In this document: positions 1 through 64,000 of the stretch, piece by piece
Layout of the letters: the number at the start of each line of letters is the position of its first letter
How positions within the stretch are numbered: position 1 is the stretch's first letter
Assembly: GCF_004209775.1 (NCBI RefSeq)
Contig: NZ_CP035914.1
Span: 1,240,001 to 1,304,000 of the forward strand
DNA from: Synechococcus sp. WH 8101
Lineage (GTDB): Bacteria > Cyanobacteriota > Cyanobacteriia > PCC-6307 > Cyanobiaceae
DNA length: 64,000 nucleotides
Direction: 5' to 3'
Made by a program: the position numbers and the translations under genes
Notes under the pieces: generated by a model
What the model was told of the DNA's origin: nothing
The model's input: the letters and a program-made list of their open reading frames with translations, nothing else
The model's database searches: none

Positions 1-1493
<1,493 letters not shown>

Positions 1494-1531
1494 TCAAAGG
1501 CAGCGTAGGCGGTGGCCTCAGGCCCACCTGG

Positions 1532-2515
1532 TCAGGACGCCGGTGGACTGCTGGCGGGTTGCCGTTGGAGATAGGCGCCAACCCCGATCGGCTCGCTCTG
1601 GGCGTAGCCCACCGGCAACCAGAGATCCCCCGCCGCTGAAGCGAAATGAATTTCCCAGTGATAGAGGCCGCGATAGGCCGCCGGGTTGTCCTTGAGCAGG
1701 GCGGCGTAGCGGAGCACGGCGTCGCCGTAATGGTCGCTGTTGTTGTAACCCCAGAGCCCGCGGCGGATGTCCTTCAGCCCACCCCGTCGCACCAGATAGC
1801 GGGCAGCGGCGTGGATCGCATCCCAGGGATTGCGAATGTCGCCTCCCTTGCCGATGCCTGGCTCCGCCCAGGTGCTGGGCAGAAACTGCATCGGGCCCTG
1901 GGCATTGGCCACCGACACCCCATCGATGCGTCCCATGCCGGTTTCCACCAGGTTCACAGCCGCCAACACCTCCCAGTCGATGCCGGTCTGGGCAGCGGCG
2001 CTGCGGTAAGCCTTGAGCAACTGGTCAGCCGGTGCGGGTGGGCGGATTCGCCAGGCGGGGAGGCGGTTGCTGGCAGGCCCGCGATGCATGGCGAGTAATT
2101 GGCGCCGTGCGGCGATGTGCTGATCGAACACCCAGTGCCAACGCTCGGGGAGGGCGCTGCGCACGGCGGCAGCCCGCTTCGGCTGTTTGGACAACACCCG
2201 ATAGATCACCTGCTGTTGATGCGCCAGGGGAGGCAGGGCGCTGCTCGGCAACTGCGGATCGCGGATCGAGGTCTCCAGTGCCGCAAGCAGATTCGCCAGG
2301 GCCGTGGCGTCTTCAGGAACCAGCGGGTAATGACGCCCTGTGGCGTTGCGGGGCAGGGTTGGATCTGTGGGTAACGCCGGACCCTGGCTGAGTTGTGTTG
2401 CGGTGGGTTCGTCGACCTGGGGAGCGTCGCTCTGGGAGCGGGGCTGGCTGGCGATCACCGCCGGCACTAGGGCGGCAGCGATCAGGGGCAGAAGCCAGCG
2501 CATCGATCGAGCCAT
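1532..2515 (-). CDS. Lytic transglycosylase (SLT domain), exported
   Basis: Peptidoglycan lytic transglycosylase. The start at 2515 gives a short basic N-terminus and a hydrophobic signal segment (LLPLIAAALVPAVIAS) typical of export. The C-terminal half carries the SLT/goose-lysozyme-like fold: the catalytic Glu in NLVETGMG, followed by ANAQGPMQFLPSTW and NPWDAIHAAARYL, then a GYNNSDHY loop. The longer open frame extending upstream to 3052 is antisense or out of frame to the DOMON-like gene and is not used. Function as a cell-wall remodelling enzyme is inferred from the domain. Confidence 0.8.
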   Translation of the reverse strand: MARSMRWLLPLIAAALVPAVIASQPRSQSDAPQVDEPTATQLSQGPALPTDPTLPRNATGRHYPLVPEDATALANLLAALETSIRDPQLPSSALPPLAHQQQVIYRVLSKQPKRAAAVRSALPERWHWVFDQHIAARRQLLAMHRGPASNRLPAWRIRPPAPADQLLKAYRSAAAQTGIDWEVLAAVNLVETGMGRIDGVSVANAQGPMQFLPSTWAEPGIGKGGDIRNPWDAIHAAARYLVRRGGLKDIRRGLWGYNNSDHYGDAVLRYAALLKDNPAAYRGLYHWEIHFASAAGDLWLPVGYAQSEPIGVGAYLQRQPASSPPAS

Positions 2516-2531
2516 CAACAATGGGTGCAGA

Positions 2532-3101
2532 TCAGGTGGGCAGGAAGGCGCGCCGATCGTGAAAATCAGGCTGGTCGCCGGGGTGGGAGAGGGCCCAGTA
2601 GGAGAGGCGACCCCCTTGGTCTTCCACCACCATCGCAAGGCCGATCTCGGGCTGCATCGCTTCGGGCCAGCACGGGTGCAGGTCGAGCTCGATGTCGCAG
2701 CGCAGATCCCGGGCCTGACGGCGCAGCTGAATCCGGGGTGCCTGGGGCAGATCCACCAGCTCCGGGGGGCTGCGGTAGGCGCTGAAGGCGTAGAGGTTCC
2801 AGTCGCCGTTGGCAGCGGCGTTGAGCTCCCAATAGCGCGGCGAATCGGGCCAGCCGAGGAAGGCCTCAAAGCAGGTGTGTTGCCAGAGGCCATCGCGGCG
2901 TTGCGGGTGGCCGGTGCGGCTGGGGCAACGCAGGCCCTCCAGGGAGTCCCAACCCGGTCCGGGCCGCAGACCGAAGCTGAAGGCCAACGCACCGGAGGTC
3001 TGCCAGACGGCTTCCACACGCACCAGCAGAGGCGGGCAGGTGTCCGGCGCAAACGGCTGCAGGACGCAGAGCTGGCGCACCATCACCGCGTGACGTGCCA
3101 T
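2532..3101 (-). CDS. DOMON-like domain protein
   Basis: Beta-rich protein of about 189 residues that resembles the cyanobacterial DOMON-like family, with the pattern TCFEAFLG, YWELNAAANGDWNLYAFSAYR. DOMON domains bind heme or sugars, but no substrate can be named here. The start at 3101 lies one base from the stop of the upstream phosphotransferase gene (3103). The longer start at 3152 would overlap that gene by 50 bases, so it is disfavoured. It is followed 16 bases later by the lytic transglycosylase gene, so the three genes 4260 to 1532 probably form one transcription unit. Confidence 0.65.
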   Translation of the reverse strand: MARHAVMVRQLCVLQPFAPDTCPPLLVRVEAVWQTSGALAFSFGLRPGPGWDSLEGLRCPSRTGHPQRRDGLWQHTCFEAFLGWPDSPRYWELNAAANGDWNLYAFSAYRSPPELVDLPQAPRIQLRRQARDLRCDIELDLHPCWPEAMQPEIGLAMVVEDQGGRLSYWALSHPGDQPDFHDRRAFLPT

Positions 3102-3102
3102 C

Positions 3103-4260
3103 TCAGGCAGGCTGCTGCGACAGCACGTCGCGGACCAGGGCTTCGATGCCATCCCACTGACGCTCGATCGAGTCGGTGAGGGCGAACTGCACCAAGGCCC
3201 GATCCAGGTTGTGGCCCGGTCGTTCGGTGCGGAAGTAGCGATCCCCCTCCAGGTGATCGGTCAGGAAGCGCAGGCCCAGTTCAAAAGGCAGCAGGCGGAT
3301 GCAGTCGGGCAGATAGTGGCGATCGGCAGCGCTCAGAAACGAACGCCCCACGCCCAGATAGCCCTCGAGGATGGAGCGGCAGAGGTCCAGATCAAAGTGC
3401 ACCGTGCTCCACTCGCGGCATTCCTCTCCGGCTGGGTTGCAACAGGAGCGCAGACAGTCGCCGATGTCGTAATGCACCAGCCCGGGCTTGACCGTGTCGA
3501 GGTCGATCAGGCCCACGGCCTGTCCGGTGCGCTCATCGATCATCACGTTGTTGATCTTCGGATCGCCGTGGATCGGTCGGCGCTGCAGCTCGCCACGTGC
3601 ACAGGCCGCCTCGAGTACATCCACCGCATGGCGGCGGCGTTCCACATGCTCGAGGGCCAGAGTCAGAGCCGCATCTGTTGATCCCTGTTGACAGTCCTGC
3701 CGCACCTGATCGAAGCGGGCCAGATAGGCCGGGGTGATGTGAAACCCCTCCAGGGTGTCCGCCAGATCGGCGATCGGCAGGTCACTCACCAGATGGTGAA
3801 ACATGCCCAGGCCATAGCCGATTTCGCGGGCATGGGCTTCATCACGGATCACATCGCTCGTGGTGGCGGCGCCGATGTAGCTGATCGATCGCCAGAACTG
3901 CCCTTCATGCTCCACCCAGTGCTCCCCGTCGGGGCGCGCGCTGAGCACCCGGGGCACCTCCCAGCGACGCCCGGCCAGCTCCGCCGGTGCGTTGGCGAGG
4001 CGATGTTCGACATGGCGGCCCAGGGTGAGCAGGTTGCCCATCACGAGGTCGGGACGCTGGAACACGGTGGTGTTCAGCCGTTGCATCACGAAGGCGTCCG
4101 GTTCCCCCTCGCCCCGCAGCTGCACCAGGTAGGTGTCGTTGACGTTGCCCGTGCCGAGCGCGCGGATTGCGGCGATCCGCTCGGGCGCATGGAAGCGGCC
4201 GGCCACCAGCTGGAGGGAGGGTTCAGAGAGCGTGGCCCCATCCGCCATGGCTGATCGCAT
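3103..4260 (-). CDS. Aminoglycoside-phosphotransferase-fold kinase, N-acetylhexosamine kinase-like
   Basis: Soluble 385-residue kinase of the APH/choline-kinase fold. The catalytic loop is IHGDPKINNVMID and the magnesium-binding motif is LIDLDTVKPG. The HGDxKxNNVMID form is the one seen in N-acetylhexosamine 1-kinase-like proteins, so phosphorylation of a sugar or amino sugar is the best guess, but the substrate is not shown. The N-terminus has the ATP-clamp-like segment GTGNVNDTYLV. It heads a minus-strand run with the DOMON-like and lytic transglycosylase genes. Start at 4260; a second Met four codons on is possible. Confidence 0.7.
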   Translation of the reverse strand: MRSAMADGATLSEPSLQLVAGRFHAPERIAAIRALGTGNVNDTYLVQLRGEGEPDAFVMQRLNTTVFQRPDLVMGNLLTLGRHVEHRLANAPAELAGRRWEVPRVLSARPDGEHWVEHEGQFWRSISYIGAATTSDVIRDEAHAREIGYGLGMFHHLVSDLPIADLADTLEGFHITPAYLARFDQVRQDCQQGSTDAALTLALEHVERRRHAVDVLEAACARGELQRRPIHGDPKINNVMIDERTGQAVGLIDLDTVKPGLVHYDIGDCLRSCCNPAGEECREWSTVHFDLDLCRSILEGYLGVGRSFLSAADRHYLPDCIRLLPFELGLRFLTDHLEGDRYFRTERPGHNLDRALVQFALTDSIERQWDGIEALVRDVLSQQPA

Positions 4261-4351
4261 GCGTCTAAAAGGGAGAATGACGCGCTCCCCTGCCGCCGCA
4301 AGGCTCGAGTGTGCGGAACCTCAGGCAGCATGGGGCTGACCCGAGCCGACG

Positions 4352-5569
4352 TTGCCCTTGCCCCGTCTGTTGCATACGGCCGACTGGCAGATCGGTAAGC
4401 CTTTCCGCTGGGTGGAGGACACCGCCAAACGCAGCCGTCTGCAGCAGGTGCGCATCGCCATGATCGAGCGCCTCAGCGCTCTGGCGCAGGAGCACAGGCC
4501 AGAGGTGCTGCTCGTGGCCGGTGATCTGTTTGATTCCGCGGCGGTGCCCACCGCCACGGTGTTGGAGGTGCTGGAGGCGATCGCTGCCGTCCCCTGCCCG
4601 GTGCTGGTGATCCCTGGCAATCACGATCATGGTGGCGCCGGGGGGTTGTGGCGGCGCGGTGACGTGCAACGGGAGATGGCCCGGCGCTGCCCGGATCTGC
4701 ACCTGCTTTTGGAACGTCGTCCTGTCGAGATCGGCGACCTGGTGGTGTTGCCCTGCCCTCTACTGCGTCAGCACGAGAGCGACAGCCCCACCGCCTGGCT
4801 GGAGTCGTTCGACTGGAGTCAGCTGCCTGCCGATCGCTGTCGTGTGGTGTTGGCCCATGGCTCCGTGCAGGGGTTCGGCGCCAGCGATGCGGACCTCACC
4901 GCCGCGAATGCCGGGCGCCGCAGCGACAGCAACCGGCTGCGTCTGGAGCGTCTGCCACAGGAGGAGATCGATTACGTCGCCCTGGGCGATTGGCATGCCT
5001 TGCATGCGGTGAGCGATCGCTGTTGGTACAGCGGCACTCCGGAGCCGGACCGCTTCCCCCGGACTGCTGATGACCAACGTGGTCAGGTGCTTCTAGTGGA
5101 GCTGGCGCGGGGCACCAGGCCGGCCGTGACCCCCCTGCCCACGGCGTCGTTGCGCTGGCACAACGAACGGATCAGCCTCCGCTCCGCCGCCGATCTGCAC
5201 CGGTTGGATCAATGGCTCGAGCACCGCATCGGTCGGCGCGTTGGGCGGGACCTGCTCCGGCTCGAGCTCGAAGGGCAGCTCGGCCTTGCGGACCATCAGC
5301 GGCTCGGTGAGCGTCTGGAGGAGCTGCGCCAGGCGTTGCTGCATCTGCGTCTGCGCGGTCACTGCCATCGCCGCCCTGAGGCGGATGAGCTCCTGGCCCT
5401 GCGGGACTGCCCTGAGGGCCCCCTGATCCGGGCCGTGGCCGAGCAGCTCTGCCAGGGCCTCGAGGCCGGTGACGAGCCAGGCGAGGTTGAGCGTCTGGAG
5501 ACCGCCCTCTGTGAATTGCATCGGCTCACGGAACAGGAGCGCAACGCCCAGGAGGCGCCATGCGCCTGA
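4352..5569 (+). CDS. SbcD/Mre11-like metallophosphoesterase
   Basis: Nuclease subunit of an SbcCD/Mre11-Rad50-type DNA end-processing complex. Metal-binding motifs are in order: HTADWQIG (about residues 8-15), GDLFD (57-61), GNHDHG (89-94), then LAHGSVQ and a WHALH segment. The length of 405 is normal for SbcD. No in-frame ATG is available near the start. TTG at 4352 or 4358 must be used, since an in-frame TGA lies at 4337. It overlaps the downstream ATPase gene by 10 bases, the usual translationally coupled arrangement. Divergent to the phosphotransferase gene. Confidence 0.75.
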   Translation: MPLPRLLHTADWQIGKPFRWVEDTAKRSRLQQVRIAMIERLSALAQEHRPEVLLVAGDLFDSAAVPTATVLEVLEAIAAVPCPVLVIPGNHDHGGAGGLWRRGDVQREMARRCPDLHLLLERRPVEIGDLVVLPCPLLRQHESDSPTAWLESFDWSQLPADRCRVVLAHGSVQGFGASDADLTAANAGRRSDSNRLRLERLPQEEIDYVALGDWHALHAVSDRCWYSGTPEPDRFPRTADDQRGQVLLVELARGTRPAVTPLPTASLRWHNERISLRSAADLHRLDQWLEHRIGRRVGRDLLRLELEGQLGLADHQRLGERLEELRQALLHLRLRGHCHRRPEADELLALRDCPEGPLIRAVAEQLCQGLEAGDEPGEVERLETALCELHRLTEQERNAQEAPCA

Positions 5570-8274
5570 CCCACTGCCGGCTCGAGAGTGTGCGTCGCCA
5601 CCGCCAGCTGGAGCTGGCGTTTGCCTCCGGGGTGACACTGGTTGCCGGTGCCAATGAGAGCGGCAAGAGCACCCTGGTGGAGGCGATGCATCGCGCCCTG
5701 TTTCTGCGTGCCAACGCCACCGGGGCGCCGATTCAGGCTCTGCGCTCGCAGCAACACCCCGGCCACCCCCAGGTGGAGATCGGCTTTGAGGCGGCGAACC
5801 AGGCCTGGACGCTCCAGAAACGCTTCAGTGGCGCCAGTGGCACCGCATCCCTGCGCACAGCCGGGCAGGACGTGCTTCAGGGGGGGGATGCGGAAGATCG
5901 CCTCGCCCAGTTACTCGGTGTGTCGGAAAGTCTCGGCAGTCGCCAGGCCAACCGCCAACTGCCAGGCCGCTGGGCCCATCTCTGGGTGATGCAGGGTGAG
6001 GCCGGGCGCGATCTGTTGGCTCAGGGTGCGGAGCATTACGCCCTGGCGGCCCTGATTGAGGCGCTGGAGGCGAAGGCGGAGGGGGCGTTGCAATCGCCCC
6101 TGGATCAACGCGTCAACGACCAGCTCGAAAGTCTGGTGCAGGCCTCGTTGACCAGCCGTGGCGTGCGCACCAACAGCGTGCTCTGGCAATGCCAACAGAG
6201 CTGCGCAGCGGCTCAAGAGGCGTTGGAGACGGCGATCGAGACCCGCGAGCGGTTTGAGCAGAGCGGTAAAGCGCTTGATCGGCTTGTGCAGGAGATCGAC
6301 ACGATCGAACGCCAGCAACTGCCCGCGCTGCAGGACCGGATCCGCAGCCAGAAGCAACGCATCAGCCTGCTGCAGAGCCTTGAACCGTTACGGCTGCGGC
6401 GTGAGCAGTTGGAACGCCAGCGCAGCAGCCTGCAGCGCCTGGAGACGGAGGCGCACAGCCAGGCGGAGCGCCTCCGCCAGCTGGAGCTGGGCCTGCAACG
6501 GTTGCAGCAGGAGAATCACCAAGCCAGCCAGACCTGCCGGCACCAACACACGGAGCTGCAGGCGCTTGAGCAGCAACGCCAGGCTCTCGAGCAACGCGGC
6601 CAGGCCTTGCGACGCCTGGAAGAGCGAGCCGGTCTCGAGCAGCGCTGCCGTGAGCTGGAGAATCGTCGGATGAAGGTTCAGGCGTTGCATCGCCAACGCC
6701 AGCAGTTGCAGGAGAAGCTGAAGCGTTGCCGCTCCCTCAGCGCCTCGGAGCATGAGGCGTTGCAGGAGCAGCGTCAGGCCTTGGAGGCCCTCAGGATCCG
6801 GCGCGAGGCGATGGCCACCCGGGTGCGACTGCTGCGCGCTTCCACGCCTGTGGCGCTGGGTGGCTCAGCACTGCAGGTGGGGGAGGAACGTCTGCTTAGC
6901 CAACCCTTCGGCCTGACCGTTGGCGAGGGCGTGGAGCTGGAGCTGACGCCTGGGGGAGGGGCGGACCTGGAGGCGCTCGAACGGGAACGCCGGCAACGGC
7001 AGCACCAGCTGGAGCAGATGCTTGAGCGCCATGACCTTGCCAGTGTTGAGGAGGCCGAAGCCCAGTGGCAGCAGCGCTTGCGTCTCGTTGCCGAGCAACG
7101 GTTGCTTGAGGGGCAGTGGCAGCAGGTTGCGCCAGCTGAGGACCTCGAGACGGAACTGCAGCACCTGCGCCAGCGGCTGGCGGCGCTCCAGGAGGAGGAC
7201 ACGGCTGTTGCTGATGACCAACCTATTGCTGATGACCAACCTGATCTTGATGACCAGCTGGAGCAGCTCGCGCAGCAACCCGACGCTCTGCATCGGGCTC
7301 TGGAGCAGTGCCGGATCAACTATCGGACCGTGCAGGAGAGCTGGAAGCGCCTGCAGGGCCAACGGGAGCCAGCGGAGGCGCGCCTGGCCCAGACCGCAAA
7401 GGACTTGCAGAGCCATCAGCTGCAACGGGAACGGCTGCTGACGGAGCAGGCCTCTGGCGCCAAGCAGCAGCAGACCCTGGTGGAGGAGTGCGGGGATCTG
7501 GCCCGGCTGGATGCCGCCCTAGAGGCGCTGCGGCGCGAGGAGGACGCCCTGCGCCAGAGCGCTCAGGGCGTACCAAGCGAGGTTGGTGGGGGTGAAGCGG
7601 TGCGTGAGGCCGAAGCTGAGCTGCAGCGCCTGGAGGCGGAGGAGCAGCGTCTGGCACGCAGCCTGCAACAGCTCAGCGGGGAGCGGGGCGGATTGCAGGA
7701 ACGCTGCTTGGCGCTGAGTGATGCCGATCCCTATGCAGCAGAGGAGGAAGCTGCCGCCCGCCTGGAGCAGGCGGAGGCGCGGGAGCGCAGTGAGCGGTTG
7801 GTGGTGGAGGCGCAACAGCTGTTGCTGCAGGAATTCCAACGGGCGCGCAGCGATCTCTCCAGCCGCTACACGGTGCCGCTGCGACGCAGCATGGATCGCG
7901 TTCTCGCCCCCCTCTTCGGCCCTGAGGGAGCACGCACCGCCCTGGGTTACTCCGCCAAAGATGGCCTTGGCGATCTGGGACTGGAACGGGATGGGCTGTT
8001 GTTGCCGTTTGCCGCGTTGAGTGGTGGTCTGCGCGAGCAGCTCAACGCGGCTCTGCGTCTGGCGATCGCCGATGTGTTGCGTCAGGGCCACGACGGATGT
8101 CTGCCCGTGCTCTTCGATGACGCCTTCAGCAACAGCGATCCGCAGCGTCTGCAGGCGGTGCTCACCATGCTCCGCCAGGCGGCGGAACGGGGGCTGCAGG
8201 TGATTGTGATGAGTTGCGATCCCGATCCCTACCGGGCTATCGCCGATGCGGTGGTGGAGCTGCCAACCAGCTGA
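5560..8274 (+). CDS. SbcC/Rad50-like coiled-coil ATPase
   Basis: SMC/Rad50-class ATPase of 904 residues. The N-terminal Walker A is GANESGKST (30-38). The long middle is Gln/Leu/Arg/Glu-rich coiled coil from about 200 to 760. Near the C-terminus come LSGGLREQLNAAL (ABC signature) and VLFDDAFSNSD (Walker B). Overlap with the SbcD-like gene and the domain layout support an SbcCD-type pair that tethers and trims DNA ends. A short in-frame tandem repeat (ADDQPI/ADDQPD, 18-base period near 7210-7245) sits in a hinge-proximal region. I see no clear zinc-hook CxxC in the middle, so it may be a divergent cyanobacterial version. Confidence 0.75.
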   Translation: MRLTHCRLESVRRHRQLELAFASGVTLVAGANESGKSTLVEAMHRALFLRANATGAPIQALRSQQHPGHPQVEIGFEAANQAWTLQKRFSGASGTASLRTAGQDVLQGGDAEDRLAQLLGVSESLGSRQANRQLPGRWAHLWVMQGEAGRDLLAQGAEHYALAALIEALEAKAEGALQSPLDQRVNDQLESLVQASLTSRGVRTNSVLWQCQQSCAAAQEALETAIETRERFEQSGKALDRLVQEIDTIERQQLPALQDRIRSQKQRISLLQSLEPLRLRREQLERQRSSLQRLETEAHSQAERLRQLELGLQRLQQENHQASQTCRHQHTELQALEQQRQALEQRGQALRRLEERAGLEQRCRELENRRMKVQALHRQRQQLQEKLKRCRSLSASEHEALQEQRQALEALRIRREAMATRVRLLRASTPVALGGSALQVGEERLLSQPFGLTVGEGVELELTPGGGADLEALERERRQRQHQLEQMLERHDLASVEEAEAQWQQRLRLVAEQRLLEGQWQQVAPAEDLETELQHLRQRLAALQEEDTAVADDQPIADDQPDLDDQLEQLAQQPDALHRALEQCRINYRTVQESWKRLQGQREPAEARLAQTAKDLQSHQLQRERLLTEQASGAKQQQTLVEECGDLARLDAALEALRREEDALRQSAQGVPSEVGGGEAVREAEAELQRLEAEEQRLARSLQQLSGERGGLQERCLALSDADPYAAEEEAAARLEQAEARERSERLVVEAQQLLLQEFQRARSDLSSRYTVPLRRSMDRVLAPLFGPEGARTALGYSAKDGLGDLGLERDGLLLPFAALSGGLREQLNAALRLAIADVLRQGHDGCLPVLFDDAFSNSDPQRLQAVLTMLRQAAERGLQVIVMSCDPDPYRAIADAVVELPTS

Positions 8275-8300
8275 GAAGCACCGGCCTCAGAGCGCTGTCA

Positions 8301-9833
8301 TCAGAGCGCCGTTTCGATCACATTCATCGCCCGCAGGTAGGCGGGTGGTTCGGTGGCGGCGTCCAGCTCTTCGAGGCTGCTGTCGTCGCGGATCAGGCGA
8401 CGGGCGTTATCGGCGATCACCGCATTCACCACCAGATCCATCGCCTCCGGTTGGTGGAGGTTCTGCAGCGCCTCGGCGTAGCGGCGGCTGTGAGTGGGAC
8501 GCACCGATTCCTGGCAGTAGTTGGAGAGCTCCCGGCTGTCGGTCATCACGGAGAAGGCCACCTCCTTGGTGGAGGTTTTGCCGTAGATCGCCATGTAGAG
8601 CAGGTTCACCATCGAGGCGTCATGCACCGGAATGGCGTAGTTGCGCACGATCTGCGGCCAATAGCGCAGCGCCTTCAGCCCTTCCAGTCCGCCTTTGCGC
8701 AGACCGGCCTGTTCACACCAGTCCTCCACCTCTTCCATCGCGTGGGGGCAGCGCTGCACCTCACGCATCCGATCCGCCAAGACTTGTCCGGCCTGGAAAT
8801 TGCGCGTCGGTTTCCCCGACACCGGCAGCATCATGCTGCCGCGCACATCCGCCACCATGGCAGTGAGCTGGGCGAAGGTGTGGTCGCGCACCTTCTCCAT
8901 ATCTCCGCCCCGCACCAGCGCCGCTTCGATCCGCTGCACGCCATAGCCGAGTTCGGTGAGGGCGAACGGTTGACGGTTGTAGAGCCGCTGACGATCCCGC
9001 CGGGCCATCGACACGGTTGCCGCCTGATCCAGGCATTGATCCAGCAGCAGGGTGAGCAGGGTCGGCAAGACCCCCGGATTTTGCTGGTGATAGCTGTATC
9101 CGAAGCCGGCAAACACCGACGACATGTTTTTTGCCGCCTTGATGTATTGCCCTTCGACGTTGTGGACGCCGGGGGACACCTGAATGTTGGGGGAGAGGCG
9201 ATCGAGCATGCGCGCGCCGAGCAGGGCGGTGAGCGCATTGGGATGGCAGAAGTTGGCAGTGAAGCTGTCGAGTGGGTTGCGCAGGGCGCCGTGACGGTGG
9301 AAGCCGGAGAAGAAGGCCAGGTTCGGCACCTTCTCGCAGAGCACATACGACTCGTTGGCGATGTGGTCATGGCTGAAGGATCCGGCCAGGCAGGCGAGCA
9401 CCACCTGCTCTCGCCCCAGCTCCTCCCGCAGTCGGCAGGCCTCCTGCAGGTCATCCTCCACGTGGTTGCTGTTGGCACTGAGCACCACCAGCTCACAGCG
9501 CTGCAGCAGGTCGGCCAGGGAATTGGGGCGCCGTTCGCCTGCACCAGCGTCGTGGCTCGCCATCCGCTCCACGGCGGCCACATGGTCGGGATCCATGCCG
9601 GCGAGGGCGTCGGCGTTGAAGGCACCGAGAAGACTGCGTCCGGGGCGGGCCGCCAGCAGCAGATCGCCTTCGCTCTCCTGCTGCATGGCGCAGTTGTAGG
9701 CCAGGGAGGCCGGGTAGAGCCCCACGCTGTAGAAGCCCACCTTGCCCACCTCCAGCTCGCGGATGCGTTGACGCACCAGCTCGGCGTCGAGGCTGCGGGG
9801 GAAGAAGGTGTTGCTCTTCAGCGAGGTCTGCAT
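8301..9833 (-). CDS. Conserved hypothetical protein, 510 aa, Rossmann-like N-terminus
   Basis: I cannot name this protein. It is cytoplasmic with no signal or membrane segment. The N-terminal part (KVGFYSVGLYPASLAYN, then ADLLQRCELVVLSANSNHVEDDL, VVLACLAGSFSHD) looks like a nucleotide-binding Rossmann domain of the glycerol-3-phosphate/6-phosphogluconate dehydrogenase kind. The helical C-terminal half starts with VEGQYIKAAKNMSSVFAGFG, which recalls the Lys-containing helix of those dehydrogenases. This is an inference from pattern only. Start at 9833 (MQTSLKS) is preferred over 9905, which would overlap the divergent GST gene. No regulation is visible. Confidence 0.6.
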   Translation of the reverse strand: MQTSLKSNTFFPRSLDAELVRQRIRELEVGKVGFYSVGLYPASLAYNCAMQQESEGDLLLAARPGRSLLGAFNADALAGMDPDHVAAVERMASHDAGAGERRPNSLADLLQRCELVVLSANSNHVEDDLQEACRLREELGREQVVLACLAGSFSHDHIANESYVLCEKVPNLAFFSGFHRHGALRNPLDSFTANFCHPNALTALLGARMLDRLSPNIQVSPGVHNVEGQYIKAAKNMSSVFAGFGYSYHQQNPGVLPTLLTLLLDQCLDQAATVSMARRDRQRLYNRQPFALTELGYGVQRIEAALVRGGDMEKVRDHTFAQLTAMVADVRGSMMLPVSGKPTRNFQAGQVLADRMREVQRCPHAMEEVEDWCEQAGLRKGGLEGLKALRYWPQIVRNYAIPVHDASMVNLLYMAIYGKTSTKEVAFSVMTDSRELSNYCQESVRPTHSRRYAEALQNLHQPEAMDLVVNAVIADNARRLIRDDSSLEELDAATEPPAYLRAMNVIETAL

Positions 9834-9894
9834 CGTGCTGGCATCACTTGGGGCCTCGGGGCCATGATCCCTCGACACCCTACGCAGCGATCCG

Positions 9895-10479
9895 ATGACG
9901 CTCACGCTCTACGGCGGGCCGCGCACCCGCGCTTCGATGCCGCGCTGGTACATGGAGGAAAAGGGCATCGCGTACCGCTTGGAGGAGCTGGATCTCCAGG
10001 CCCAGGAGCAGCGTCAACCGGAGTTTCTGGCGATCAATCCCTTCGGCAAATTGCCCGCCCTGGTGGACACCACGGTGCAGGGGGCCGATGGCCAGCCGCT
10101 GACGTTGTTCGAAAGCGGCGCGATTCTGCTCCATCTCGCCGACTGCCACAGCGACGACATCACCACCGCGGCGGAGCGGGCCCTCACCAGCCAGTGGCTG
10201 CTGTTTGCCAATGCCACCCTGGCGATCGCCCTGTTTGTACCCAGCAACCGGGAGCGGGACTTTCCCCGTCTGATGGGGGTGCTCAATGAGCAGCTCGATC
10301 CCGATCGGCCTCTGGTGGGGCGCTGCTGGGGTGCGGCTGACTGCGCTGTGCAGGCCTATCTGGCCTACCTGCCGATCTTTTTCCCGGACATCGATCTGAG
10401 CCCCTATCCCAGGATCCAGGCCGTGATTGACGCCGTGCAGCAGCGACCGGCCTATCAAATCGCCATGGGAGCGCGCTGA
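9895..10479 (+). CDS. Glutathione S-transferase family protein
   Basis: Cytoplasmic 194-residue protein with a thioredoxin-fold N-terminal domain (MTLTLYGGPRTRASMPRW) that includes the glutathione-site segments FGKLPALVD and FESGAILLHLAD. A helical C-terminal domain follows. The active-site Ser/Thr would lie in the GGPRTRAS loop. The substrate is unknown; GSTs conjugate glutathione or reduce peroxides. It lies 5 bases before the glucosylglycerol-phosphate phosphatase gene on the same strand and is probably co-transcribed with it. Divergent to the 510-residue hypothetical. Confidence 0.85.
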   Translation: MTLTLYGGPRTRASMPRWYMEEKGIAYRLEELDLQAQEQRQPEFLAINPFGKLPALVDTTVQGADGQPLTLFESGAILLHLADCHSDDITTAAERALTSQWLLFANATLAIALFVPSNRERDFPRLMGVLNEQLDPDRPLVGRCWGAADCAVQAYLAYLPIFFPDIDLSPYPRIQAVIDAVQQRPAYQIAMGAR

Positions 10480-10484
10480 AGCCG

Positions 10485-11693
10485 ATGCAGTCCCTCAGTC
10501 TCAACCAGCTGCACGACGAGCTCGCCGCCAGCCCCGATCTGTTGATCATTCAGGACCTCGATGGGGTTTGCATGCCCCTGGTGCAGGACCCTCTCACCCG
10601 GAAGCTCCCGGCTGACTATGTGCAGGCAGCAGCGGATCTTCATGGCCATTTCAATGTGCTCACCAATGGCGAACATGAGGGGCGCCGTGGCGTGAATCGC
10701 CTGGTGGAGCAGGCCCTGGGTGATCGGGAGCGTCCCGGTCGCGATGGCCTCTACCTCCCCGGCCTCGCCGCCGGTGGTGTGCAGCTGCAGGATCGCTACG
10801 GCAGCCTCAGCCATCCGGGCGTGAGTGAAGCGGAAATGACCTTTCTCGCCGCTGTGCCTGCCACGATGGCGGCGCTTCTTGCCGAGCAGTTGCCGCCGCT
10901 GCTGCCCGAGCTGGGGGAAGGGGAGCTGCAGCTGGAGATTCAGCGGGCGATTCTCGACACCCAGGTTTCACCCACGATCAATCTGAACAGCCTCTTCGCC
11001 CGGCTCCCCGACGCTGTGGAGCGGCAACGTCAGCTGCAGACGATGCTCGCGGATGTGATGGTCACCCTGATGGACCGGGCGGCGGCGGCGGGATTGGCGG
11101 AGTCGTTCTTTCTGCATGTGGCGCCCAACCTGGGCCGGGATGCGGAGGGGCAGGAGCGTCTCAAGCCGGCCCAGCCTGGGGATGTGGGCAGCACCGACAT
11201 TCAGTTCATGCTGCGCGGCGCCATCAAGGAGGTGGGGCTGCTGGTGTTGATCAATCGCCATATCGCCGCCCGCACCGGTGAGGCTCCCCTCGGTGCTGAG
11301 TTCAACGTGCGCTGCGCCCCCCACGACCATGCGGCCCTGCTCGATCTCTGCCATCGCCACATCCCGCTTGATCAGATGCCCCATCTGGTGGGGGTGGGTG
11401 ACACGGTCACCTCCCATCCCTGTCCGCAGGGGTCGGGCTGGCTGCGTGGCGGCAGCGATCGCGGCTTTCTCACCCTGCTGCAGGAACTCGGTGAGAGCTA
11501 TGGCCAGCCCAACCGCGTCGTGCTTGTCGACAGCAGCGGTGGCGAGGTGGATCGCCCCTCTCTCGCCGATGGATCGTTGGCGGGGATCAGCGATCCGGAG
11601 GATCCGCTCCGCTTCGATGTCTGCGTACCCGGTGGCCCAGAGGCCTACGTGAACTGGTTCAAGACGTTGGCGTTCGCGCGGAGGCGGAACTGA
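10485..11693 (+). CDS. ggpP/stpA: Glucosylglycerol-3-phosphate phosphatase
   Basis: Dephosphorylates glucosylglycerol phosphate, the second step in making the compatible solute glucosylglycerol, as known for StpA of Synechocystis. The N-terminus carries the nucleophile motif IIQDLDGVCMPLVQDPLTRKL of the HAD-like family. The conserved segments LTNGEHEGRRGV, GLYLPGLAAGGVQ, GDVGSTDIQFMLRGAIKE, VGVGDTVTS and RGGSDRGFL align along the length of StpA. Length 402 is close to the reference (about 420). Its presence indicates salt acclimation and a marine or brackish habitat. The 3' end overlaps the convergent gene by 35 bases. Confidence 0.9.
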   Translation: MQSLSLNQLHDELAASPDLLIIQDLDGVCMPLVQDPLTRKLPADYVQAAADLHGHFNVLTNGEHEGRRGVNRLVEQALGDRERPGRDGLYLPGLAAGGVQLQDRYGSLSHPGVSEAEMTFLAAVPATMAALLAEQLPPLLPELGEGELQLEIQRAILDTQVSPTINLNSLFARLPDAVERQRQLQTMLADVMVTLMDRAAAAGLAESFFLHVAPNLGRDAEGQERLKPAQPGDVGSTDIQFMLRGAIKEVGLLVLINRHIAARTGEAPLGAEFNVRCAPHDHAALLDLCHRHIPLDQMPHLVGVGDTVTSHPCPQGSGWLRGGSDRGFLTLLQELGESYGQPNRVVLVDSSGGEVDRPSLADGSLAGISDPEDPLRFDVCVPGGPEAYVNWFKTLAFARRRN

Positions 11694-12597
11694 GGGTTCG
11701 GGGAAGCACCCGCATCATGAAGGGCAGGGCGGTGATCGACGGTTTGCCGCCACTAACCCACACCGCCTGCTCTTCGCTCCACAGCCTGCGGCCCGGCACG
11801 ATCAGGCGCGACTTGGAGGCATGGTCGGGCAGAAACGCCGCCGAGAAACCTCGGGCCTGCACGAAGCGGTGCAGGTCATCGAACAAGACGCCATCGTCGG
11901 TTTCGATCACCTCCAGGCGACCATCGGGCCGGAAGCCATACAGGATGCGCACGTCGGCCAGACGCATCGGGCCATAGACGCCGCGATAGGTGCTGGGCGG
12001 GGTTGAGTTGGGATGGGCGAAGGCATGGAGCCCACCGATGAAAAGGCGATAGCGCTGCTGGCGCTCGGGGGTGAGATCACCAAAGCCGTAGCGCAGCTCT
12101 CCCGCTTCGGTGACGGCGATGTAGGCACGCTCGGAGGCAGCGGCTCGATTGCCGGCCCGGCGGATGCCATCGCTCAACATCAAATCGCCATGGAGCACCA
12201 TGCCCAGCGGTTCGTTCGGATGGCCCTTTTCAAAAGTGGGACCGGTGAAGAACAGCAGGGCCTCGGCATCCCGATTCGCCTCCAACTCCCGGTTCCAGCC
12301 GCCGAAGAATTCCAGGTCCACCCAGCGGGGATCGAGGATCACACTCGAATACCCCACCGACACCGTGCTGCCGTCATCGCGGCTGAGCTGCTGCACCTGG
12401 TCGGCTTGGAAGACGGCGATCTCCGCCAACGGGGGTGGTTGGGGAGGAGGTTCCGGCAGGAGCCAAGCCAACGACTCGATGCTGCTGGCTTGGCGATCAG
12501 AGTTCTGTGCGACCCGCCAGAAGGGTTGGGCTGCCGCCACCAGGGCACCGAGAAGAGTGGAGGCCACTCCGATCGCCACAAGGGTGCCCGCTTTCAT
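11659..12597 (-). CDS. Exported protein, possible phosphodiester-glycosidase (NAGPA) fold
   Basis: 312 residues. An N-terminal hydrophobic segment (GTLVAIGVASTLLGALVAAA) acts as signal or anchor, followed by a Pro-rich linker and a globular domain. The segments LLFFTGPTFEKG, GMVLHGDLMLSDG, VTEAGELRYGFGDL and RLEVIETDDGVLFDDL recall phosphodiester-glycosidase-like domains with an N-terminal Gly/Phe-rich strand, but I hold this as tentative. The tail runs 35 bases into the convergent ggpP gene. The role is unknown; periplasmic location is inferred. Confidence 0.55.
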   Translation of the reverse strand: MKAGTLVAIGVASTLLGALVAAAQPFWRVAQNSDRQASSIESLAWLLPEPPPQPPPLAEIAVFQADQVQQLSRDDGSTVSVGYSSVILDPRWVDLEFFGGWNRELEANRDAEALLFFTGPTFEKGHPNEPLGMVLHGDLMLSDGIRRAGNRAAASERAYIAVTEAGELRYGFGDLTPERQQRYRLFIGGLHAFAHPNSTPPSTYRGVYGPMRLADVRILYGFRPDGRLEVIETDDGVLFDDLHRFVQARGFSAAFLPDHASKSRLIVPGRRLWSEEQAVWVSGGKPSITALPFMMRVLPRTLSSASARTPTS

Positions 12598-12726
12598 GAT
12601 CCGAAGGGGATCTCAGCGTGGCCATCCTGTCGCGATCCGGCGCTGGGCTGCGGCATTTTCACCAAAGCCTCATCCAATCCTGTGGACGCGGAGCGTCGTT
12701 GGCTTCCAGACTGAAATCAAGGCGAC

Positions 12727-13047
12727 ATGGGGGTGATCACCATGGGACAGGCTCATCCACCTCTGTCGCTGCCTCGGCACGCCAGTCTCTGTTTGGCGGT
12801 CGGTCCCGACAGCGGCGATGCCGACGACGACAGCTGCTGGGAGTGTGTGCAGGGCGAGCTGAGTGAACTCAGCCCTGAGGGGGCCTGCATCGTTCTGGAT
12901 GCCGATCTGGGACCGACCCGCGCCAGCCATGGCCACCTCAGCCTCGAAGACGACCAGGGCCACTTCGGACATCGACGTCGGGTGCGTGTGCTCTGGCATC
13001 GACGCGATATGGGCCACAGTTGCCTCGGTCTTGGCTTCACGTCCTGA
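12727..13047 (+). CDS. Small PilZ-like protein
   Basis: 106 residues. The core ELSELSPEGACIVLDADLG, followed by HLSLEDDQGHFGHRRRVRVLWHRR and GLGFTS, has the spacing of a PilZ domain (D-S-GA, basic strand, VLW, lG-F). The usual RxxxR c-di-GMP-binding motif is not obvious before it, so binding is uncertain. Start is ATG 12727 or ATG 12742. It ends 13 bases before the next gene's GTG and may be co-transcribed with it. Confidence 0.5.
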   Translation: MGVITMGQAHPPLSLPRHASLCLAVGPDSGDADDDSCWECVQGELSELSPEGACIVLDADLGPTRASHGHLSLEDDQGHFGHRRRVRVLWHRRDMGHSCLGLGFTS

Positions 13048-13060
13048 GGAGAATGCCCTA

Positions 13061-13825
13061 GTGCTGCCGCTCCGCCTGCTGCCGCTCACCTCTGCACTCG
13101 CGGCACCTGCCCTCGCCTTGTCGCTGGCCAAAGCCGCCGAGCCGCCTGCGGCCTGTGCCGCACCGCAGCCCGGTCAGTATTTGGTGGTGGCGCGGGGCAG
13201 CCGCGCCGGTGTGCCGGTGGGGCGGCTCAATCTGGAAACCTGGCAGGCGGATGGTTCCGTGCGCGGTCGTCGTTTTCTGCGCGTGGGTCGCAGCTACAGC
13301 GCCTCCAGTTATGAGGGCCGCTGGTCCAGCCTGGGTGGTTGCGGGGCGACGGTGAGCCGAGGGGATGCCGGGCCGTCGAGCCAGCTGTTGCTCAATCAGG
13401 TCGGTCGGCCCCGGGTGGGCCTCACCATGGCCGCAGACACGGTGGTGAGTGAGCGCTGGATTCACCAGCCCGACACGGCCTGCACCGCCACCACGCTCGA
13501 AGGCACCGTGCTCAGCGATCAACAGGGCTTCAATGCCGAGGGCGCCAACTGGGTGGCCAATGCCGTGATCCAGCGGGAGGTGTGGTCGAACTGGGGCATG
13601 GCTGGCCTGGCGGTGTCGTCCTATGGCGGCAAGGCCGAGGTCGCGGCCTATCAAGGTCGCTTCACCCAGGAGGACGGCTGCCTGGGGCGCATCCGCCAAC
13701 AGGACGCCAAGGGTGTGACCTACGCCTATGTGGCGATCTTGCGCTCTGATGGCCAGGGCTATGCCTATTTGCAGACCCAGGGGGATGGCCTCACGGTGGC
13801 CCTGCTCAACCGTGAAGAGACCTGA
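13061..13825 (+). CDS. Exported hypothetical protein
   Basis: 254 residues. Start is GTG at 13061, with an AGGAG ribosome binding site about 10 bases upstream. This gives a clear signal peptide (LPLRLLPLTSALAAPALALSLAKA). The mature part is small-residue rich, with paired Cys residues (ACAAP, GGCGATV, DTACTAT, EDGCLG) that could form disulfides. No domain is recognised. A longer upstream frame from 12863 overlaps the PilZ-like gene and lacks support. Periplasmic or outer-envelope location is inferred. Confidence 0.55.
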   Translation: MLPLRLLPLTSALAAPALALSLAKAAEPPAACAAPQPGQYLVVARGSRAGVPVGRLNLETWQADGSVRGRRFLRVGRSYSASSYEGRWSSLGGCGATVSRGDAGPSSQLLLNQVGRPRVGLTMAADTVVSERWIHQPDTACTATTLEGTVLSDQQGFNAEGANWVANAVIQREVWSNWGMAGLAVSSYGGKAEVAAYQGRFTQEDGCLGRIRQQDAKGVTYAYVAILRSDGQGYAYLQTQGDGLTVALLNREET

Positions 13826-14096
13826 AGCTGAGTGAAGAAATCGGCGGATCTCGCCCTTGCCGGTTGCTGGATCAGGGCCCTTGATCAACACTGAGATCAC
13901 TGATTCGGAGGCTCCTATGTCGGATGACACTCCACCCCGCCAGCAACGAGGAGTTGGCTGACGTGTTCGGACCCTGCTCCAACAGTCTCACTTGATTTCT
14001 GAAGTCTTCAGCTGAACAAAGCCCCTGCGATTGGACGGTTCTGCTGAGTCCCGATGCATCGCCCTAGGTGCCCCCGGGTGAATAAGACTTCCCACC
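13826..14096. other. Gene-free stretch before ArsS-like gene
   Basis: No convincing gene is seen. A 14-codon frame starting at 13918 is too short and unsupported. The stretch could hold promoters for the following small frame. Confidence 0.4.
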
Positions 14097-14225
14097 ATGA
14101 AACGTCATGGCCCCAGGGCCCTTCGCCGGCCACTCCGCCACACATTGTTCACACAAGATTTCACGGTTCACGATCACAACGATCCGCTGCATCGACAGCA
14201 CCATGAACCAGAGGCCCGGCCCTAG
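14097..14225 (+). CDS. Possible small protein, 42 aa
   Basis: ATG at 14097 opens a 42-codon frame that is rich in Arg, His and Pro and ends in TAG inside the stem of a strong intrinsic terminator. Many His (10) and a basic N-terminus (MKRHGPRALRRPLRH) are the only visible features. There is no good ribosome binding site and no recognised family. The terminator argues that something is transcribed here; it could equally be a small RNA. Confidence 0.3.
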   Translation: MKRHGPRALRRPLRHTLFTQDFTVHDHNDPLHRQHHEPEARP

Positions 14226-14242
14226 GTCGGGCCTCTCTGTTG
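14210..14242 (+). terminator. Rho-independent terminator
   Basis: Perfect 9-bp stem AGAGGCCCG / CGGGCCTCT (14210-14218 and 14228-14236) with a 9-base loop, followed by CTGTTGTT. It ends a transcript from the 13.8-14.2 kb stretch before the ArsS-like gene begins. Confidence 0.65.
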
Positions 14243-14342
14243 TTCGCCAGAATGCGTTAGCGCCTCAAGCAGCCCGCTGACCTGCTCCTCGACGTCTCGT
14301 CTGTTCCCGCCCCTGCAGCGCCGTCGGCTGCAGACCCTGCAG

Positions 14343-15227
14343 GTGAATCTCGGCTACCGCTGCAATCAGAGCTGCAGCCATTGCCACGTCAACGCCGGGC
14401 CGTGGCGCACCGAAGCGATGGCGGAGGCCCAGATCGAGCAGGTGCTCGAGGTGTTGGCCCATCCCAGCGTCGAAACCCTGGATCTCACCGGCGGCGCTCC
14501 GGAGCTGCACCCCCGCTTTCGCTCCTTAGTGCGGCGGGCCCGGGCCTTGGGGCGGCAGGTGATCGATCGCTGCAATCTCACCATCCTGTTGGAACCGGGC
14601 CAGGAGGATCTGGCCGCCTTTCTCGCCGATCAGGCTGTGCACGTGGTGGCCTCCCTGCCCTGCACAGAGGCGGAACGGGTGAACCAGCAGCGGGGTGATG
14701 GTGTGTTCGAGCGCAGCATCGAGGCCCTGCAGCGTCTCAATCACCTCGGCTACGGCGATCCCACCGGCCCGTTGCGATTGGATCTTGTTTACAACCCCTC
14801 AGGTGCCAATCTGCCGCCGGCGCAGGCCAGCCTGGAGGCCCACTACCGCGAGGCCCTCGCCCGTGATTACGGCCTCCGTTTCAATCGCCTGCTCACGATC
14901 ACCAACATGCCAATCGAGCGCTTCGCCCGCGATCTCGCCCATCGTGGTGCGCTCGACGACTACCTCGAGCGGCTCCAGCAGGCCCATCGGCCCGAGAACC
15001 TCGAGGCGGTGATGTGCCGCGGTTTGATCAGTGTGAACTGGAAGGGGGAGCTGTTTGATTGCGACTTCAACCAGCAGCTGGGCTTGCCGCTGGGCGGACG
15101 CCACCGCCACCTCAGTGATCTGCTCGATCAGGTCGGCGACCTGGAGGGGGAGCCGATTCGGGTGGCGACGCACTGCTTCGGTTGCACGGCCGGTCATGGC
15201 TCCAGTTGCGGTGGGGCCTTGAGCTGA
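14343..15227 (+). CDS. Radical SAM protein, ArsS (arsenosugar biosynthesis) type
   Basis: Radical SAM enzyme with the cluster motif CNQSCSHC near the N-terminus, DLTGGAPELHP, and a Cys-rich C-terminus (MCRGLISVNW, LFDCDFNQQLGLPL, HCFGCTAGHGSSCGG). This layout is that of the ArsS-type radical SAM/Cys-rich family linked to arsenosugar synthesis. The usual N-terminus starts further upstream: the in-frame codons before GTG 14343 read LQRRRLQTLQ, which matches the expected family sequence. No ATG, GTG or TTG exists in frame between 14226 and 14343, so the true start may be a rare CTG. Function is by family. Confidence 0.75.
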   Translation: MNLGYRCNQSCSHCHVNAGPWRTEAMAEAQIEQVLEVLAHPSVETLDLTGGAPELHPRFRSLVRRARALGRQVIDRCNLTILLEPGQEDLAAFLADQAVHVVASLPCTEAERVNQQRGDGVFERSIEALQRLNHLGYGDPTGPLRLDLVYNPSGANLPPAQASLEAHYREALARDYGLRFNRLLTITNMPIERFARDLAHRGALDDYLERLQQAHRPENLEAVMCRGLISVNWKGELFDCDFNQQLGLPLGGRHRHLSDLLDQVGDLEGEPIRVATHCFGCTAGHGSSCGGALS

Positions 15228-15254
15228 GAGCATGGAGCGAACACCGACTTGAGC

Positions 15255-15716
15255 ATGGAGACCCCGGGGCCGGCCCACTGCGGCAGCAAGCCGAAACGCT
15301 TTGCTGTGGGAATCGCCCCGCTGGGCACGATTTCGATTGGCATCGTGCCCATGGGAGTGGTGTGCATCGGCATCGTGCCGATGGGGGTGGTCTCCATTGG
15401 TGTGGTGGCGATGGGGGTGATCAATTTTTCCGTGGTGGGCATGGGCCTGCTTGCCGTGGGGCTGAACACGATGGGGGTATGGACAGCCGGGCCCCAGGGC
15501 ATGGGATTGGTGCATCTGGGTGGCAGCCAGGGCGGGCACCACAACCATCAGGGCCATCACCCCGGCCCCGAGGGCGCAGCTACTGGAGGTGAGGCCAACA
15601 TGCTGGCCTACCCCACTCGGGAGGAGGCGGAGGCGGAAGCGAAAAAACTCGGCTGCACAGGGGTGCATCGCATGGGCAGCTTCTGGATGCCTTGTGAGCA
15701 CCATCCAGGCAGCTGA
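15255..15716 (+). CDS. Hydrophobic decapeptide-repeat protein with C-terminal DUF3721
   Basis: 154 residues from ATG 15255. Residues about 20-75 are tandem hydrophobic 10-residue repeats of the form SIGIVPMGVV / CIGIVPMGVV / SIGVVAMGVI / NFSVVGMGLL / AVGLNTMGVW. These are probably membrane-inserted or a stacked beta structure. A His/Gly-rich linker (HHNHQGHH) follows, then a DUF3721-type domain (YPTREEAEAEAKKLGCTGVHRMG, WMPCEHH) with two Cys and several His that could bind metal. It lies between the ArsS-like gene and a convergent Fur-family regulator. The function of the fusion is unknown. Confidence 0.6.
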   Translation: METPGPAHCGSKPKRFAVGIAPLGTISIGIVPMGVVCIGIVPMGVVSIGVVAMGVINFSVVGMGLLAVGLNTMGVWTAGPQGMGLVHLGGSQGGHHNHQGHHPGPEGAATGGEANMLAYPTREEAEAEAKKLGCTGVHRMGSFWMPCEHHPGS

Positions 15717-15718
15717 GC

Positions 15719-16174
15719 TCAGCTGCGGCAGTCGGGGCAGATGCCGCGCACGTTGAGGCTCGATTCGATCAGGTCGAAGCCAAACAAACGGGCAGCCTCC
15801 TGGCCGGCTTCGATCACCGGTGTGCTCTCAAATTCCTCGGTGCGTCCGCAACGCACGCACACCAGATGGTGATGGTCGTGATGGTCGTCGCAACGGAGCT
15901 CGAAACGGCGACCGGCGTCGGTGAGTTCCAGCTCCTGCAGGAAGCCCATCTCTACGAGCAGACGCAGGGTGCGGTAGATCGTGGCCAGCGACACCCGAGC
16001 GTCTGCTTCGAGCAGCTGCTGGTGCACGTCTTCAGCGCTGAGGTGCCGGCCGGAGCCGATGCGTTCAAACAGATCGAGGATCCGACGCCGCTGCGGCGTC
16101 AGACGGCGCCCGTCCTCATGCAGTCCACGCTCCAGGGGCTCTTCAAGACGAGCCGACGTCGATCCTGAAGGCAT
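15719..16174 (-). CDS. Fur-family transcriptional regulator
   Basis: Metal- or peroxide-responsive DNA-binding protein, 152 residues from Met at 16174. The winged helix runs RRLTPQRRRILDLFERIG to VSLATIYRTLRLLVEMG. The metal-binding part is His-rich (CDDHHDHHHLVCVRCG) and ends with a second Cys pair, CPDC, which would hold structural zinc. Fur, Zur and PerR cannot be told apart safely here. The His-rich segment and both CxxC pairs fit all three. Divergent from the phosphodiesterase gene; the 79-base intergenic contains TCTCA-N14-TGAGA, a possible operator. Confidence 0.85.
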   Translation of the reverse strand: MPSGSTSARLEEPLERGLHEDGRRLTPQRRRILDLFERIGSGRHLSAEDVHQQLLEADARVSLATIYRTLRLLVEMGFLQELELTDAGRRFELRCDDHHDHHHLVCVRCGRTEEFESTPVIEAGQEAARLFGFDLIESSLNVRGICPDCRS

Positions 16175-16253
16175 CGGCCACGCACCAGTCTTCTCAACAG
16201 TAACGACTAATGAGAGGAGGCGACAATGGCTGCAGGCCACGGCGCCCCACAGC

Positions 16254-17012
16254 ATGCGCATCCTTCAGCTCAGCGATCCCCATCTCCTGGCTGATGCCGA
16301 GGGGCTGGTGCGTGAGCGCCCCGCCCTCAGCCTCTGGCAACGGGCCCTCGCCCAGGTGCGGCAGACCCGGCCCCACCTGCTGCTGGTCACGGGCGATCTC
16401 TGTCAGGACGAAAGCTGGGGCGGCTACAGGCAGCTGCGCGAGTCCCTCACCGATCTTCCCGCCGAGACGGCGGTGGCCCTGGTCGCCGGGAACCACGACC
16501 AGCCGACGCTGCTGCGCGCTGCCCTGGGGCGCCAGGCCATGGTGGGACCGGCGGAGATTGTCCGCGGCCAGGGCCGGCTGCTCTTGCTGTCCAGTCATCT
16601 GGCAGGGCAGTGCGGTGGCGGCCTGGGAACGCCGCAATTGAGTTGGTTGGAACAACGGCTCAACGATCCGCGCCACACCAGCACCGCCACCTTGGTGGCC
16701 TTGCACCATCCACCGCTGCCGATCGGTGACCCCGGTCTGGATCGGATCGGTCTGCGTGATGGCGAGGCGCTGATCAGCCTTCTGCAACGGGCGCCGGCGC
16801 TGAAGGCGGTGGTGTTCGGCCACATCCATCAGCACTGGCAGGGGCGCTTGCCAGGCCGGGCCGATGTGGCTCTGCTCGCCTGTCCCTCCACCCTCAAGTC
16901 GTTTCAGGCGGTGCAGCCCTGTCCACTGGGACGGCCGGACGATCCGGGGGGGCGATGGCTGGATCTGAAAGCGGACGGTGCCCTGGAGACAAGCCTCTTG
17001 CGCTGGTCTTAA
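16254..17012 (+). CDS. CpdA-like metallophosphoesterase (putative cyclic-nucleotide phosphodiesterase)
   Basis: 252-residue calcineurin-like enzyme. Metal motifs are QLSDPHLL (start), VTGDLCQD, VAGNHDQ, ALHHPPL and FGHIHQHW, which is the CpdA order. CpdA hydrolyses 3',5'-cAMP; the substrate here is inferred. The longer frame that begins at 15981 is antisense to the Fur-family gene and is rejected. A GAGGAGG sequence at 16213 is too far from the start to be its ribosome binding site. It overlaps no neighbour and is followed by a small membrane protein gene. Confidence 0.75.
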   Translation: MRILQLSDPHLLADAEGLVRERPALSLWQRALAQVRQTRPHLLLVTGDLCQDESWGGYRQLRESLTDLPAETAVALVAGNHDQPTLLRAALGRQAMVGPAEIVRGQGRLLLLSSHLAGQCGGGLGTPQLSWLEQRLNDPRHTSTATLVALHHPPLPIGDPGLDRIGLRDGEALISLLQRAPALKAVVFGHIHQHWQGRLPGRADVALLACPSTLKSFQAVQPCPLGRPDDPGGRWLDLKADGALETSLLRWS

Positions 17013-17071
17013 GGTTCCGCACTCTGATACGGCTCTGGCGAACGACGGTGGCAGGCTCCTGGCAAGTGGTG

Positions 17072-17284
17072 ATGCGCTGTGTCGCCAGCGCCATGTTTCT
17101 GCTCGCCCACGGCTTGCTGGTGCTCGAACACGTGGCGATCGGCACCGCACTCCACGGCGTCGCCGAGCTGTTCCTCGCCCCCTGGGCGGTGCGTCACCGC
17201 GCCTGGGACATCATCGTGATCGGTGTGGTCTTCTGTGTGTTTGATCTCTGGGGAACCGTGCGGCTCACGGGGGCGATCAGCTGA
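17072..17284 (+). CDS. Small membrane protein, about 70 aa
   Basis: Two hydrophobic segments (VASAMFLLAHGLLVLEHVAIGTALHGVAELFLAPWAV and AWDIIVIGVVFCVFDLWGTV) indicate an integral membrane protein. The start at ATG 17072, or one of two preceding GTG codons, is preferred over 16955, which would overlap the phosphodiesterase gene. No family recognised. Confidence 0.5.
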   Translation: MRCVASAMFLLAHGLLVLEHVAIGTALHGVAELFLAPWAVRHRAWDIIVIGVVFCVFDLWGTVRLTGAIS

Positions 17285-17311
17285 GGCTGTCTCCTCAATT
17301 GAGCTTTCTCC

Positions 17312-17689
17312 TCAGTGCGATCCAGCCACGACCCGCTCGACCCACCAGCGCTCGACCACACCGCCGATGCGTTCCCCTGAGGACGGCGTGTTTGGGGCAG
17401 GGATCGTGACCACCGACAGTTGGCGGCCGTTGCGGCGATAGTCAAAGCGACAGAAGCCGGCGCCGGTGCCGGAGCAGGCCGACAGGCTGGTGAGAGGCAC
17501 GCCGGCCCGTTCCTGATCCAGGGGCAAGGCCGGACCAATCGGATGCGGACGCCAGCCTGAGGACACCAGCACCGCATCCGCTTCCAGGATCGACTGGCCT
17601 GCGCTGAGCGGCAGACCGCGGCTCGGCTGGGCGGCCACGGGCGCCATGCCCAGGGCCAGCAGCATCACCAGGAAGGACGAGCGGGGCAT
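17312..17689 (-). CDS. Exported hypothetical protein
   Basis: About 125 residues. From Met at 17689 a signal peptide is clear (SSFLVMLLALGMAPVAAQ). The mature part has two Cys (SACSGTGAGFCRFDYRRNGRQ) and ends RIGGVVERWWVERVV. A small periplasmic protein of unknown function is the best description. It is convergent with the small membrane protein gene and lies downstream of the OsmC-like gene on the same strand. Confidence 0.5.
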   Translation of the reverse strand: MPRSSFLVMLLALGMAPVAAQPSRGLPLSAGQSILEADAVLVSSGWRPHPIGPALPLDQERAGVPLTSLSACSGTGAGFCRFDYRRNGRQLSVVTIPAPNTPSSGERIGGVVERWWVERVVAGSH

Positions 17690-17749
17690 GCCGGTGGAGG
17701 CGACCACCCTGATCCATAGCCACGGATCGGCGGCCCCGACCACAGACCC

Positions 17750-18229
17750 TCAGGCGGGCACCCTCCCCTCGCTCAAGCAGAGGCTGGTGAGCTTCTGCAC
17801 GCTGCCAGGCAGGTTGCGCGACACCGGGCAGAGGGCCATGCGCTGGCGGATGTGATCAAGGGCAGCGGCATCGGCCTTGGCGCGATCGTCTGGGCTGGCC
17901 GCAGGGTCGAGGCTGATGCGGAAGTCACCCTGGAAGGCGGTCAGAATCCAGTCTTCGCCAGTCGTGACCTTGATTTCGCCTTCGACGCGATGGAGGGGAA
18001 GCTCCATCTCCCGGGCATTGGCCACGAGATAGAAGTGTTGGCAGAGCACCAATGAGAGCAGGAAAAGCCGAAAACCGGGCGTGGTGAGGGTTGGATCCTG
18101 GGGTTCCCACTGCCCCTCAGCATTGAGAAATTCCACCACCAACGCTTCGGTCTGACGGTCCGGCGCGGGGTGGTCGCTGCGTAGGCGGAACTGGAAGACG
18201 CGATCGGCCATGGGAGGAGGGTGATCCAC
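17750..18229 (-). CDS. OsmC-family-like protein
   Basis: 159 residues, cytoplasmic. The C-terminal segment ALDHIRQRMALCPVSRNLPGSV carries the conserved Cys-Pro-x-Ser of OsmC-like peroxidases, and the central helix has a Cys in LVLCQHFYLVANA. These two Cys could act on organic hydroperoxides, as in OsmC/Ohr. Overall similarity is weak, so the assignment is tentative. Start may also be Met at 18211. Neighbours (pdxH, SQR) are on the same strand. Confidence 0.5.
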   Translation of the reverse strand: MDHPPPMADRVFQFRLRSDHPAPDRQTEALVVEFLNAEGQWEPQDPTLTTPGFRLFLLSLVLCQHFYLVANAREMELPLHRVEGEIKVTTGEDWILTAFQGDFRISLDPAASPDDRAKADAAALDHIRQRMALCPVSRNLPGSVQKLTSLCLSEGRVPA

Positions 18230-18297
18230 TGGACAAACCCATGGTATGCCTTTACCGGCATGAACGCATCTAGGGATTGGTCGGATCGGCTCTGTGT

Positions 18298-18930
18298 TCA
18301 GGGGGCGAGTCGCTCCACGTGCCAGGTCTCGCCCTCGCGCTGGTAGCGCAAGCGATCGTGCAGGCGATCGGCGCCCCCCTGCCAGAACTCGATCGTCTGC
18401 GGACGCACCCGATAGCCACTCCAGAACGGTGGCAAGGGCACCTCACCAGCCTCAAACCGCTGCCGCATCGCCGCCAGCTGCTGCTCCAGCAGTTGGCGGC
18501 CGGAAATCACCGAGCTCTGTTGGGAGACCCAGGCACCCAGCTGGCTGCCCCGAGGCCGGGAGCGGAAGTAAGCCAGGGTCTCCAGGAGGGCAATGGGCGA
18601 CGCCTCACCCTGGATTTCCACCTGGCGTTCGAGGCCATACCAGGGAAAGAGGAGGCCAACCCGGCCATTGGAAGCGATCTGCCTCGCTTTGCGGCTGCTG
18701 CTGTTGGTGAAGAAGACAAAACCGCGCTGGTCATAGGCCTTGAGCAGCACGGTGCGGCTGCTCGGCTGATCCGCCGCCACGGTGCTGAGCACCATGGCGT
18801 TGGGTTCGAGCAGCTCAGCGGCAAGGGCCTGCTCGAACCAGAGGCGGAACTGGGCGATCGGGTCATCCGCGAGATCGCGGCGGCGAAGGGCCGCCGATCC
18901 GTAGTGACGTCGCAGTTCCGCCGGATCCAT
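18298..18930 (-). CDS. pdxH: Pyridoxamine 5'-phosphate oxidase
   Basis: FMN-dependent enzyme that oxidises pyridoxamine or pyridoxine 5'-phosphate to pyridoxal 5'-phosphate with O2. The full length of 210 residues fits. Visible signatures are MVLSTVAADQPSSRTVLLKAYDQRGFVFFTNSSSRKARQI, VEIQGEASP and the C-terminal family signature with WSGYRVRP, IEFWQGGADRLHDR. It sits 5 bases downstream of the SQR gene on the same strand, so read-through is likely. Confidence 0.92.
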   Translation of the reverse strand: MDPAELRRHYGSAALRRRDLADDPIAQFRLWFEQALAAELLEPNAMVLSTVAADQPSSRTVLLKAYDQRGFVFFTNSSSRKARQIASNGRVGLLFPWYGLERQVEIQGEASPIALLETLAYFRSRPRGSQLGAWVSQQSSVISGRQLLEQQLAAMRQRFEAGEVPLPPFWSGYRVRPQTIEFWQGGADRLHDRLRYQREGETWHVERLAP

Positions 18931-18935
18931 GCCGA

Positions 18936-20252
18936 TCAGGAGTGGCCCGCCGTGGCCTTCGGTTCGCGATAGTCGAGCCCCATGGCATGCACCAGCGGTT
19001 TGAACGGCTTGAGGTAGCGGGCCTCGTGGGGTTCGCCCGGCAGCATCCGATTCCAGTAGAGCCAGGGCAGCATCTTGGTTTTCATCAGATACATGCTCCA
19101 GCGCTCCTTGGTGGGATCCACCAGGAAGGAACTGACCGGCTTGTTCTCGTAGTTGAATTCCGCCATCAGGGTCCGGTTGTAACCCGTGATCAGGGGGCAG
19201 ACGGTGTAACCGTCGTAGTGAGCCGTCAGCGGACGCCCCTCCAGCTGAGCGATCAGGTTCGCTGCGGCAATCGGAGCTTCACCACGCACCGCCCCTGCGG
19301 TTTTTGAGGTGGGCAGCTTGGCCACATCGCCGAGGCAGAACACATTCGGCCAACCCGGGTGTTGCAGGGTCTGTTTGTCGGCTGCGGCCCATCCGCCGGG
19401 GCCCTCGCCAGCCAGGGGGCTGTTGGCCACCACCTCCGGTGCCGTCATCGGCGGCACGGCGTGGAGCATGTCGAAATGGAGCTCCTGCCGGTGGGGCTCG
19501 CCCTCCTCGGGGGTCACCTCAAACACCGCCACTTTCTTCTCGCCGCGCACCTCCACGAGATTCCAGCGGAAGCGGGCATCGATGCCGCGACGGGCCACCA
19601 CCTGCCGGAGCGTGGCGGCATAGGCGGGCACCGAGAAGATGCCAGCGGTGGCGGTGCAGAACATCACCTTGGTGTTCACCCCCACGCCGCTGCGACTCTT
19701 GAAGCGGTCATCGGCCATGTACATCACCTTCTGGGGCGCCCCACCGCATTTCACGGGGGTGCCGGGCATGGTGAAAATCGCGGTGCCGCCCTGGAAGGCT
19801 TCGATTGTTTCCCAGGTGTAGGGGGCGTAGCGATTGGAGTAGTTGCTGCAGACGCCATTGCGGCCGAGGCTCTCCACCAGGCCGGGAATCCAGTCCCAAC
19901 GGCATTGCAGCCCGGTGGCCAGCACCATGGCCTCGTATTGAATGCGCTGACCTGCATCGGTGATCACCGCGTTCTGGTCGGGATCAAACGTGCTGGCCGC
20001 CGCCTGGATCCAGGTCACACCCTTGGGAATCAGATCCGCTTCATTGCGGCGGGTGCGCTCCACCGGCATCAGTCCGCCGCCCACCAGGGTCCAGCCGGGT
20101 TGATAAAAGTGATCGCTGCTCGGCTCCAGGATCGTGATCTGCAGCGCAGGACGCTGTTTGCGAAGGAGGTTGGCCACGGTGATGCCAGCGGCACCACCGC
20201 CCACGATCAACACCTTGGTGGAGACGGTCGCAGGGGAATCAGACATGAACAA
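18936..20252 (-). CDS. sqr: Sulfide:quinone oxidoreductase, type II
   Basis: Membrane-associated flavoprotein that oxidises sulfide and passes electrons to the quinone pool. The N-terminal FAD-binding motif is VLIVGGGAAGITVANLL. Two redox cysteines lie in TPVKCGGAPQKVMYM (Cys169) and DGYTVCPLITGYNR (Cys352). These match the active-site cysteines of the mitochondrial/bacterial type II enzymes, not the classical type I. Length 438 fits. The Met at 20246 is an equal start. A Rieske protein gene lies just upstream on the same strand, suggesting a link from sulfide to plastoquinone and a cytochrome bc/b6f-type complex. Its presence implies exposure to sulfide. Confidence 0.88.
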   Translation of the reverse strand: MFMSDSPATVSTKVLIVGGGAAGITVANLLRKQRPALQITILEPSSDHFYQPGWTLVGGGLMPVERTRRNEADLIPKGVTWIQAAASTFDPDQNAVITDAGQRIQYEAMVLATGLQCRWDWIPGLVESLGRNGVCSNYSNRYAPYTWETIEAFQGGTAIFTMPGTPVKCGGAPQKVMYMADDRFKSRSGVGVNTKVMFCTATAGIFSVPAYAATLRQVVARRGIDARFRWNLVEVRGEKKVAVFEVTPEEGEPHRQELHFDMLHAVPPMTAPEVVANSPLAGEGPGGWAAADKQTLQHPGWPNVFCLGDVAKLPTSKTAGAVRGEAPIAAANLIAQLEGRPLTAHYDGYTVCPLITGYNRTLMAEFNYENKPVSSFLVDPTKERWSMYLMKTKMLPWLYWNRMLPGEPHEARYLKPFKPLVHAMGLDYREPKATAGHS

Positions 20253-20337
20253 TCAGCGATACCCAAAAGGTATGCAGACATGCGCTTCCTGACATTCCCC
20301 TGAATCGGAAGGAATCCTGCGACCTGAAGGGCCCGAC

Positions 20338-20892
20338 TCAGATCCACCAGGGAGCGCTGCCATCCCGGAAATCGGTCTCCGTCCATGGCGTCAGGCGCAC
20401 CTGGTCGTCGTCGACCTGCACGTGGTTGAGGGCGAGGGAGAGGGGGGCCGGTCCGCGCACCACCTTGCCCGTGTCGTCGTATCGGGAGCCATGGCAGGGG
20501 CAGATGAACTGGTTCGCACCGCTATCCCAGGGCACGACGCAGCCCAGGTGGGTGCAGATCGCATTAAGGCCGTAACTGCCGATGGCCTCCTCACCGGTGA
20601 CGATCAGATAGGTGGGGTCGCCCTTGAGCCCCTGCACCAGGGAGCGATCGCCAACGTCATGGGCGGCGAGCCAACCGGTGAGAGCGATCGGTTCACCCTG
20701 GGCGTTGCGAGCGAGGACGCCGCCTGCCGCAGACGCCTCCCGGCTGGGGGTCAGCATGCGCAGCACGGGATAGAGCGTGCCGAGGGCCACGCCACCAACG
20801 GCGCCGAAGCTGAGCCAATTGAGCAGCTGACGGCGTGAGGGGCTGGGCACCGAGTCCGGAAGGGAGGCACCACTGGAGGAAGCCTGGGTCAT
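20338..20892 (-). CDS. petC-like: Rieske iron-sulfur protein (PetC-like paralogue)
   Basis: 184 residues. One N-terminal membrane segment ([25 protein letters not shown], with twin-Arg RR) is followed by the Rieske domain with cluster motifs CTHLGC and CPCHGS. This is the cytochrome b6f Rieske plan. The start at 20892 (MTQASSS) matches PetC N-termini better than 20955. It is not beside petA as the main petC normally is, and it lies next to SQR, so an alternative Rieske used under special conditions is inferred. A possible operator ATCACTGTGAT lies in the divergent promoter region shared with the Kir channel gene. Confidence 0.85.
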
Positions 20893-20934
20893 GGCGGGAA
20901 AAGCCGGGATCAAAAGGTTAACCATTTTTGTAGT

Positions 20935-20950
20935 ATCACTGTGATGTGAT
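20935..20950. promoter_or_regulatory. Palindromic element in Rieske/Kir divergent promoter
   Basis: ATCACTGTGAT is an 11-base perfect palindrome (20935-20945), followed at once by another GTGAT. On the minus strand a TTGACA box (20951-20956) precedes it. Position between divergent genes fits an operator; the regulator is unknown. Confidence 0.3.
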
Positions 20951-21004
20951 GTCAATCTCGGCGCTAGGTCTGGGTTGAGATCTAGATGGAGTGGGCAGCG
21001 TCGG

Positions 21005-21886
21005 ATGGGCCGAAGTCAGCGTCTGAGGCGCCATCGCGGCATCCTCGAAACGGAGCGGCGGGGCAGCTGGTTGCAGCATTGGCGCGAGCCCTACCTGCAG
21101 GCCCTGGCGATGTCATGGCCTGTGTTCCTCGCCCTGGTCGCCGTCGCCTATGGCGCGATCAACGCCTTGTTTGCCGTGCTCTATCGCCTCGACCCCACCG
21201 GGATCGCCGGCGTCAGGGCGGCTGGCTTGAGCTGGGCTGAGGCGTTCTTCTTCAGCGTGCAGACCCTGGGCTCGATCGGCTATGGCGCCATGCATCCGAT
21301 CAGCCTGTACACCAACCTGGTGGTGACCGTGGAGGCGCTCTGCGGCCTGCTCTTCATCGCCCTCACCACCGGGCTTGCCTTTGCGCGCTTCGCCCGGAGC
21401 ACGGCCCGGATCCGCTTCTCCCAGTTGGCGGTGGTGCATGCCTACAACGGCGTGCCCACCCTGGTGTTCCGACTCGCCAATGAACGTCGCAATGGTCTGC
21501 TCGATGCCCGCCTGCGCGCCTTCCTGGCCGTCGACGAAGTGAGCAGCGAAGGGCATCGCATGCGTCGCCTGCTCCCCCTGGCTCTGGAGCGGGATCAAAG
21601 CATCGCCTTCCAGCTGATCTGGACGGGAATGCACCGGATCGATGCCAGCAGCCCGCTGTGCGGCCTGGATGGCGCGGCGCTGCAGCGCCTCAACGCCGAG
21701 CTGGTGGTGGCCTTCGCCGGGGTGGATGAAACCCTGGAGCGCCCGGTGCATGCCCGCCACAGCTGGCCTGTGGAGCGGATCGCCTTTGGGCGTTGCTTCG
21801 AAGACATGCTCGAGCATCAGGCCGATGCGACCCACATCCACTGGGAATCACTCGATCGCACCAGCCCCTGTTCGTTGACGGGGTGA
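21005..21886 (+). CDS. Inward-rectifier-type potassium channel (KirBac family)
   Basis: 293 residues. An N-terminal basic stretch is followed by a slide-helix and two transmembrane helices that flank a pore loop with the filter [10 protein letters not shown] (GYG). A cytoplasmic Ig-like domain begins [38 protein letters not shown], as in prokaryotic Kir channels. It conducts K+ by family. Start at ATG 21005; a TTG at 20975 gives a longer product. Divergent from the Rieske gene. Confidence 0.85.
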
Positions 21887-21932
21887 CAGCGATCCCAACA
21901 CAGGGCAGCATGGGGTGCTTGAACGGAGACGC

Positions 21933-22766
21933 ATGCGACGCACTGCTCTGTTGCTGGGCAGCCTTCTGGCCCTGTCTGGTCCAGCCCATGCAGGGCTGAT
22001 GGACATCCTCGAGAGCATGCGCCCGGCCCAGCCCCAGCGCCTCGAGCCCCAGCTACCACCGTTGCCGGCCCGGCCCGGCCGAGGCAAAAACTGGATCGGC
22101 AGGCGGGCCCCTAACGCCAAGCTGCCGATCCTGGTGATGGCCGGTCATGCCGATTCCCAGCGCATGCACGGCGCTGGCACCCCCGGATGGGCGGTGGATC
22201 TGGGCGGCGCTGCACCGATGCAGGCAGGGATCACCGATGAGCTCTACTGGAATCTGCGCACCGCCAGAGCCGTGGTGGCTGAGGGGCAGAAGCAGGGTCT
22301 CAACATCCGCTTCTACGACCCGGGGATCCGCACACTGCGCAATGAAAACGATCCCCGCTCGAACTGGAGCGTCGGTGCTGAACACGCCGCGCAGGGTGGG
22401 TATGTGGTGGAGATCCACTACGACGCCTACAGCCCCCATGGCATCGGCCCAGGCATCATCCCGGCGGTGTCCTACGGCTTTTCGGTGATCGACGAAGCCC
22501 TGGCGTCGGAGTTCGGCGCCTATCCCTACGACTACCGCGGCATGCTCGGTGCGCCGCGTCGCGGCATCGCCATGCTGGAGATCGGTCAGCTCGAGGGGGC
22601 ACTGGAGGCCAGCCTGCGCGATCCCCGGCGCCGTGACACCACGTTGAATCAGATCGCAGCGCGGGTGGTGAAGGCGCTCCAGGACGGCCAGGAGCTGGCC
22701 GCCAAAGCCTCCGAGCCGACCGCCGTGTCTCAGCTCGCCAAGCCCGACATCAACCCTCGGGAATGA
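21933..22766 (+). CDS. Exported protein with N-acetylmuramoyl-L-alanine-amidase-like motifs
   Basis: 277 residues with a signal peptide (RRTALLLGSLLALSGPAHAG) from ATG 21933. The segments LVMAGHADSQ, ELYWNLRTARAVVAEGQKQGLNIRFYDPG, EIHYDAY and MLEIGQLEG give the His...Glu/Asn...His...Glu order of zinc-dependent amidase_3 proteins. Identity is low, so the enzymatic role is tentative. The location would be periplasmic. Its 3' end overlaps the convergent Tll0287-like gene by 17 bases. Confidence 0.5.
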   Translation: MRRTALLLGSLLALSGPAHAGLMDILESMRPAQPQRLEPQLPPLPARPGRGKNWIGRRAPNAKLPILVMAGHADSQRMHGAGTPGWAVDLGGAAPMQAGITDELYWNLRTARAVVAEGQKQGLNIRFYDPGIRTLRNENDPRSNWSVGAEHAAQGGYVVEIHYDAYSPHGIGPGIIPAVSYGFSVIDEALASEFGAYPYDYRGMLGAPRRGIAMLEIGQLEGALEASLRDPRRRDTTLNQIAARVVKALQDGQELAAKASEPTAVSQLAKPDINPRE

Positions 22767-23346
22767 ACACGGCGTACATGCCGCGCAGATCTCCGGGCTT
22801 GAAGTTGAAGGCCCGGTCGTTGGGGTAGTTCTCCTGAATGAAAGCGGGTCGATTCGCCTTGCTGCCATGACACGCCAGGCAGCTCGCCTGGACGTCGATG
22901 CGGCGGTAGTAGTTCACGCCCGCACCCTGCTCAGCGCTGGCTGGCTCCCAGAGCCCATTGATTTCGGGGTGCTTGGCGAAGAGATCAATCACCTCGGTCT
23001 CCTGGGCGCCGATGGGGGCATGATCGGGGTTGCGGTAGTGGCTGGCCACCTGGCGCACGGTCCAGCCGTTGTCCTGGCCAATCGCCATGGCTCTCTTGCC
23101 GACGGGCATGCACACCTCACGCATCGTGTCCATGGTGGGCTCGTCCGTACTGCCCTCCAGGGATGAGGCGAGGGAGATGCGCATGCGATCCAGCGCTTCC
23201 ATCTGATCCACGGCTTTCGCCAAGACAGCCGGGTCGACGGGAGCGGCCCCCTGGTTGGCCAGGGCGATGGCGGGCTGAACAGTGAAGAGCAGCCCTGCGA
23301 TCAAAGCAGCGAGGAGCTGCGAGAGGGGAGACGTGAGGTTGTTCAT
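22750..23346 (-). CDS. Tll0287-like c-type heme protein (DUF3365)
   Basis: Exported 198-residue protein. A signal peptide (SPLSQLLAALIAGLLFTVQPAIALA) is followed by a PAS-like domain with a Cys in MREVCMPVGKRA and a covalent heme site SCLACHG near the C-terminus. Tll0287 of Thermosynechococcus has this plan with His/Cys heme ligation and was found in a strain expressing the PsbA2 form of D1. Here it lies directly downstream of the psbA gene encoding the same type of D1, which supports a functional link. Function (redox or gas sensor, electron carrier) is unknown. Start at 23346 is chosen for the signal peptide; the longer 23397 start runs into the psbA terminator. Confidence 0.8.
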   Translation of the reverse strand: MNNLTSPLSQLLAALIAGLLFTVQPAIALANQGAAPVDPAVLAKAVDQMEALDRMRISLASSLEGSTDEPTMDTMREVCMPVGKRAMAIGQDNGWTVRQVASHYRNPDHAPIGAQETEVIDLFAKHPEINGLWEPASAEQGAGVNYYRRIDVQASCLACHGSKANRPAFIQENYPNDRAFNFKPGDLRGMYAVFIPEG

Positions 23347-23399
23347 CAGGCCGTGAGCAATGTGTTCAAGATGGCCACGCCGCTCACGGCCTGCCACCC

Positions 23400-23426
23400 A
23401 AAAAGGGCCTGGAGGATCCAGGCCCT
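23400..23426 (-). terminator. Rho-independent terminator of psbA
   Basis: Stem AGGGCCTGGA / TCCAGGCCCT (10 bp, 3-base loop) followed on the minus strand by TTTTT. It lies 37 bases after the psbA stop and before the heme-protein gene, so the two may be only partly co-transcribed. Confidence 0.75.
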
Positions 23427-23462
23427 GATGCCCTGATCAGCTGGGCGGGGTTCAAAGCCCCA

Positions 23463-24542
23463 CTAACCGATCGCAGGTGCTGTGAGCGCCACGGGTTGAC
23501 TGTCGACCGCTGCCAGATCGAGCGGGAAGTTATGCACGTTGCGTTCATGCATCGCTTCGATACCAAGACCGCCACGGTTGAGCACATCGGCCCAGGTGCT
23601 GATCACCCGACCCTGGTTGTCGAGGATCGACTGGTTGAAGTTGAAACCATTGACGTTGAAGGAGAAGCTCACCACCGCCATGGAGGCGAACCAGATGCCG
23701 ATCACCGGCCAGGCCGCCAGGAAGAAGTGAAGGCTGCGGCTGTTGTTGAAGGAGGCGTATTGGAAGATCAGGCGACCGAAGTAACCGTGGGCAGCCACGA
23801 TGTTGTAGGTCTCTTCTTCCTGGCCGAATTTGTAGCCACGGTTCTGGGATTCCGCTTCGGTGGTTTCACGCACCAGGGAGGAGGTCACCAGGGAGCCGTG
23901 CATGGCGGAGAAGAGGGCTCCACCGAAGACGCCGGCCACACCCACCATGTGGAAGGGGTGCATGAGCACGTTGTGTTCCGCCTGGAGCACCAGCATGAAA
24001 TTGAAGGTGCCTGAAATCCCGAGGGGCAGGGGATCGGAGAAGGAGCCCTGGCCGATGGCATACACGAGCAGCACGGCGGTGGCTGCAGCCACAGGGGCGC
24101 TGTAGGCAACGGCGATCCAGGGACGCATGCCGAGGCGGTAGGAGAGTTCCCACTCGCGCCCCATATAGGCGTAGATGCCGATCAGGAAGTGGAAGATGAT
24201 CAGCTGATAAGGGCCGCCGTTGTAGAGCCACTCATCGAGGCTGGAGGCCTCCCAGATCGGGTAGAGGTGCAGTCCGATCGCGTTGGAGGTGGGCACTACC
24301 GCTGCGGTGATGATGTTGTTGCCATAGAGCAACGAACCGGTCACTGGCTCACGCACGCCGTCGATGTCAACGGGGGGAGCGGCGATGAAGGCGAGGATGA
24401 AGCAGATGGCTGCCGTGAGCAGGCAGGGAATCATCAGCACACCGAACCAGCCGATGTAGAGGCGGTTGTCGGTGCTGGTGATCCAGTTCTTGAAGGCATC
24501 CCAGGAGCCAACGCGCCTGCGGGACAGGGTTGTTGAAGACAT
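23463..24542 (-). CDS. psbA: Photosystem II D1 protein, low-oxygen isoform D1'
   Basis: Core reaction-centre subunit of photosystem II, 359 residues, five transmembrane helices. Numbering matches the standard exactly. The three substitutions that mark the microaerobic D1' form are all present: Ala80 (usual Gly), Leu158 (usual Phe) and Ala286 (usual Thr). Oxygen-evolving ligands are intact (Asp170, Glu189, His332, Glu333, His337, Asp342, Ala344), as are Tyr161, His190 and His198, so it should evolve oxygen and is not a rogue D1. Glu130 is of the high-light type. Further differences include Ala162 and Leu186. It is followed by the Tll0287-like gene. Confidence 0.95.
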
Positions 24543-24632
24543 GAGGTAAGGAAGACAGGATGGGAACAGGCGGTGAAGAAAAATCCTCCGATCGGCTGGG
24601 GGCTGAGCGGAGGATCACCGTCCCATTCGTTT

Positions 24633-24645
24633 ATAACAGTAGCGT
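24633..24645 (-). promoter_or_regulatory. Shared element ACGCTNNYGTTAT upstream of psbA
   Basis: On the minus strand the sequence reads ACGCTACTGTTAT, about 90 bases before the psbA start, and continues as TTATAAAC, so the right half may also serve as a -10 box. The same 13-base pattern occurs before acsF and before the heme oxygenase gene. Confidence 0.45.
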
Positions 24646-24673
24646 AATGACGTACAGGTGGGGAGTCTTGACG

Positions 24674-25180
24674 ATGCGTACAAACGCTCAATTGTTCAGG
24701 CAACCGGCTCGGCTTCTGCTGGCACTGGTGCTCAGCCTTCTCGTGGTCCTGGGGGCAGCGGCCGCCACCAGCGCGGCCGCCCAGCGCTATCGCCTGCACG
24801 ACCAGAACGGTGAGGCCTGGCTCGCTGTGATGATCGAGACCGAGCCAGCGGATGCCATCCCCTGGCAGCTGCGGCTCACGGCCAGTGACATGGACCAGCA
24901 CCTAAACCACAGCGCCCCCCTCGCCCTCGCGGATGGCGTGGACCAGACCTGGTCACTCAGCAACACCAGCGCCATGATGGTGCCCTCAGAGCAGGCCGCG
25001 ATGCCGGCCGGTTCGGCCCAGTTCAGCCTGGAAGCACTCGTTCCGGCGCCTTCGGAGAATCGTCCCCTGCTGTTGCGCATCCCTCTGGAGCCGGGGGGCG
25101 AAGCCGTGATCATCAGCGACCCAGCCCTCACTGCAGCCCTGCATCGGGCAGGAGAGCACTATCCAGTACTGACCCGCTGA
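24674..25180 (+). CDS. Exported hypothetical protein, possibly DUF3122
   Basis: 168 residues from ATG 24674 with a long signal peptide (PARLLLALVLSLLVVLGAAAATSAAAQ). The mature part is beta-rich (YRLHDQNGEAWLAVMIETEP and LLLRIPLEPGGEAVIISDP). The arrangement of an opening DQNG-W strand and a closing L-IPL strand recalls the cyanobacterial DUF3122 family, but weakly. Divergent from psbA; the 3' end overlaps the convergent pentapeptide gene by 53 bases. Confidence 0.5.
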   Translation: MRTNAQLFRQPARLLLALVLSLLVVLGAAAATSAAAQRYRLHDQNGEAWLAVMIETEPADAIPWQLRLTASDMDQHLNHSAPLALADGVDQTWSLSNTSAMMVPSEQAAMPAGSAQFSLEALVPAPSENRPLLLRIPLEPGGEAVIISDPALTAALHRAGEHYPVLTR

Positions 25181-25796
25181 GATCAGCGCTGCGTAGGCGC
25201 GTGTCGCGCAGGTCGCAGCCACTCAGGTCGGCACCCCGCAGATCGGCCCCACTGAGATCAGCGCCATAGAGGCAACTGTGTCGCAAGTTGGCGCCCTGCA
25301 GGTTGACCCCCTGGAGCAGGGCAAAGCTGAGATCGGCGGCAGCGAAATCGGCGCCGCCGAGATCGGTGAGCTGGTCGAGCCCGGAGCGGAAATCCGCTTC
25401 CACCAGACGGGCGCCGCGCCAGAGGCTTCCGGCGGCCACCACGCCCCGCAGGCAGCAGCGGTGCAGGAAGGCACCAGTGAAATCGGCCTTCTGCAGGCGG
25501 GAGCCGGAGAGGTCGGCGTCATGCCAGGAGGAGCCCTGGGCGAGCACGCCGGAGAGGTCGGCGCCCCAGATCAGCGACTGCTGGAAGCAGCAGCCTTCAA
25601 TGTTGGTGCCGGCCAGACAGGCGTGACCGAAACGGGCTTCCTTGAAGCAGCCGCCGTGGAGATCACATCCGGCCAGATCGAGATCGACGCCATCAATCTC
25701 ACCGAGGCGCAATCCCGGAAATCGGGTCTGACCGGAGTTCAGTTGATCCCGCAGCTCCTCGACCGTGGTGGGCAGGGCGCTGAAACCAGCCATCAA
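25128..25796 (-). CDS. Pentapeptide-repeat protein
   Basis: 222 residues, most of it A(D/N)LxX repeats that fold as a right-handed quadrilateral beta-helix, for example GADLSGADLRGADLSGCDLRD. No signal peptide is seen. Function of such proteins is mostly unknown; some inhibit gyrase and others are structural. It is translationally coupled (4-base overlap) to the ArsR regulator gene upstream, so the two belong to one operon divergent from acsF and probably share its control. Confidence 0.85.
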   Translation of the reverse strand: MMAGFSALPTTVEELRDQLNSGQTRFPGLRLGEIDGVDLDLAGCDLHGGCFKEARFGHACLAGTNIEGCCFQQSLIWGADLSGVLAQGSSWHDADLSGSRLQKADFTGAFLHRCCLRGVVAAGSLWRGARLVEADFRSGLDQLTDLGGADFAAADLSFALLQGVNLQGANLRHSCLYGADLSGADLRGADLSGCDLRDTRLRSADLSGSVLDSALLPDAGLQ

Positions 25797-26098
25797 ACGA
25801 TGGCGCTGAGGGCATCGAGCTGTTGACGCCGGGAGGCGAGCAACAGCTTCTCGGCCTGGGCCACGAAGCGGAACACCGAGCGATCGATCACTTCGTAGAA
25901 CACCAGCGATCCTTCAGGGCGGCGCTCCACCACGCCGGCGATCGTGAGCAGTTTGAGGTGCTTGGAGACCAGGGCCTGACTCAGACCGGTTTTCTCCACC
26001 ACGGCGGTGACATTGATCGGCCCGTCGCGCAGGGCTTCCAACACCGCCAGACGGTTGGGTTCAGAAAAGACCTTGAAATAATCGGCGAGATGCTCCAT
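25793..26098 (-). CDS. ArsR-family repressor without cysteines
   Basis: 101-residue winged-helix regulator. The recognition helix is in VVEKTGLSQALVSKHLKLLTIAGVVERRPEG, followed by the wing (SLVFYEVIDRSVFRF). The protein has no Cys at all, so the thiol or metal-thiolate sensing used by ArsR, SqrR and BigR is impossible. The signal may be another ligand, or metal bound by His/Asp/Glu. It is divergent from acsF with a 124-base gap that holds an ACGCTNNYGTTAT element, so it is the leading candidate for control of this block. This role is inferred. Confidence 0.85.
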   Translation of the reverse strand: MEHLADYFKVFSEPNRLAVLEALRDGPINVTAVVEKTGLSQALVSKHLKLLTIAGVVERRPEGSLVFYEVIDRSVFRFVAQAEKLLLASRRQQLDALSAIV

Positions 26099-26168
26099 CG
26101 GGCCGCGTCACAAGCTTCAGACGCAATCATCATGGCACGGATCCGTTGATCGCCGATTCCGTGTCATC

Positions 26169-26181
26169 ACGCTTTCGTTAT
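26169..26181 (+). promoter_or_regulatory. Shared element ACGCTNNYGTTAT upstream of acsF
   Basis: Reads ACGCTTTCGTTAT and continues GGCATAG, 42 bases before the acsF ATG. The extended match to the heme oxygenase site is ACGCT-NN-CGTTATG-N-CAT, 15 of 19 bases. It lies between acsF and the divergent ArsR gene. Confidence 0.45.
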
Positions 26182-26222
26182 GGCATAGTCCTCGAAGCGA
26201 CTTGCCCTGCGCTCTCGACGCC

Positions 26223-27266
26223 ATGACAGCCACCACCAGCGGAGCACCGGCGGCTCCCCATCTTCGTGAAGACCTGCTCACACCTCGCTTCTACACCACG
26301 GAGATCGCCAAGGCCGCCCGCACGGATCTCGAGGAGCAGCGGTCCTCCTTCGAGGCGATGCTCAGTGAAATGGAGGCCGACTACAACCGCGATCACTTCG
26401 ATCGGCGAGCCCCGCTGGATCGCCTGCACGACCTCAATCCCGAGCAGAAGGGCGCTTATGAAAGCTATCTGGTGCGCTCCTGCGTCTCAGAATTCTCCGG
26501 CTTTCTCCTGTTCAAGGAGCTCTCCCGCCAGCTGCGCGACGCCAAGCGCCCGGAGCTCAGCCGTCTGTTCAACCTGATGGCCCGCGATGAGGCCCGCCAT
26601 GCCGGCTTCCTGAACCGGGCCCTGGTGGCTGAAGGGATCGAAATCGACCTGCCCTCCCTCAGTGGAAAGCGACCGATCACCTGGTTCCCGCTCAACTGGG
26701 TGCTCTATTCGGTGTATCTCTCCGAGAAGATCGGCTACTGGCGTTACATCCTGATCGACCGGCATCTCAAGGCCCATCCGGAGAACGCCTTCGCGCCACT
26801 GTTTGATTTCTTCGAGCCCTGGTGTCAGGACGAGAACCGCCATGGCGACATTTTCAACATGCTGATCCGTTGTTGGCCCGGCCTCAACAGCGGCCTGCGC
26901 GGCTCCCTGCTCAGCCGCTTCTTTCTCTGGAGCGTGTTCCTGACCCACAGCCTCACGGTGTGTGAGCGCGGTGACTTCTACCGTCTGCTCGGCATGGATC
27001 CCGACCATTTTGATGCGGAGGTGATGCGCCAGACCAATCGCACAGCCCGGCGCGCCTTCCCCCGGGTGTTTGATCTGGAGAACTCCCAGTTCCTCGCCCT
27101 GCGGGATCAACTGGTCGACACCTTCCGGCGCCTGAACAACAGCAAGCGGGATCAGCCAGGGCTGGCCGGTGCCTGGACTCGCCTCGGCCTGAGGCTGCGC
27201 TTTGGTCAGTTGTTGCTGCGCCAGTTTCTGCAGCCGATGCAGGCCAGCAACGAGGTGGCGGCATGA
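26223..27266 (+). CDS. acsF: Mg-protoporphyrin IX monomethyl ester (oxidative) cyclase
   Basis: Diiron membrane-associated enzyme that forms the isocyclic ring of chlorophyll using O2. 347 residues. Two ExxH metal motifs are seen: ARDEARHAGF (Glu123, His126) and DENRHGD (Glu204, His207), with a further Glu in CVSEFSGFLLFKEL. Location beside heme oxygenase and hemN, and next to the low-oxygen psbA, suggests it is the low-oxygen isoform (ChlAII in Synechocystis); a main copy would then be elsewhere. Start at ATG 26223 rather than TTG 26202. The next gene overlaps its stop by 4 bases. Confidence 0.92.
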   Translation: MTATTSGAPAAPHLREDLLTPRFYTTEIAKAARTDLEEQRSSFEAMLSEMEADYNRDHFDRRAPLDRLHDLNPEQKGAYESYLVRSCVSEFSGFLLFKELSRQLRDAKRPELSRLFNLMARDEARHAGFLNRALVAEGIEIDLPSLSGKRPITWFPLNWVLYSVYLSEKIGYWRYILIDRHLKAHPENAFAPLFDFFEPWCQDENRHGDIFNMLIRCWPGLNSGLRGSLLSRFFLWSVFLTHSLTVCERGDFYRLLGMDPDHFDAEVMRQTNRTARRAFPRVFDLENSQFLALRDQLVDTFRRLNNSKRDQPGLAGAWTRLGLRLRFGQLLLRQFLQPMQASNEVAA

Positions 27267-27964
27267 CACCCACCGATCCATGTCCCCGCGTCTTCATTGG
27301 TTTTGATCCGCGCGAAGACGTGGCGGTGAATGTGCTCACCGATTCGATGCAGCGTCATGCCAGCGTGCCAGTGCAGATCGCCCAGATCCGCCTCTCCCAG
27401 CTGCGCTCGGTGTACACCCGGCCGCACAATCCACTCCAGAGCACGGAGTTCTCCTTCAGTCGCTTTCTGGTGCCCTGGCTCTGCGGCTACGAAGGTTGGG
27501 CCCTCTTCATCGATGCCGACATGCTCTGCCTCGGTGATCTGGCTGAACTCTGGGCCCTGCGCGACGACCGCTATGCGGTGCAGGTGGTCAAGCATCAGCA
27601 CGACTGCGAGTCGGGCACCAAATTCCAGGGCATGCCCCAGACCCCCTATCGCCGCAAGAACTGGTCGTCGGTGATGTTGTTCAACTGTGATCGCTGCAAG
27701 GCACTCACCCCCCAGGTGGTGAACACGGCCAGCGGTCTGGAGCTGCACCAGTTCCAATGGCTCGAGGACGGCGAGATCGGCGAACTGCCGCCGCAATGGA
27801 ATGTGCTGGTGGGTGTGCAGGACGTTCCCGAAGACGCCCGCATCCTCCATTACACCCTGGGCGGTCCCTGGTTTGACGACTGCCAGACCATGCCTCGCTC
27901 CGAGCTCTGGACACAGGCCCGCCAGGCCCTCAACCACCCCTTAGCGCTTCAAGCTTCTTCGTGA
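27263..27964 (+). CDS. Glycosyltransferase family 8-like protein
   Basis: 233 residues, GT-A-like. The DxD motif is in WALFIDADMLCLGD, followed by VMLFNCDRC and a C-terminal ILHYTLGGPWFD segment that supplies the metal-binding His. Sugar donor and acceptor are unknown. It overlaps acsF by 4 bases (ATGA) and the next gene by 1 base (TGATG), so tight coupling ties a sugar-transfer enzyme to tetrapyrrole and diiron genes for reasons not clear from sequence. Confidence 0.75.
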   Translation: MTPTDPCPRVFIGFDPREDVAVNVLTDSMQRHASVPVQIAQIRLSQLRSVYTRPHNPLQSTEFSFSRFLVPWLCGYEGWALFIDADMLCLGDLAELWALRDDRYAVQVVKHQHDCESGTKFQGMPQTPYRRKNWSSVMLFNCDRCKALTPQVVNTASGLELHQFQWLEDGEIGELPPQWNVLVGVQDVPEDARILHYTLGGPWFDDCQTMPRSELWTQARQALNHPLALQASS

Positions 27965-28644
27965 TGACCCAGCTCGACTTTGCCAGTGCGGCCTACCGCG
28001 AGGCCTACAGCCGGATCAACGGCGTTGTGATTGTGGGCGAAGGTCTCGCCAATCGCCATTTCCAGATGTTGGCGCGGCGCATTCCCGCTGATCGCGACGA
28101 GCTGCAGCGGCTCGGACGGATGGAGGGAGACCATGCCAGCGCCTTTGTGGGCTGTGGTCGCAACCTCGGCGTGGTGGCCGATCTGCCCTTGGCCCGACAC
28201 CTGTTTCAGCCCCTCCATGATCTGTTCAAACGCCACGACCACGACGGCAATCGGGCCGAATGCCTGGTGATCCAGGGGTTGATCGTGGAATGTTTCGCCG
28301 TGGCGGCTTACCGCCACTATCTGCCGGTGGCTGATGCCTACGCCCGGCCGATCACCGCAGCGGTGATGAACGATGAATCGGAACATCTCGACTACGCCGA
28401 GACCTGGCTGCAGCGCCATTTCGATCAGGTGAAGGCCCGGGTCAGCGCGGTGGTGGTGGAGGCGTTGCCCCTCACCCTGGCGATGTTGCAGTCGCTCGCT
28501 GCAGACATGCGACAGATCGGCATGGATCCGGTGGAAACCCTGGCCAGCTTCAGTGAACTGTTTCGGGAGGCGTTGGAATCGGTGGGATTTGAGGCTGTGG
28601 AGGCCAGGCGACTGCTGATGCGCGCGGCCGCCCGGATGGCCTGA
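27964..28644 (+). CDS. Aldehyde-deformylating-oxygenase-like diiron protein
   Basis: 227 residues, ferritin-like four-helix protein. All six metal ligands of cyanobacterial aldehyde deformylating oxygenase are present at a constant offset of six residues: Glu26, Glu54, His57, Glu109, Glu138, His141. The core YSRIN-(V)I-GE, RMExDHxxxFxxCGRNLGV and ESEHLDYAETWL is conserved, including a Cys equivalent to the CGKNLGV cysteine. ADO makes alkanes from fatty aldehydes and is normally next to acyl-ACP reductase. Here the reductase is absent and the gene lies in a tetrapyrrole operon, so a paralogue with another or low-oxygen role is likely. Coupled to the glycosyltransferase. Confidence 0.8.
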   Translation: MTQLDFASAAYREAYSRINGVVIVGEGLANRHFQMLARRIPADRDELQRLGRMEGDHASAFVGCGRNLGVVADLPLARHLFQPLHDLFKRHDHDGNRAECLVIQGLIVECFAVAAYRHYLPVADAYARPITAAVMNDESEHLDYAETWLQRHFDQVKARVSAVVVEALPLTLAMLQSLAADMRQIGMDPVETLASFSELFREALESVGFEAVEARRLLMRAAARMA

Positions 28645-28670
28645 TCGCCGGGTCTGATCGCTTGGCCTGA

Positions 28671-29009
28671 TCAATCCAGGGCCACAGGGGCTGCCGCCGG
28701 AGGCAGCCCACCAGCATTGCGGTTGAGCCACTCCGGTTCGAGCGACAGGGGTTGGGGGGCGACGCCGAAGCGAAGCTGCAGCCAGGTGGCCACGTTCGGG
28801 TCCTGCACCACCACCGCCTCCCGGCCGGCCACACCGAACACCCCTTCCGACCAGGCCTCGGGGAGATACCAGATCCCGGCGTCGCTGGGGGAGGAATGGG
28901 CGTGGCGTTCCTTGATCAGTTCGCGCAACTGGCCATCACCACTGAGGCGCCCGACGGGGGCGATCAGAGCCTGCAGGCCGGAGGAGGAGTTCTGGGGGGC
29001 GCGGGCCAT
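28671..29009 (-). CDS. Hypothetical protein, about 112 aa
   Basis: Unrecognised soluble protein with segments IKERHAHSSPSDAGIWYLPEAWSEGVFGVAGREAVVVQDPNVATWLQLRFGV. The start at 29009 is preferred. The earlier Met at 29048 would put the start codon inside the shared upstream element. It is divergent from heme oxygenase and convergent with the ADO-like gene. Confidence 0.5.
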   Translation of the reverse strand: MARAPQNSSSGLQALIAPVGRLSGDGQLRELIKERHAHSSPSDAGIWYLPEAWSEGVFGVAGREAVVVQDPNVATWLQLRFGVAPQPLSLEPEWLNRNAGGLPPAAAPVALD

Positions 29010-29046
29010 GACAACACACAACAAACCGAAAACATTGAACCATGGC

Positions 29047-29059
29047 ATAACGGCAGCGT
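29047..29059 (-). promoter_or_regulatory. Shared element ACGCTNNYGTTAT before heme oxygenase
   Basis: On the minus strand reads ACGCTGCCGTTAT, continuing GCCATGG. It lies 33 bases before the heme oxygenase ATG and in the divergent region with the small hypothetical gene. Overlapping plus-strand sequence TACTGTTGACAC shares TACTGTT with the psbA site. Confidence 0.45.
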
Positions 29060-29091
29060 ATTACTGTTGACACATTGGTTGCCTCGTTGCC

Positions 29092-29772
29092 ATGACCGCC
29101 AGCCACTCGATTTCCGATCACGCCAAGCCCGCCGATGCCGACATGCGTCGCGGCTTTGGCCCAAGAGTGCGCAAGCTGCACAGCCGTATCGGCAAAGCGC
29201 ATCACAAGGCCGAAGGCATGTCCTTCTCCAGAGCCCTTCTTGCCGGTGATGCGTCGCCTCGTCAGCTGGCGGCCCTGATGCGGGCGCTGGCGCCGGCCTA
29301 TGCCTTCCTTGAACAGGAAGCGCCCGATCTGGCCTTCTCGCTCGGATCTGATTCGATTCCCTGGCACGACCTGGCCCGCACCACCGCCCTGCGCCACGAC
29401 CTCGCCATCCTCGCCAGTGTTGCCGCCACGCCGGCATCGGCGGCGGCGGCGATCTGGATGGAGCAACTGCAGCAGCTGGCCCGCCAGGCCCCCCATCGGC
29501 TGATGGCCCATGTGTACGTGCGCTACGGCGGCGATCTCTCCGGCGGCCAGCAATTGGCGGCCCAGGCCAACGCCATCCTGAACAAGGCCGGCCTTCCCGC
29601 CCTCAGCTTCTGGTCGTTCACGGCACCGATCACCGAGCTCAAGCTGGCGCTCCATGACGGCTTCGAAGCAATGGAACTGTCCGAAGCCGAGGAGGTGGAA
29701 CTGCTGGATGAGGCGGTGCAGGCCTTCCACGCCACCCAGCGCTTGCTGGCGGAACTGGCCCAGCTCGACTGA
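29092..29772 (+). CDS. ho2: Heme oxygenase
   Basis: Opens heme to biliverdin with O2 and ferredoxin electrons, the first step to phycobilins. 226 residues. The proximal heme ligand His is in the N-terminal KLHSRIGKAHHKAE helix, and the distal helix has the family signature HVYVRYGGDLSGGQQLA. It is placed before hemN and after acsF as in the micro-oxic chlAII-ho2-hemN cluster of Synechocystis, so it is probably the second, low-oxygen heme oxygenase. The N-terminal 20 residues before MRRGFG are non-conserved. Confidence 0.9.
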   Translation: MTASHSISDHAKPADADMRRGFGPRVRKLHSRIGKAHHKAEGMSFSRALLAGDASPRQLAALMRALAPAYAFLEQEAPDLAFSLGSDSIPWHDLARTTALRHDLAILASVAATPASAAAAIWMEQLQQLARQAPHRLMAHVYVRYGGDLSGGQQLAAQANAILNKAGLPALSFWSFTAPITELKLALHDGFEAMELSEAEEVELLDEAVQAFHATQRLLAELAQLD

Positions 29773-29841
29773 TCACACCAAAACAGCCCCACGGGTCGCT
29801 GCCCCCGGCCCCGTTCATCCATCCCGCCACCAAGCCATCGC

Positions 29842-31203
29842 ATGACAGCAACGCCCCAGACCAGCCGTGCCCTCGAGTTGCTGCTCAAACATGATCGGCC
29901 GGTACCCCGATACACCAGCTACCCCACCGCCGCTGCGTTTCGCACCGATGTGGGCGACCTCCAGTTGCGGCAACAGCTAGCGGAAGTCACCGACGCGCCC
30001 CTGTCGCTGTACGTCCATGTGCCCTTCTGTCGCCATGCCTGCTGGTATTGCGGCTGCAACCGGATCACCACCCAGCTCGGTTCCAAGGTGGTGGAGCCCT
30101 ATCTCGCCTCGTTGGCACAGGAACTGGAGCTGATCACCGAGGCCATGCCCCAACGCCGGCGACTGGCGCAGATGCATTGGGGCGGCGGCACCCCGAACTA
30201 TCTGAATCGGGAGGAAACGTCCCAGCTCTGGGAGCTGATCCGTCGCCATTTCGATTTTGACGACGACCTGGAGGCCTCGATTGAGGTCAACCCGGAAGGT
30301 CTCAGCCGCGATGCGGCCTGCCAGCTGCGGGAGCTGGGCTTCAACCGCATCAGTTTCGGTATCCAGGATGCGGATCCGGATGTGCAGAACGCCGTCAACC
30401 GGGTGGTGCCGGACACCCAGTTGCGCCGCGCGATGCACTGGCTACGGGAAGCGGGCTTCGAGAGTGTGAATGTGGATCTGATCTGTGGTCTGCCCCTCCA
30501 GACCCCGGAGCGGTTCCAGCGCACGCTGGAGCTGGTGCAGGAGTTGCGCCCGGATCGGATCTCTCTGTTTTCCTTTGCCTACCTGCCCGAGCAGTTGCCG
30601 ATGCAGCGCAAGATTCAGGCGGAGGATCTCCCCAGCCAGCGGCAACGGCTGAGCATGCTGGAGGACGCCAATCAGCTCCTCTGCGTCAACGGCTACGACG
30701 CGATCGGCATGGACCATTACGCACTGCATGACGATGGTTTGGCGGAGGCCGCCCGGGAGGGCCGGCTGCATCGCAACTTTCAGGGCTACACCACAGGCGG
30801 TGAGCTGGATCTGCTCGGGATCGGGCCGAGCGCGATCAGCCAGTTCCGCCATCTGTTCAGCCAGAACGAACGGGATCTCAAGGCCTATGGCGCTGCTCTG
30901 AACCAGGGGCAGTTGCCCGTGGAACGGGGTCTGCTGGTGACCGAACCGGATGTGCTGCAACGCCGGGAGCTGATCCGCGAGGTGATGTGTCGGTTTGAAG
31001 TTCAGCTGCCGCCAACCGGTTTTGAGCAGGAATTGGCCGATTTCAAGCAGCTGGAATGCGATGGCTTGGTCTGTCTGAGCCGCGGCGTTGATGGAAGCAT
31101 CAACGTGCGCGTGACCACGGATGGCCGGTGGTTGATTCGCACAATCGCTGCCGTGTTGGATCCGAACCAACGGCATCAAGCCAGCGGATCGCGGCTGATC
31201 TGA
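29842..31203 (+). CDS. hemN: Oxygen-independent coproporphyrinogen III oxidase
   Basis: Radical SAM enzyme that decarboxylates coproporphyrinogen III without O2. 453 residues. The cluster motif is CRHACWYCGC (CX3CX2CXC), followed by the GGGTPNYL, EVNPEG, RISFGIQD and GLPLQTPERF segments of the HemN family. It lies 69 bases after heme oxygenase on the same strand. It replaces the O2-dependent HemF when oxygen is low, which fits the surrounding genes. Confidence 0.93.
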   Translation: MTATPQTSRALELLLKHDRPVPRYTSYPTAAAFRTDVGDLQLRQQLAEVTDAPLSLYVHVPFCRHACWYCGCNRITTQLGSKVVEPYLASLAQELELITEAMPQRRRLAQMHWGGGTPNYLNREETSQLWELIRRHFDFDDDLEASIEVNPEGLSRDAACQLRELGFNRISFGIQDADPDVQNAVNRVVPDTQLRRAMHWLREAGFESVNVDLICGLPLQTPERFQRTLELVQELRPDRISLFSFAYLPEQLPMQRKIQAEDLPSQRQRLSMLEDANQLLCVNGYDAIGMDHYALHDDGLAEAAREGRLHRNFQGYTTGGELDLLGIGPSAISQFRHLFSQNERDLKAYGAALNQGQLPVERGLLVTEPDVLQRRELIREVMCRFEVQLPPTGFEQELADFKQLECDGLVCLSRGVDGSINVRVTTDGRWLIRTIAAVLDPNQRHQASGSRLI

Positions 31204-31238
31204 AGTGGCCAACATTCCTGGTTTGAAGCCACATCACA

Positions 31239-33404
31239 ATGGAGTCAGAGCTCCCCGCAGCCATGTCTCCAGATCGGGTTGAGAACGCCACCCTGCAGCG
31301 TCTCGCCCCTCATCTGGTGGCGCGGCCCCGACGCGGTGTGGTGGGCAGCAGTCGCCAGGCCAAACAATTGCGTGAGGCGATTCGAACCGCTGCTGCTGAT
31401 CGGGAGCGCCATGCCGTGTTGGTGTTCGGTGAACCGGGCCTGGAGAAAGACAACCTGGCGGCGCTGATTCATTTCGGTTCTGTCGATCGCCATCGGCTGA
31501 TGTTGCGGATCGACGGCTCACGGATGCGCTCCGATGGGGCCGACCTCTTCGGTACTGCGTCCCAATCCGAGGATCCGCCCCTGTTGCAGCTGTTGGGCGA
31601 TGGCTCTCTGCTGGTCGACAACCTCGATCAGGTGCCGGAGCCGGCCAGGCAGGCCTTGCTCGATCTGGCCCGCACCGGTGCGTGGCGATCGGTGGGTTCC
31701 ACCGATCCACCGCATCGGTTTCAGGGGCGCTTGTTCTTCACCGCCGAAACCACCCAGACCCCATTCGATGGCTGCTGCAGCGTGATCAGGGTGCCGCCCC
31801 TAAGGGTGCGGCGTCAGGATCTGGGCGAGTGGCTGCGCTATGGCGTGCGCCAACGCAGCCGCAGCCTTGGCTGGGAGCCGGCGCCGGAGGTGCCAATGGC
31901 CGTGGTGAAGCAACTGCAGACCCATGATTTCCCCAACAACCTGCGCGAACTGGATGCGCTGATCGATCGAGCCATCCAGCAGGTGCGCCATCAGGAGAAC
32001 CATCAGAACAACACACGCACGCGGCGTGGGCCGAAACAGTTGCCGGAGGATGTGTTCTGGACCTCACCACGGCAGGAGCACGCCCGCTTCGATCTCTGGC
32101 GCTGGAAACCGCAGCTGCGCGATTGGATGCGATCACCACGGCTCTGGAACGGCCTGCTGTTCGGTCTGGTGAGCTGGGTGTTTGTGCTGGTGAATCTCTG
32201 GCTCTGGCAGGGCCCCCAGGATCGGGCCCACAACGGCGCCCTGAACCTGTTCTGGGCTTGGTGGTGGCCCTTGATCCTGATCGGTTTCCCCCTGGTGGGG
32301 CGGCTCTGGTGTTCCTTCTGCCCGTTCATGGTGTGGGGCACGATCACGCAGCGCCTGGCGCAAAGGCTGGGCTGGCAACCGCTGGCCTGGCCCCGAGGCG
32401 ATCACGACCGCTGGGCCTCGCGTTGGCTCAGCGCTGGCTTTGCGTTGATTCTGATCTGGGAAGCGGTGTGGGACCTTCCCAACACGGCCTGGTTGAGCAG
32501 TTCCCTGTTGCTGTTGATCACCGCTGGTGCCGTGATCGGCTCCCTGCGCTTTGAGAAACGGTTCTGGTGCCGCTACCTCTGCCCGATCGGTGGCATGAAC
32601 GGCCTGTTCGCCAAGCTTTCGATTCTGGAGTTGCGCGCCCAGGCCGGCATCTGCAGCGGCAATTGCAGCAGCTACGCCTGCTTCAAAGGCGGGCCGGCGG
32701 AAGGGGAGGGTCTGGCCACGGAGGGTTGCCCGCTCGGCACCCATCCCGCCCACCTGCGCGACAACCGCAACTGCGTGCTTTGCCTCAGCTGCGCCCAGGC
32801 CTGTCCGCATCGCTCGGTCCGTCTGGCGATCCGCCCGCCTGCTGCAGATCTGCAACGGGAGATGGTGACTCCCGAGGGGGAACCGTCCTTGCTGTTGATC
32901 CTGGTGGGAAGCATTGCCCTCGGCCATTGGCAGCGCCTGTGGCAGTGGAGTGGTCTCGCGCCGGCCAGCCTCAGCGAGGGGCCCCTCCTACCGCGACTTG
33001 CTGTGGCGTCGGCGACCTTGGCCCTGCCCGCCCTGATGTTTTGGCTCGGCCGGACAGTCGTGAGTCGGATCCGGCTCGAACGCTGCCTTTACGGATTGCT
33101 TCCGTTGTTCTGGGCCCTGTTGCTCGCGCACCATCTCCCCCTGGGGATGTCGGAAGCGGGACTCCTGCTGCCCGTCAGCCTGTCGCCCTGGCTTGGCGGC
33201 GCGGCCCTGTCATTGCCCCACTGGCAGGCTCAGCCCGCGGTGATCGGCTTCTGCCAGAGCGGCGTGGTCGCCCTCGGAGCGATCTGGAGCCTGGTGATCC
33301 TGCGCCGCATGTTCAGCCATCGCCGCAGCGTCTGGATCGGAGCGTCCAGCCTGATGGTCACGCTGGCGATCTGCGGCCGCTGGCTGGTGAATGGATCGGG
33401 GTAG
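31239..33404 (+). CDS. AAA (sigma-54-activator-like) domain fused to membrane polyferredoxin
   Basis: 721 residues. Residues about 30-270 resemble the AAA domain of NtrC-type activators, with a P-loop-like GEPGLEKDN (64-72), GDGSLLVDNLDQVP as Walker B, and NNLRELDALIDRAI. The GAFTGA loop that touches sigma-54 is missing. Residues about 310-720 form a NapH/NosR/CcoG-like membrane ferredoxin: membrane helices, CSFCPFMVWG, CRYLCPIGGMNG, CSGNCSSYACFKGG, and the 4Fe-4S motif CVLCLSCAQACP. Cyanobacteria are known to lack sigma-54, so the AAA part must do something else, perhaps ATP-driven or sensory. It lies just after hemN and reads into the tRNA-Pro gene. Confidence 0.8.
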   Translation: MESELPAAMSPDRVENATLQRLAPHLVARPRRGVVGSSRQAKQLREAIRTAAADRERHAVLVFGEPGLEKDNLAALIHFGSVDRHRLMLRIDGSRMRSDGADLFGTASQSEDPPLLQLLGDGSLLVDNLDQVPEPARQALLDLARTGAWRSVGSTDPPHRFQGRLFFTAETTQTPFDGCCSVIRVPPLRVRRQDLGEWLRYGVRQRSRSLGWEPAPEVPMAVVKQLQTHDFPNNLRELDALIDRAIQQVRHQENHQNNTRTRRGPKQLPEDVFWTSPRQEHARFDLWRWKPQLRDWMRSPRLWNGLLFGLVSWVFVLVNLWLWQGPQDRAHNGALNLFWAWWWPLILIGFPLVGRLWCSFCPFMVWGTITQRLAQRLGWQPLAWPRGDHDRWASRWLSAGFALILIWEAVWDLPNTAWLSSSLLLLITAGAVIGSLRFEKRFWCRYLCPIGGMNGLFAKLSILELRAQAGICSGNCSSYACFKGGPAEGEGLATEGCPLGTHPAHLRDNRNCVLCLSCAQACPHRSVRLAIRPPAADLQREMVTPEGEPSLLLILVGSIALGHWQRLWQWSGLAPASLSEGPLLPRLAVASATLALPALMFWLGRTVVSRIRLERCLYGLLPLFWALLLAHHLPLGMSEAGLLLPVSLSPWLGGAALSLPHWQAQPAVIGFCQSGVVALGAIWSLVILRRMFSHRRSVWIGASSLMVTLAICGRWLVNGSG

Positions 33405-33469
33405 AGGGATTTGAACCCCCGGCATCCTGCTCCCAAAGCAGGCGCGCTACCAAACTGCGCTATACCCCG
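33396..33469 (-). tRNA. tRNA-Pro (UGG)
   Basis: 74-base cloverleaf on the minus strand. The acceptor stem is CGGGGTA/TACCCCG, the anticodon arm CCTGC-TTTGGGA-GCAGG with anticodon TGG, and the T arm CCGGGGGTTCAAATCCC. No CCA is encoded. The last bases overlap the stop codon of the convergent polyferredoxin fusion gene. Confidence 0.95.
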
Positions 33470-33480
33470 GAAGCCCGATT

Positions 33481-33711
33481 CTAACGCCAGGGCTGTTCGG
33501 TGCTGAGATCTGCGGTCTGGCGGCGGAACAGCCCACCCAGGTAGTGACGCACCACCGAACGCTCCTTGCAGCCCTGTTGAAACAGGAATCCGGCGATTGC
33601 GGCCTGCACCAGGCGGTACTGGTCCCATTGGGGGTGGTCGGCAATGAACATCCCCATGGCGCGATAGAGATCCTCCGGCAACTGGTTTTCCACACTCACG
33701 TGAACCGGCAT
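33481..33711 (-). CDS. DUF2811 family protein
   Basis: About 76 residues. The segment HVSVENQLPEDLYRAMGMFIADHPQWDQYRLVQAAIAGFLFQQG, then VVRHYLGGLF, is typical of the small cyanobacterial DUF2811 family of unknown function, which has a ribbon-helix-helix-like look. Start at 33711 (MPVHVS) fits the family better than 33732. Confidence 0.7.
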   Translation of the reverse strand: MPVHVSVENQLPEDLYRAMGMFIADHPQWDQYRLVQAAIAGFLFQQGCKERSVVRHYLGGLFRRQTADLSTEQPWR

Positions 33712-34127
33712 CGCATCAGGTGTCTCCTGCAACTCGCTCTCTCGCTGTCAACCCATCCATCACGCCATGGCAACCGGTCGACTGTCAAAACGGCTTGATC
33801 GGAGGTGATGCAACGGGTGCGTTAGAGCAGATTGCTTGCCCTTACTGGGTTTTGAGGATGGCGATGTGTGCTGGAACACCATCCGGAAGCGGCCTGGAGC
33901 TCGCCGTCAAGGGGAAAGGGGGTTTTCCCGAGCTGCCCGACAGAACCCCGCTCGGCCATTCGATTGCCGTGATTGCCCCTGTGGAAAAGCTGTGGAAACG
34001 ATTGGTTGCGAGGGGGAAAGGAGCTCTGTTCAAGGCTGCTGATCGATCCGCTCCGCTGGCACAGCAATCGCGATCAGCGGACGCAGCCAGGGATTGTTGC
34101 CATGGTGATGGGGTGCGCGTTCTATCG
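33712..34127. other. Gene-free stretch with two DnaA-box-like sites
   Basis: A reading frame runs open in phase with the aldo/keto reductase but shows no conserved sequence or start signal. TGTGGAAAA (33980-33988) and TGTGGAAAC (33991-33999) match, on the minus strand, the TTTTCCACA form of cyanobacterial DnaA boxes. No origin gene such as dnaN is nearby, so this is only noted. Confidence 0.4.
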
Positions 34128-35081
34128 ATGAAGACGCTCCCTCTGGCCAATGGCGATCGGATGCCGATCCTTGGCCTTGGCACCTGGAAATCGGAACCGG
34201 GACAGGTGGAAGCAGTGGTGAGGGAAGCGATCCGCCTGGGCTATCGCCACATCGATTGCGCCTGGTTCTACGGCAATGAGCGCGAAATCGGTCGGGCGAT
34301 TGCGGCAGCCATCGCGGCCGGTGAGGTGCGCCGCGACCAGCTCTGGATCACCTCCAAGCTCTGGTCCAACAGTCATGGTCGTGAGCGGGTCGAGCCCGCC
34401 CTGCGTGAGACGCTCGAGCATCTCGAGCTGGAGTGGCTGGATCTCTATCTGATCCATTGGCCGATTCCGATTCAACCCTCAGTGCAGTTCCCCGCTTCTG
34501 CCGAGGATTTTCTCGATCCCATGGCCATGCCGCTCAGCGACACCTGGGCCGGCATGGAGGCGGTGGCTGAATGTGGTCTGACACGTCACATCGGGGTCAG
34601 CAACGTGTCGATCGCGAAGTTACAGAACCTGATGGTCCACAGCCGGCGCCCCCCGGAAGTGAATCAGGTGGAACTGCACCCGCTGCTGCAACAACCCGAG
34701 CTGGTCAGTTTCTGCCAACGTCACAACATTCTCGTAACCGCCTATTCACCCCTGGGATCGATGGACCGTCCCAGTTTTGTGCAAGCCAGCGATGCGCCGG
34801 TCCTGCTCGAGCACCCGGAGATCGTTGCCATCGCCGCTGAGCAGGGCTGCACCCCCGCCCAGGTGTTGCTCGCTTGGCAGGTGCAGCGGAACATTGCTGT
34901 GATTCCAAAAACGGTGACCTTGTCACGGTTGCGGCAGAACCTGGAGGCCGCTGCCGTCGAACTCACCCCGACGGCGATGGCCCGGATTGCCCAGTTGGAT
35001 CGGGGCTATCGCTTCATCGATGGTCGATTCTGGGTGCTTGAGAACGGCCCCTGGTCCCTGGCCTCCATCTGGGACACCTGA
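34128..35081 (+). CDS. Aldo/keto reductase
   Basis: NADPH-dependent (beta/alpha)8-barrel reductase of 317 residues. Family signatures: GLGTWKSEPGQVEAVVREAIRLGYRHIDCAWFYGNE (catalytic Asp and Tyr), LDLYLIHWP (catalytic His), and VIPKTVTLSRLRQNLEA for cofactor binding. Substrate unknown; aldehydes or ketones of sugar or lipid origin are typical. Start at ATG 34128 lies directly before the conserved N-terminal strand. Confidence 0.9.
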   Translation: MKTLPLANGDRMPILGLGTWKSEPGQVEAVVREAIRLGYRHIDCAWFYGNEREIGRAIAAAIAAGEVRRDQLWITSKLWSNSHGRERVEPALRETLEHLELEWLDLYLIHWPIPIQPSVQFPASAEDFLDPMAMPLSDTWAGMEAVAECGLTRHIGVSNVSIAKLQNLMVHSRRPPEVNQVELHPLLQQPELVSFCQRHNILVTAYSPLGSMDRPSFVQASDAPVLLEHPEIVAIAAEQGCTPAQVLLAWQVQRNIAVIPKTVTLSRLRQNLEAAAVELTPTAMARIAQLDRGYRFIDGRFWVLENGPWSLASIWDT

Positions 35082-35106
35082 ATCGTGGCGAGCCAAGTGA
35101 TGGCAC

Positions 35107-36792
35107 TCAGCGCCAGAACACGCCAAAGCAACCGATCAGCAGGAACAAAAGCGACAAGACCAGAAGGCCGACGCGTGGGTAGCTATGGAGCGTTTCGCCA
35201 TGGCGGTCGACGCGCAGATGCCTGAGATCGATCCAAGGCACGACACCGCGACGAAACCAGCCGACGCTGGTGACCTCGGATCCGATCAGTTTCGGAACCC
35301 GCCGGCGGGCCGTGACCAGCGCTCCAACCAGGGGCACCAGGGCTGCATAGCGGAGGCTGATCAAGCCGGTGCCATCGCGCAGCTCCATGTCGGCACTCCA
35401 GCGGTTGCCAGCATTCGCCCGGCCGATCAGCTCGCCCTTGAGGCTCACCAGCCGACCACGCACCGGACTCGCATAGGGATCCGAGAGCAGAGACAGAACA
35501 TTACAGGCTTCCGGCTGCTTCGAGAGGGGATCGATATAGCCCACCTGCAGCAACAGGCCCAGGCTTAAACCCAGACTCATCCACCCCAAACTGATGGTCA
35601 TGCGACCGCTCCCCAACCCAAGGAACAGTCCCAGCAGCGCCAAAACCCAGGCGGCATTGGCGACGAGCAGATCCTGGCTGAAGCGAACCAGCAGGCGGCG
35701 CTGATCCAAACGACGGCCCGCCTGGATCACCTGGGCCATGTCGAATTCCGCCGTGCGACCCATCCGTTCAGCGGTGGTGCTCAGTGCTCGAATCCGCTTG
35801 GCCGTGAGGGGATGGGTGGAGGCAAGCTCCTGCCACCAGGCCCAGGGATTGAACAGATCCCAGAGAAACACCTGGGTGATGACCTCGGGATTAGCGTTGA
35901 TCCCGAAGGCCGTACCGGTGCTGAGGGCGGCGCGAGGGTCGACCACCCCGAGAGCGCGGGTACCTTCCAACAACCGGGAACGGGACTGCTTTGCGGCCTG
36001 AGGCTGCTGATTGAGCCGTTGTTGCTCCTGCACGATTCCGTAGGCGATCTTCACCAGGGCACGGCTGAGGGCGTTGGGATTGCCGGTGACCGTCGCTGAG
36101 AACTGATCAGCGAAATATTCCCGAACCCTGGAGAGATAGAGCAGCAGATAGGAGCCCGCCTCATAAACAAGAAACGCCACCGCAGAAATCCAACCGGTGG
36201 CACCGCTGTTGTCGTTGGCTTTTCTGTTGAACGTCTCGCCAGCCACATAGATCAGGTAGGCCACCTGCACCAGGCTGGCTGCCAGTGTCATCACCGCGAA
36301 ATCCCAATGCACGATGTGACCCAGTTCGTGGCTGTAAACGGCGGCGACCTCGTCGTCGTCGAGATAATGAAACAAGCCACGGCTGACGACGATGCGGGCG
36401 TGACTCGGCAATGAGCCGTAGGTGAAGGCGGTGGGGTTGTCGTCGTCGATGATGCCCAGACGGGGCATGCTGATGCGGCGTTCCTGACAGATGCGCTGGA
36501 GGATGGCGAGGGATTGGGGACTGGACGCCTTGAGCTCCTCTGTTGTGACCCAGCGCGTTTTGTAGAGCCAGGCCTGGATCCAATCCATTAGGAAAGGAGC
36601 GAGCAGAAAGCCGAGACCATTCACCGCCAGGGTGATCGCCAAGGCGAGAAGGAGCCCGATCACCGGTTGGGTGTTGTCGACGATCAGCAGCAACGCCAGG
36701 ATCAGGCTCAGCACCATGCCGCCCAAGAGGGTGAGGCAAGCGAGGGAAGCGAACCAGAGCTGCCCAGTCAATCCAGGCTTAGTCAGACTCAT
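35107..36792 (-). CDS. M48 family membrane metalloprotease
   Basis: 561 residues. Two N-terminal membrane helices, then the zinc site HELGH (in AVYSHELGHIVHWDFA) and a downstream REYFADQFSA segment that supplies the third ligand. Further helices and a C-terminal extension of about 200 residues follow. This is the HtpX/Ste24-type protease plan, acting on membrane proteins. The C-terminal extension (SLKGELIGRANAGNRWSADMELRDGTGLISLRY) is not part of HtpX and may be a cyanobacterial addition. The start overlaps the DUF3104 gene by 14 bases. Confidence 0.82.
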   Translation of the reverse strand: MSLTKPGLTGQLWFASLACLTLLGGMVLSLILALLLIVDNTQPVIGLLLALAITLAVNGLGFLLAPFLMDWIQAWLYKTRWVTTEELKASSPQSLAILQRICQERRISMPRLGIIDDDNPTAFTYGSLPSHARIVVSRGLFHYLDDDEVAAVYSHELGHIVHWDFAVMTLAASLVQVAYLIYVAGETFNRKANDNSGATGWISAVAFLVYEAGSYLLLYLSRVREYFADQFSATVTGNPNALSRALVKIAYGIVQEQQRLNQQPQAAKQSRSRLLEGTRALGVVDPRAALSTGTAFGINANPEVITQVFLWDLFNPWAWWQELASTHPLTAKRIRALSTTAERMGRTAEFDMAQVIQAGRRLDQRRLLVRFSQDLLVANAAWVLALLGLFLGLGSGRMTISLGWMSLGLSLGLLLQVGYIDPLSKQPEACNVLSLLSDPYASPVRGRLVSLKGELIGRANAGNRWSADMELRDGTGLISLRYAALVPLVGALVTARRRVPKLIGSEVTSVGWFRRGVVPWIDLRHLRVDRHGETLHSYPRVGLLVLSLLFLLIGCFGVFWR

Positions 36793-37069
36793 CGGTGTTC
36801 TCCATCAGCACCTGAAGGATCAGGTCGGCGTTGACCCAGCGAATCACGCCGCTATCCACATCGGCGATTTGAAACAGCGTCCAGGCCTTGGGATCCCGGG
36901 CGCCGCCACTGCAATGCACCACCTGGCCCATCCACCAGTCCCGATCCAACGCCTCGCCAGGAAGCGGGTCATGGCGCACAACCACGGTCATGCCCGGCTG
37001 AAGCTTCAGAAAAGCTGGGCGTGATTCCGACGGTAACAACGGCGGTGGAGGGGAGTGATCAACCGACAT
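36779..37069 (-). CDS. DUF3104 family protein
   Basis: About 96 residues. FLKLQPGMTVVVRHD, DWWMGQVVHCSGGARDPKAWTLFQIADVDSG and WVNADLIL are the marks of the picocyanobacterial DUF3104 family, function unknown. Start at 37069. It is coupled to the downstream M48 protease gene by overlap. Confidence 0.7.
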   Translation of the reverse strand: MSVDHSPPPPLLPSESRPAFLKLQPGMTVVVRHDPLPGEALDRDWWMGQVVHCSGGARDPKAWTLFQIADVDSGVIRWVNADLILQVLMENTDESD

Positions 37070-37121
37070 GGGATCAGTGCATTTGTACTGCAAGCTAAGC
37101 GGAGGCAGGCGTTCTGGCGAT

Positions 37122-37604
37122 TCAACCGCCGTAGGACCAGCCGGTGCTGCTGAGCTCGAGCGCCTCGCCATCGCGATGGAGCGTTGCCGTTTTCACCTCC
37201 CCCACAAACACGGTGTGATCGCCATGGGCGACCTGGCCCACCAACTCGCACTCCACGGTGCCGAGGGCTTCCTGGAGAATCGGCAACCCCAAGGCACCGA
37301 GGCTGTAAGGCGCCGCTTCAAAACGACCTCCCACACCCTGTTGCGGCTTGAAGAACACGGCCCCCAACTCCTTTTGATCCGACGCCAGGACGTTGAGCGA
37401 AAAACGGCCAGTGCGCTGGATCATGCCGTTGCTCGTGCTGTCGGCTCGAACGGCCATCACCACAAGAGGTGGTTCAAAGGAGCCCTGGGTCACCCAGCTG
37501 GCGGTGAAGCCGTTGATCTCTTCGCCTTCGGCCACGCCGCAGATGAACAGACCATGGGGGATCTTGCGCAGCAGGGTCTTTTTGGCATCGGCATTCAAGG
37601 TCAT
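37122..37604 (-). CDS. Flavin-reductase-like (FMN-binding) domain protein
   Basis: About 160 residues with the split-barrel flavin-reductase domain: IPHGLFICGVAEGEEINGFTASWVTQGSFEPPLVVMAV, SLNVLASDQ, CELVGQVAHGDHTVFVGEV. Some cyanobacterial members are the C-terminal part of flavodiiron proteins, but this one is free-standing. Start at Met 37604 (MTLNADAKK) fits the family; 37661 is also open. Confidence 0.75.
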   Translation of the reverse strand: MTLNADAKKTLLRKIPHGLFICGVAEGEEINGFTASWVTQGSFEPPLVVMAVRADSTSNGMIQRTGRFSLNVLASDQKELGAVFFKPQQGVGGRFEAAPYSLGALGLPILQEALGTVECELVGQVAHGDHTVFVGEVKTATLHRDGEALELSSTGWSYGG

Positions 37605-37699
37605 GGGCGTCACCACAACAACTGGCCCTATCTTGGCGAGTGTTGGTGTGGGGTGTCGCACGCGCTCCCAGGGCTGATGCCAGGGTCACATAGCACTAG

Positions 37700-38101
37700 T
37701 CACGCCGCATCATCACTGGAGAGTTCCGCGCCTTTTCGGAAGCGATTGACTCCCGTTGTCGCAGCGCGCTGCGAACGGTTGATCGTTTTGACAAGCAAAA
37801 ACAAAACCCATCCCACAATCAGGGAGTTGAGAATCACGTCGAGAATGCTTCCGATCGCGATGTTGCCACCGTAATAAGGGAGGTTCAGATCCCTCCAATT
37901 GCCACTTCTGATGAATGGATTCAAGAGCGGCATCAGAAAATCATTGGTGAGAGCATCCACGATCTTCTGGAACTGGGTGCCGACCACCACGGCGATCGCA
38001 AGGTTCAGGGCATTACCTTTCTGGAAGAAAAATTCTGCAAATTCTCTGAGCCAGCGACCAAACATCAAGCCATAAGACCAAGAAGTCGCAATCATGCCCA
38101 T
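37700..38101 (-). CDS. mscL: Large-conductance mechanosensitive channel
   Basis: 133 residues. An N-terminal amphipathic helix (REFAEFFFQKGNALNLAIAVVVGTQFQKIVDALTNDFLMPLL) and a second membrane helix (GSILDVILNSLIVGWVLFLLVKTIN) match MscL. It opens under hypo-osmotic stress to release solutes, which fits an organism that stores glucosylglycerol. The start may be the Met at 38065. Confidence 0.9.
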   Translation of the reverse strand: MGMIATSWSYGLMFGRWLREFAEFFFQKGNALNLAIAVVVGTQFQKIVDALTNDFLMPLLNPFIRSGNWRDLNLPYYGGNIAIGSILDVILNSLIVGWVLFLLVKTINRSQRAATTGVNRFRKGAELSSDDAA

Positions 38102-38208
38102 GGATGCTGTTTCAATGTCTGGGCGATGGTCAGTCTCGGGGGTGACTCCTGAGCTCGGGATGAACGGGCTTGCTAGGAAGGGGGTGGATCGTGAAATAGG
38201 AGAGTGCG

Positions 38209-38514
38209 GTGTCCAAAGAGCAGCTCGAAGCCCTCTTGGAAGCCATCAAGGCTGATGCGGACCTTCGAGAGAAGCTGAGGGCGGCGGCTGATCGGGATGC
38301 GGTGGTGGCGATTGCCAGGACAGCTGGCTTTGTGGTTTCAGCTGAAGAGTTGAAAACCGTTCGCACTGAGATTTCGGATGAGGAGCTGGAGGGCGTTGCT
38401 GGTGGAACGGGCCTGCTGTTTGGGGAAGTCACTGTGGAAGCAGCCACAGTGGTGATGCAATCCACAGCAAAAATGGGGCTTGTGTGTAAAGCAGCAGGAC
38501 CCGACCTTGATTGA
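38209..38514 (+). CDS. Nif11-type leader RiPP precursor peptide
   Basis: 101 residues. The leader has the Nif11 form SKEQLEALLEAIKADADLR...AADRDAVVAIARTAGFVVSAEEL, ending EISDEELEGVAGG with the double-glycine cut after residue 66. The 35-residue core has Thr67, Thr75, Thr80, Ser85, Thr86 and one Cys (Cys93), so at most one lanthionine ring could form. Start is GTG with AGGAG just upstream. No LanM or other modifying enzyme lies in the window. The C39-peptidase transporter at 58.7 kb recognises this kind of site, so it could process this peptide; this is an inference. Confidence 0.82.
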   Translation: MSKEQLEALLEAIKADADLREKLRAAADRDAVVAIARTAGFVVSAEELKTVRTEISDEELEGVAGGTGLLFGEVTVEAATVVMQSTAKMGLVCKAAGPDLD

Positions 38515-38603
38515 CTTCAAGACAATAGAGACTCTCCTTCACTGCCGCGCCAGCCAGTGGGCACTGTCTCGCAAAGGAGGTGCCTACGAAAAAAGCAAAC
38601 AAG

Positions 38604-38677
38604 TGGCTCGGGGGAGACTTGAACTCCCGACCTTGGGGTTATGAATCCCACGCTCTAACCAGCTGAGCTACCGAGCC
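38604..38677 (-). tRNA. tRNA-Met (CAU)
   Basis: 74-base cloverleaf on the minus strand. The acceptor stem is GGCTCGG/CCGAGCC, D arm AGCTCAGCTGGTTAGAGC, anticodon loop TTCATAA, T arm GGGAGTTCAAGTCTCCC. The lack of initiator features points to elongator Met; tRNA-Ile2 (lysidine-modified CAU) cannot be fully excluded. Confidence 0.92.
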
Positions 38678-38713
38678 GTGTAGGAAGAGTTTAAACGATC
38701 GTCCGATCGGGCT

Positions 38714-39718
38714 TCAGGCGCGGCGGCTGGGCAGGAACGGCATCGGGTCGGTGGCGGCACCGCCGGGCTTACGGATCTCGAAATGGAGGTGCGGCCCGGT
38801 GCTGCGCCCCGTGCTTCCCATCAAAGAGATCGTGGCGCCCTGGGGCACCATCTGACCTTTGCGCACGACCAGGCGGCTGTTGTGGGCATAACGGGTGGCG
38901 GTGCCATCGCCATGAGACAGCTCGACGAGATAGCCGTAGCCACTGCTCCAGCCTGAGAACACCACAAGGCCATCCTTAGCAGCCACGATCGGCGTGCCGA
39001 CGTTGTTGGCAATATCAATTCCCTTGTGCATCCGCCCCCAGCGCCAGCCATAACCGGAGGTGAAGACGCCCTTCGCCGGCCAGATGAACGCCTGGCGCTC
39101 ACCCTGGGGACGCGACGTGCCTGGGAGATTGGGGAGCTCTGGCCAACTGGCACCACCCGAGACGGTGGGACGAATCGCCAACAATTTGCGGGGGGCGGCT
39201 TCGGCCACACGCACCGTGGATCCCACCACCAGGCGGGCCAGGTCCATGCCTGGGTTGAGCTTGCGGAACTGGCTGAGGCTCAAACCATGGCTCTTGGCAA
39301 TCTTGGCGATGGAATCGCCCCGCTGCACCTCCACTTCCGCAACGGGTGCCGGGGGCGCTGACACCGGCGCAGTTCTGCGGATGCTGGAAGCATCAAGTGA
39401 CAGGCTGCGGCTGAGACGGCTTTCCACCTTGGTGGGCAAGATCAACCACTGCCCTTTGCTCAGCGTTGCCGTGGGTGCTTGCTCATTCAGTTCAGCTAGG
39501 GCTGTGAGCGGAAGATCCAGTTCAGCGGCCAGCGCTTCCATGCTGGTGTCACGACTGGCCTGGATCCAGAACTTGGTCTGCAGGGTCGGCAGCGAGGCCA
39601 GGAGTTGTTGCTGGCTGACTGGTCTGGCCCCATCGGCGATTCCAGGCTGATGTCCGAGGGCGATCAAGCCAAGAACGGGAAGCGCTGATGTGGTGGTGAG
39701 AACCAGCAGGGGCTTCAT
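38714..39718 (-). CDS. LysM-containing M23 peptidase
   Basis: 334 residues, exported (MKPLLVLTTTSALPVLGLIALG signal). Two LysM-like peptidoglycan-binding segments (ASRDTSMEALAAELDLPLTAL..., and VQRGDSIAKIAKSHGLSLSQFRKLNPGMDLARLVVG) precede an M23 endopeptidase domain with zinc ligands in HKGIDIAN and HLHFEIRKPG. It cuts or regulates cutting of peptidoglycan cross-links in the periplasm. Start at 39718 gives the signal peptide. Confidence 0.88.
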   Translation of the reverse strand: MKPLLVLTTTSALPVLGLIALGHQPGIADGARPVSQQQLLASLPTLQTKFWIQASRDTSMEALAAELDLPLTALAELNEQAPTATLSKGQWLILPTKVESRLSRSLSLDASSIRRTAPVSAPPAPVAEVEVQRGDSIAKIAKSHGLSLSQFRKLNPGMDLARLVVGSTVRVAEAAPRKLLAIRPTVSGGASWPELPNLPGTSRPQGERQAFIWPAKGVFTSGYGWRWGRMHKGIDIANNVGTPIVAAKDGLVVFSGWSSGYGYLVELSHGDGTATRYAHNSRLVVRKGQMVPQGATISLMGSTGRSTGPHLHFEIRKPGGAATDPMPFLPSRRA

Positions 39719-39826
39719 ACCAAGAAAGGGAAACAACAACTCCGGAGAAGCCGCCACGACCCGGAGACGGCCCGAAAGTAACGGGCCGAACACCCCGGTG
39801 CAAGGGGGCGTGGTTCAGCCTGACAA

Positions 39827-40312
39827 TCACCACAAGCCGAGTTGCAGGCCGGCCTGGAAGCTCACAAGCGCCGCTGCCACCGACAGATTGAGGCTGCGCA
39901 CCGCTGCACCACCGGGCATCGGAATCGTGCACATCTGGTCGCAGCGCGCACGGACGCTCTCCGGCAGGCCGAGGTCCTCCCGTCCAAACAGCAACACATC
40001 GCCCGGTTGAAAGCGCATCTGAGGCAGGGCCGTGCCGCCATGGCGACTGCAACCGATCAGGCGAAACGGAGTGGGCAGGGCCGCGATGAGCGCTTCGACA
40101 TCGCCGTGGGTGCTCAGCTGCACATGGGGCCAGTAGTCAAGACCAGCCCGTTTGAGGTAGCGATCCTCGAGACTGAAGCCCAACGGCTCGATCAGGGCCA
40201 GGGGTAGCTGGAAGGCCGCTGAGGTGCGGGCGATGTTGCCGGTGTTCGGCGGGATCTGCGGCTCATACAAGGCGATACGCAGGGGGGCAGGCGTCAACTT
40301 GGTTGTCGTCAT
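39827..40312 (-). CDS. trmL: tRNA (cytidine/uridine-34 2'-O)-methyltransferase
   Basis: 161-residue SPOUT methyltransferase. Motifs: LYEPQIPPNTGNIARTSAAF at the start, LLFGREDLGLP, and IPMPGGAAVRSLNLSVAAALVSFQ forming the SAM-binding knot. It methylates the wobble base of some tRNA-Leu by family. It overlaps the cobU gene by 4 bases. Confidence 0.9.
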   Translation of the reverse strand: MTTTKLTPAPLRIALYEPQIPPNTGNIARTSAAFQLPLALIEPLGFSLEDRYLKRAGLDYWPHVQLSTHGDVEALIAALPTPFRLIGCSRHGGTALPQMRFQPGDVLLFGREDLGLPESVRARCDQMCTIPMPGGAAVRSLNLSVAAALVSFQAGLQLGLW

Positions 40313-40875
40313 GGCACCCGCTGCCCCACCTGGTGTAAATCGATGGCGCGGCCCTGCACCACCAACCAGCTGCGGCTGGCCAGGCCCTCAAGGCGCTGAG
40401 CTAGGGCACCGAGCCGATCCCGGAACAAGCCGCCGATCGCGGTGGGGGGCACCAGGCCCCAGCCTGTCTCCTCGATCACCAGCACAACCGGCTGCTTGCG
40501 AGTCTGCAGAGCAGTGAGAAGATCCGCCACGGTGGCCTGCCACTGGGCTTCGACCTGCTCCAGGTGCCAGGCCACAAATCCACCGAGGGAATCAATCAAC
40601 AGGGCCCGATCCGAGGCAATCGACGCCAAGCCCCACGCCAAGGCAGGGCCGCATTCCAGCAACTGCCAGGCCTCGGGGCGACGCTGGCGATGCAGGCGCA
40701 ACCGCTCCTGCCAGGCGGGATCCTCGGGTCTTGGATCAGAGGTGGCCACGTAGGTCACGGCGGGATGGTGGCCGAGAAGGTGTTCCGCCCAACGGCTCTT
40801 GCCGCTCCGGCTGGGGCCACTCACCAGGATGAGATCCCGCTCGCCGCAGGCCCCAATCCGATCAACCACCCCCAT
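40309..40875 (-). CDS. cobU: Adenosylcobinamide kinase/guanylyltransferase
   Basis: 188 residues. N-terminal P-loop LVSGPSRSGKSRWAEHLL, then TYVATSDPRPEDPAWQERLRLHRQRRP (GMP-accepting His) and LLIDSLGGFVAWHL. It activates the lower-ligand-accepting end of cobinamide in cobalamin synthesis. It is coupled to trmL and overlaps the pcxA 3' end by 14 bases. Confidence 0.9.
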   Translation of the reverse strand: MGVVDRIGACGERDLILVSGPSRSGKSRWAEHLLGHHPAVTYVATSDPRPEDPAWQERLRLHRQRRPEAWQLLECGPALAWGLASIASDRALLIDSLGGFVAWHLEQVEAQWQATVADLLTALQTRKQPVVLVIEETGWGLVPPTAIGGLFRDRLGALAQRLEGLASRSWLVVQGRAIDLHQVGQRVP

Positions 40876-42004
40876 TCATGCCGCGCAGGGTTGCCACGGA
40901 AGAGGGGCTGACACGGTTGAGATAGCGGAAGATCCAATACTTGAAGATCGTCGCCAGGATCACCGGGAAGGTGGCGATGAACAACAGGATGAAGTTATCC
41001 CGCGCCGGGAAGCCAAAGTGATTGGCGATGCCATCGAGCAGCACCGTCCAACCCTCCGGGCTGTGGAAACCCACAAAGATGTCGGTGAAGAGGATGATCG
41101 CGAAGGCCTTGGCGGAATCACTGAGGCCATACACGGCTTCATCAAAGAAACCACGCAACACCCGCAGTTCCTCCCGGCTCACCAGACACACGCCCACGAA
41201 AGCGAACAGGGCGGCAATGTCTGAGAACACGTTCTTGACGGCGTGGGTGCTCTCGGAATCCGCCTCCTCCTTCAGTTCCTCGGCCTTAAGGGTGAGGGCC
41301 TGTTGCAGGTCTTCCTCACTGGGAATGCCTTTGCCGCGCAGGAGCGCATCGAATTCAATCTCTGCCTTGTAGACCCGCAGTTTCTCCACCGCCTGCTCCT
41401 CCAGCTGCGGTTTCGGGTAACTGAGAAAAGGAAGATCGGGGGCGTAGCGATCCACCAAGGGGCTGATCACATAGGTGCGGCTCACCTGTTGCACCAGCAG
41501 GGGCACCAGGATCAACAGCAACAGCACCTTGAGCGAGATCAAGGTGGAATCACGGCGCCGACGGAAGCCGGCCACCAGGGTCGCCTCGGCGGTGGGGTCC
41601 AACTGCCGCCGCACGGTGTCGACTACGCCGAGCAACGAGCGGGGCAGCGGATCGGGCGCCCGGCTCATGGTGGGGGCGGCCGCTGCGCGCCGCGGTGAAT
41701 AGCGATTCACCACACTTTCAATCAGCTGCAGCTGACGCAGCTCCTGCATGTCGAGCTGGCCGCGTTGCCCCTCGAGCTTGTCGAGGCTGGTGCGACACAC
41801 ATTCAGGGCGGCTCGGAATTTGCGCAACACGGTGGCCTGCACCGAGCGAGGCACCGACAGCTCAAGGTCGGTGCGGATCGGGCGATCGCCGTAATATTCC
41901 AGCTCCAGGCTCTGGATCAGCAGGGCGGCTTCATAGCCCCGATCCAGATCGCTGTTCACATCGCGGTCGTTCGCCTGACCGAAGGTGCTGATCCAATTGC
42001 GCAT
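40862..42004 (-). CDS. pcxA: Proton extrusion protein PcxA/CemA
   Basis: 380 residues. A soluble N-terminal half is followed by four membrane helices (STLISLKVLLLLILVPLLVQQV; VFSDIAALFAFVGVCLV; AFAIILFTDIFVGFHSPEGW; FILLFIATFPVILATIFKYWIFRYLNRVSP). This is the CemA/PcxA plan for light-induced proton extrusion. The conserved FVGFHSPEGW segment is seen. Start at 42004 (MRNWIST). Confidence 0.9.
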   Translation of the reverse strand: MRNWISTFGQANDRDVNSDLDRGYEAALLIQSLELEYYGDRPIRTDLELSVPRSVQATVLRKFRAALNVCRTSLDKLEGQRGQLDMQELRQLQLIESVVNRYSPRRAAAAPTMSRAPDPLPRSLLGVVDTVRRQLDPTAEATLVAGFRRRRDSTLISLKVLLLLILVPLLVQQVSRTYVISPLVDRYAPDLPFLSYPKPQLEEQAVEKLRVYKAEIEFDALLRGKGIPSEEDLQQALTLKAEELKEEADSESTHAVKNVFSDIAALFAFVGVCLVSREELRVLRGFFDEAVYGLSDSAKAFAIILFTDIFVGFHSPEGWTVLLDGIANHFGFPARDNFILLFIATFPVILATIFKYWIFRYLNRVSPSSVATLRGMNGGG

Positions 42005-42024
42005 GATCGTGTTCTCAGGCGAGG

Positions 42025-42696
42025 TCAGCGGGAGAAGACCCACCAGGTGGCCATCGGCACGATGGTGCCCACCACCAGCAGCACCACCACCCAGGTGAAG
42101 GCGTTGCTGCTCTGGGTTTCCTCTTTGCTGGGAATGTTGGTGGGCAGGGTGGTGCGCTCCACCTCCACAGGCGGACCAGGGTCTTCGCCGCCATCAAGCA
42201 CCACGGCGAGACGCTCGATGCCATCCAGGCTGGCTTGGCGGTAGCGATCACCATCCCGCATGGGCTGGCTCATGGTGGTGCGGCCGGTGCTGCGTAACAA
42301 CTCGGCGGGCAAGCGCTGGCTGAGGGAGGGATCGGCCACCACGGCGGCCTGCTTGTTCTGGGCCTCGATCAGAAACAGCAGGATCGGATCACTGGAGCCC
42401 TGATTCGACCATTGAGCAATGAGATCCTCACCGAAGGCGGGAAGGCTGAGGCCGTAGTCGAGTCGACGCACGGTCACCAGACGGGCATCAAGGCGCTGCT
42501 CATCGAGCTGATCCAGCCTGGCGCTGAGTTCACTGCGGCTGGCGCGACTGAGCACATCGGCCGCATCCAGCACCGGATCCTCCGGAGCCACCGCAGGAAA
42601 ATCCTGGGGCGCTACGGCCAGGGCCGCAGGCACCAACAGCAGCAACGACAGGCAGGCGGCGGCAAGTCCGGCCAGCAGCTTCGAGATCCTCGGCAT
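42025..42696 (-). CDS. psb32: Psb32-type TPM-domain protein
   Basis: 223 residues. A signal peptide, a TPM domain (VLDAADVLSRASRSELSARLDQLDEQRLDARLVTVRRLDYG), and a C-terminal membrane helix (WVVVLLVVGTIVPMATWWVF). This matches Psb32/TLP18.3, a thylakoid-lumen protein that helps photosystem II repair. It lies 20 bases before pcxA on the same strand. Confidence 0.82.
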   Translation of the reverse strand: MPRISKLLAGLAAACLSLLLLVPAALAVAPQDFPAVAPEDPVLDAADVLSRASRSELSARLDQLDEQRLDARLVTVRRLDYGLSLPAFGEDLIAQWSNQGSSDPILLFLIEAQNKQAAVVADPSLSQRLPAELLRSTGRTTMSQPMRDGDRYRQASLDGIERLAVVLDGGEDPGPPVEVERTTLPTNIPSKEETQSSNAFTWVVVLLVVGTIVPMATWWVFSR

Positions 42697-42729
42697 CGAT
42701 GGAAAAGGCCTGATGCGGGCAGTCTGCCG

Positions 42730-43137
42730 TCAGTCGGCCAGGCTGTCGCGGTTGAGAGCCATGATCGCTCCGACCACCGCCTCGGCGCGACCTTCCGGCA
42801 ACACCAATTGGGCGCCGAGTTTGTTCAAAAAATCCGTTTCCGGGGCACCCACTTTGCGGTCGGCATGCACCAGTTGAGCCGCCACCGCCAGGGCGGTTTC
42901 CTGCTGATGGGGCTTGAGCTGGGGAAGAGCCTGGGCGATCAGCTGATCGATCCCCTGCTCCCGCAGCACGGTGAGCAGCGTGTCGAACAGCGCCGCCATC
43001 TCCTCTTCGCTCCGGTCTTTGTAAGGCGAGCGATATTCGAGTTGGCGCCGCAAGGCATGCGCTTCGTCCTTGCCCAGGACGCCATCACAGGCCACGGCTC
43101 CGAGAGCCACGGCGGCAAAGGCTTCGGCCTCAGTCAT
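42730..43137 (-). CDS. TerB-like protein
   Basis: About 135 residues, all helical. AVALGAVACDGVLGKDEAHALRRQLEYRSPY and AVAAQLVHADRKVGAPETDFLNKLGAQL have the repeated D-G-x-(E) metal-binding pattern of TerB/DUF533-type domains. Function is unknown. Start at 43137 (MTEAEAF). Confidence 0.65.
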   Translation of the reverse strand: MTEAEAFAAVALGAVACDGVLGKDEAHALRRQLEYRSPYKDRSEEEMAALFDTLLTVLREQGIDQLIAQALPQLKPHQQETALAVAAQLVHADRKVGAPETDFLNKLGAQLVLPEGRAEAVVGAIMALNRDSLAD

Positions 43138-43205
43138 ACCCGCTGGTGCGTGCCACCCCATTTGAGCAAGAGTGCAGCGATCTGACAGCTCTTTCGCGTT
43201 CCTTC

Positions 43206-43865
43206 ATGCCAGCCGCCGCCCGCATCACCCTGTCTGCCGGCGTACTGGTGCTCGTTCTGGCCGTTCTGAACGGCTTCACGGCAGCAACGATCGAGCCAAG
43301 CCTGCAGCGGGCGGAGGTGATCGCCGGTCTGGCCGGGGTGGGGCTGATGTTGGTGGCAGTGCTCTGGACCCGCGCCGTGCCCCGCGCTGCAGAAGCGGTG
43401 GCACTCAGCGCCGAACAGGGCTTTGTGCTCAAGCCGGATCTCACCGAGGCAGAACGGCTCGAACTGGCCTGGGGCAGCCAGATGCTGCTCACCGCCACCT
43501 CCGCTGCCACGATCCTGGTGGCCTGGGACGGGGAGGTGCTCCTGAGGCGGGGTCTGATCAGCGACAGCCCGTTTCACCCCGGCGCGATCTGCAGCCGTGC
43601 CAGGGAGCAACAACAGCTGGTGTCGCTCGTAAAAACAGCGTTGTATCCCGGCCGCGAAGAATTTGATTCAGTGGTGCCTCAATTGCCGGCGGTGATGGTG
43701 CACCCCCTTGGCCAGCGGGGCTGGGTGGTGCTCGGTGGCTGGTCGGAACGATGTTTCACCCGTGCCGATGAGCGCTGGTTCAGCGGTTGGTGCGAACGGC
43801 TCAGAACGACACTGGAGCCGGCTTGCGCTTCTTCTGAGGGCCTGGACGGCCCTCCTCCAGGCTGA
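43206..43865 (+). CDS. CCB2/CCB4-like cytochrome b6 cofactor assembly protein (DUF2930)
   Basis: 219 residues from ATG 43206. Two N-terminal membrane helices (ITLSAGVLVLVLAVLNGF and VIAGLAGVGLMLVAVLW) and a soluble domain (LTEAERLELAWGSQMLLTATSAATILVAWDGEVLLRRG) resemble CCB2/CCB4, which help attach heme ci to cytochrome b6. The 3' end overlaps the convergent lptC by 65 bases. Confidence 0.72.
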   Translation: MPAAARITLSAGVLVLVLAVLNGFTAATIEPSLQRAEVIAGLAGVGLMLVAVLWTRAVPRAAEAVALSAEQGFVLKPDLTEAERLELAWGSQMLLTATSAATILVAWDGEVLLRRGLISDSPFHPGAICSRAREQQQLVSLVKTALYPGREEFDSVVPQLPAVMVHPLGQRGWVVLGGWSERCFTRADERWFSGWCERLRTTLEPACASSEGLDGPPPG

Positions 43866-44979
43866 GCTGGGAGCGCACCTTGTCGCCCGGGGCGGAGAAC
43901 ACCACCAGCCCTTGCTTGCCCACCTTGCCCTCAAGCCTCTGGCTGCGGGTGATCTGGTCATTGGCCTGGCGCCGCAACACCACCTGGCCTTCGGCGAGCA
44001 CAGCGTCATCGCTCCAGTTCCAGAGACACCGCTCCGCATCGAGCTGATCGCCGGGCTGCTTCAAGCGACAGCCACCGGTCACCAGCACGGTGGTGTCCTT
44101 GAGGTTGACGCGGAAGTTCTGGCCGCTGAGGCTTGATTGCTCCATGCGGGCCCGGAACGGTTCGCTGCTGGTGAGCGTCTCCTTCTGAAAGTTCCAACGG
44201 GTGGTGAGGGCCTCAAGCACGCCTTGGCGTTTGGGGATCCGCACCTGCACCGGCTCGATCAGATCAATGAATCCTTTCTGGGTGTTGCCGGTGAGGCGAC
44301 TGGCCTGCAATTGCTGCAGGGTGTTCTGGTCGTCCCGCCGCTGACCGAGAACGGGTCCGCGGGCCTTGAGAGCACCATCGCCGAGATTCCAATCGGCCAC
44401 ACCAGTGCGGATCACCGTGGTGGGAACCACCTGTTTGTTGACCTTGCCGGTCCACTGCTCGAGCTGCACCACGCCCTTGAGCGTGAGTTGCTGGGTGTCC
44501 TGGCGCAGCTGGGCCGTGGTGGAGCGGATCCGACTGCTGGCGTCATCGGCTTGGGGACGTTGTTCGATCACCAGCAAGGATTGGCCCGGGGTCCAACGCA
44601 ACCGATCACCGCTGATCAACACCTTCTGGCCTTGCAGCTGCTGAAGCTGCACCTGACCCTCCAGGATCACCAGCTCGCCGTCGTTGAACACCATCGCCGA
44701 CTGGGCACGGATTGCAAAAGCCGGGCGGTTGTTGCGATACAACACCCCCGCAGGATTGCGGGCCCGCACCAGGCGCTGCCTCACGTTGTAACGGGCTTCC
44801 GGGCTGCTGAGATCCCAATCGCGCTGCCCATCCGCCTTTTTCTGGCGCAGGTCGAGGGAGCGGAACACGAACGGCGGCGTCTCCGGCGTGGTGATTTCGG
44901 GTGACGACTGGCAACCGACGAGGACCAGGGGCAGCGCCAGCAAGCCCCCGACCAGGGCTCGCCCAGGGATGGGGTGCAT
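43801..44979 (-). CDS. lptC: LptC-family lipopolysaccharide export protein
   Basis: 392 residues. A lipobox (LALPLVLVGC) marks a lipoprotein. The rest is repeated beta segments of the LptC/OstA type (VILEGQVQLQQLQGQKVLISGDRLRWTPGQS, LTLKGVVQLEQ), longer than the enterobacterial LptC as usual in cyanobacteria. It bridges LPS from the inner membrane across the periplasm. It follows metG with a one-base overlap. Confidence 0.75.
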   Translation of the reverse strand: MHPIPGRALVGGLLALPLVLVGCQSSPEITTPETPPFVFRSLDLRQKKADGQRDWDLSSPEARYNVRQRLVRARNPAGVLYRNNRPAFAIRAQSAMVFNDGELVILEGQVQLQQLQGQKVLISGDRLRWTPGQSLLVIEQRPQADDASSRIRSTTAQLRQDTQQLTLKGVVQLEQWTGKVNKQVVPTTVIRTGVADWNLGDGALKARGPVLGQRRDDQNTLQQLQASRLTGNTQKGFIDLIEPVQVRIPKRQGVLEALTTRWNFQKETLTSSEPFRARMEQSSLSGQNFRVNLKDTTVLVTGGCRLKQPGDQLDAERCLWNWSDDAVLAEGQVVLRRQANDQITRSQRLEGKVGKQGLVVFSAPGDKVRSQLSLEEGRPGPQKKRKPAPVSF

Positions 44980-46523
44980 CAGAGCGGAGCGTCGAGTTCG
45001 AGGCGGGCCATCACCGGTTGGGGCTGGGGCAGGGGAGAACCGGCGCTCAGCTTGCCCCAGATCAACCGTTCCTTCCAGGTGGTAGCGACGGGCGCTTCAC
45101 CAAGTTGGTCGAGGATCCGCTGGCTCAGGTCTGGCACAAGGGGCTGCAGCAACAGACCCACCAACCGGCAGCACTCGAGCACGGCGTAGAGATCACGGGC
45201 CACGCTCGCCTCATTGCCGGGTTGCTTCATCCGGCTCCAGGGGGCCTGCTCATTGAGGTAGCCATTGGCCTGGATCGCCAGAGAAAGAATCGCCTCACAG
45301 GCCTGCTGGAAGTGCAACTCGGGCATCGCTTGGCGCACCTTTTCGATCGTCTGTTCCGCGTCGGCTTGAAGCGCATGCCCCGCAGACGCGGTGGAATCGA
45401 TTGGCGGCACAGCGTCGTTGAACCATTTGCGCGCCATCGACGCAGTGCGATTGAGCAGATTGCCGATCGTGTTGGCGAGATCGTTGTTCACCAGATCGGT
45501 GAAGCGTTGCTGCTGAAAGTCACCGTCCTCGCCAAATTGAATGTCGCGCAGCAGATACCAACGCACCGCATCAGCGCCGCAGCGCTCCAGCAACACCTCC
45601 GGATCGAGCACATTGCCCAGTGATTTGCCCATCTTCTGGCCTTCTCGGGTGAGAAATCCATGGCCAAACACCCGTTTGGGCACCGGCAATCCAGCCGACA
45701 TCAACATCGCCGGCCAATACACGGCATGAAAGCGGAGGATGTCTTTGCCGATCACCTGCACATCGGCAGGCCAACCCGCTGCGCCCAATCGGTCGAGATC
45801 CACATCGCCACCGTCATCGAGCAGGGCAGTGAGATACCCGAGCAGGGCATCAAACCAGACATAAAAGGTGTGGCCCTCATGGCCGGGAACGGGCAACCCC
45901 CACGCCACATTGACGCGGGAAATCGAGAAATCACGCAATCCGCCCGCCACAAAATTCTGAATCTCCTTGCGGCGGCTGGCGGGAGCGATGAAGCCCGGTT
46001 GGTTGATCAGCGCTTCGATCCGCTCCTGGAAATGGGAGAGGCAGAAAAAGAGGTTCTCCTCATCGCGCCATTCCAACGGCTTCTGGTGCAAGGGGCAGCA
46101 GGGCTCCTTGGCCTCAGCAGGTTCGTCTTTGAATTCCTCGCAACCGACGCAATACCAGCCGGTCTGGCGGCCGCTGCGGATATCGCCGGCCGCTTCACAG
46201 CGCTGGAAGAAGGCTTGCACCAGGGGGCGATGGCGCGGCTCAGTGGTCCGCACGAAGCGGTCGTTGCTGATGCCCCACTGTCGCCAGGCCTCCAGGTAAC
46301 GGGCGGTGATCCGGTCGCAGTGCTCGCGGGGTTCGATCCCCTGGTCTGCTGCGGTGCGTTGAATCTTCTGGCCGTGTTCATCCACTCCGGTCACGAACAG
46401 CACCGTTTCCCCCTCGAGCCGCTGAAAGCGGGCCAAGGCATCGCAGGCGATCGTGGTGTAAGTGCTGCCGAGGTGCGGCCGGTCGTTGACGTAATAGAGC
46501 GGCGTTGTGAGGCTGTAGGTCAT
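44979..46523 (-). CDS. metG: Methionyl-tRNA synthetase
   Basis: 514-residue class I synthetase. HIGH-like PLYYVNDRPHLGS, the zinc-binding insertion (YCVGCEEF...EPCCPLH), and the KMSKS-form KMGKSLGN. C-terminal anticodon-binding helices are present but no tRNA-binding appendix. Start at 46523. Confidence 0.96.
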   Translation of the reverse strand: MTYSLTTPLYYVNDRPHLGSTYTTIACDALARFQRLEGETVLFVTGVDEHGQKIQRTAADQGIEPREHCDRITARYLEAWRQWGISNDRFVRTTEPRHRPLVQAFFQRCEAAGDIRSGRQTGWYCVGCEEFKDEPAEAKEPCCPLHQKPLEWRDEENLFFCLSHFQERIEALINQPGFIAPASRRKEIQNFVAGGLRDFSISRVNVAWGLPVPGHEGHTFYVWFDALLGYLTALLDDGGDVDLDRLGAAGWPADVQVIGKDILRFHAVYWPAMLMSAGLPVPKRVFGHGFLTREGQKMGKSLGNVLDPEVLLERCGADAVRWYLLRDIQFGEDGDFQQQRFTDLVNNDLANTIGNLLNRTASMARKWFNDAVPPIDSTASAGHALQADAEQTIEKVRQAMPELHFQQACEAILSLAIQANGYLNEQAPWSRMKQPGNEASVARDLYAVLECCRLVGLLLQPLVPDLSQRILDQLGEAPVATTWKERLIWGKLSAGSPLPQPQPVMARLELDAPL

Positions 46524-46610
46524 CGCTTCGGCGGTCGCTCCCGGCCTCAGGCATGGCGCTGGATCCTAACGACCGCTCTTCGCTGCACTTTCCAACCACG
46601 ATCGTTTCCC

Positions 46611-47258
46611 ATGGCCTCCCCTGAGCCGCTCGATCCCTCCCTCCAGGTCTGGTTGTCGGCCCTGCACCAACTGGCTCTGGCCGATGGCGATTTCGATGCG
46701 GAAGAGCGGCGCATGCTCGCGGAACACCTCTCAGAAACCCTGCCGGAATCAGCGCTCGATTGGGAGGCGATGGAGACGGTGGACGACGGTGAACTGGCGC
46801 GGCTTCTGGCGGCGGATCCCACCGTGGCCGAGCAGTTTCTGCGCACCGCTGTGGTGGTGGCTCTCGCCGATGGCCATCTCAGCCGCTCCGAACTCGATCT
46901 GTTGCAGCACTGGGCCGACCTGCTGGGCTGTGATCAGGCGCCGCTGGCGGGTCTCAAACCCTGCATCGACCACCTCAGCAACGACGACTGGCAACCATTG
47001 GAGCCGCTCAAGCATTGGCTGGATGATCTCGACCCCAGCGATCCGCGGGTGGCGGGCTTCATCGTGAACCTGATCCCGGCCCAGTGTCCGTTTGAACGCG
47101 ACATCGTGCTGTTCGGCCACAAGCTGGTGCACATCCCGCCGATGTGCAAACTAAATCCGCTTTACGACCAGCTGGTGGGTCTTCGTTTCCGCTGCCTCGG
47201 CCATCTCTCGGAAGAACAACAATTGCGGATCTGCCGCAAAGACTCCGCCCAGGCATGA
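46611..47258 (+). CDS. TerB-like domain fused to Mo-nitrogenase-C-terminal-type domain
   Basis: 215 residues from ATG 46611. The N-terminal half has TerB-like acidic repeats (LALADGDFDAEERRMLAEHL and VALADGHLSRSELDLL). The C-terminal half has RVAGFIVNLIPAQCPFERDIVLFGHKLVHIPPMCKLNPLYDQLVGLRFRCL, the Mo-dependent nitrogenase C-terminal family (Mo-nitro_C). No nitrogenase is implied; the domain occurs widely in non-fixing cyanobacteria. The stop overlaps the next gene's start by 4 bases. Confidence 0.72.
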   Translation: MASPEPLDPSLQVWLSALHQLALADGDFDAEERRMLAEHLSETLPESALDWEAMETVDDGELARLLAADPTVAEQFLRTAVVVALADGHLSRSELDLLQHWADLLGCDQAPLAGLKPCIDHLSNDDWQPLEPLKHWLDDLDPSDPRVAGFIVNLIPAQCPFERDIVLFGHKLVHIPPMCKLNPLYDQLVGLRFRCLGHLSEEQQLRICRKDSAQA

Positions 47259-49072
47259 GCGCCTCCCTCGACTCAGTCGACGTGCTCGTGTGGGGCGGCG
47301 GCACCGGCGGCGTGGCGGCAGCGATCCAGGCGGCGCGTGGTGGTGCCTCCACACTGTTGTTGACCCCTAGCCGCTGGCTCGGCGGGATGGTGAGTGCCGC
47401 CGGGGTGTGCTGCCCCGATGGCAACGAGCTCACCCCCTGGCAGACGGGCCTGTGGGGAGCCTTCCTCAGGGAACTGGAGCGGCGTGAGCCTGAGGGGCTC
47501 GATCACAATTGGGTGAGCTGTTTCGGCTACCGGCCCACCACCGCAGAGCAGATCCTGCAGGACTGGGTGGCGGCTGAGGCCAAGCTGCTCTGGTGGCCAG
47601 GCTGCCGGTTGCTGGCGGTGGAGCGGCATGGGTCGCTGATCACGGCGGTGCGCGTCGAAGTCGACGGAGAGCAGCGCCGGCTTGGCTGTCAGGTGGTGAT
47701 CGATGGCAGCGATCGCGGCGATCTGCTGCCCCTGGCCGAAGCTCCCTTTCGCTTCGGTTGGGAACCACAGGAGCAATGGGGCGAACCGAGTGCTCCCAGC
47801 GCTGAGCGGATTCGCACGGAAGCGTTCTTCAAGGAGCAACCGGTGCAATCGCCCACCTGGGTGGTGATGGGGCAATTGCAGAGCGACACCCTGAAGGCGG
47901 ATCCAGTTCGTGGCATCGATCCCGCCGCTTACCCCCAGCTACCAGCACCGTTTGAACGCGCCTGTGAAGCCTTCGGCCTGGAGCGCACCCTCACCTATGG
48001 GCGCCTGCCTGGTGGGCTGGTGATGCTCAACTGGCCCCTCCATGGCAACGACTGGCATTGGGGGTTGGAGCGAGCCTTCAGCAATGATCCTGCGCAGGAG
48101 GCGGAGCTCTTTCACGAGATGCAGGCCCACAGCCTGCGTTTTGGCGAAGCCCTGAAGGAAGCGAGCGGCGGCTGGCTGCAACTCGGCGATGCGTTTCCTG
48201 CTGAATCAGGCAGCCCGGCCCCCTGGCTGGCCGCCATGCCCTACTGGCGGGAGGGGCGCCGCATGGTGGGACGCGCCACGGTGATCGAGCAGGATCTGCT
48301 GCCCCTTGGCGAGGGGTCTTCGTGCGCTGCCTTGCCGCGCGATCCAGCCGGTGCGCTGCAATCGATCGCTGTGGGCAATTACGCCAATGACCATCACTAT
48401 CCTGGGCCGGATTGGCCCTTGGCAGCCAAGAGCTGCCGTTGGGGTGGGCGCTGGACGGGCACACCGTTCTGTGTCCCCTACGGCGCACTGGTGAGTGCCG
48501 AGATCGACAATCTGCTGGCGGCTGATAAGGCGATCAGCACCAGCCACATGGCCAATGGCGCCACACGACTGCAGCCATTGGTGTTGAACGTGGGCCAGGC
48601 GGCTGGAGCAGCGGCAGCGCTGGCGGTGCAATCAGGACGACGACCTGCGCAGGTGACAGCAAGTGAGCTACAAAAACGCCTGCTGAGCGATGCCTACGCA
48701 CCAGCGGCGGTGATGCCCGATTGGCACACGCCTTGGCATCACCCGCAGTGGCGTGAGCGTCAGCGCAGAGCTCTTGCCGATCCCACAAGCTTGATCCACC
48801 CAGTTCTGACTCCGTTCAGCGGGTTCGCCTCTGACGCAGAGTCAGGTGGCATCCCAACAGAACGACAGGCCTCGCACTGGCCTGGGCGGTTGGTGCCTGA
48901 TGGCTCAGGGGGCTACACCCTCCAGCAGGCCGAAGGGATCTCTTGGCCTTTGATCACCTTGGAACCCTCGATCGATCGTTGGCTGGCGCAACATGAGAAG
49001 CCCGTCGACATCAACCTTGTGGGGGTTGTGAATCAATGGGGGCCTTGGCTTCGCGTGATTGGTGTGGCTTGA
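47255..49072 (+). CDS. FAD-dependent oxidoreductase
   Basis: 605 residues. The N-terminal dinucleotide-binding motif is VLVWGGGTGGVAAAIQAARGG; the family of FAD_oxidored-type proteins fits (MVSAAGVCCPDGNELTP, CQVVIDGSDRGDLL, and the C-terminal NLLAADKAISTSHMANGATRLQPLVLNVGQAAGAAAALAV). Substrate unknown. Coupled to the upstream TerB fusion gene by ATGA overlap. Confidence 0.8.
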   Translation: MSASLDSVDVLVWGGGTGGVAAAIQAARGGASTLLLTPSRWLGGMVSAAGVCCPDGNELTPWQTGLWGAFLRELERREPEGLDHNWVSCFGYRPTTAEQILQDWVAAEAKLLWWPGCRLLAVERHGSLITAVRVEVDGEQRRLGCQVVIDGSDRGDLLPLAEAPFRFGWEPQEQWGEPSAPSAERIRTEAFFKEQPVQSPTWVVMGQLQSDTLKADPVRGIDPAAYPQLPAPFERACEAFGLERTLTYGRLPGGLVMLNWPLHGNDWHWGLERAFSNDPAQEAELFHEMQAHSLRFGEALKEASGGWLQLGDAFPAESGSPAPWLAAMPYWREGRRMVGRATVIEQDLLPLGEGSSCAALPRDPAGALQSIAVGNYANDHHYPGPDWPLAAKSCRWGGRWTGTPFCVPYGALVSAEIDNLLAADKAISTSHMANGATRLQPLVLNVGQAAGAAAALAVQSGRRPAQVTASELQKRLLSDAYAPAAVMPDWHTPWHHPQWRERQRRALADPTSLIHPVLTPFSGFASDAESGGIPTERQASHWPGRLVPDGSGGYTLQQAEGISWPLITLEPSIDRWLAQHEKPVDINLVGVVNQWGPWLRVIGVA

Positions 49073-49126
49073 GGGTTAGTTCAATCCGGGATGATGCCCA
49101 GAACCTCTGAGCTTCGGTCCGGCTGA

Positions 49127-50722
49127 ATGCCCACTGCACTGACGCGCCTTCTGGGCCCCTGGAGGCCCGGAGATCTGGATGGCTTCCTGGCTCTGGGTCT
49201 CAACAACCTGATTCAGATCCTGCTCATCATCAGCCTCTGCCGCGGCATCCTCGGTTACCCCGATGCCCTGCTGTTCGGGCAGATCCTGCCAGCTGCTGGC
49301 GTCAGCCTGTTGGTCGGCAATCTGGCCTACACCCACCTGGCCAGACGCCTCGCTGCTCGGGAAAAGCGCAGTGACTGCACAGCACTCCCCTATGGGATCA
49401 ACACGGTCAGCCTGTTTGCCTACATCTTCCTGGTGATGCTGCCAGTGAAGCTGGCGGCTCTGAACAGTGGCCAGCCGGAGGCAGCCGCTATCACACGCTC
49501 ATGGCATGCCGGCATGGTGGCCTGCCTGGGCTCAGGCCTGATCGAAACGGCGGGTGCTTTTTGCGCCGATCGCTTGAGACGCTGGTTGCCTCGTGCCGCA
49601 TTGCTCTCCACGCTCTCTGGCATCGCTCTCGGTTACATCGCCCTGGGTTTCCTCTTGCGGACCTATGCCAATCCACTGGTTGGATTGGCGAGTTTGGCTG
49701 TCATTTTGCTCGGTTACTACGCCAGGGTTCAGTGGCCTTTACCCACGGGGTTAATGGCCGTATTACTCGGCATGGTGCTCGCCTGGAGTAGTGGTCTGAT
49801 TCATCCCTCGACAAGCGCTTGGCAGGACAGCCTCAGCACAGTCAAGCTTCAAACCCCAACACTGCACCTCACCACCCTCTGGCAGGCACGCGCCGACTTG
49901 CTTCCCTGGCTTGGGGTGATCGTACCGATGGGACTGTTCAATGTGATCGGGTCTTTGCAGAATCTGGATAGCGCTGATGCCGCAGGAGATCACTACGGCA
50001 CTCGCTCCTGCCTCTTGATTGATGGCATCGGCACGTTGGCAGCCGCAGCCTTGGGATCCTGTTTTCCGACAACGATCTACATCGGTCATTCAGGCTTCAA
50101 AGACCTCGGGGCCCGTTCGGGTTATTCGTGGCTCAATGGTGTGGTGATGGGAGCAGCCTGCTTCCTTGGACTGTTCGGTCTGATCTCACTGCTAGTTCCC
50201 ATTGATGCCGGTATGGCGATCGTGCTCTACATCGGGATTGCGATGACGTCACAAGCGTTTCAGGCCACACCGTCCAGGCATGCGCCGGCCGTGGTGTTGG
50301 GAATCCTGCCTGGCCTGGCGGGATGGGGAGCACAATTACTGAAAGCTGGCCTGCGAACAGGCGGGTTGGGGAGCGAGGCCAGACCCTTCAACGAGTCGAT
50401 GATCACCCAGTTGGCATCAGGTGATGTCTGGGCGGCGGGTGCCTTTGCACTTGAGCAAGGACAGATCATCACATCGATGCTGTTAGCCGCCCTGTTGGTC
50501 TTTGCCATTGAAAAGCGGTTTCTCGCTGCGGCAGTCTGTAGCGGCTCAGCAGCTGTTCTGTCCTGGTTCGGGGTGCTGCATGCCTGGTCGTTCTCAACAG
50601 CAGACACCGTTTTGAATCTGGGCTGGGGGACGGGCCAGCCTTGGGCGATTGCCTATGGCGTCATCACTGTGTTGATTCTGATTGCCCGGATGCTTCCGCA
50701 AGATTCTCAAATCGCTGGATGA
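49127..50722 (+). CDS. NCS2/AzgA-like permease (putative purine or xanthine transporter)
   Basis: 531 residues with about 12 hydrophobic segments. The plan (LGLNNLIQILLIISLCRGILG, LPYGINTVSLFAYIFLVMLPV, GSLQNLDSADAAGDHYGTRSCLLIDGIGTLAAAALGSCFPTTIYIGHSGFKDLGARSGYSWLNGVVMG) follows xanthine/uracil permeases of the AzgA branch. Two purine-related genes lie just downstream, which supports nucleobase uptake, though the substrate is inferred. The next gene overlaps its stop by 4 bases. Confidence 0.75.
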   Translation: MPTALTRLLGPWRPGDLDGFLALGLNNLIQILLIISLCRGILGYPDALLFGQILPAAGVSLLVGNLAYTHLARRLAAREKRSDCTALPYGINTVSLFAYIFLVMLPVKLAALNSGQPEAAAITRSWHAGMVACLGSGLIETAGAFCADRLRRWLPRAALLSTLSGIALGYIALGFLLRTYANPLVGLASLAVILLGYYARVQWPLPTGLMAVLLGMVLAWSSGLIHPSTSAWQDSLSTVKLQTPTLHLTTLWQARADLLPWLGVIVPMGLFNVIGSLQNLDSADAAGDHYGTRSCLLIDGIGTLAAAALGSCFPTTIYIGHSGFKDLGARSGYSWLNGVVMGAACFLGLFGLISLLVPIDAGMAIVLYIGIAMTSQAFQATPSRHAPAVVLGILPGLAGWGAQLLKAGLRTGGLGSEARPFNESMITQLASGDVWAAGAFALEQGQIITSMLLAALLVFAIEKRFLAAAVCSGSAAVLSWFGVLHAWSFSTADTVLNLGWGTGQPWAIAYGVITVLILIARMLPQDSQIAG

Positions 50723-51210
50723 ACCTAGGTCTGGAAGAGGTCGTCTGCTTCATCAAAGCCGGCGGTGCAGCGACAAAGGCAAAGGTTGAGATGATGACGT
50801 CACGGTTGGCTCAGATTTCAGTGCTTGGCTCTCTACTGATCACCTTCAACATCCCCAGCCCTCATCTGGAAGGCACGCTGCTACCACGCGGTTTCTTCCT
50901 TGGCGTTGGCTTGATCTACCTGGCTGCCCTTGCCGTAGACCGACTGGCGGCGAGCTGGCGTTTGCCAGGGGCTGCCGCCGTGTTGCTCCTGGGCTTTCTG
51001 ATTCCCACAGCATGGTTGAACCAATCTCAGCTCCTTGATGCCGCTCACGAGGAAACCCTGCATCGGGTCAGCCTGGCGCTCCTGATGTTCTACGCCGGTT
51101 GTGTTGAACGCTACATCCAACACATGAACTGCATAGACTCGAACCCTAGATGGGCACATCCTTCAGAATGGACCTGGTCTCTCATTATGAAGACAGTAGA
51201 TAAGGATTGA
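50719..51210 (+). pseudogene. Truncated cation:proton antiporter-like membrane protein
   Basis: 163 residues. Residues about 35-120 (LPRGFFLGVGLIYLAALAVDRLAASWRLPGAAAVLLLGFLIP, then LLDAAHEETLHRVSLALLMFYAG) look like the first helices of a CPA-type Na+/H+ antiporter, which would normally be 400 or more residues. The sequence then ends in an unrelated tail. It starts inside the permease stop codon (ATGA). A broken antiporter at the edge of the lower-GC region is the simplest reading; a short functional protein cannot be excluded. Confidence 0.5.
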
Positions 51211-51285
51211 TTGAGTCTGATCGTTATCGTCATTCCTTTGGATCTCTGTGATCGCTGCTTCACTGTCTAGCTGTACTCCCCTGTC

Positions 51286-52137
51286 ATGCAATCTAATCCG
51301 CAGAACCGACTTGATTCTTCAGAAGAATGGGCTGACATTCTCATAATGACAGGATTGCATGAAGAATTGGTAGGGCTCCAAAGGGTATTTGGAAGTGAAT
51401 GTCATAGACTGGCTCGATATGGGACCTCCTATCTCGTCTACGAATGGAGGCGATCATCACGACATGTGCGGATTGTTGCCCTTCGACAGCAGGAGAAAGG
51501 GTTAACCAGCTCGGCAGTCACGGCAACGAAGGCGTTGTGCCTCTGGCGGCCCAAACTAGCAGTGATGACTGGCATCTGTGCCGGCGTAAAATCAGCTGTC
51601 AATTTAGGAGACCTGGTCGTAGCTAGCCAATGTTTTGAGCACTCCAGCGGCCAGCTCAGGGATGGTGAATTGATTCCTGAGCAGAATCGAGTATCAACAC
51701 CGCCGTGGGTACTAGATTTTTTGATGGCGCACACAGATTCCCAGGAGTTGCAAGAGCAAGTTCGAGTTGGTTTCGGCCAGTCGTTGCCCTCTGATCTGAT
51801 ACCAACCATTCATTATGGTGCGATGGCATGCGGTCCGCAAGTGATAAAAGATCAATCGTATATTGAGAGCCTGAAAAGCAAAGAGCATTCCCTGCTTGCC
51901 ATCGATATGGAGTCGTACGGGATTGCACTCGCCGCCTCGATGTGTAGCACGTATGTGCGCCCGATCGTTCCCTTGATCGTGAAGGGTGTATGTGATTTTG
52001 CTGATTCAGAAAAGACAGACGCATGGCACGATTATTGTTCTTATGCAAGCGCTGCGTTTCTACATGCAGTTCTTGACCGAGCCATCAGTCGCGAAAGGGC
52101 CTACAATTGGATTAAAGACATCGCAAATGATGACTGA
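51286..52137 (+). CDS. Nucleoside phosphorylase-fold protein (MTA/SAH nucleosidase-like)
   Basis: 283 residues. Phosphorylase-superfamily segments are seen: DILIMTGLHEELVGLQRVFG, AVMTGICAGV(KSAV)NLGDLVVASQC, AIDMESYGIALAA and VKGVCDFADSEKTDAWHDYCSYASAAF. These form the base- and ribose-binding sites of the 5'-methylthioadenosine/SAH nucleosidase type. Length is somewhat above the norm of 230-240. It overlaps the deaminase gene by up to 11 bases, so the two act in one pathway, probably salvage of methylthioadenosine or related purines. Confidence 0.7.
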   Translation: MQSNPQNRLDSSEEWADILIMTGLHEELVGLQRVFGSECHRLARYGTSYLVYEWRRSSRHVRIVALRQQEKGLTSSAVTATKALCLWRPKLAVMTGICAGVKSAVNLGDLVVASQCFEHSSGQLRDGELIPEQNRVSTPPWVLDFLMAHTDSQELQEQVRVGFGQSLPSDLIPTIHYGAMACGPQVIKDQSYIESLKSKEHSLLAIDMESYGIALAASMCSTYVRPIVPLIVKGVCDFADSEKTDAWHDYCSYASAAFLHAVLDRAISRERAYNWIKDIANDD

Positions 52138-53470
52138 TTTGCATGCCGTTGACACTCTGATCTCTGGAGGCATTGTCGTCACCATGGACTCCCATCGTCG
52201 TGTCATCGCCGATGGGGCCGTTGCTGTTAAGGCCGGCAAGATCGTATCGGTGGGCGAGCGTCAATCTGTTGAAGCAGTCTGCAGTCCTCAGGATCGCATC
52301 GATGCCCAAGGACGCACGGTGATTCCGGGGTTGATCAACGGCCATGCCCACCTGCCGATGACCCTGTTCCGCGGTCTGGCGGATGACCAGGATGTCGATG
52401 AGTGGCTGCAGCACACGATCTTCCCAGCCGAGGCGATGAACGTGGATGAGGCATTTGTGCGTTGCGGAACGCGACTTGGCCTTGCTGAGTTGATACGAGG
52501 CGGGATCACCACCGTCTGCGATATGTATTACTTCGAAAATGCCGTTGCCGAGGAGATGGCGGCGGCTGGGCTCCGCGGCTTACTTGGTCAGGCTTTGATC
52601 GACTTCCCCTCTCCCGATGCCAACGACTATGCGACGGCGCTCGATGTCATCCATCGTTTTGTGGAGCGTTGGCGTGGTCATCATTTGATTACCCCGGCCA
52701 TCGCTCCACATGCCCCCTACACCGTAGGGGATGAGCACCTGAAGGAAGCCCACCGTTTTGCTCTCGACCACGATTGCCCGTTCATCATCCACCTGGCAGA
52801 AAGTCAACACGAGGTGGCTGAAAGTATGCGGCTCAAGGGTGCCAGGCCCGTGGAACATCTTTCCCATCTCGGTGTTTTAAGCAATCGCATGGTAGCAGCG
52901 CATGTTGTCTGGGCTGAAAACCATGAACTTGATCTGTTGGCCGACCATGGCGTCGGCGTGGTACATAACCCTCAGTCGAACATGAAACTTGCCTCGGGGG
53001 TGGCACCGTTACCACAGATGCTGATGCGGGATATGGCCGTAGGCTTGGGCACGGATGGTTCAGCCTCCAATAATGATTTGAGCTTGTGGGAGGAAATTGA
53101 CACAGCCGCCAAGCTGCACAAACTGGTTACGGCTGATCCCAAGATGATCTCTGCTCAACAGGCGTTTGAGCTCGCCACGATTCACGGAGCCAGAGCTCTG
53201 CATCTGGATCAACAGATCGGCTCGCTGGAGGTGGGCAAGCGAGCCGACATCGTAGTGCTGGAGATGGAGGCGATCAACCAGGTTCCCCTTAGCAGTATTT
53301 ACTCAGCGCTGGTGTATGCCACCAAGGCCAACGATGTCTGCGATCTGATGGTGGAAGGCCAGGTATTGCTTCGTGATCGCCAGTTAACCACGATCGACGA
53401 GAGAATGGTAAAAGATGTTGGCCTTGTGCTGCGAAAGAAGATCGTCGACCGACTGCAAGTCCCACTCTGA
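52127..53470 (+). CDS. Amidohydrolase, MTA/SAH deaminase (TRZ/ATZ family)
   Basis: 447 residues. Metal-dependent deaminase fold with GLINGHAHLPMTLFRGLADD (HxH ligand pair), IAPHAPYTVG, IHLAESQHEV (His, Glu) and GLGTDGSASNNDLSLWEEI (catalytic Asp). This matches 5'-methylthioadenosine/S-adenosylhomocysteine deaminases and chlorohydrolases. Starts at ATG 52127 or 52130. Together with the nucleosidase and the NCS2 permease it forms a purine or methylthioadenosine salvage unit. Confidence 0.82.
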   Translation: MMTDLHAVDTLISGGIVVTMDSHRRVIADGAVAVKAGKIVSVGERQSVEAVCSPQDRIDAQGRTVIPGLINGHAHLPMTLFRGLADDQDVDEWLQHTIFPAEAMNVDEAFVRCGTRLGLAELIRGGITTVCDMYYFENAVAEEMAAAGLRGLLGQALIDFPSPDANDYATALDVIHRFVERWRGHHLITPAIAPHAPYTVGDEHLKEAHRFALDHDCPFIIHLAESQHEVAESMRLKGARPVEHLSHLGVLSNRMVAAHVVWAENHELDLLADHGVGVVHNPQSNMKLASGVAPLPQMLMRDMAVGLGTDGSASNNDLSLWEEIDTAAKLHKLVTADPKMISAQQAFELATIHGARALHLDQQIGSLEVGKRADIVVLEMEAINQVPLSSIYSALVYATKANDVCDLMVEGQVLLRDRQLTTIDERMVKDVGLVLRKKIVDRLQVPL

Positions 53471-53927
53471 ATTTTTTAGTGGTATTCCCGGATCGCTGTT
53501 GTCATTGCGACCCAGATTCACAATCGGATGTATGCCGCTCTTGCACCATTCATGGTGAAGAGGTCTATTAGCGTGGTGGAATTGAGGGGTTAGCACGAGA
53601 TCCCAAAAAATTAAATTTGATCCTCGACTATGTTTGAGCAAATCAAGTTGATTGTTGGGAGCTCGCAGCCTTGGTTGTGAGTTCCAAAGTCGTCTGCTTC
53701 TGCAATCTACATCCCCAACATGTCATGAGCTCTGCCATCGCAGTGAATTGCGCCGATTGCATGAAGCTGACGCGCAGCAAACCAAAAAGTATTCATTTTT
53801 ACATCTTCACTAGGCTCGATAGCCAAGCTAGGGCGTTGGCTAAGGCCCTGATTCGGAAACTCCTACGAATGTAGGTGGTTAAAGGGTTTGCCTGCAACTA
53901 TGGTGACGGGAAACTGCTTATCAAACG
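53471..53927. other. AT-richer gene-free stretch before repeat-protein gene
   Basis: No supported gene. A 67-codon frame (53671-53874) has no family or start signal and its end overlaps the palindrome described next. The region probably holds the promoter for the repeat protein. Confidence 0.5.
53862..53880 (+). promoter_or_regulatory. Palindrome CCTAC-N4-GTAGG upstream of repeat-protein gene
   Basis: CCTACGAATGTAGG (53862-53875) followed by TGGTT, 66 bases before the start codon at 53928. A near-identical site lies 64 bases before the HlyD gene. The dyad and equal spacing suggest an operator for a dimeric regulator, most simply the LuxR-type protein between them. Confidence 0.55.
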
Positions 53928-56513
53928 ATGACTAAGTTCGTACTACATGGCCTTGATGCCGTTCAGGCTGAGTTCTTTGCCTTGATCGAAGGTGATCCTG
54001 AACTACGAACGGCCTTCACTGCGATCGCTGAATCCATTGAGAGTGGTGAAGCTAGTGTATTCGAGCGAAGCATGTCCGATTGGCTCAAGTGGCTCGACGA
54101 TGAGGGGTATAGCGCGCAAACAGTACAAGATAACTCAAATAGATTTGTATCACTCCTTCATGACGCTGGAATTTCGCATCTCATCAGTGGTGACACGAAA
54201 ACAAATTATTTAGTGCAAGAGCTGAAACAAGTTCCTCATTTGCTCGAGTTGTTGTTCACTCTTTTTGATCATTCGTTAACACTTCATTCTGATGTAGTCG
54301 GAGCCGCAGGTGGAACGGGGCTGGCTCGCGGTAAAATTGTGGCTAAGCGTCTTGGTGTAGATCGGAAAAAACTGGCGATTCGAGAAGGTGCAGGTGAGGC
54401 TCGGGAAGCATCGAGCGAATTTGATAGCACAGCGCGAGATGGCCAAAGCCAAGGAGGTCTTAACGACCGAGGACTTGAGCCGCGCCGTGACGAGTTTGGC
54501 GGCAGAGCACAAGATGTTGCAGACCGGATCAGCACAGCGCGAGAAGGGCGGTACGTCACAAGGGAGGACGGCCTCAATGACCGCGGCCTAGAGCCCCGCC
54601 GTGACTACATGCCAACGGGTGCCGAAATGGATTACAAAGCCGAAATGCGGGAGACTACGCCCGGATCGGAGGGCGCTACAGAGAATCGTGGTGGTGAGTC
54701 TCAGCGTGCGGCAGACCGGATCAGCACAGCGCGAGAAGGGCGATACGTCACAAGGGAGGACGGCCTCAATGACCGCGGCATGGAGCCCCGCCGTGACTAC
54801 ATGCCAACAGGTGGAGAACGGGATGCAAGAGCTGAAATAGTGCCTGAAGAAGGTCGCAACGGTGCAGGAGTGGAGAGCCCAGCGACGAAGGCCTATGACG
54901 ATGTGCGAGAGGTGGTAAGGGAAGAGCGAGAACCCATCATTGGTGGAAAAGGAGGAGTGGAGAGACCAGAAGCGAGGAGGTATGACGATGTGCGAGAGGT
55001 CATCAGAGATGAGCGTGACCCCATCACGTACGCCTCAAGGGAGGACGACCTCAATGACCGCGGCATTGAGCCCCGCCGTGACTACATGCCAACGGGTGCC
55101 GAAATGGATTACAAAGCCGAAATGCGGGAGACTACGCCCGGATCGGAGGGCGCTACAGAGAATCGTGGTGGTGAGTCTCAGCGTGCGGCAGACCGGATCA
55201 GCACAGCGCGAGAAGGGCGTTACGTCACAAGGGAGGACGGCCTCAATGACCGCGGCATGGAGCCCCGCCGTGACTACATGCCAACAGGTGGAGAACGGGA
55301 TGCAAGAGCTGAAATAGTGCCTGAAGAAGGTCGCAACGGTGGAGGACTTAGCCCAGAAGCGAGTAGGGTATATGAGCGAGAGGAAAGAATAGAGAGGAGA
55401 GCGGATATGGTCGCTGACGATGTAGCCAAAGTAGCCAAATTGGAGATGCCTGGTCGCAACGGTGGAGGAGTGGAGAGCCCAGCAGCGAAGGCCTTTGACG
55501 ATGTGCGAACGGTGGTAAGGGAAGAGCGAGAACCCATCATGGGTGGAAAAGGAGGAGTAGAGAGTCCAGAAGCGAGGAGGTATGACGACGTGCGAGAGGA
55601 AAGAATAGAGATGAGAGCGGATATGGTCGCTGACGATGTAGCCAAAGTAGCCAAATTGGAGATGCCTGGTCGCAACGGTGGAGGAGTGGAGAGCCCAGCA
55701 GCGAAGGCCTTTGACGATGTGCGAACGGTGGTAAGGGAAGAGCGAGAACCCATCATGGGTGGAAAAGGAGGAGTAGAGAGTCCAGAAGCGAGGAGGTATG
55801 ACGACGTGCGAGAGGAAAGAATAGAGATGAGAGAGGATATGGTCGCTAAAGATGTAGCCGAATTGGAGATGCCTGGTCGCAACGGTGGAGGAGTGGAGAG
55901 CCCAGCAGCGAAGGCCTTTGACGATGTGCGAACGGTGGTAAGGGAAGAGCGAGAACCCATCATGGGTGGAAAAGGAGGAGTAGAGAGTCCAGAAGCGAGG
56001 AGGTATGACGACGTGCGAGAGGAAAGAATAGAGATGAGAGAGGATATGGTCGCTAAAGATGTAGCCGAATTGGAGATGCCTGGTCGCAACGGTGGAGGAG
56101 TGGAGAGCCCAGCAGCGAAGGCCTTTGACGATGTGCGAACGGTGGTAAGGGAAGAGCGAGAACCCATCATGGGTGGAAAAGGAGGAGTAGAGAGTCCAGA
56201 AGCGAGGAGGTATGACGACGTGCGAGAGGAAAGAATAGAGATGAGAGAGGATATGGTCGCTAAAGATGTAGCCGAATTGGAGATGCCTGGTCGCAACGGT
56301 GGAGGAGTGGAGAGTCCAGCAGCGAGGAGGTATGACGATGTGCGAGAGGTCATCAGAGATGAGCGTGACCCCATCACCTACGCCACAAGGGAGGACGGAC
56401 TCAATGACCGCGGCCTAGAGCCCCGCCGTGACTACATGCCAACGGATGGCGAACTGGATGCAAAAGCCGAAATGCGGGAGACTAAGCCCGACATGCTCGG
56501 TGCCACCGAATGA
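53928..56513 (+). CDS. Giant repetitive protein with N-terminal double-glycine leader
   Basis: 861 residues, not recognised. Residues 1-129 form a helical leader-like region; its start (AEFFALIEGDPELRTAFTAI) resembles Nif11/NHLP leaders and it ends DVVGAAGG-TGLARG, a double-glycine site like the VAGG-TGLLFG of the Nif11 peptide at 38.2 kb. The remainder is hydrophilic, Arg/Glu/Asp-rich and without Cys. It holds six copies of LNDRGxEPRRDYMPT, three of ADRISTAREGRYVTRE, and a 69-72-residue unit GRNGGGVESPAAKAF... that is tandemly repeated with DNA periods of 216, 207, 207 and 207 bases. No RTX or cell-wall motif is seen. It is probably exported and cut by the C39 transporter; role unknown (adhesin, matrix or filament are guesses). 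Confidence 0.75.
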   Translation: MTKFVLHGLDAVQAEFFALIEGDPELRTAFTAIAESIESGEASVFERSMSDWLKWLDDEGYSAQTVQDNSNRFVSLLHDAGISHLISGDTKTNYLVQELKQVPHLLELLFTLFDHSLTLHSDVVGAAGGTGLARGKIVAKRLGVDRKKLAIREGAGEAREASSEFDSTARDGQSQGGLNDRGLEPRRDEFGGRAQDVADRISTAREGRYVTREDGLNDRGLEPRRDYMPTGAEMDYKAEMRETTPGSEGATENRGGESQRAADRISTAREGRYVTREDGLNDRGMEPRRDYMPTGGERDARAEIVPEEGRNGAGVESPATKAYDDVREVVREEREPIIGGKGGVERPEARRYDDVREVIRDERDPITYASREDDLNDRGIEPRRDYMPTGAEMDYKAEMRETTPGSEGATENRGGESQRAADRISTAREGRYVTREDGLNDRGMEPRRDYMPTGGERDARAEIVPEEGRNGGGLSPEASRVYEREERIERRADMVADDVAKVAKLEMPGRNGGGVESPAAKAFDDVRTVVREEREPIMGGKGGVESPEARRYDDVREERIEMRADMVADDVAKVAKLEMPGRNGGGVESPAAKAFDDVRTVVREEREPIMGGKGGVESPEARRYDDVREERIEMREDMVAKDVAELEMPGRNGGGVESPAAKAFDDVRTVVREEREPIMGGKGGVESPEARRYDDVREERIEMREDMVAKDVAELEMPGRNGGGVESPAAKAFDDVRTVVREEREPIMGGKGGVESPEARRYDDVREERIEMREDMVAKDVAELEMPGRNGGGVESPAARRYDDVREVIRDERDPITYATREDGLNDRGLEPRRDYMPTDGELDAKAEMRETKPDMLGATE
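55451..56330 (+). repeat. Tandem repeat array, 207-216 bp period
   Basis: Repeat starts (TGGTCGCAACGGTGG) lie at 55451, 55667, 55874, 56081 and 56288. Units are nearly identical in DNA, so the duplications are recent. The first unit is 9 bases longer (AKV insertion). Confidence 0.9.
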
Positions 56514-56548
56514 AGTACCAGCAGTCATAGAAGATAGTGTTCATCACC

Positions 56549-56582
56549 CTTCCCCATTTTCACAAATGGGGAAGATTTTTCA
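56549..56582 (+). terminator. Rho-independent terminator after repeat-protein gene
   Basis: Perfect 11-bp stem CTTCCCCATTT / AAATGGGGAAG with a TCAC loop, followed by ATTTTTC. It ends the repeat-protein transcript, so the LuxR gene has its own promoter. Confidence 0.9.
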
Positions 56583-56635
56583 TCTCTGGGGTTAAGATGA
56601 AGCTAGTCCACAACTACGTATGACGGACTCACACC

Positions 56636-56749
56636 ATGGCTAGCAATGGTTACCTGACACCACGAGACTTAGCTCGATTAGCATTCATCGAAATGAAATC
56701 GAATAATTCCAATCTTACCTCCTCGTTATCGAATGCATGTCATGGATAA
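56636..56749 (+). CDS. Possible small protein, 37 aa
   Basis: ATG at 56636 opens a 37-codon frame (MASNGYLTPRDLARLAFIEM, then Ser/Asn-rich) ending 9 bases before the LuxR start. No family. It could be a leader peptide or chance. Confidence 0.3.
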   Translation: MASNGYLTPRDLARLAFIEMKSNNSNLTSSLSNACHG

Positions 56750-56758
56750 AGATTGGTG

Positions 56759-57448
56759 ATGAACAAAGAAGAACGGCCAGCAGGTCGCTTTGATCTGACG
56801 ACAAGCGAATTCACAAATAGGACGGTTACAGTTAATTCTTTGCTTCGAAACTACAATATAATAGCTGCAACAGGATCACTCTTGGAAGCGCATCTTTTGG
56901 CTAGGTTGGGTATTAGTGGAGGGTTTCCAAATCTCGTGGGCTGTGGCACCGACCTTAACGAGGTCCGACAGCTGTGTGCGAATACGAACAATATCCTATT
57001 GTTCATGACTGAATCTATAAGTTCCGATTACGGCGCCAAACTCATCAAACTGCTTCGCAAAGACTTCGATTCAATCAAGATTGTTTATATACTTCAGGAA
57101 GGAACCATCGCAAACATAATTCGTACATTTGACATAGATGCAGTGCTTATGACAACTTCGTTCGGAACAGGTGCTGTTGCGATTGCACTGTCAGAGATAA
57201 CTTCAGGCCGTCGCTATCTTGACAAAGCATTCCTAAGGAACCTTTCTCAATCAAGCGTAATATTGACAAAGCGTGAACAGCAAGTGCTTGAATATTTGAA
57301 AACAGGCCTGACGAATAAAGAAATTGCAAACAAATTGACAATATCACCAGTGACTGTTCGTGATTATGTGCAAAATCTTATGGTGAAGCTAAATGCAACA
57401 AATAGAACGATGGTTGTTGTCAATGCAGGAAACATCGGCTTGACGTAG
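56759..57448 (+). CDS. LuxR/NarL-type regulator with pseudo-receiver
   Basis: 230 residues. The C-terminal LuxR helix-turn-helix is ILTKREQQVLEYLKTGLTNKEIANKLTISPVTVRDYVQNLMVKLNATNRT. The N-terminal domain looks like a receiver, but the phosphoacceptor position reads ILLFMTES instead of a D-containing strand end, so phosphorylation is doubtful. It lies between the repeat protein and exporter genes, and its dimeric DNA-binding domain fits the CCTAC-N4-GTAGG palindromes. Start at ATG 56759. Confidence 0.82.
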   Translation: MNKEERPAGRFDLTTSEFTNRTVTVNSLLRNYNIIAATGSLLEAHLLARLGISGGFPNLVGCGTDLNEVRQLCANTNNILLFMTESISSDYGAKLIKLLRKDFDSIKIVYILQEGTIANIIRTFDIDAVLMTTSFGTGAVAIALSEITSGRRYLDKAFLRNLSQSSVILTKREQQVLEYLKTGLTNKEIANKLTISPVTVRDYVQNLMVKLNATNRTMVVVNAGNIGLT

Positions 57449-57474
57449 GTCAGTTGCAACACCGTCCACTCATG

Positions 57475-57492
57475 CCTACATTTGTAGGTGGT
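57475..57492 (+). promoter_or_regulatory. Palindrome CCTAC-N4-GTAGG upstream of exporter operon
   Basis: CCTACATTTGTAGG (57475-57488), with perfect 6-base arms, followed by TGGT, 64 bases before the HlyD start. A GTAGGT half-site lies 30 bases upstream at the end of the LuxR gene. Confidence 0.58.
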
Positions 57493-57538
57493 GTGCTGGC
57501 CTCTAAATCAATATCATTTGCACAGCTGATTAACTTGT

Positions 57539-58741
57539 ATGCTTGAGAAAAGTGCCAATGATTTAGTTGATCGTCGTTTTGTATACATCACAGGTAGCCT
57601 GGCCCTACTAACAGGGGCAACATTGCTTTGGTCTATTTTTGGTAGTCTAAAGCTTGAATCAACTGGGATCGGAATCATTGTACGCGGTAAGCATTTCTAC
57701 ACCATTAACAGTAAACAGCAGGGTGTCGTTGCTAAGCAGTTCTTTGAACTGGATGAGCCAGTAAAAGCTGGAGATATTCTCATGTCTCTGGATACACAGA
57801 TGGATCAGCTTGGTCTCCAAGCTTCAACTAAAACTCTCGGGTTATCACGACCATTGAGTTTGCTTAGCGATCAAGCAGGTAAGCGTGCTGAACAGATCGC
57901 CAAAGATAACATATTCTCTGCCGAGAAACTTTTCAATCGCAATGCTCCATCTCTGAGAAGCTTAATTCAAAAGCAAGAGCTAGCTTATCAGGGAGTTCAA
58001 GAACTCTATTCACAAAACAAGGTGAGTAGTGACGAACTTGCATCTGCTTTTTCTTCACTCGTAGATCTAAAGCAACAGCTTGCAGGCCTAGAGAATAGTG
58101 TACAAGAACAAAAGTCTAATTATCAACAGCTCTTGCAGGCAAATGCACAGGCTAAAATTAATTTAGAATCGCAGAATATATCAACAGATTCTAATGTGAA
58201 ACAGTCGCAACTTGCGCTTGATCAATCGAAACTTATACGTTCACCAATCGATGGAACAATGATTAGTTACGACGTACAGCTTGGTGGATACGCAAATCCT
58301 GGAGACCCTCTCGTAACTATTGCGCCAAAACACGGCCCGCTCAGGGCCATACTTTTGGTTGGGTCGGATCAATTTGGACGCATCAAGAATGGTGACCGTG
58401 TCTTGGTATCTCCCTCTGCTAGCCCGTCGATTCGCTTTGGTTATATTAAAGGAAAAGTTGTAGCAAAAGCTGACGCTCCTGCAACTTCAGCTGAGCTGCT
58501 AAAAGCGTTTGGGAGTCAGGATATCGTTCAGTCGCTTCTGCAGAGTTTTAGTAAGGAAGGTCAGGTTAATCTTCCCTACCTCGTGAACGTGCTAATCGAA
58601 GAAAAGAATCAACAGCCTATATGGACATTAGGACGACAGCCTCCTTGGGGTCTACGACCCGGCAGCCAGGCAAGTGCTCGGATTATCTCTGAGCAGGTAC
58701 GCCCAATCAGCCTCCTCATTCCCTTCCTGAGGCAGATATGA
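57539..58741 (+). CDS. HlyD-family adaptor of NHLP-type peptide export system
   Basis: Periplasmic membrane-fusion protein of 400 residues. One N-terminal membrane helix (FVYITGSLALLTGATLLWSIFG), a biotinyl-lipoyl-like hairpin (GVVAKQFFELDEPVKAGDILMSLD), a coiled-coil hairpin (about 95-225), and a beta-barrel C-terminal part. It connects the ABC transporter to TolC. The order HlyD, C39-ABC, second ABC follows the NHLP bacteriocin export systems. The stop overlaps the next gene by 4 bases. Confidence 0.85.
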   Translation: MLEKSANDLVDRRFVYITGSLALLTGATLLWSIFGSLKLESTGIGIIVRGKHFYTINSKQQGVVAKQFFELDEPVKAGDILMSLDTQMDQLGLQASTKTLGLSRPLSLLSDQAGKRAEQIAKDNIFSAEKLFNRNAPSLRSLIQKQELAYQGVQELYSQNKVSSDELASAFSSLVDLKQQLAGLENSVQEQKSNYQQLLQANAQAKINLESQNISTDSNVKQSQLALDQSKLIRSPIDGTMISYDVQLGGYANPGDPLVTIAPKHGPLRAILLVGSDQFGRIKNGDRVLVSPSASPSIRFGYIKGKVVAKADAPATSAELLKAFGSQDIVQSLLQSFSKEGQVNLPYLVNVLIEEKNQQPIWTLGRQPPWGLRPGSQASARIISEQVRPISLLIPFLRQI

Positions 58742-60894
58742 GCTACTTCATTAATTGGATTCAATCATTAATTCAGCGGATCGGCCGTCAACCCCCATTC
58801 CCACTTGCCATCCAATCTGATGAGACGGAATGTGGACTTGCTTCATTGGCAATGGTGATACGAGCTCTAGGCTGTAACTGTGAATTGGAACGTTTGCGCG
58901 AACGTTACGGCTCAACTCGAGGTGGCATGACGGTAGGTGAATTATGTGATTTCGCAGCAACAATTGGACTTCGAGGAATCCCTGCTCGAGTGGCATCGGA
59001 CGAGTTAACAAAAACACCCTCTATTATATTTTCTAGAAATGAGCACTTTAGTTTATTGTGGAAGATTGAAAAGACAGACGCAACTCGTTTCTATATTGCT
59101 GACCCAAGCGATGGCATTCTGTGTTTTTCAGATGATGAAATAAGAGATTACTACTCAGGCATACAGATTTCGTTCCGTCCAATTAAAAAAATCTTTAAAA
59201 ATCAAAATCTTAGCTCAGCAAGTCAAATCCACTCTGTTTCCTTGTCCTCTCTTCTGATTGGCAGGACACTTATTGTTGCGATCATTTGTGTATTGGCCGT
59301 TGTTTCAGCCGTTCTTGCACTGTTGAACGCAGCAGCCCAAGATGTCTTCATGACTTACGTAGTAGAGGAAGGTGAAATTCTATGGACTAAAGGTTTGATT
59401 ATTGTAACTATCAGCCTCTCCATTCTTGTTTCGTTGGCTGGGCTTATGATGCAGATTGCAGTGCAGAGGCAGTTACAAAAAGTCATCCAGACATGGAACA
59501 TAGATCTATTTAAATCACTATTTAATGCACCTTACTCGTTTTTTATAAATAAGACTTCAGGTTTGATCTCGTCTCGGTTTAGTCAAGTTGAGGAAGCCTT
59601 AGAAGGGTATCAGTCTGCAGTGTTGAGTGCGTTTACGGGATCGTTGAACCTTTTGGTTTTTGTAGTTGCGGTGATGCTTGTTAGCCCACCCCTTGGTCTC
59701 GTCTCTGCCCTTGGCATAGCTGGGTTCCTCTATGTAGGTCTGAAATTCTATGGTTATAATATTCAGAACAACTACATGATACGAGAAGCAGAATGTTTAG
59801 CCGCAACTGCTGAATTCAAGTTAATTAAGGGACGTGAACAAATCATACTTGAGCACTCAGAAGACGCTATCCAGAGAGAACTCGCATCGGGTTATATTTC
59901 GCTTGCGAAGGCTGATCTGTCAACATCTCGAGTTGGGGCGATCAGCGAATTCTTTCTGGGTTTTATCGACCAGTCTCTCAATGCATTACTGCTTATTGTT
60001 TCTTCAATACTGATTGTGAATGGAAATCTTACCACAGGTACATATGCGGCCATTAACGTCATCATCGGAACAGCATTGGAGCCAATAAGATCCCTCTCTC
60101 AGCTCTTAGAGACATTTCAAAACTCAAAGCTTACTTTTCAATCCGCTGCTGAACTCTTACCCGTTCTTGATGATGCTCCTTCTGATGTAGGAAGCCTGAG
60201 CGATTCTGATCCTCAAATCTCGCAGAATGCACCAGCGATACAACTTGTTGACGTTTCATTTCAATATTCAAAATACTCTAAACCCGTATTATCTAATGCC
60301 AATTTAACAATTAAGTCCAAATCAGGTCGCTCAATTGCTATTCGCCTAGATGGTAATAGTGGCTCTGGCAAAAGTACTCTTTTGAATTTACTTATGGGAC
60401 TAATACATCCAACCTCTGGTCATGTACTAATCAATGGAGTTGATCTCAGAACCTTAAACCTAACTGAGCTTCGTAAATTGGTCCAGTACGTGGATCGATC
60501 TGCTTTGATAGCTTTCGGTTCTGTTGAGTCAAACGCACGTCTTGGCACTACCGCCAGTCATGACGACTATGAGGCTGTCCTAGCTGACCTTGGATTAAGC
60601 CATGAATCAGTTTTTAGCCAGCAGAATGCACGCATCCTGCAGAACGAATCTTCGATCAGTACTGGCCAAGCAGTGATGATTTCCCTCGTTCGCGCCGCCT
60701 TACTTAAACCTAAACTCTTAATGATAGACGAGTCTTTAGTAAGTATACCCGAAACTCTTCATAAACAAATAATCGAAGGATTCTTAAAACTCAATGTCAA
60801 TGTAGTTATTGTTCAACATGGGGACAGTTCGTTCATAAGTGGTTTGCCAACAGTAATGATGCGAGACCTTCAGAAGGAGGGCGCCAACCAATGA
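58738..60894 (+). CDS. C39-peptidase ABC transporter (PCAT)
   Basis: 718 residues. The C39 cysteine peptidase domain has Gln26 and Cys32 (QSDETECG), His102 (NEHFSLL) and Asp121 (ADPSDG), all catalytic positions present, so it should cut after double-glycine. Membrane helices about 170-450 follow. The nucleotide-binding domain has Walker A GNSGSGKST (538-546), a changed signature STGQ in place of SGGQ (640-643), Walker B LLMIDE (659-664) and H-loop His693. The Q-loop lacks its Gln (VQYVDRSALI). The ATPase may therefore be partly degenerate and act with the second ABC protein. Confidence 0.9.
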   Translation: MSYFINWIQSLIQRIGRQPPFPLAIQSDETECGLASLAMVIRALGCNCELERLRERYGSTRGGMTVGELCDFAATIGLRGIPARVASDELTKTPSIIFSRNEHFSLLWKIEKTDATRFYIADPSDGILCFSDDEIRDYYSGIQISFRPIKKIFKNQNLSSASQIHSVSLSSLLIGRTLIVAIICVLAVVSAVLALLNAAAQDVFMTYVVEEGEILWTKGLIIVTISLSILVSLAGLMMQIAVQRQLQKVIQTWNIDLFKSLFNAPYSFFINKTSGLISSRFSQVEEALEGYQSAVLSAFTGSLNLLVFVVAVMLVSPPLGLVSALGIAGFLYVGLKFYGYNIQNNYMIREAECLAATAEFKLIKGREQIILEHSEDAIQRELASGYISLAKADLSTSRVGAISEFFLGFIDQSLNALLLIVSSILIVNGNLTTGTYAAINVIIGTALEPIRSLSQLLETFQNSKLTFQSAAELLPVLDDAPSDVGSLSDSDPQISQNAPAIQLVDVSFQYSKYSKPVLSNANLTIKSKSGRSIAIRLDGNSGSGKSTLLNLLMGLIHPTSGHVLINGVDLRTLNLTELRKLVQYVDRSALIAFGSVESNARLGTTASHDDYEAVLADLGLSHESVFSQQNARILQNESSISTGQAVMISLVRAALLKPKLLMIDESLVSIPETLHKQIIEGFLKLNVNVVIVQHGDSSFISGLPTVMMRDLQKEGANQ

Positions 60895-62945
60895 CAAACA
60901 AAAAACTAATACAATCAAATCAACGCTATTGGCTAACCACTACTGAGTACGTTAGATACTTGCTATCAGAGAGCAAGAGTTGTTCCTTCCTCAATACAGA
61001 ACTGATCCAAGATTCATTATCAGCAATATGTGATCAAGAGAATCTTGGTCTTGAGGGGCTTCTTCAACAATTCTCAGAGTTGTTTCAGGTTAATGAAATT
61101 CCATTTAACAGTCGGCAGCTTTCTTCTCTATCTCGCCTCGCGAACGTCGCATTTCTTGTTCATGACAGAAAATTACTTCCTCTCGAATGCGCTCAAGATT
61201 CTGAGATCTCATTTGGGGCCGGTGATCAACCTCGAGTCTTCTTTTTGTCAGTGCCGCTACCTAAGCAAAAACTGACAAAGAAGCAATTTGTTAACACATT
61301 GATGGAGCGACGCTGGTCGATCATCACTGTGGCCATAGGGCTTGGCAGTCCGCCAGTCATTGGATCGGCAATCGCTGAGCTGCTCCAACAACCTCTTTTT
61401 GACAACTTTGTACCAGAAGGACGAATTTCACCCATCATTCTTGTTGGTATTGCAACGATAATCTTGCAGTTGACTGCACAGCTTTTTACATCGATGCAGA
61501 CGTTAGCTCAGACCTATTTTACGCAGAACCTTGATCTTGAGACCAAGGTTGCAACAGCAAGGCGCTATTTGGACGCCAATAGCAGTACATTACCGCAGAA
61601 AGATATCGGTAGCTGGCGCCTTACCTTTAGTGTGGCAAGTGCGTTTCTAGGATCCATAAATTCACTGTTTATATCAATCCCCTTGGCAGTGATATCAATG
61701 ATTGCCAACGTTCTTGTAATCGGTGCCTTTACAGATCTTTCTGCTGTATGGAACTTATTCTTGATACTTTTGATCCCTACTGCGATCAGCATTGTTATTT
61801 CATACCTCAGCTCTAATATATCGATACGTGTGATCGGCCAACAGTCTTCAGTCGAATCAACCATCTATGATACTGTTCGTCAGATAAGAGGTATTTGGTT
61901 AACGAATACAGAATCTGTCTACATTAATCGCTTTGTTCGTGCCCGAGTAGCTATGTCAAAAAGCTTGCTTAAATCGGGTAGGCTTGAGGCTATTAGTTCT
62001 GTATTAAACGGACTCTTCCAGGGGTTTTTATATGCATTTATCTTCTATCAATATTATAGAAGTTATCTTGATCCCTCAAGGTCCAATTTGTCCGTTGGTT
62101 CACTTCTTGTCATCTATTTTGCAATCGGTACATTAAGCGGTTCACTTGCCTCTGTTGCTCAAGATCTTGTTTCAATCGCTCAAAGTCTTCCTACTTACTG
62201 GATGCCAAATGCTATCAGAGATATTAATTTCTTTAGGAAACCTCGCACATCATCTTTTTTAGCGGCTCCGCAGAGCATTGTTTTATCTGATTTAACATAT
62301 ACAGCCAGTAACGTTGACTATCCATTTAGTCAACCGATCTCATTTGAAATAAATCTAAATCGCAGCTACGCTCTTATAGGCCCATCGGGCTCTGGCAAAT
62401 CAACCCTTCTTAGCCTACTTATAGGTCATCTAAATCCACGATCGGGTTCAGTGGACTTGTACGATGATAGACAACAGATTCTACCTTATAATCTTACCGA
62501 TTGTCGATTACTTGTTCTGGGACAGGAGGCTAGTGCCTGCGGAAGCTATCTCTCTGATGTGGTTGATCCATCACGCCATGTATCCATCGAGAAAATAGAA
62601 GCTGCATGCAGGGAACTTGGGTTGTCTGAGTTGCTTGATAGTCTTCCATTGCGGTGGAAAACACCAGTAAATGAATTTAGCCGTGATTTGTCTTTGGGCC
62701 AGCTGCAGAGATTTAAAATAGCAAGAGCGCTTGTCAATGACTACGATATCATTATTAGCGATGAGGCAACATGTCATCTTCCGGAGAAGCAGCATCTGGA
62801 GATCATGGCCCTACTAAACAAACGCTCTAAACTTCACATTTCTGTTTTGCATCGTTTATCAGCGTTATCACTCTTTGATTATGCGATTGAAATTGATCGA
62901 TCAGGACAAATTTCAGTCAAATCCACATCAGGTATTACTCCATGA
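60891..62945 (+). CDS. Second ABC transporter permease/ATPase of NHLP-type system
   Basis: 684 residues. An N-terminal non-membrane domain of about 140 residues without peptidase motifs is followed by membrane helices about 140-430 and a nucleotide-binding domain: Walker A GPSGSGKST (497-505), signature LSLGQ (600-604), Walker B IISDEATC (Glu625) and H-loop His654. It has the Q-loop Gln that the first lacks. The two overlap by 4 bases and probably form a heterodimer. The next gene overlaps by 4 bases. Confidence 0.85.
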   Translation: MTNKKLIQSNQRYWLTTTEYVRYLLSESKSCSFLNTELIQDSLSAICDQENLGLEGLLQQFSELFQVNEIPFNSRQLSSLSRLANVAFLVHDRKLLPLECAQDSEISFGAGDQPRVFFLSVPLPKQKLTKKQFVNTLMERRWSIITVAIGLGSPPVIGSAIAELLQQPLFDNFVPEGRISPIILVGIATIILQLTAQLFTSMQTLAQTYFTQNLDLETKVATARRYLDANSSTLPQKDIGSWRLTFSVASAFLGSINSLFISIPLAVISMIANVLVIGAFTDLSAVWNLFLILLIPTAISIVISYLSSNISIRVIGQQSSVESTIYDTVRQIRGIWLTNTESVYINRFVRARVAMSKSLLKSGRLEAISSVLNGLFQGFLYAFIFYQYYRSYLDPSRSNLSVGSLLVIYFAIGTLSGSLASVAQDLVSIAQSLPTYWMPNAIRDINFFRKPRTSSFLAAPQSIVLSDLTYTASNVDYPFSQPISFEINLNRSYALIGPSGSGKSTLLSLLIGHLNPRSGSVDLYDDRQQILPYNLTDCRLLVLGQEASACGSYLSDVVDPSRHVSIEKIEAACRELGLSELLDSLPLRWKTPVNEFSRDLSLGQLQRFKIARALVNDYDIIISDEATCHLPEKQHLEIMALLNKRSKLHISVLHRLSALSLFDYAIEIDRSGQISVKSTSGITP

Positions 62946-64000
62946 ACATCATCACTTCTACTCTGCCCGTACTTGGTATCCTATTTTTGGTAGGATCGCT
63001 TGCTCGAGCGCAGGATAAAACTTCATCTTTGAATTGCCAACAAGTATCAATAAAATCCGAACTCTCGACACTTCCCCAGCTTCCTCCGCTTATCTTCTGT
63101 GGACCAAGTGATACACATTCACCTTCCCAAGAAAAATCGCTAAACCTTGATCAAACATCTTATCTGAATAACATTGTCTTGGAGAGCCCGTCAGTTTTGT
63201 CATATAAATCACAAGTTAAGTCATCCGAATACTCATTAAAATCCGCCAAGGGAAGTTGGTGGCCGAGTGTATCTATGTCGAACAGTTCCGTTTTATTTAC
63301 CGATATTCTCTCTGCCCAGAACTACGGTGGTACACCTAGCACACCCTCATCACCATCAACATCCGGTACAAGCTTTAATCCCTTTAATGGGAGCAGTTTA
63401 CGCGATGGTTTCCGAGGTCGATCCAGTAGTGAGCTCACTGGCTGGGCTGAATCCTATTCCAATTACACTCAGGCTTATCCAGTTATTACAATTCAGTGGA
63501 ACTTTCTAGATCCCTCACGTTACCCACAAATTGCAGCAGCAAAACACCAGCTCGAACTTTCTAAATCCCAACTACTCCAGGCTACACAGGAGAAACGCCA
63601 GCAAATTTTGCAGTCATATGGCAATTTTCTTTTTACGGGCTTTCAGATTGCAGAAGTATTGAGGCTTATAGAGCTTCAAGGAAAGATCGTTGGCGAGGCA
63701 AATAACCGCGTTAAGCTAAAGCTTTTGCCACGTTTTCAGTATGACCAAGAGTTTCGAACGCTTCTCTCGTACCAGACGCAACTACAGTCATTGAGAATTC
63801 AGCAAATGAACGCGAATGTTGCTCTTAACACGCTTCTTTCACCTATAAAAGACGCAGATAATAATCAGCTTGGTGCTCTCACACCTGTATTTTCTCCCAT
63901 TACACTGCACGAAATTCTTGCACCTGCTATCAAACCGTGGCCATGGGATGATCTTGAGACGGTTAAACGATCTCTAGCCCACTCAGAATCATTAAAGCAA
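62942..64000 (+). CDS. TolC-family outer-membrane channel (3' end outside window)
   Basis: 353 codons are visible and the frame is open to the window end. A signal peptide (STLPVLGILFLVGSLARAQ) is followed by a Ser/Thr/Pro-rich linker, then coiled helices (AAAKHQLELSKSQLLQATQEKRQQILQSYGNFLF, YQTQLQSLRIQQMNANVALNTLLSP) of the TolC outer-membrane efflux fold. An alternative start lies no closer. It completes a type I export path. Confidence 0.85.
   Translation, partial: MNIITSTLPVLGILFLVGSLARAQDKTSSLNCQQVSIKSELSTLPQLPPLIFCGPSDTHSPSQEKSLNLDQTSYLNNIVLESPSVLSYKSQVKSSEYSLKSAKGSWWPSVSMSNSSVLFTDILSAQNYGGTPSTPSSPSTSGTSFNPFNGSSLRDGFRGRSSSELTGWAESYSNYTQAYPVITIQWNFLDPSRYPQIAAAKHQLELSKSQLLQATQEKRQQILQSYGNFLFTGFQIAEVLRLIELQGKIVGEANNRVKLKLLPRFQYDQEFRTLLSYQTQLQSLRIQQMNANVALNTLLSPIKDADNNQLGALTPVFSPITLHEILAPAIKPWPWDDLETVKRSLAHSESLKQ

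Follow-up and report, generated by a model that had tools for sequence, protein, structure and literature searches.

Organization of the locus

The window, a 64,000-nucleotide stretch of the Synechococcus sp. WH 8101 genome (NZ_CP035914.1, positions 1,240,001 to 1,304,000), contains an open reading frame whose product combines an AAA domain with a membrane polyferredoxin (Table 1). Matches above the curated Pfam cut-offs were found for both parts, namely Sigma54_activat (residues 35-165; 27.2 bits, cut-off 20.2) and Fer4_5 (residues 424-460; 26.5 bits, cut-off 22); matches to AAA_lid_14, Fer4, and Fer4_10 fell below theirs. These results confirmed the claim of an earlier note on this DNA that a single gene encodes both parts, as well as the placement of that gene next to hemN, from which it is separated by 35 bases on the same strand. 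The two genes are probably transcribed together. Since the alignment of many homologues begins only at residues 9-20, translation may actually start at the downstream ATG, yielding a protein of 713 aa.

The genes for cyclase, heme oxygenase, and HemN upstream of the fusion gene encode the same enzymes as the ChlR-regulated chlAII-ho2-hemN low-oxygen operon (PMC4500134, PMC13421787); the accessible portions of these two papers do not mention an AAA-polyferredoxin together with that operon. The only other match in the genome to the acsF/chlA cyclase (E 1e-20) was 44% identical. In contrast to the ChlR system, the window carries an ArsR gene, and ChlR-type palindromes did not exceed chance: with at most one mismatch, 5 and 3 were found in the window versus 5.70 and 5.75 expected, and none lay between 19.0 and 33.4 kb. 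A ChlR-driven operon was therefore rejected. A single MarR-family match in the genome was located far from the window. Between positions 25900 and 33800, a simple promoter scan returned no sites, and four terminator-like sites were at chance level. No nap or mau genes were recognized among the neighbours scanned.

Table 1. Features of the AAA-polyferredoxin locus (positions in the window; residues refer to the 721-aa product).
Feature	Position	Strand	Residues	Basis or remark
AAA-polyferredoxin fusion gene	31239..33404	+	1-721	Intact ORF, 721 aa; alternative start ATG 31263
Degenerate enhancer-binding-protein AAA domain and lid	31341..31988	+	35-250	Pfam; phmmer to NifA/FleQ/NtrX chains; fold match
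Walker A, GEPGLEKD	31428..31451	+	64-71	Alignment of members
Walker B, LLVDN	31608..31622	+	124-128	Asn at glutamate position in window protein
Four membrane helices with C358xxC361P	32136..32549	+	300-437	AlphaFold models, hydropathy, conservation
Cysteine-rich Fe-S region	32547..32828	+	437-530	Conservation; Deinococcus alignment
C-terminal group of about five membrane helices	32871..33392	+	545-718	AlphaFold models, hydropathy
hemN	29842..31203	+		TIGR00538, 2.5e-141, 471.6 bits (cut-off 324.95)
Heme oxygenase (ho2 by context)	29092..29772	+		Pfam
Aldehyde deformylating oxygenase-like (ADO)	27961..28644	+		Pfam/NCBIfam
acsF/chlA cyclase	26202..27266	+		NCBIfam
ArsR/SmtB regulator	25796..26098	-		Candidate regulator of island
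HetL-like pentapeptide-repeat protein	25131..25793	-		Recurrent neighbour
Variant psbA (D1)	23466..24542	-		80-81% to the genome's other three copies
Tll0287-like gene	22753..23346	-		Pfam PF11845
petC Rieske protein	20341..20925	-		
Sulfide:quinone reductase-like (SQR)	19002..20213	-		Type III seleno model, 226.5 bits (below cut-off of 525)

A large cyanobacterial family

The fusion protein is a member of a large cyanobacterial family. One genome scan yielded 518 loci with a relative, and when 291 genomes were sampled from the cyanobacterial phylum, 73 had both halves (hand count). Nearly all relatives that were fetched have ORFs of approximately 650-1130 aa that span both halves, which indicated that the fusion is not a local artefact; single ORFs in so many genomes ruled out a local fusion error. 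The fusion is thus real, far beyond chance, and conserved across the class. One relative (L099) is an exception, its ORF being broken by frameshifts. Separate halves in relatives, brought about by a local fusion error, had been named in the earlier note as grounds for doubt. The membrane half was indeed found on its own in Deinococcus, but the common occurrence of spanning ORFs contradicts a local error, and the stand-alone protein instead suggests that two modules were joined long ago. We regard the combination as new and its parts as known.

Among 36 diverse family members, Sigma54_activat was detected in 35 (E 0.001), Fer4_5 in all 36, and a cNMP_binding domain in 23. Most of the members examined outside the picocyanobacteria have such an additional N-terminal cNMP-binding-like domain; a Pfam scan did not find it in the window protein, in which both halves and 12 conserved cysteines occur in one ORF. 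No phage relatives were found. In those parts of the literature that were searched, no published account of a function for this architecture was encountered, and the terms cysteine synthase, 4Fe-4S, cyclic nucleotide, sigma-54, and Rieske do not occur in PMC5061849 and PMC8002359; PMC7042703 contributed nothing useful.

A degenerate sigma-54 activator domain

In its fold, the AAA half corresponds to sigma-54 activators. Structure comparison with FleQ (6jdi) gave a Z score of 19.1 and an rmsd of 3.0 over 230 aligned residues, and VpsR (7v2b) shares the same fold (Z 16.8, rmsd 4.1, 225 aligned). The AAA fold, the lid, the Walker A lysine, and the PPLRxR and FPxNxxEL regions are common to the AAA half and sigma-54 enhancer-binding proteins (FleQ, NtrX, NtrC1, PspF, NorR). 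In contrast to these proteins, the fusion protein lacks the GAFTGA loop, the Walker B glutamate, and the arginine-finger stretch, and carries a membrane half in place of the DNA-binding domain.

Walker A Lys70 was conserved in all 115 readable members. None of these members has Glu at the second Walker B position, which is occupied by Q (41), N (36), K (29), C (3), R (2), G (2), H (1), or D (1, in L143); the first position is D in 86, N in 26, S in 2, and E in 1. In sigma-54 activators, the arginine-finger stretch is of the FREDLYYR type. This motif pattern did not occur in any of the 116 aligned members, and the stretch corresponds to an alignment gap relative to NifA and FleQ; in 115 of the 116 members, the segment at residues 164-183 is only 19-24 residues long. 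A GAFTGA-like pattern was likewise absent from the 116 aligned members, including the window protein; relative to NifA and FleQ, the loop region is gapped or poorly aligned. In the absence of both the Walker B glutamate and the arginine-finger stretch, ATP hydrolysis is unlikely. Nucleotide binding by the AAA half is possible, and its motifs are most readily read as those of a head that would bind nucleotide without hydrolysing it, rather than of an ATP-using motor.

No helix-turn-helix family matched the fusion protein at E 0.01; a membrane polyferredoxin follows the AAA half where a C-terminal DNA-binding domain was sought. The sigma-54 DNA-binding domain (PF04552) had no matches in the genome of the window, whereas 4 of 14 control genomes were positive. 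The available sections of a published survey report that sigma-54 and its activators were absent from all 29 cyanobacteria sequenced at the time (PMC3162934). Together, the missing GAFTGA loop, sigma-54, and DNA-binding domain ruled out a normal sigma-54 activator. These results support the earlier note where it states that the loop is missing, that cyanobacteria are devoid of sigma-54, and that the protein cannot be a normal activator; its description of the device as ATP-using was not supported by the Walker B and arginine-finger results.

VpsR and FleQ are DNA-binding regulators, unlike the fusion protein, and their AAA domains can bind c-di-GMP, so that under the reading given above the likeness would consist in a ligand-binding head. 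A c-di-GMP-binding head was considered, but the residues that we take to contact c-di-GMP in FleQ do not seem to have counterparts in the fusion protein.

A NapH-like membrane half

In the membrane half, the motif FWCRYLCP (C444, C448) lies just after the fourth membrane helix, within an Fe-S region with cysteines C444, C448, C472, C476, C481, C497, C512, C515, C518, and C522. According to a topology derived from charge bias, this region presumably faces the cytoplasm. Twelve cysteines of the membrane half were near-invariant among the 116 aligned members. The best NCBIfam match was NapH/MauN (TIGR02163; 7e-11, 42.1 bits, far below the cut-off of 213.05), and this model matched all 36 members scanned (E 1e-5). 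The CxxCP and CxxxCP motifs and the cysteine-rich region are shared with NapH/MauN, from which the fusion protein differs by its extra C-terminal helices. The earlier designation as a NapH/CcoG-like ferredoxin was borne out for NapH; the 22 NCBIfam matches at E 0.01, from a library that may lack a CcoG model, included none to CcoG. A Foldseek search with the model of this half, whose Fe-S loop was of low confidence (pLDDT under 50), gave no match under E 0.001, and a PDB sequence search gave nothing better than E 0.25; the half may still have a known fold.

The closest stand-alone homologue was a 4Fe-4S binding protein encoded on the Deinococcus ficus plasmid pDFI1 (WP_027463891.1; 32% over residues 291-573), in which all 12 cysteines aligned. 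In contrast to the fusion protein, no AAA or cNMP domain was found in it, and its annotated neighbours have no clear link. Its occurrence suggests that, on its own, the membrane half is a working electron carrier and not only a sensor.

Linkage to low-oxygen genes

Genes for AcsF2, heme oxygenase (HO), HemN, and ArsR occur near the fusion gene in several separate lineages. Loci were labelled as low-oxygen islands when at least two of ArsR, pentapeptide, acsF, ADO, HO, and hemN were present within approximately 8 kb, neighbour genes being rough calls from codon scoring (high GC). In addition to the window, 11 of 120 loci received the label, in four gene orders (L084 and L153 representing the same place), and hemN itself was present in 5 of these 11. 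On the tree, the label required six changes, four of them forced by starred branches, and none of 500 shuffles was as low; 103 of 114 tree rows were without the label, many contigs being short. One unlabelled locus on a short contig (L102) contained an ArsR match (61%) and a pentapeptide match (39%).

In the family to which the window genome belongs, all 8 hemN-positive genomes carried the fusion gene, compared with 17 of 61 overall (p 8.3e-6 by a Fisher test, which, like those below, ignores phylogeny). Genome size is a confounder in this family, the gene being present in 15 of 29 genomes of at least 2.4 Mb versus 2 of 32 smaller ones; within the larger genomes, 7 of 7 hemN-positive genomes carried it versus 15 of 29 overall (p 0.0063). 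Outside the family, 12 of 15 hemN-positive genomes had the gene, an association that did not reach significance (p 0.18); co-occurrence with SQR among 99 genomes did not reach it either (p 0.16). The link to hemN and low oxygen that had been drawn from the window thus recurred, both in this family and as islands in several lineages.

This linkage would mean little if the gene encoded a general membrane protein of unrelated function that resides in islands because variable genes cluster there. Most orthologues do sit outside low-oxygen and sulfide clusters, and the gene tracks larger genomes; this explanation is nevertheless improbable, as the linkage was repeated in separate lineages with different gene orders and a paralogue is linked to sulfide genes that were not matched in 28 subfamily-A loci (see below).

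Cofactor assembly is a task ascribed to CcoG/NapH-like proteins, and the adjacency of hemN and heme oxygenase in the window, together with the recurrent hemN co-occurrence in its family, is compatible with an assembly or repair factor, a membrane Fe-S protein with a chaperone-like AAA head that would supply electrons or clusters for the maturation of low-oxygen enzymes such as HemN. Such a role is hardly probable: chaperone AAA proteins require hydrolysis, for which the Walker B glutamate is missing, and in 22 of 42 genomes with the fusion gene nothing matched hemN at E 1e-80.

A paralogue linked to sulfide genes

At the loci of a paralogue, cysK was found directly after the gene or within approximately 1.1 kb in 10 of 13 cases. 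Genes for SQR, PetC, PsbA, rhodanese, or Tll0287-like proteins were detected at 8 of 13 paralogue loci and at none of 28 subfamily-A loci, in stretches that differed in length between paralogue and control (approximately 10-20 kb); psbA at the edge of L171 was counted from annotation, and SQR-query matches at 23-25% identity (L137/L181, L138) were taken to represent another flavoprotein and left out of the count. HdrABC-like genes and SQR were near the paralogue in G235, and cytochrome bd genes in G359.

These neighbours, with petC, would suit a gated electron-transfer enzyme, in which the NapH-like half would connect quinol with a soluble acceptor, Fe-S or thiol, for electron transfer, under the control of the AAA (and cNMP-like) head as an allosteric gate opened by nucleotide or redox state. 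When the quinone pool becomes over-reduced through SQR and low O2, such an enzyme would serve to vent or recycle electrons. Recognition of every member scanned by the NapH/MauN model and the alignment of all cysteines in a Deinococcus protein devoid of the AAA head also argue for it. We nevertheless consider it somewhat unlikely, because no electron donor or acceptor subunit is consistently encoded beside the gene, the NapH score is far below the family cut-off, and no quinone or heme site could be demonstrated in a protein whose Fe-S loop was modelled poorly.

Proposed role in redox sensing

The genomic context supports a low-oxygen/sulfide role, although the majority of orthologues are not placed in such clusters, and recurrence among low-oxygen and sulfide genes indicates that the fusion protein is probably a redox sensor or gate. 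A regulator fits better than an enzyme subunit, since subfamily-A copies have no constant enzyme partner nearby. Consistent with regulation, cNMP_binding and Sigma54_activat, the N-terminal modules, both belong to regulatory protein families. Against a sensor speaks that neither a DNA-binding output domain nor a partner for signalling was found for the fusion protein. Judged from sequence, we favour, at a probability of roughly 0.4, a membrane-bound redox sensor or transducer that would aid cyanobacterial acclimation to low oxygen and sulfide. Either its Fe-S part would trade electrons with a cytoplasmic carrier or the quinone pool, or O2 or sulfide would damage it. The Fe-S state would then be relayed to the cytoplasmic AAA head, which would bind nucleotide without turnover and signal by altering its contacts with other proteins, not through the remodelling of RNA polymerase.

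Although sigma-54 activators are described as absent in the available sections of the survey (PMC3162934), a large cyanobacterial family has retained their AAA domain with the motor parts gone. It is conceivable, if doubtful, that cyanobacteria devoid of sigma-54 recycled this domain as a non-hydrolysing nucleotide switch over polyferredoxin electron flow or redox signalling. If so, it would constitute a hitherto unrecognized type of redox switch for photosynthesis at low oxygen and in the presence of sulfide, conditions under which SQR, cytochrome bd, variant D1, Hdr-like complexes, and HemN are used as well. Should the fusion protein sense or gate redox flow, it would supply a link, so far missing, from the quinone pool to the response to low oxygen and sulfide.

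A partnership in ferrous-iron uptake was also considered. FtrD is a polyferredoxin that works with an FTR1 permease, and a weak Azospirillum homologue of the fusion protein (25.6-27%) lies in an iron transporter/cupredoxin/FTR1 cluster. An FtrD-type role is very improbable, as the Azospirillum protein does not align all Fe-S cysteines, the Deinococcus homologue has no annotated FTR1 alongside, and no iron transporter was recognized among the 14 window neighbours scanned. An operon with an FTR1 permease and a periplasmic iron protein was not recognized among these 14 either, which are some of the genes in the window. Compatible with such a role is the expression of slr0593, which we take to be the Synechocystis member of the family, presumably a 4Fe-4S, MauN/NapH-like protein with a cNMP domain. 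Listed as "cAMP binding membrane protein" in an expression table that, in the sections available, assigns it no function, slr0593 was down already at 3 hours, and again at 12 hours, of iron deprivation (PMC3516471).

Anatomy and distribution of the fusion protein

The fusion of an activator-type AAA domain to a membrane polyferredoxin, proposed in the earlier note, was confirmed by a single ORF that encodes both halves and starts 35 bases downstream of hemN on the same strand. Because alignments to many homologues began only at residue 9-20, translation may in fact begin at ATG 31263. The protein was matched in 42 of the 99 relatives' genomes searched, and a scan of genome contigs (tblastn, E 1e-3) yielded 518 loci encoding a relative, of which the best 80 were examined. 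Some profile match occurred in 132 of the 291 genomes of the phylum, many of them to cNMP-type domains only; by hand count of these matches, both halves were present in 73 of 291, a few of them broken or split and all within the Cyanobacteriia. Phages gave no match to the fusion protein. Twenty plasmid records matched; among the 15 listed, two cyanobacterial ones covered most of the protein and 13 matched parts of the membrane half.

Members outside the Cyanobiaceae were usually 840-900 aa long with an N-terminal cNMP-binding domain, which was detected in 23 of the 36 members scanned (24 of these 36 from outside the Cyanobiaceae). In the rows shown, picocyanobacterial members, including that of the window, had ~14-62 residues ahead of the AAA domain (none in the contig-edge row L105), and in a 114-row quick tree, for which the program warned of long branches, their 89 rows grouped together with support. 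Copies broken by frameshift or split were seen among L099, L183, G323, G277, G349, G190, and G199 (L, fetched loci; G, genomes); in G190 and G199 the reading frame contains a TGA, and G349 keeps a C-terminal remnant. In the fusion protein of two genomes of one genus, G084 (L033/L126) and G098, the degenerate AAA domain is present twice, in tandem. The member of this cyanobacterial gene family at locus L072, whose contig is assigned to a Bifidobacterium breve MAG, fell within the picocyanobacterial group; the bin is probably mislabelled.

Features of the fusion gene, its protein and the surrounding island
Feature	Position	Strand	Remark
Kir-type channel	window 21005-21883		island gene
Variant psbA (D1)	window 23466-24542	-	80-81% vs the genome's three other copies
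Glycosyltransferase-like ORF	window 27263-27964		island gene; judged by eye only
Aldehyde deformylating oxygenase (ADO) relative	window 27961-28644	+	214.7 bits vs family cut-off of 222.65
AAA-polyferredoxin fusion gene	window 31239-33404	+	single ORF, 721-aa protein
Sigma-54-activator-type AAA domain and lid	residues 35-250		fusion protein
Membrane helices flanking cysteine-rich region	residues 300-718		fusion protein

Loss of motor elements from the AAA half

PDB sequence matches of the AAA half included NifA, NtrX, FleQ, PspF, and VpsR, and its AlphaFold model (mean pLDDT 82) aligned with FleQ (6jdi) over 230 residues (Z 19.1, rmsd 3.0). Walker-A Lys70 was retained in all 115 readable rows of 116 aligned members, whereas the Walker-B glutamate was found in 0/115, with a single Asp in L143. 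Neither a GAFTGA-like nor an arginine-finger pattern occurred among the 116 members, the corresponding regions being gaps or poorly aligned against NifA and FleQ. A sigma-54 domain had no match in the window's own genome, in agreement with excerpts of a survey of 29 cyanobacteria (PMC3162934). With both GAFTGA and sigma-54 sought and neither found, the statement that the AAA half is no normal activator stands. An earlier proposal of an ATP-using redox device or sensor holds in part: a redox-related role is likely, but the missing Walker-B glutamate makes ATP use improbable. An AAA head of such make-up could bind nucleotide and should neither hydrolyse it nor remodel polymerase; judged by its sequence, the head of the fusion protein may thus bind nucleotide, with hydrolysis and remodelling not expected.

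Membrane half and possible role

Twelve cysteines (358, 361, 444, 448, 472, 476, 481, 497, 512, 515, 518, and 522) were each conserved in at least 115 of 116 rows and would be candidate Fe-S ligands; from loop charge bias, their region is predicted to face the cytoplasm. NapH/MauN was the top curated family for this half, yet its score was far under the family cut-off. A Foldseek search of the PDB with the membrane-half model, whose Fe-S loop was poor, gave no match under E 0.001. All 12 cysteines aligned in a free-standing 452-aa protein of Deinococcus ficus (32% identity across residues 291-573). No AAA domain was detected in this protein, and the preceding gene had no Pfam match. Separate halves in relatives, a reservation of the earlier note, are seen in part, in this free-standing membrane half, which points to an old joining of two modules and not to a local error. 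The gene of this Deinococcus homologue, at L166:5950-7308, overlapped a histidine-rich hypothetical gene by 4 bases.

Our tentative reading, at a probability of roughly 40%, is that the fusion protein would be a membrane redox sensor or transducer for low oxygen and sulfide. The main rival, a gated electron-transfer enzyme, is somewhat less likely; electron transfer would be the job of such an enzyme and the signal of a sensor. The protein combines known modules in a novel variant. No functional account was found in the literature covered, to which most subscription papers did not belong, and the terms NapH, polyferredoxin, AAA, and cyclic nucleotide were absent from a 2026 review on cyanobacterial redox signalling (PMC13421787). 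Synechocystis slr0593 is presumably a member of the AAA-polyferredoxin family. One expression table lists slr0593 as a 'cAMP binding membrane protein' whose level drops early under iron deprivation (PMC3516471).

Low-oxygen genes in the window and in relatives

A compact low-oxygen/sulfide island spans window positions 19002-33404. Ahead of the fusion gene it holds an SQR-like gene (under its model's cut-off), petC, a Tll0287-like gene, the variant psbA, genes for a pentapeptide protein and an ArsR regulator, a second acsF (acsF2), the ADO-like gene, heme oxygenase, and hemN. The variant D1 has Leu for Phe (AVLL vs AVFL) and Ala for Thr (WFAS vs WFTA or WFTS), both of which we take to be marks of the microaerobic form. 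The ADO-like gene recurs across low-oxygen clusters.

The biological setting is better supported than the earlier note claimed. When the island proteins were used as queries against 120 fetched loci, at least two island genes lay near the fusion gene, in four gene orders, in L058, L065, L084 (same place as L153), L092, L101, L103, L110, L142, L143, and L152; hemN itself was near in L101, L103, L110, L142, and L143. Single or weaker matches, kept outside this label, were ArsR in L117 and L118 (43-47%), pentapeptide in L129, and both on the short contig L102. On the tree, the label (11 rows) needed six changes, at least four of them forced by well-supported branches; a count as low arose in 0/500 shuffles, a result inflated by near-copies.

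In co-occurrence tests, all of which ignore phylogeny, the fusion gene was present in 17 and hemN in 8 of 61 Cyanobiaceae genomes, with both in 8/8 (p 8.3e-6); among those of at least 2.4 Mb, 7/7 hemN genomes shared the fusion gene, 15/29 being positive (p 0.0063), and outside the Cyanobiaceae the fusion gene accompanied HemN in 12/15 (p 0.18). Corresponding values were 16/20 for PFOR over all 99 genomes (p 0.00024) and 4/4 in larger Cyanobiaceae genomes (p 0.1), and 6/9 for SQR over all 99 genomes (p 0.16) and 5/6 in Cyanobiaceae (p 0.0051).

A paralogue in sulfide islands

A paralogue group with ~34-36% identity to the window protein (43% over the best piece of the frameshifted copy L183) sits in sulfide islands. 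It had a Walker A of GTGKT or GSGKT type, likewise missed the Walker-B glutamate, and was carried by plasmids of Pseudanabaena galeata and Aulosira laxa as well as by several further genomes. The sample comprised 13 loci, including two pairs each from one genus. In 10/13, cysK followed directly or within ~1.1 kb, and it was matched in 2/28 main-copy loci. SQR, petC, psbA, rhodanese, or Tll0287-like matches, counted within the fetched stretch and in some rhodanese cases of only 26-32%, were found in 8/13 paralogue loci vs 0/28 main-copy loci; one of the 13, L177, showed neither cysK nor any of the other neighbours described here. Published work already places sqr near low-oxygen psbA in 15 genomes (PMC5061849); it uses none of the terms 4Fe-4S, cyclic nucleotide, or sigma-54.

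In genome G235 (L178), the genes around the paralogue included HdrABC-like genes and one resembling SQR, all scoring under curated cut-offs; G328 (L179) had related gene content. Both clusters unite the paralogue with HdrABC-like genes, an SQR-like gene, rhodanese, and a DUF4405 protein, as judged from family scans of L178 and from shared content for L179, which suggests an Hdr-linked sulfide pathway in cyanobacteria. The ADO-like gene of the window showed 42-47% likeness to genes in these two clusters. In G359, a single methyltransferase-like gene separated the paralogue from the preceding cytochrome bd genes.
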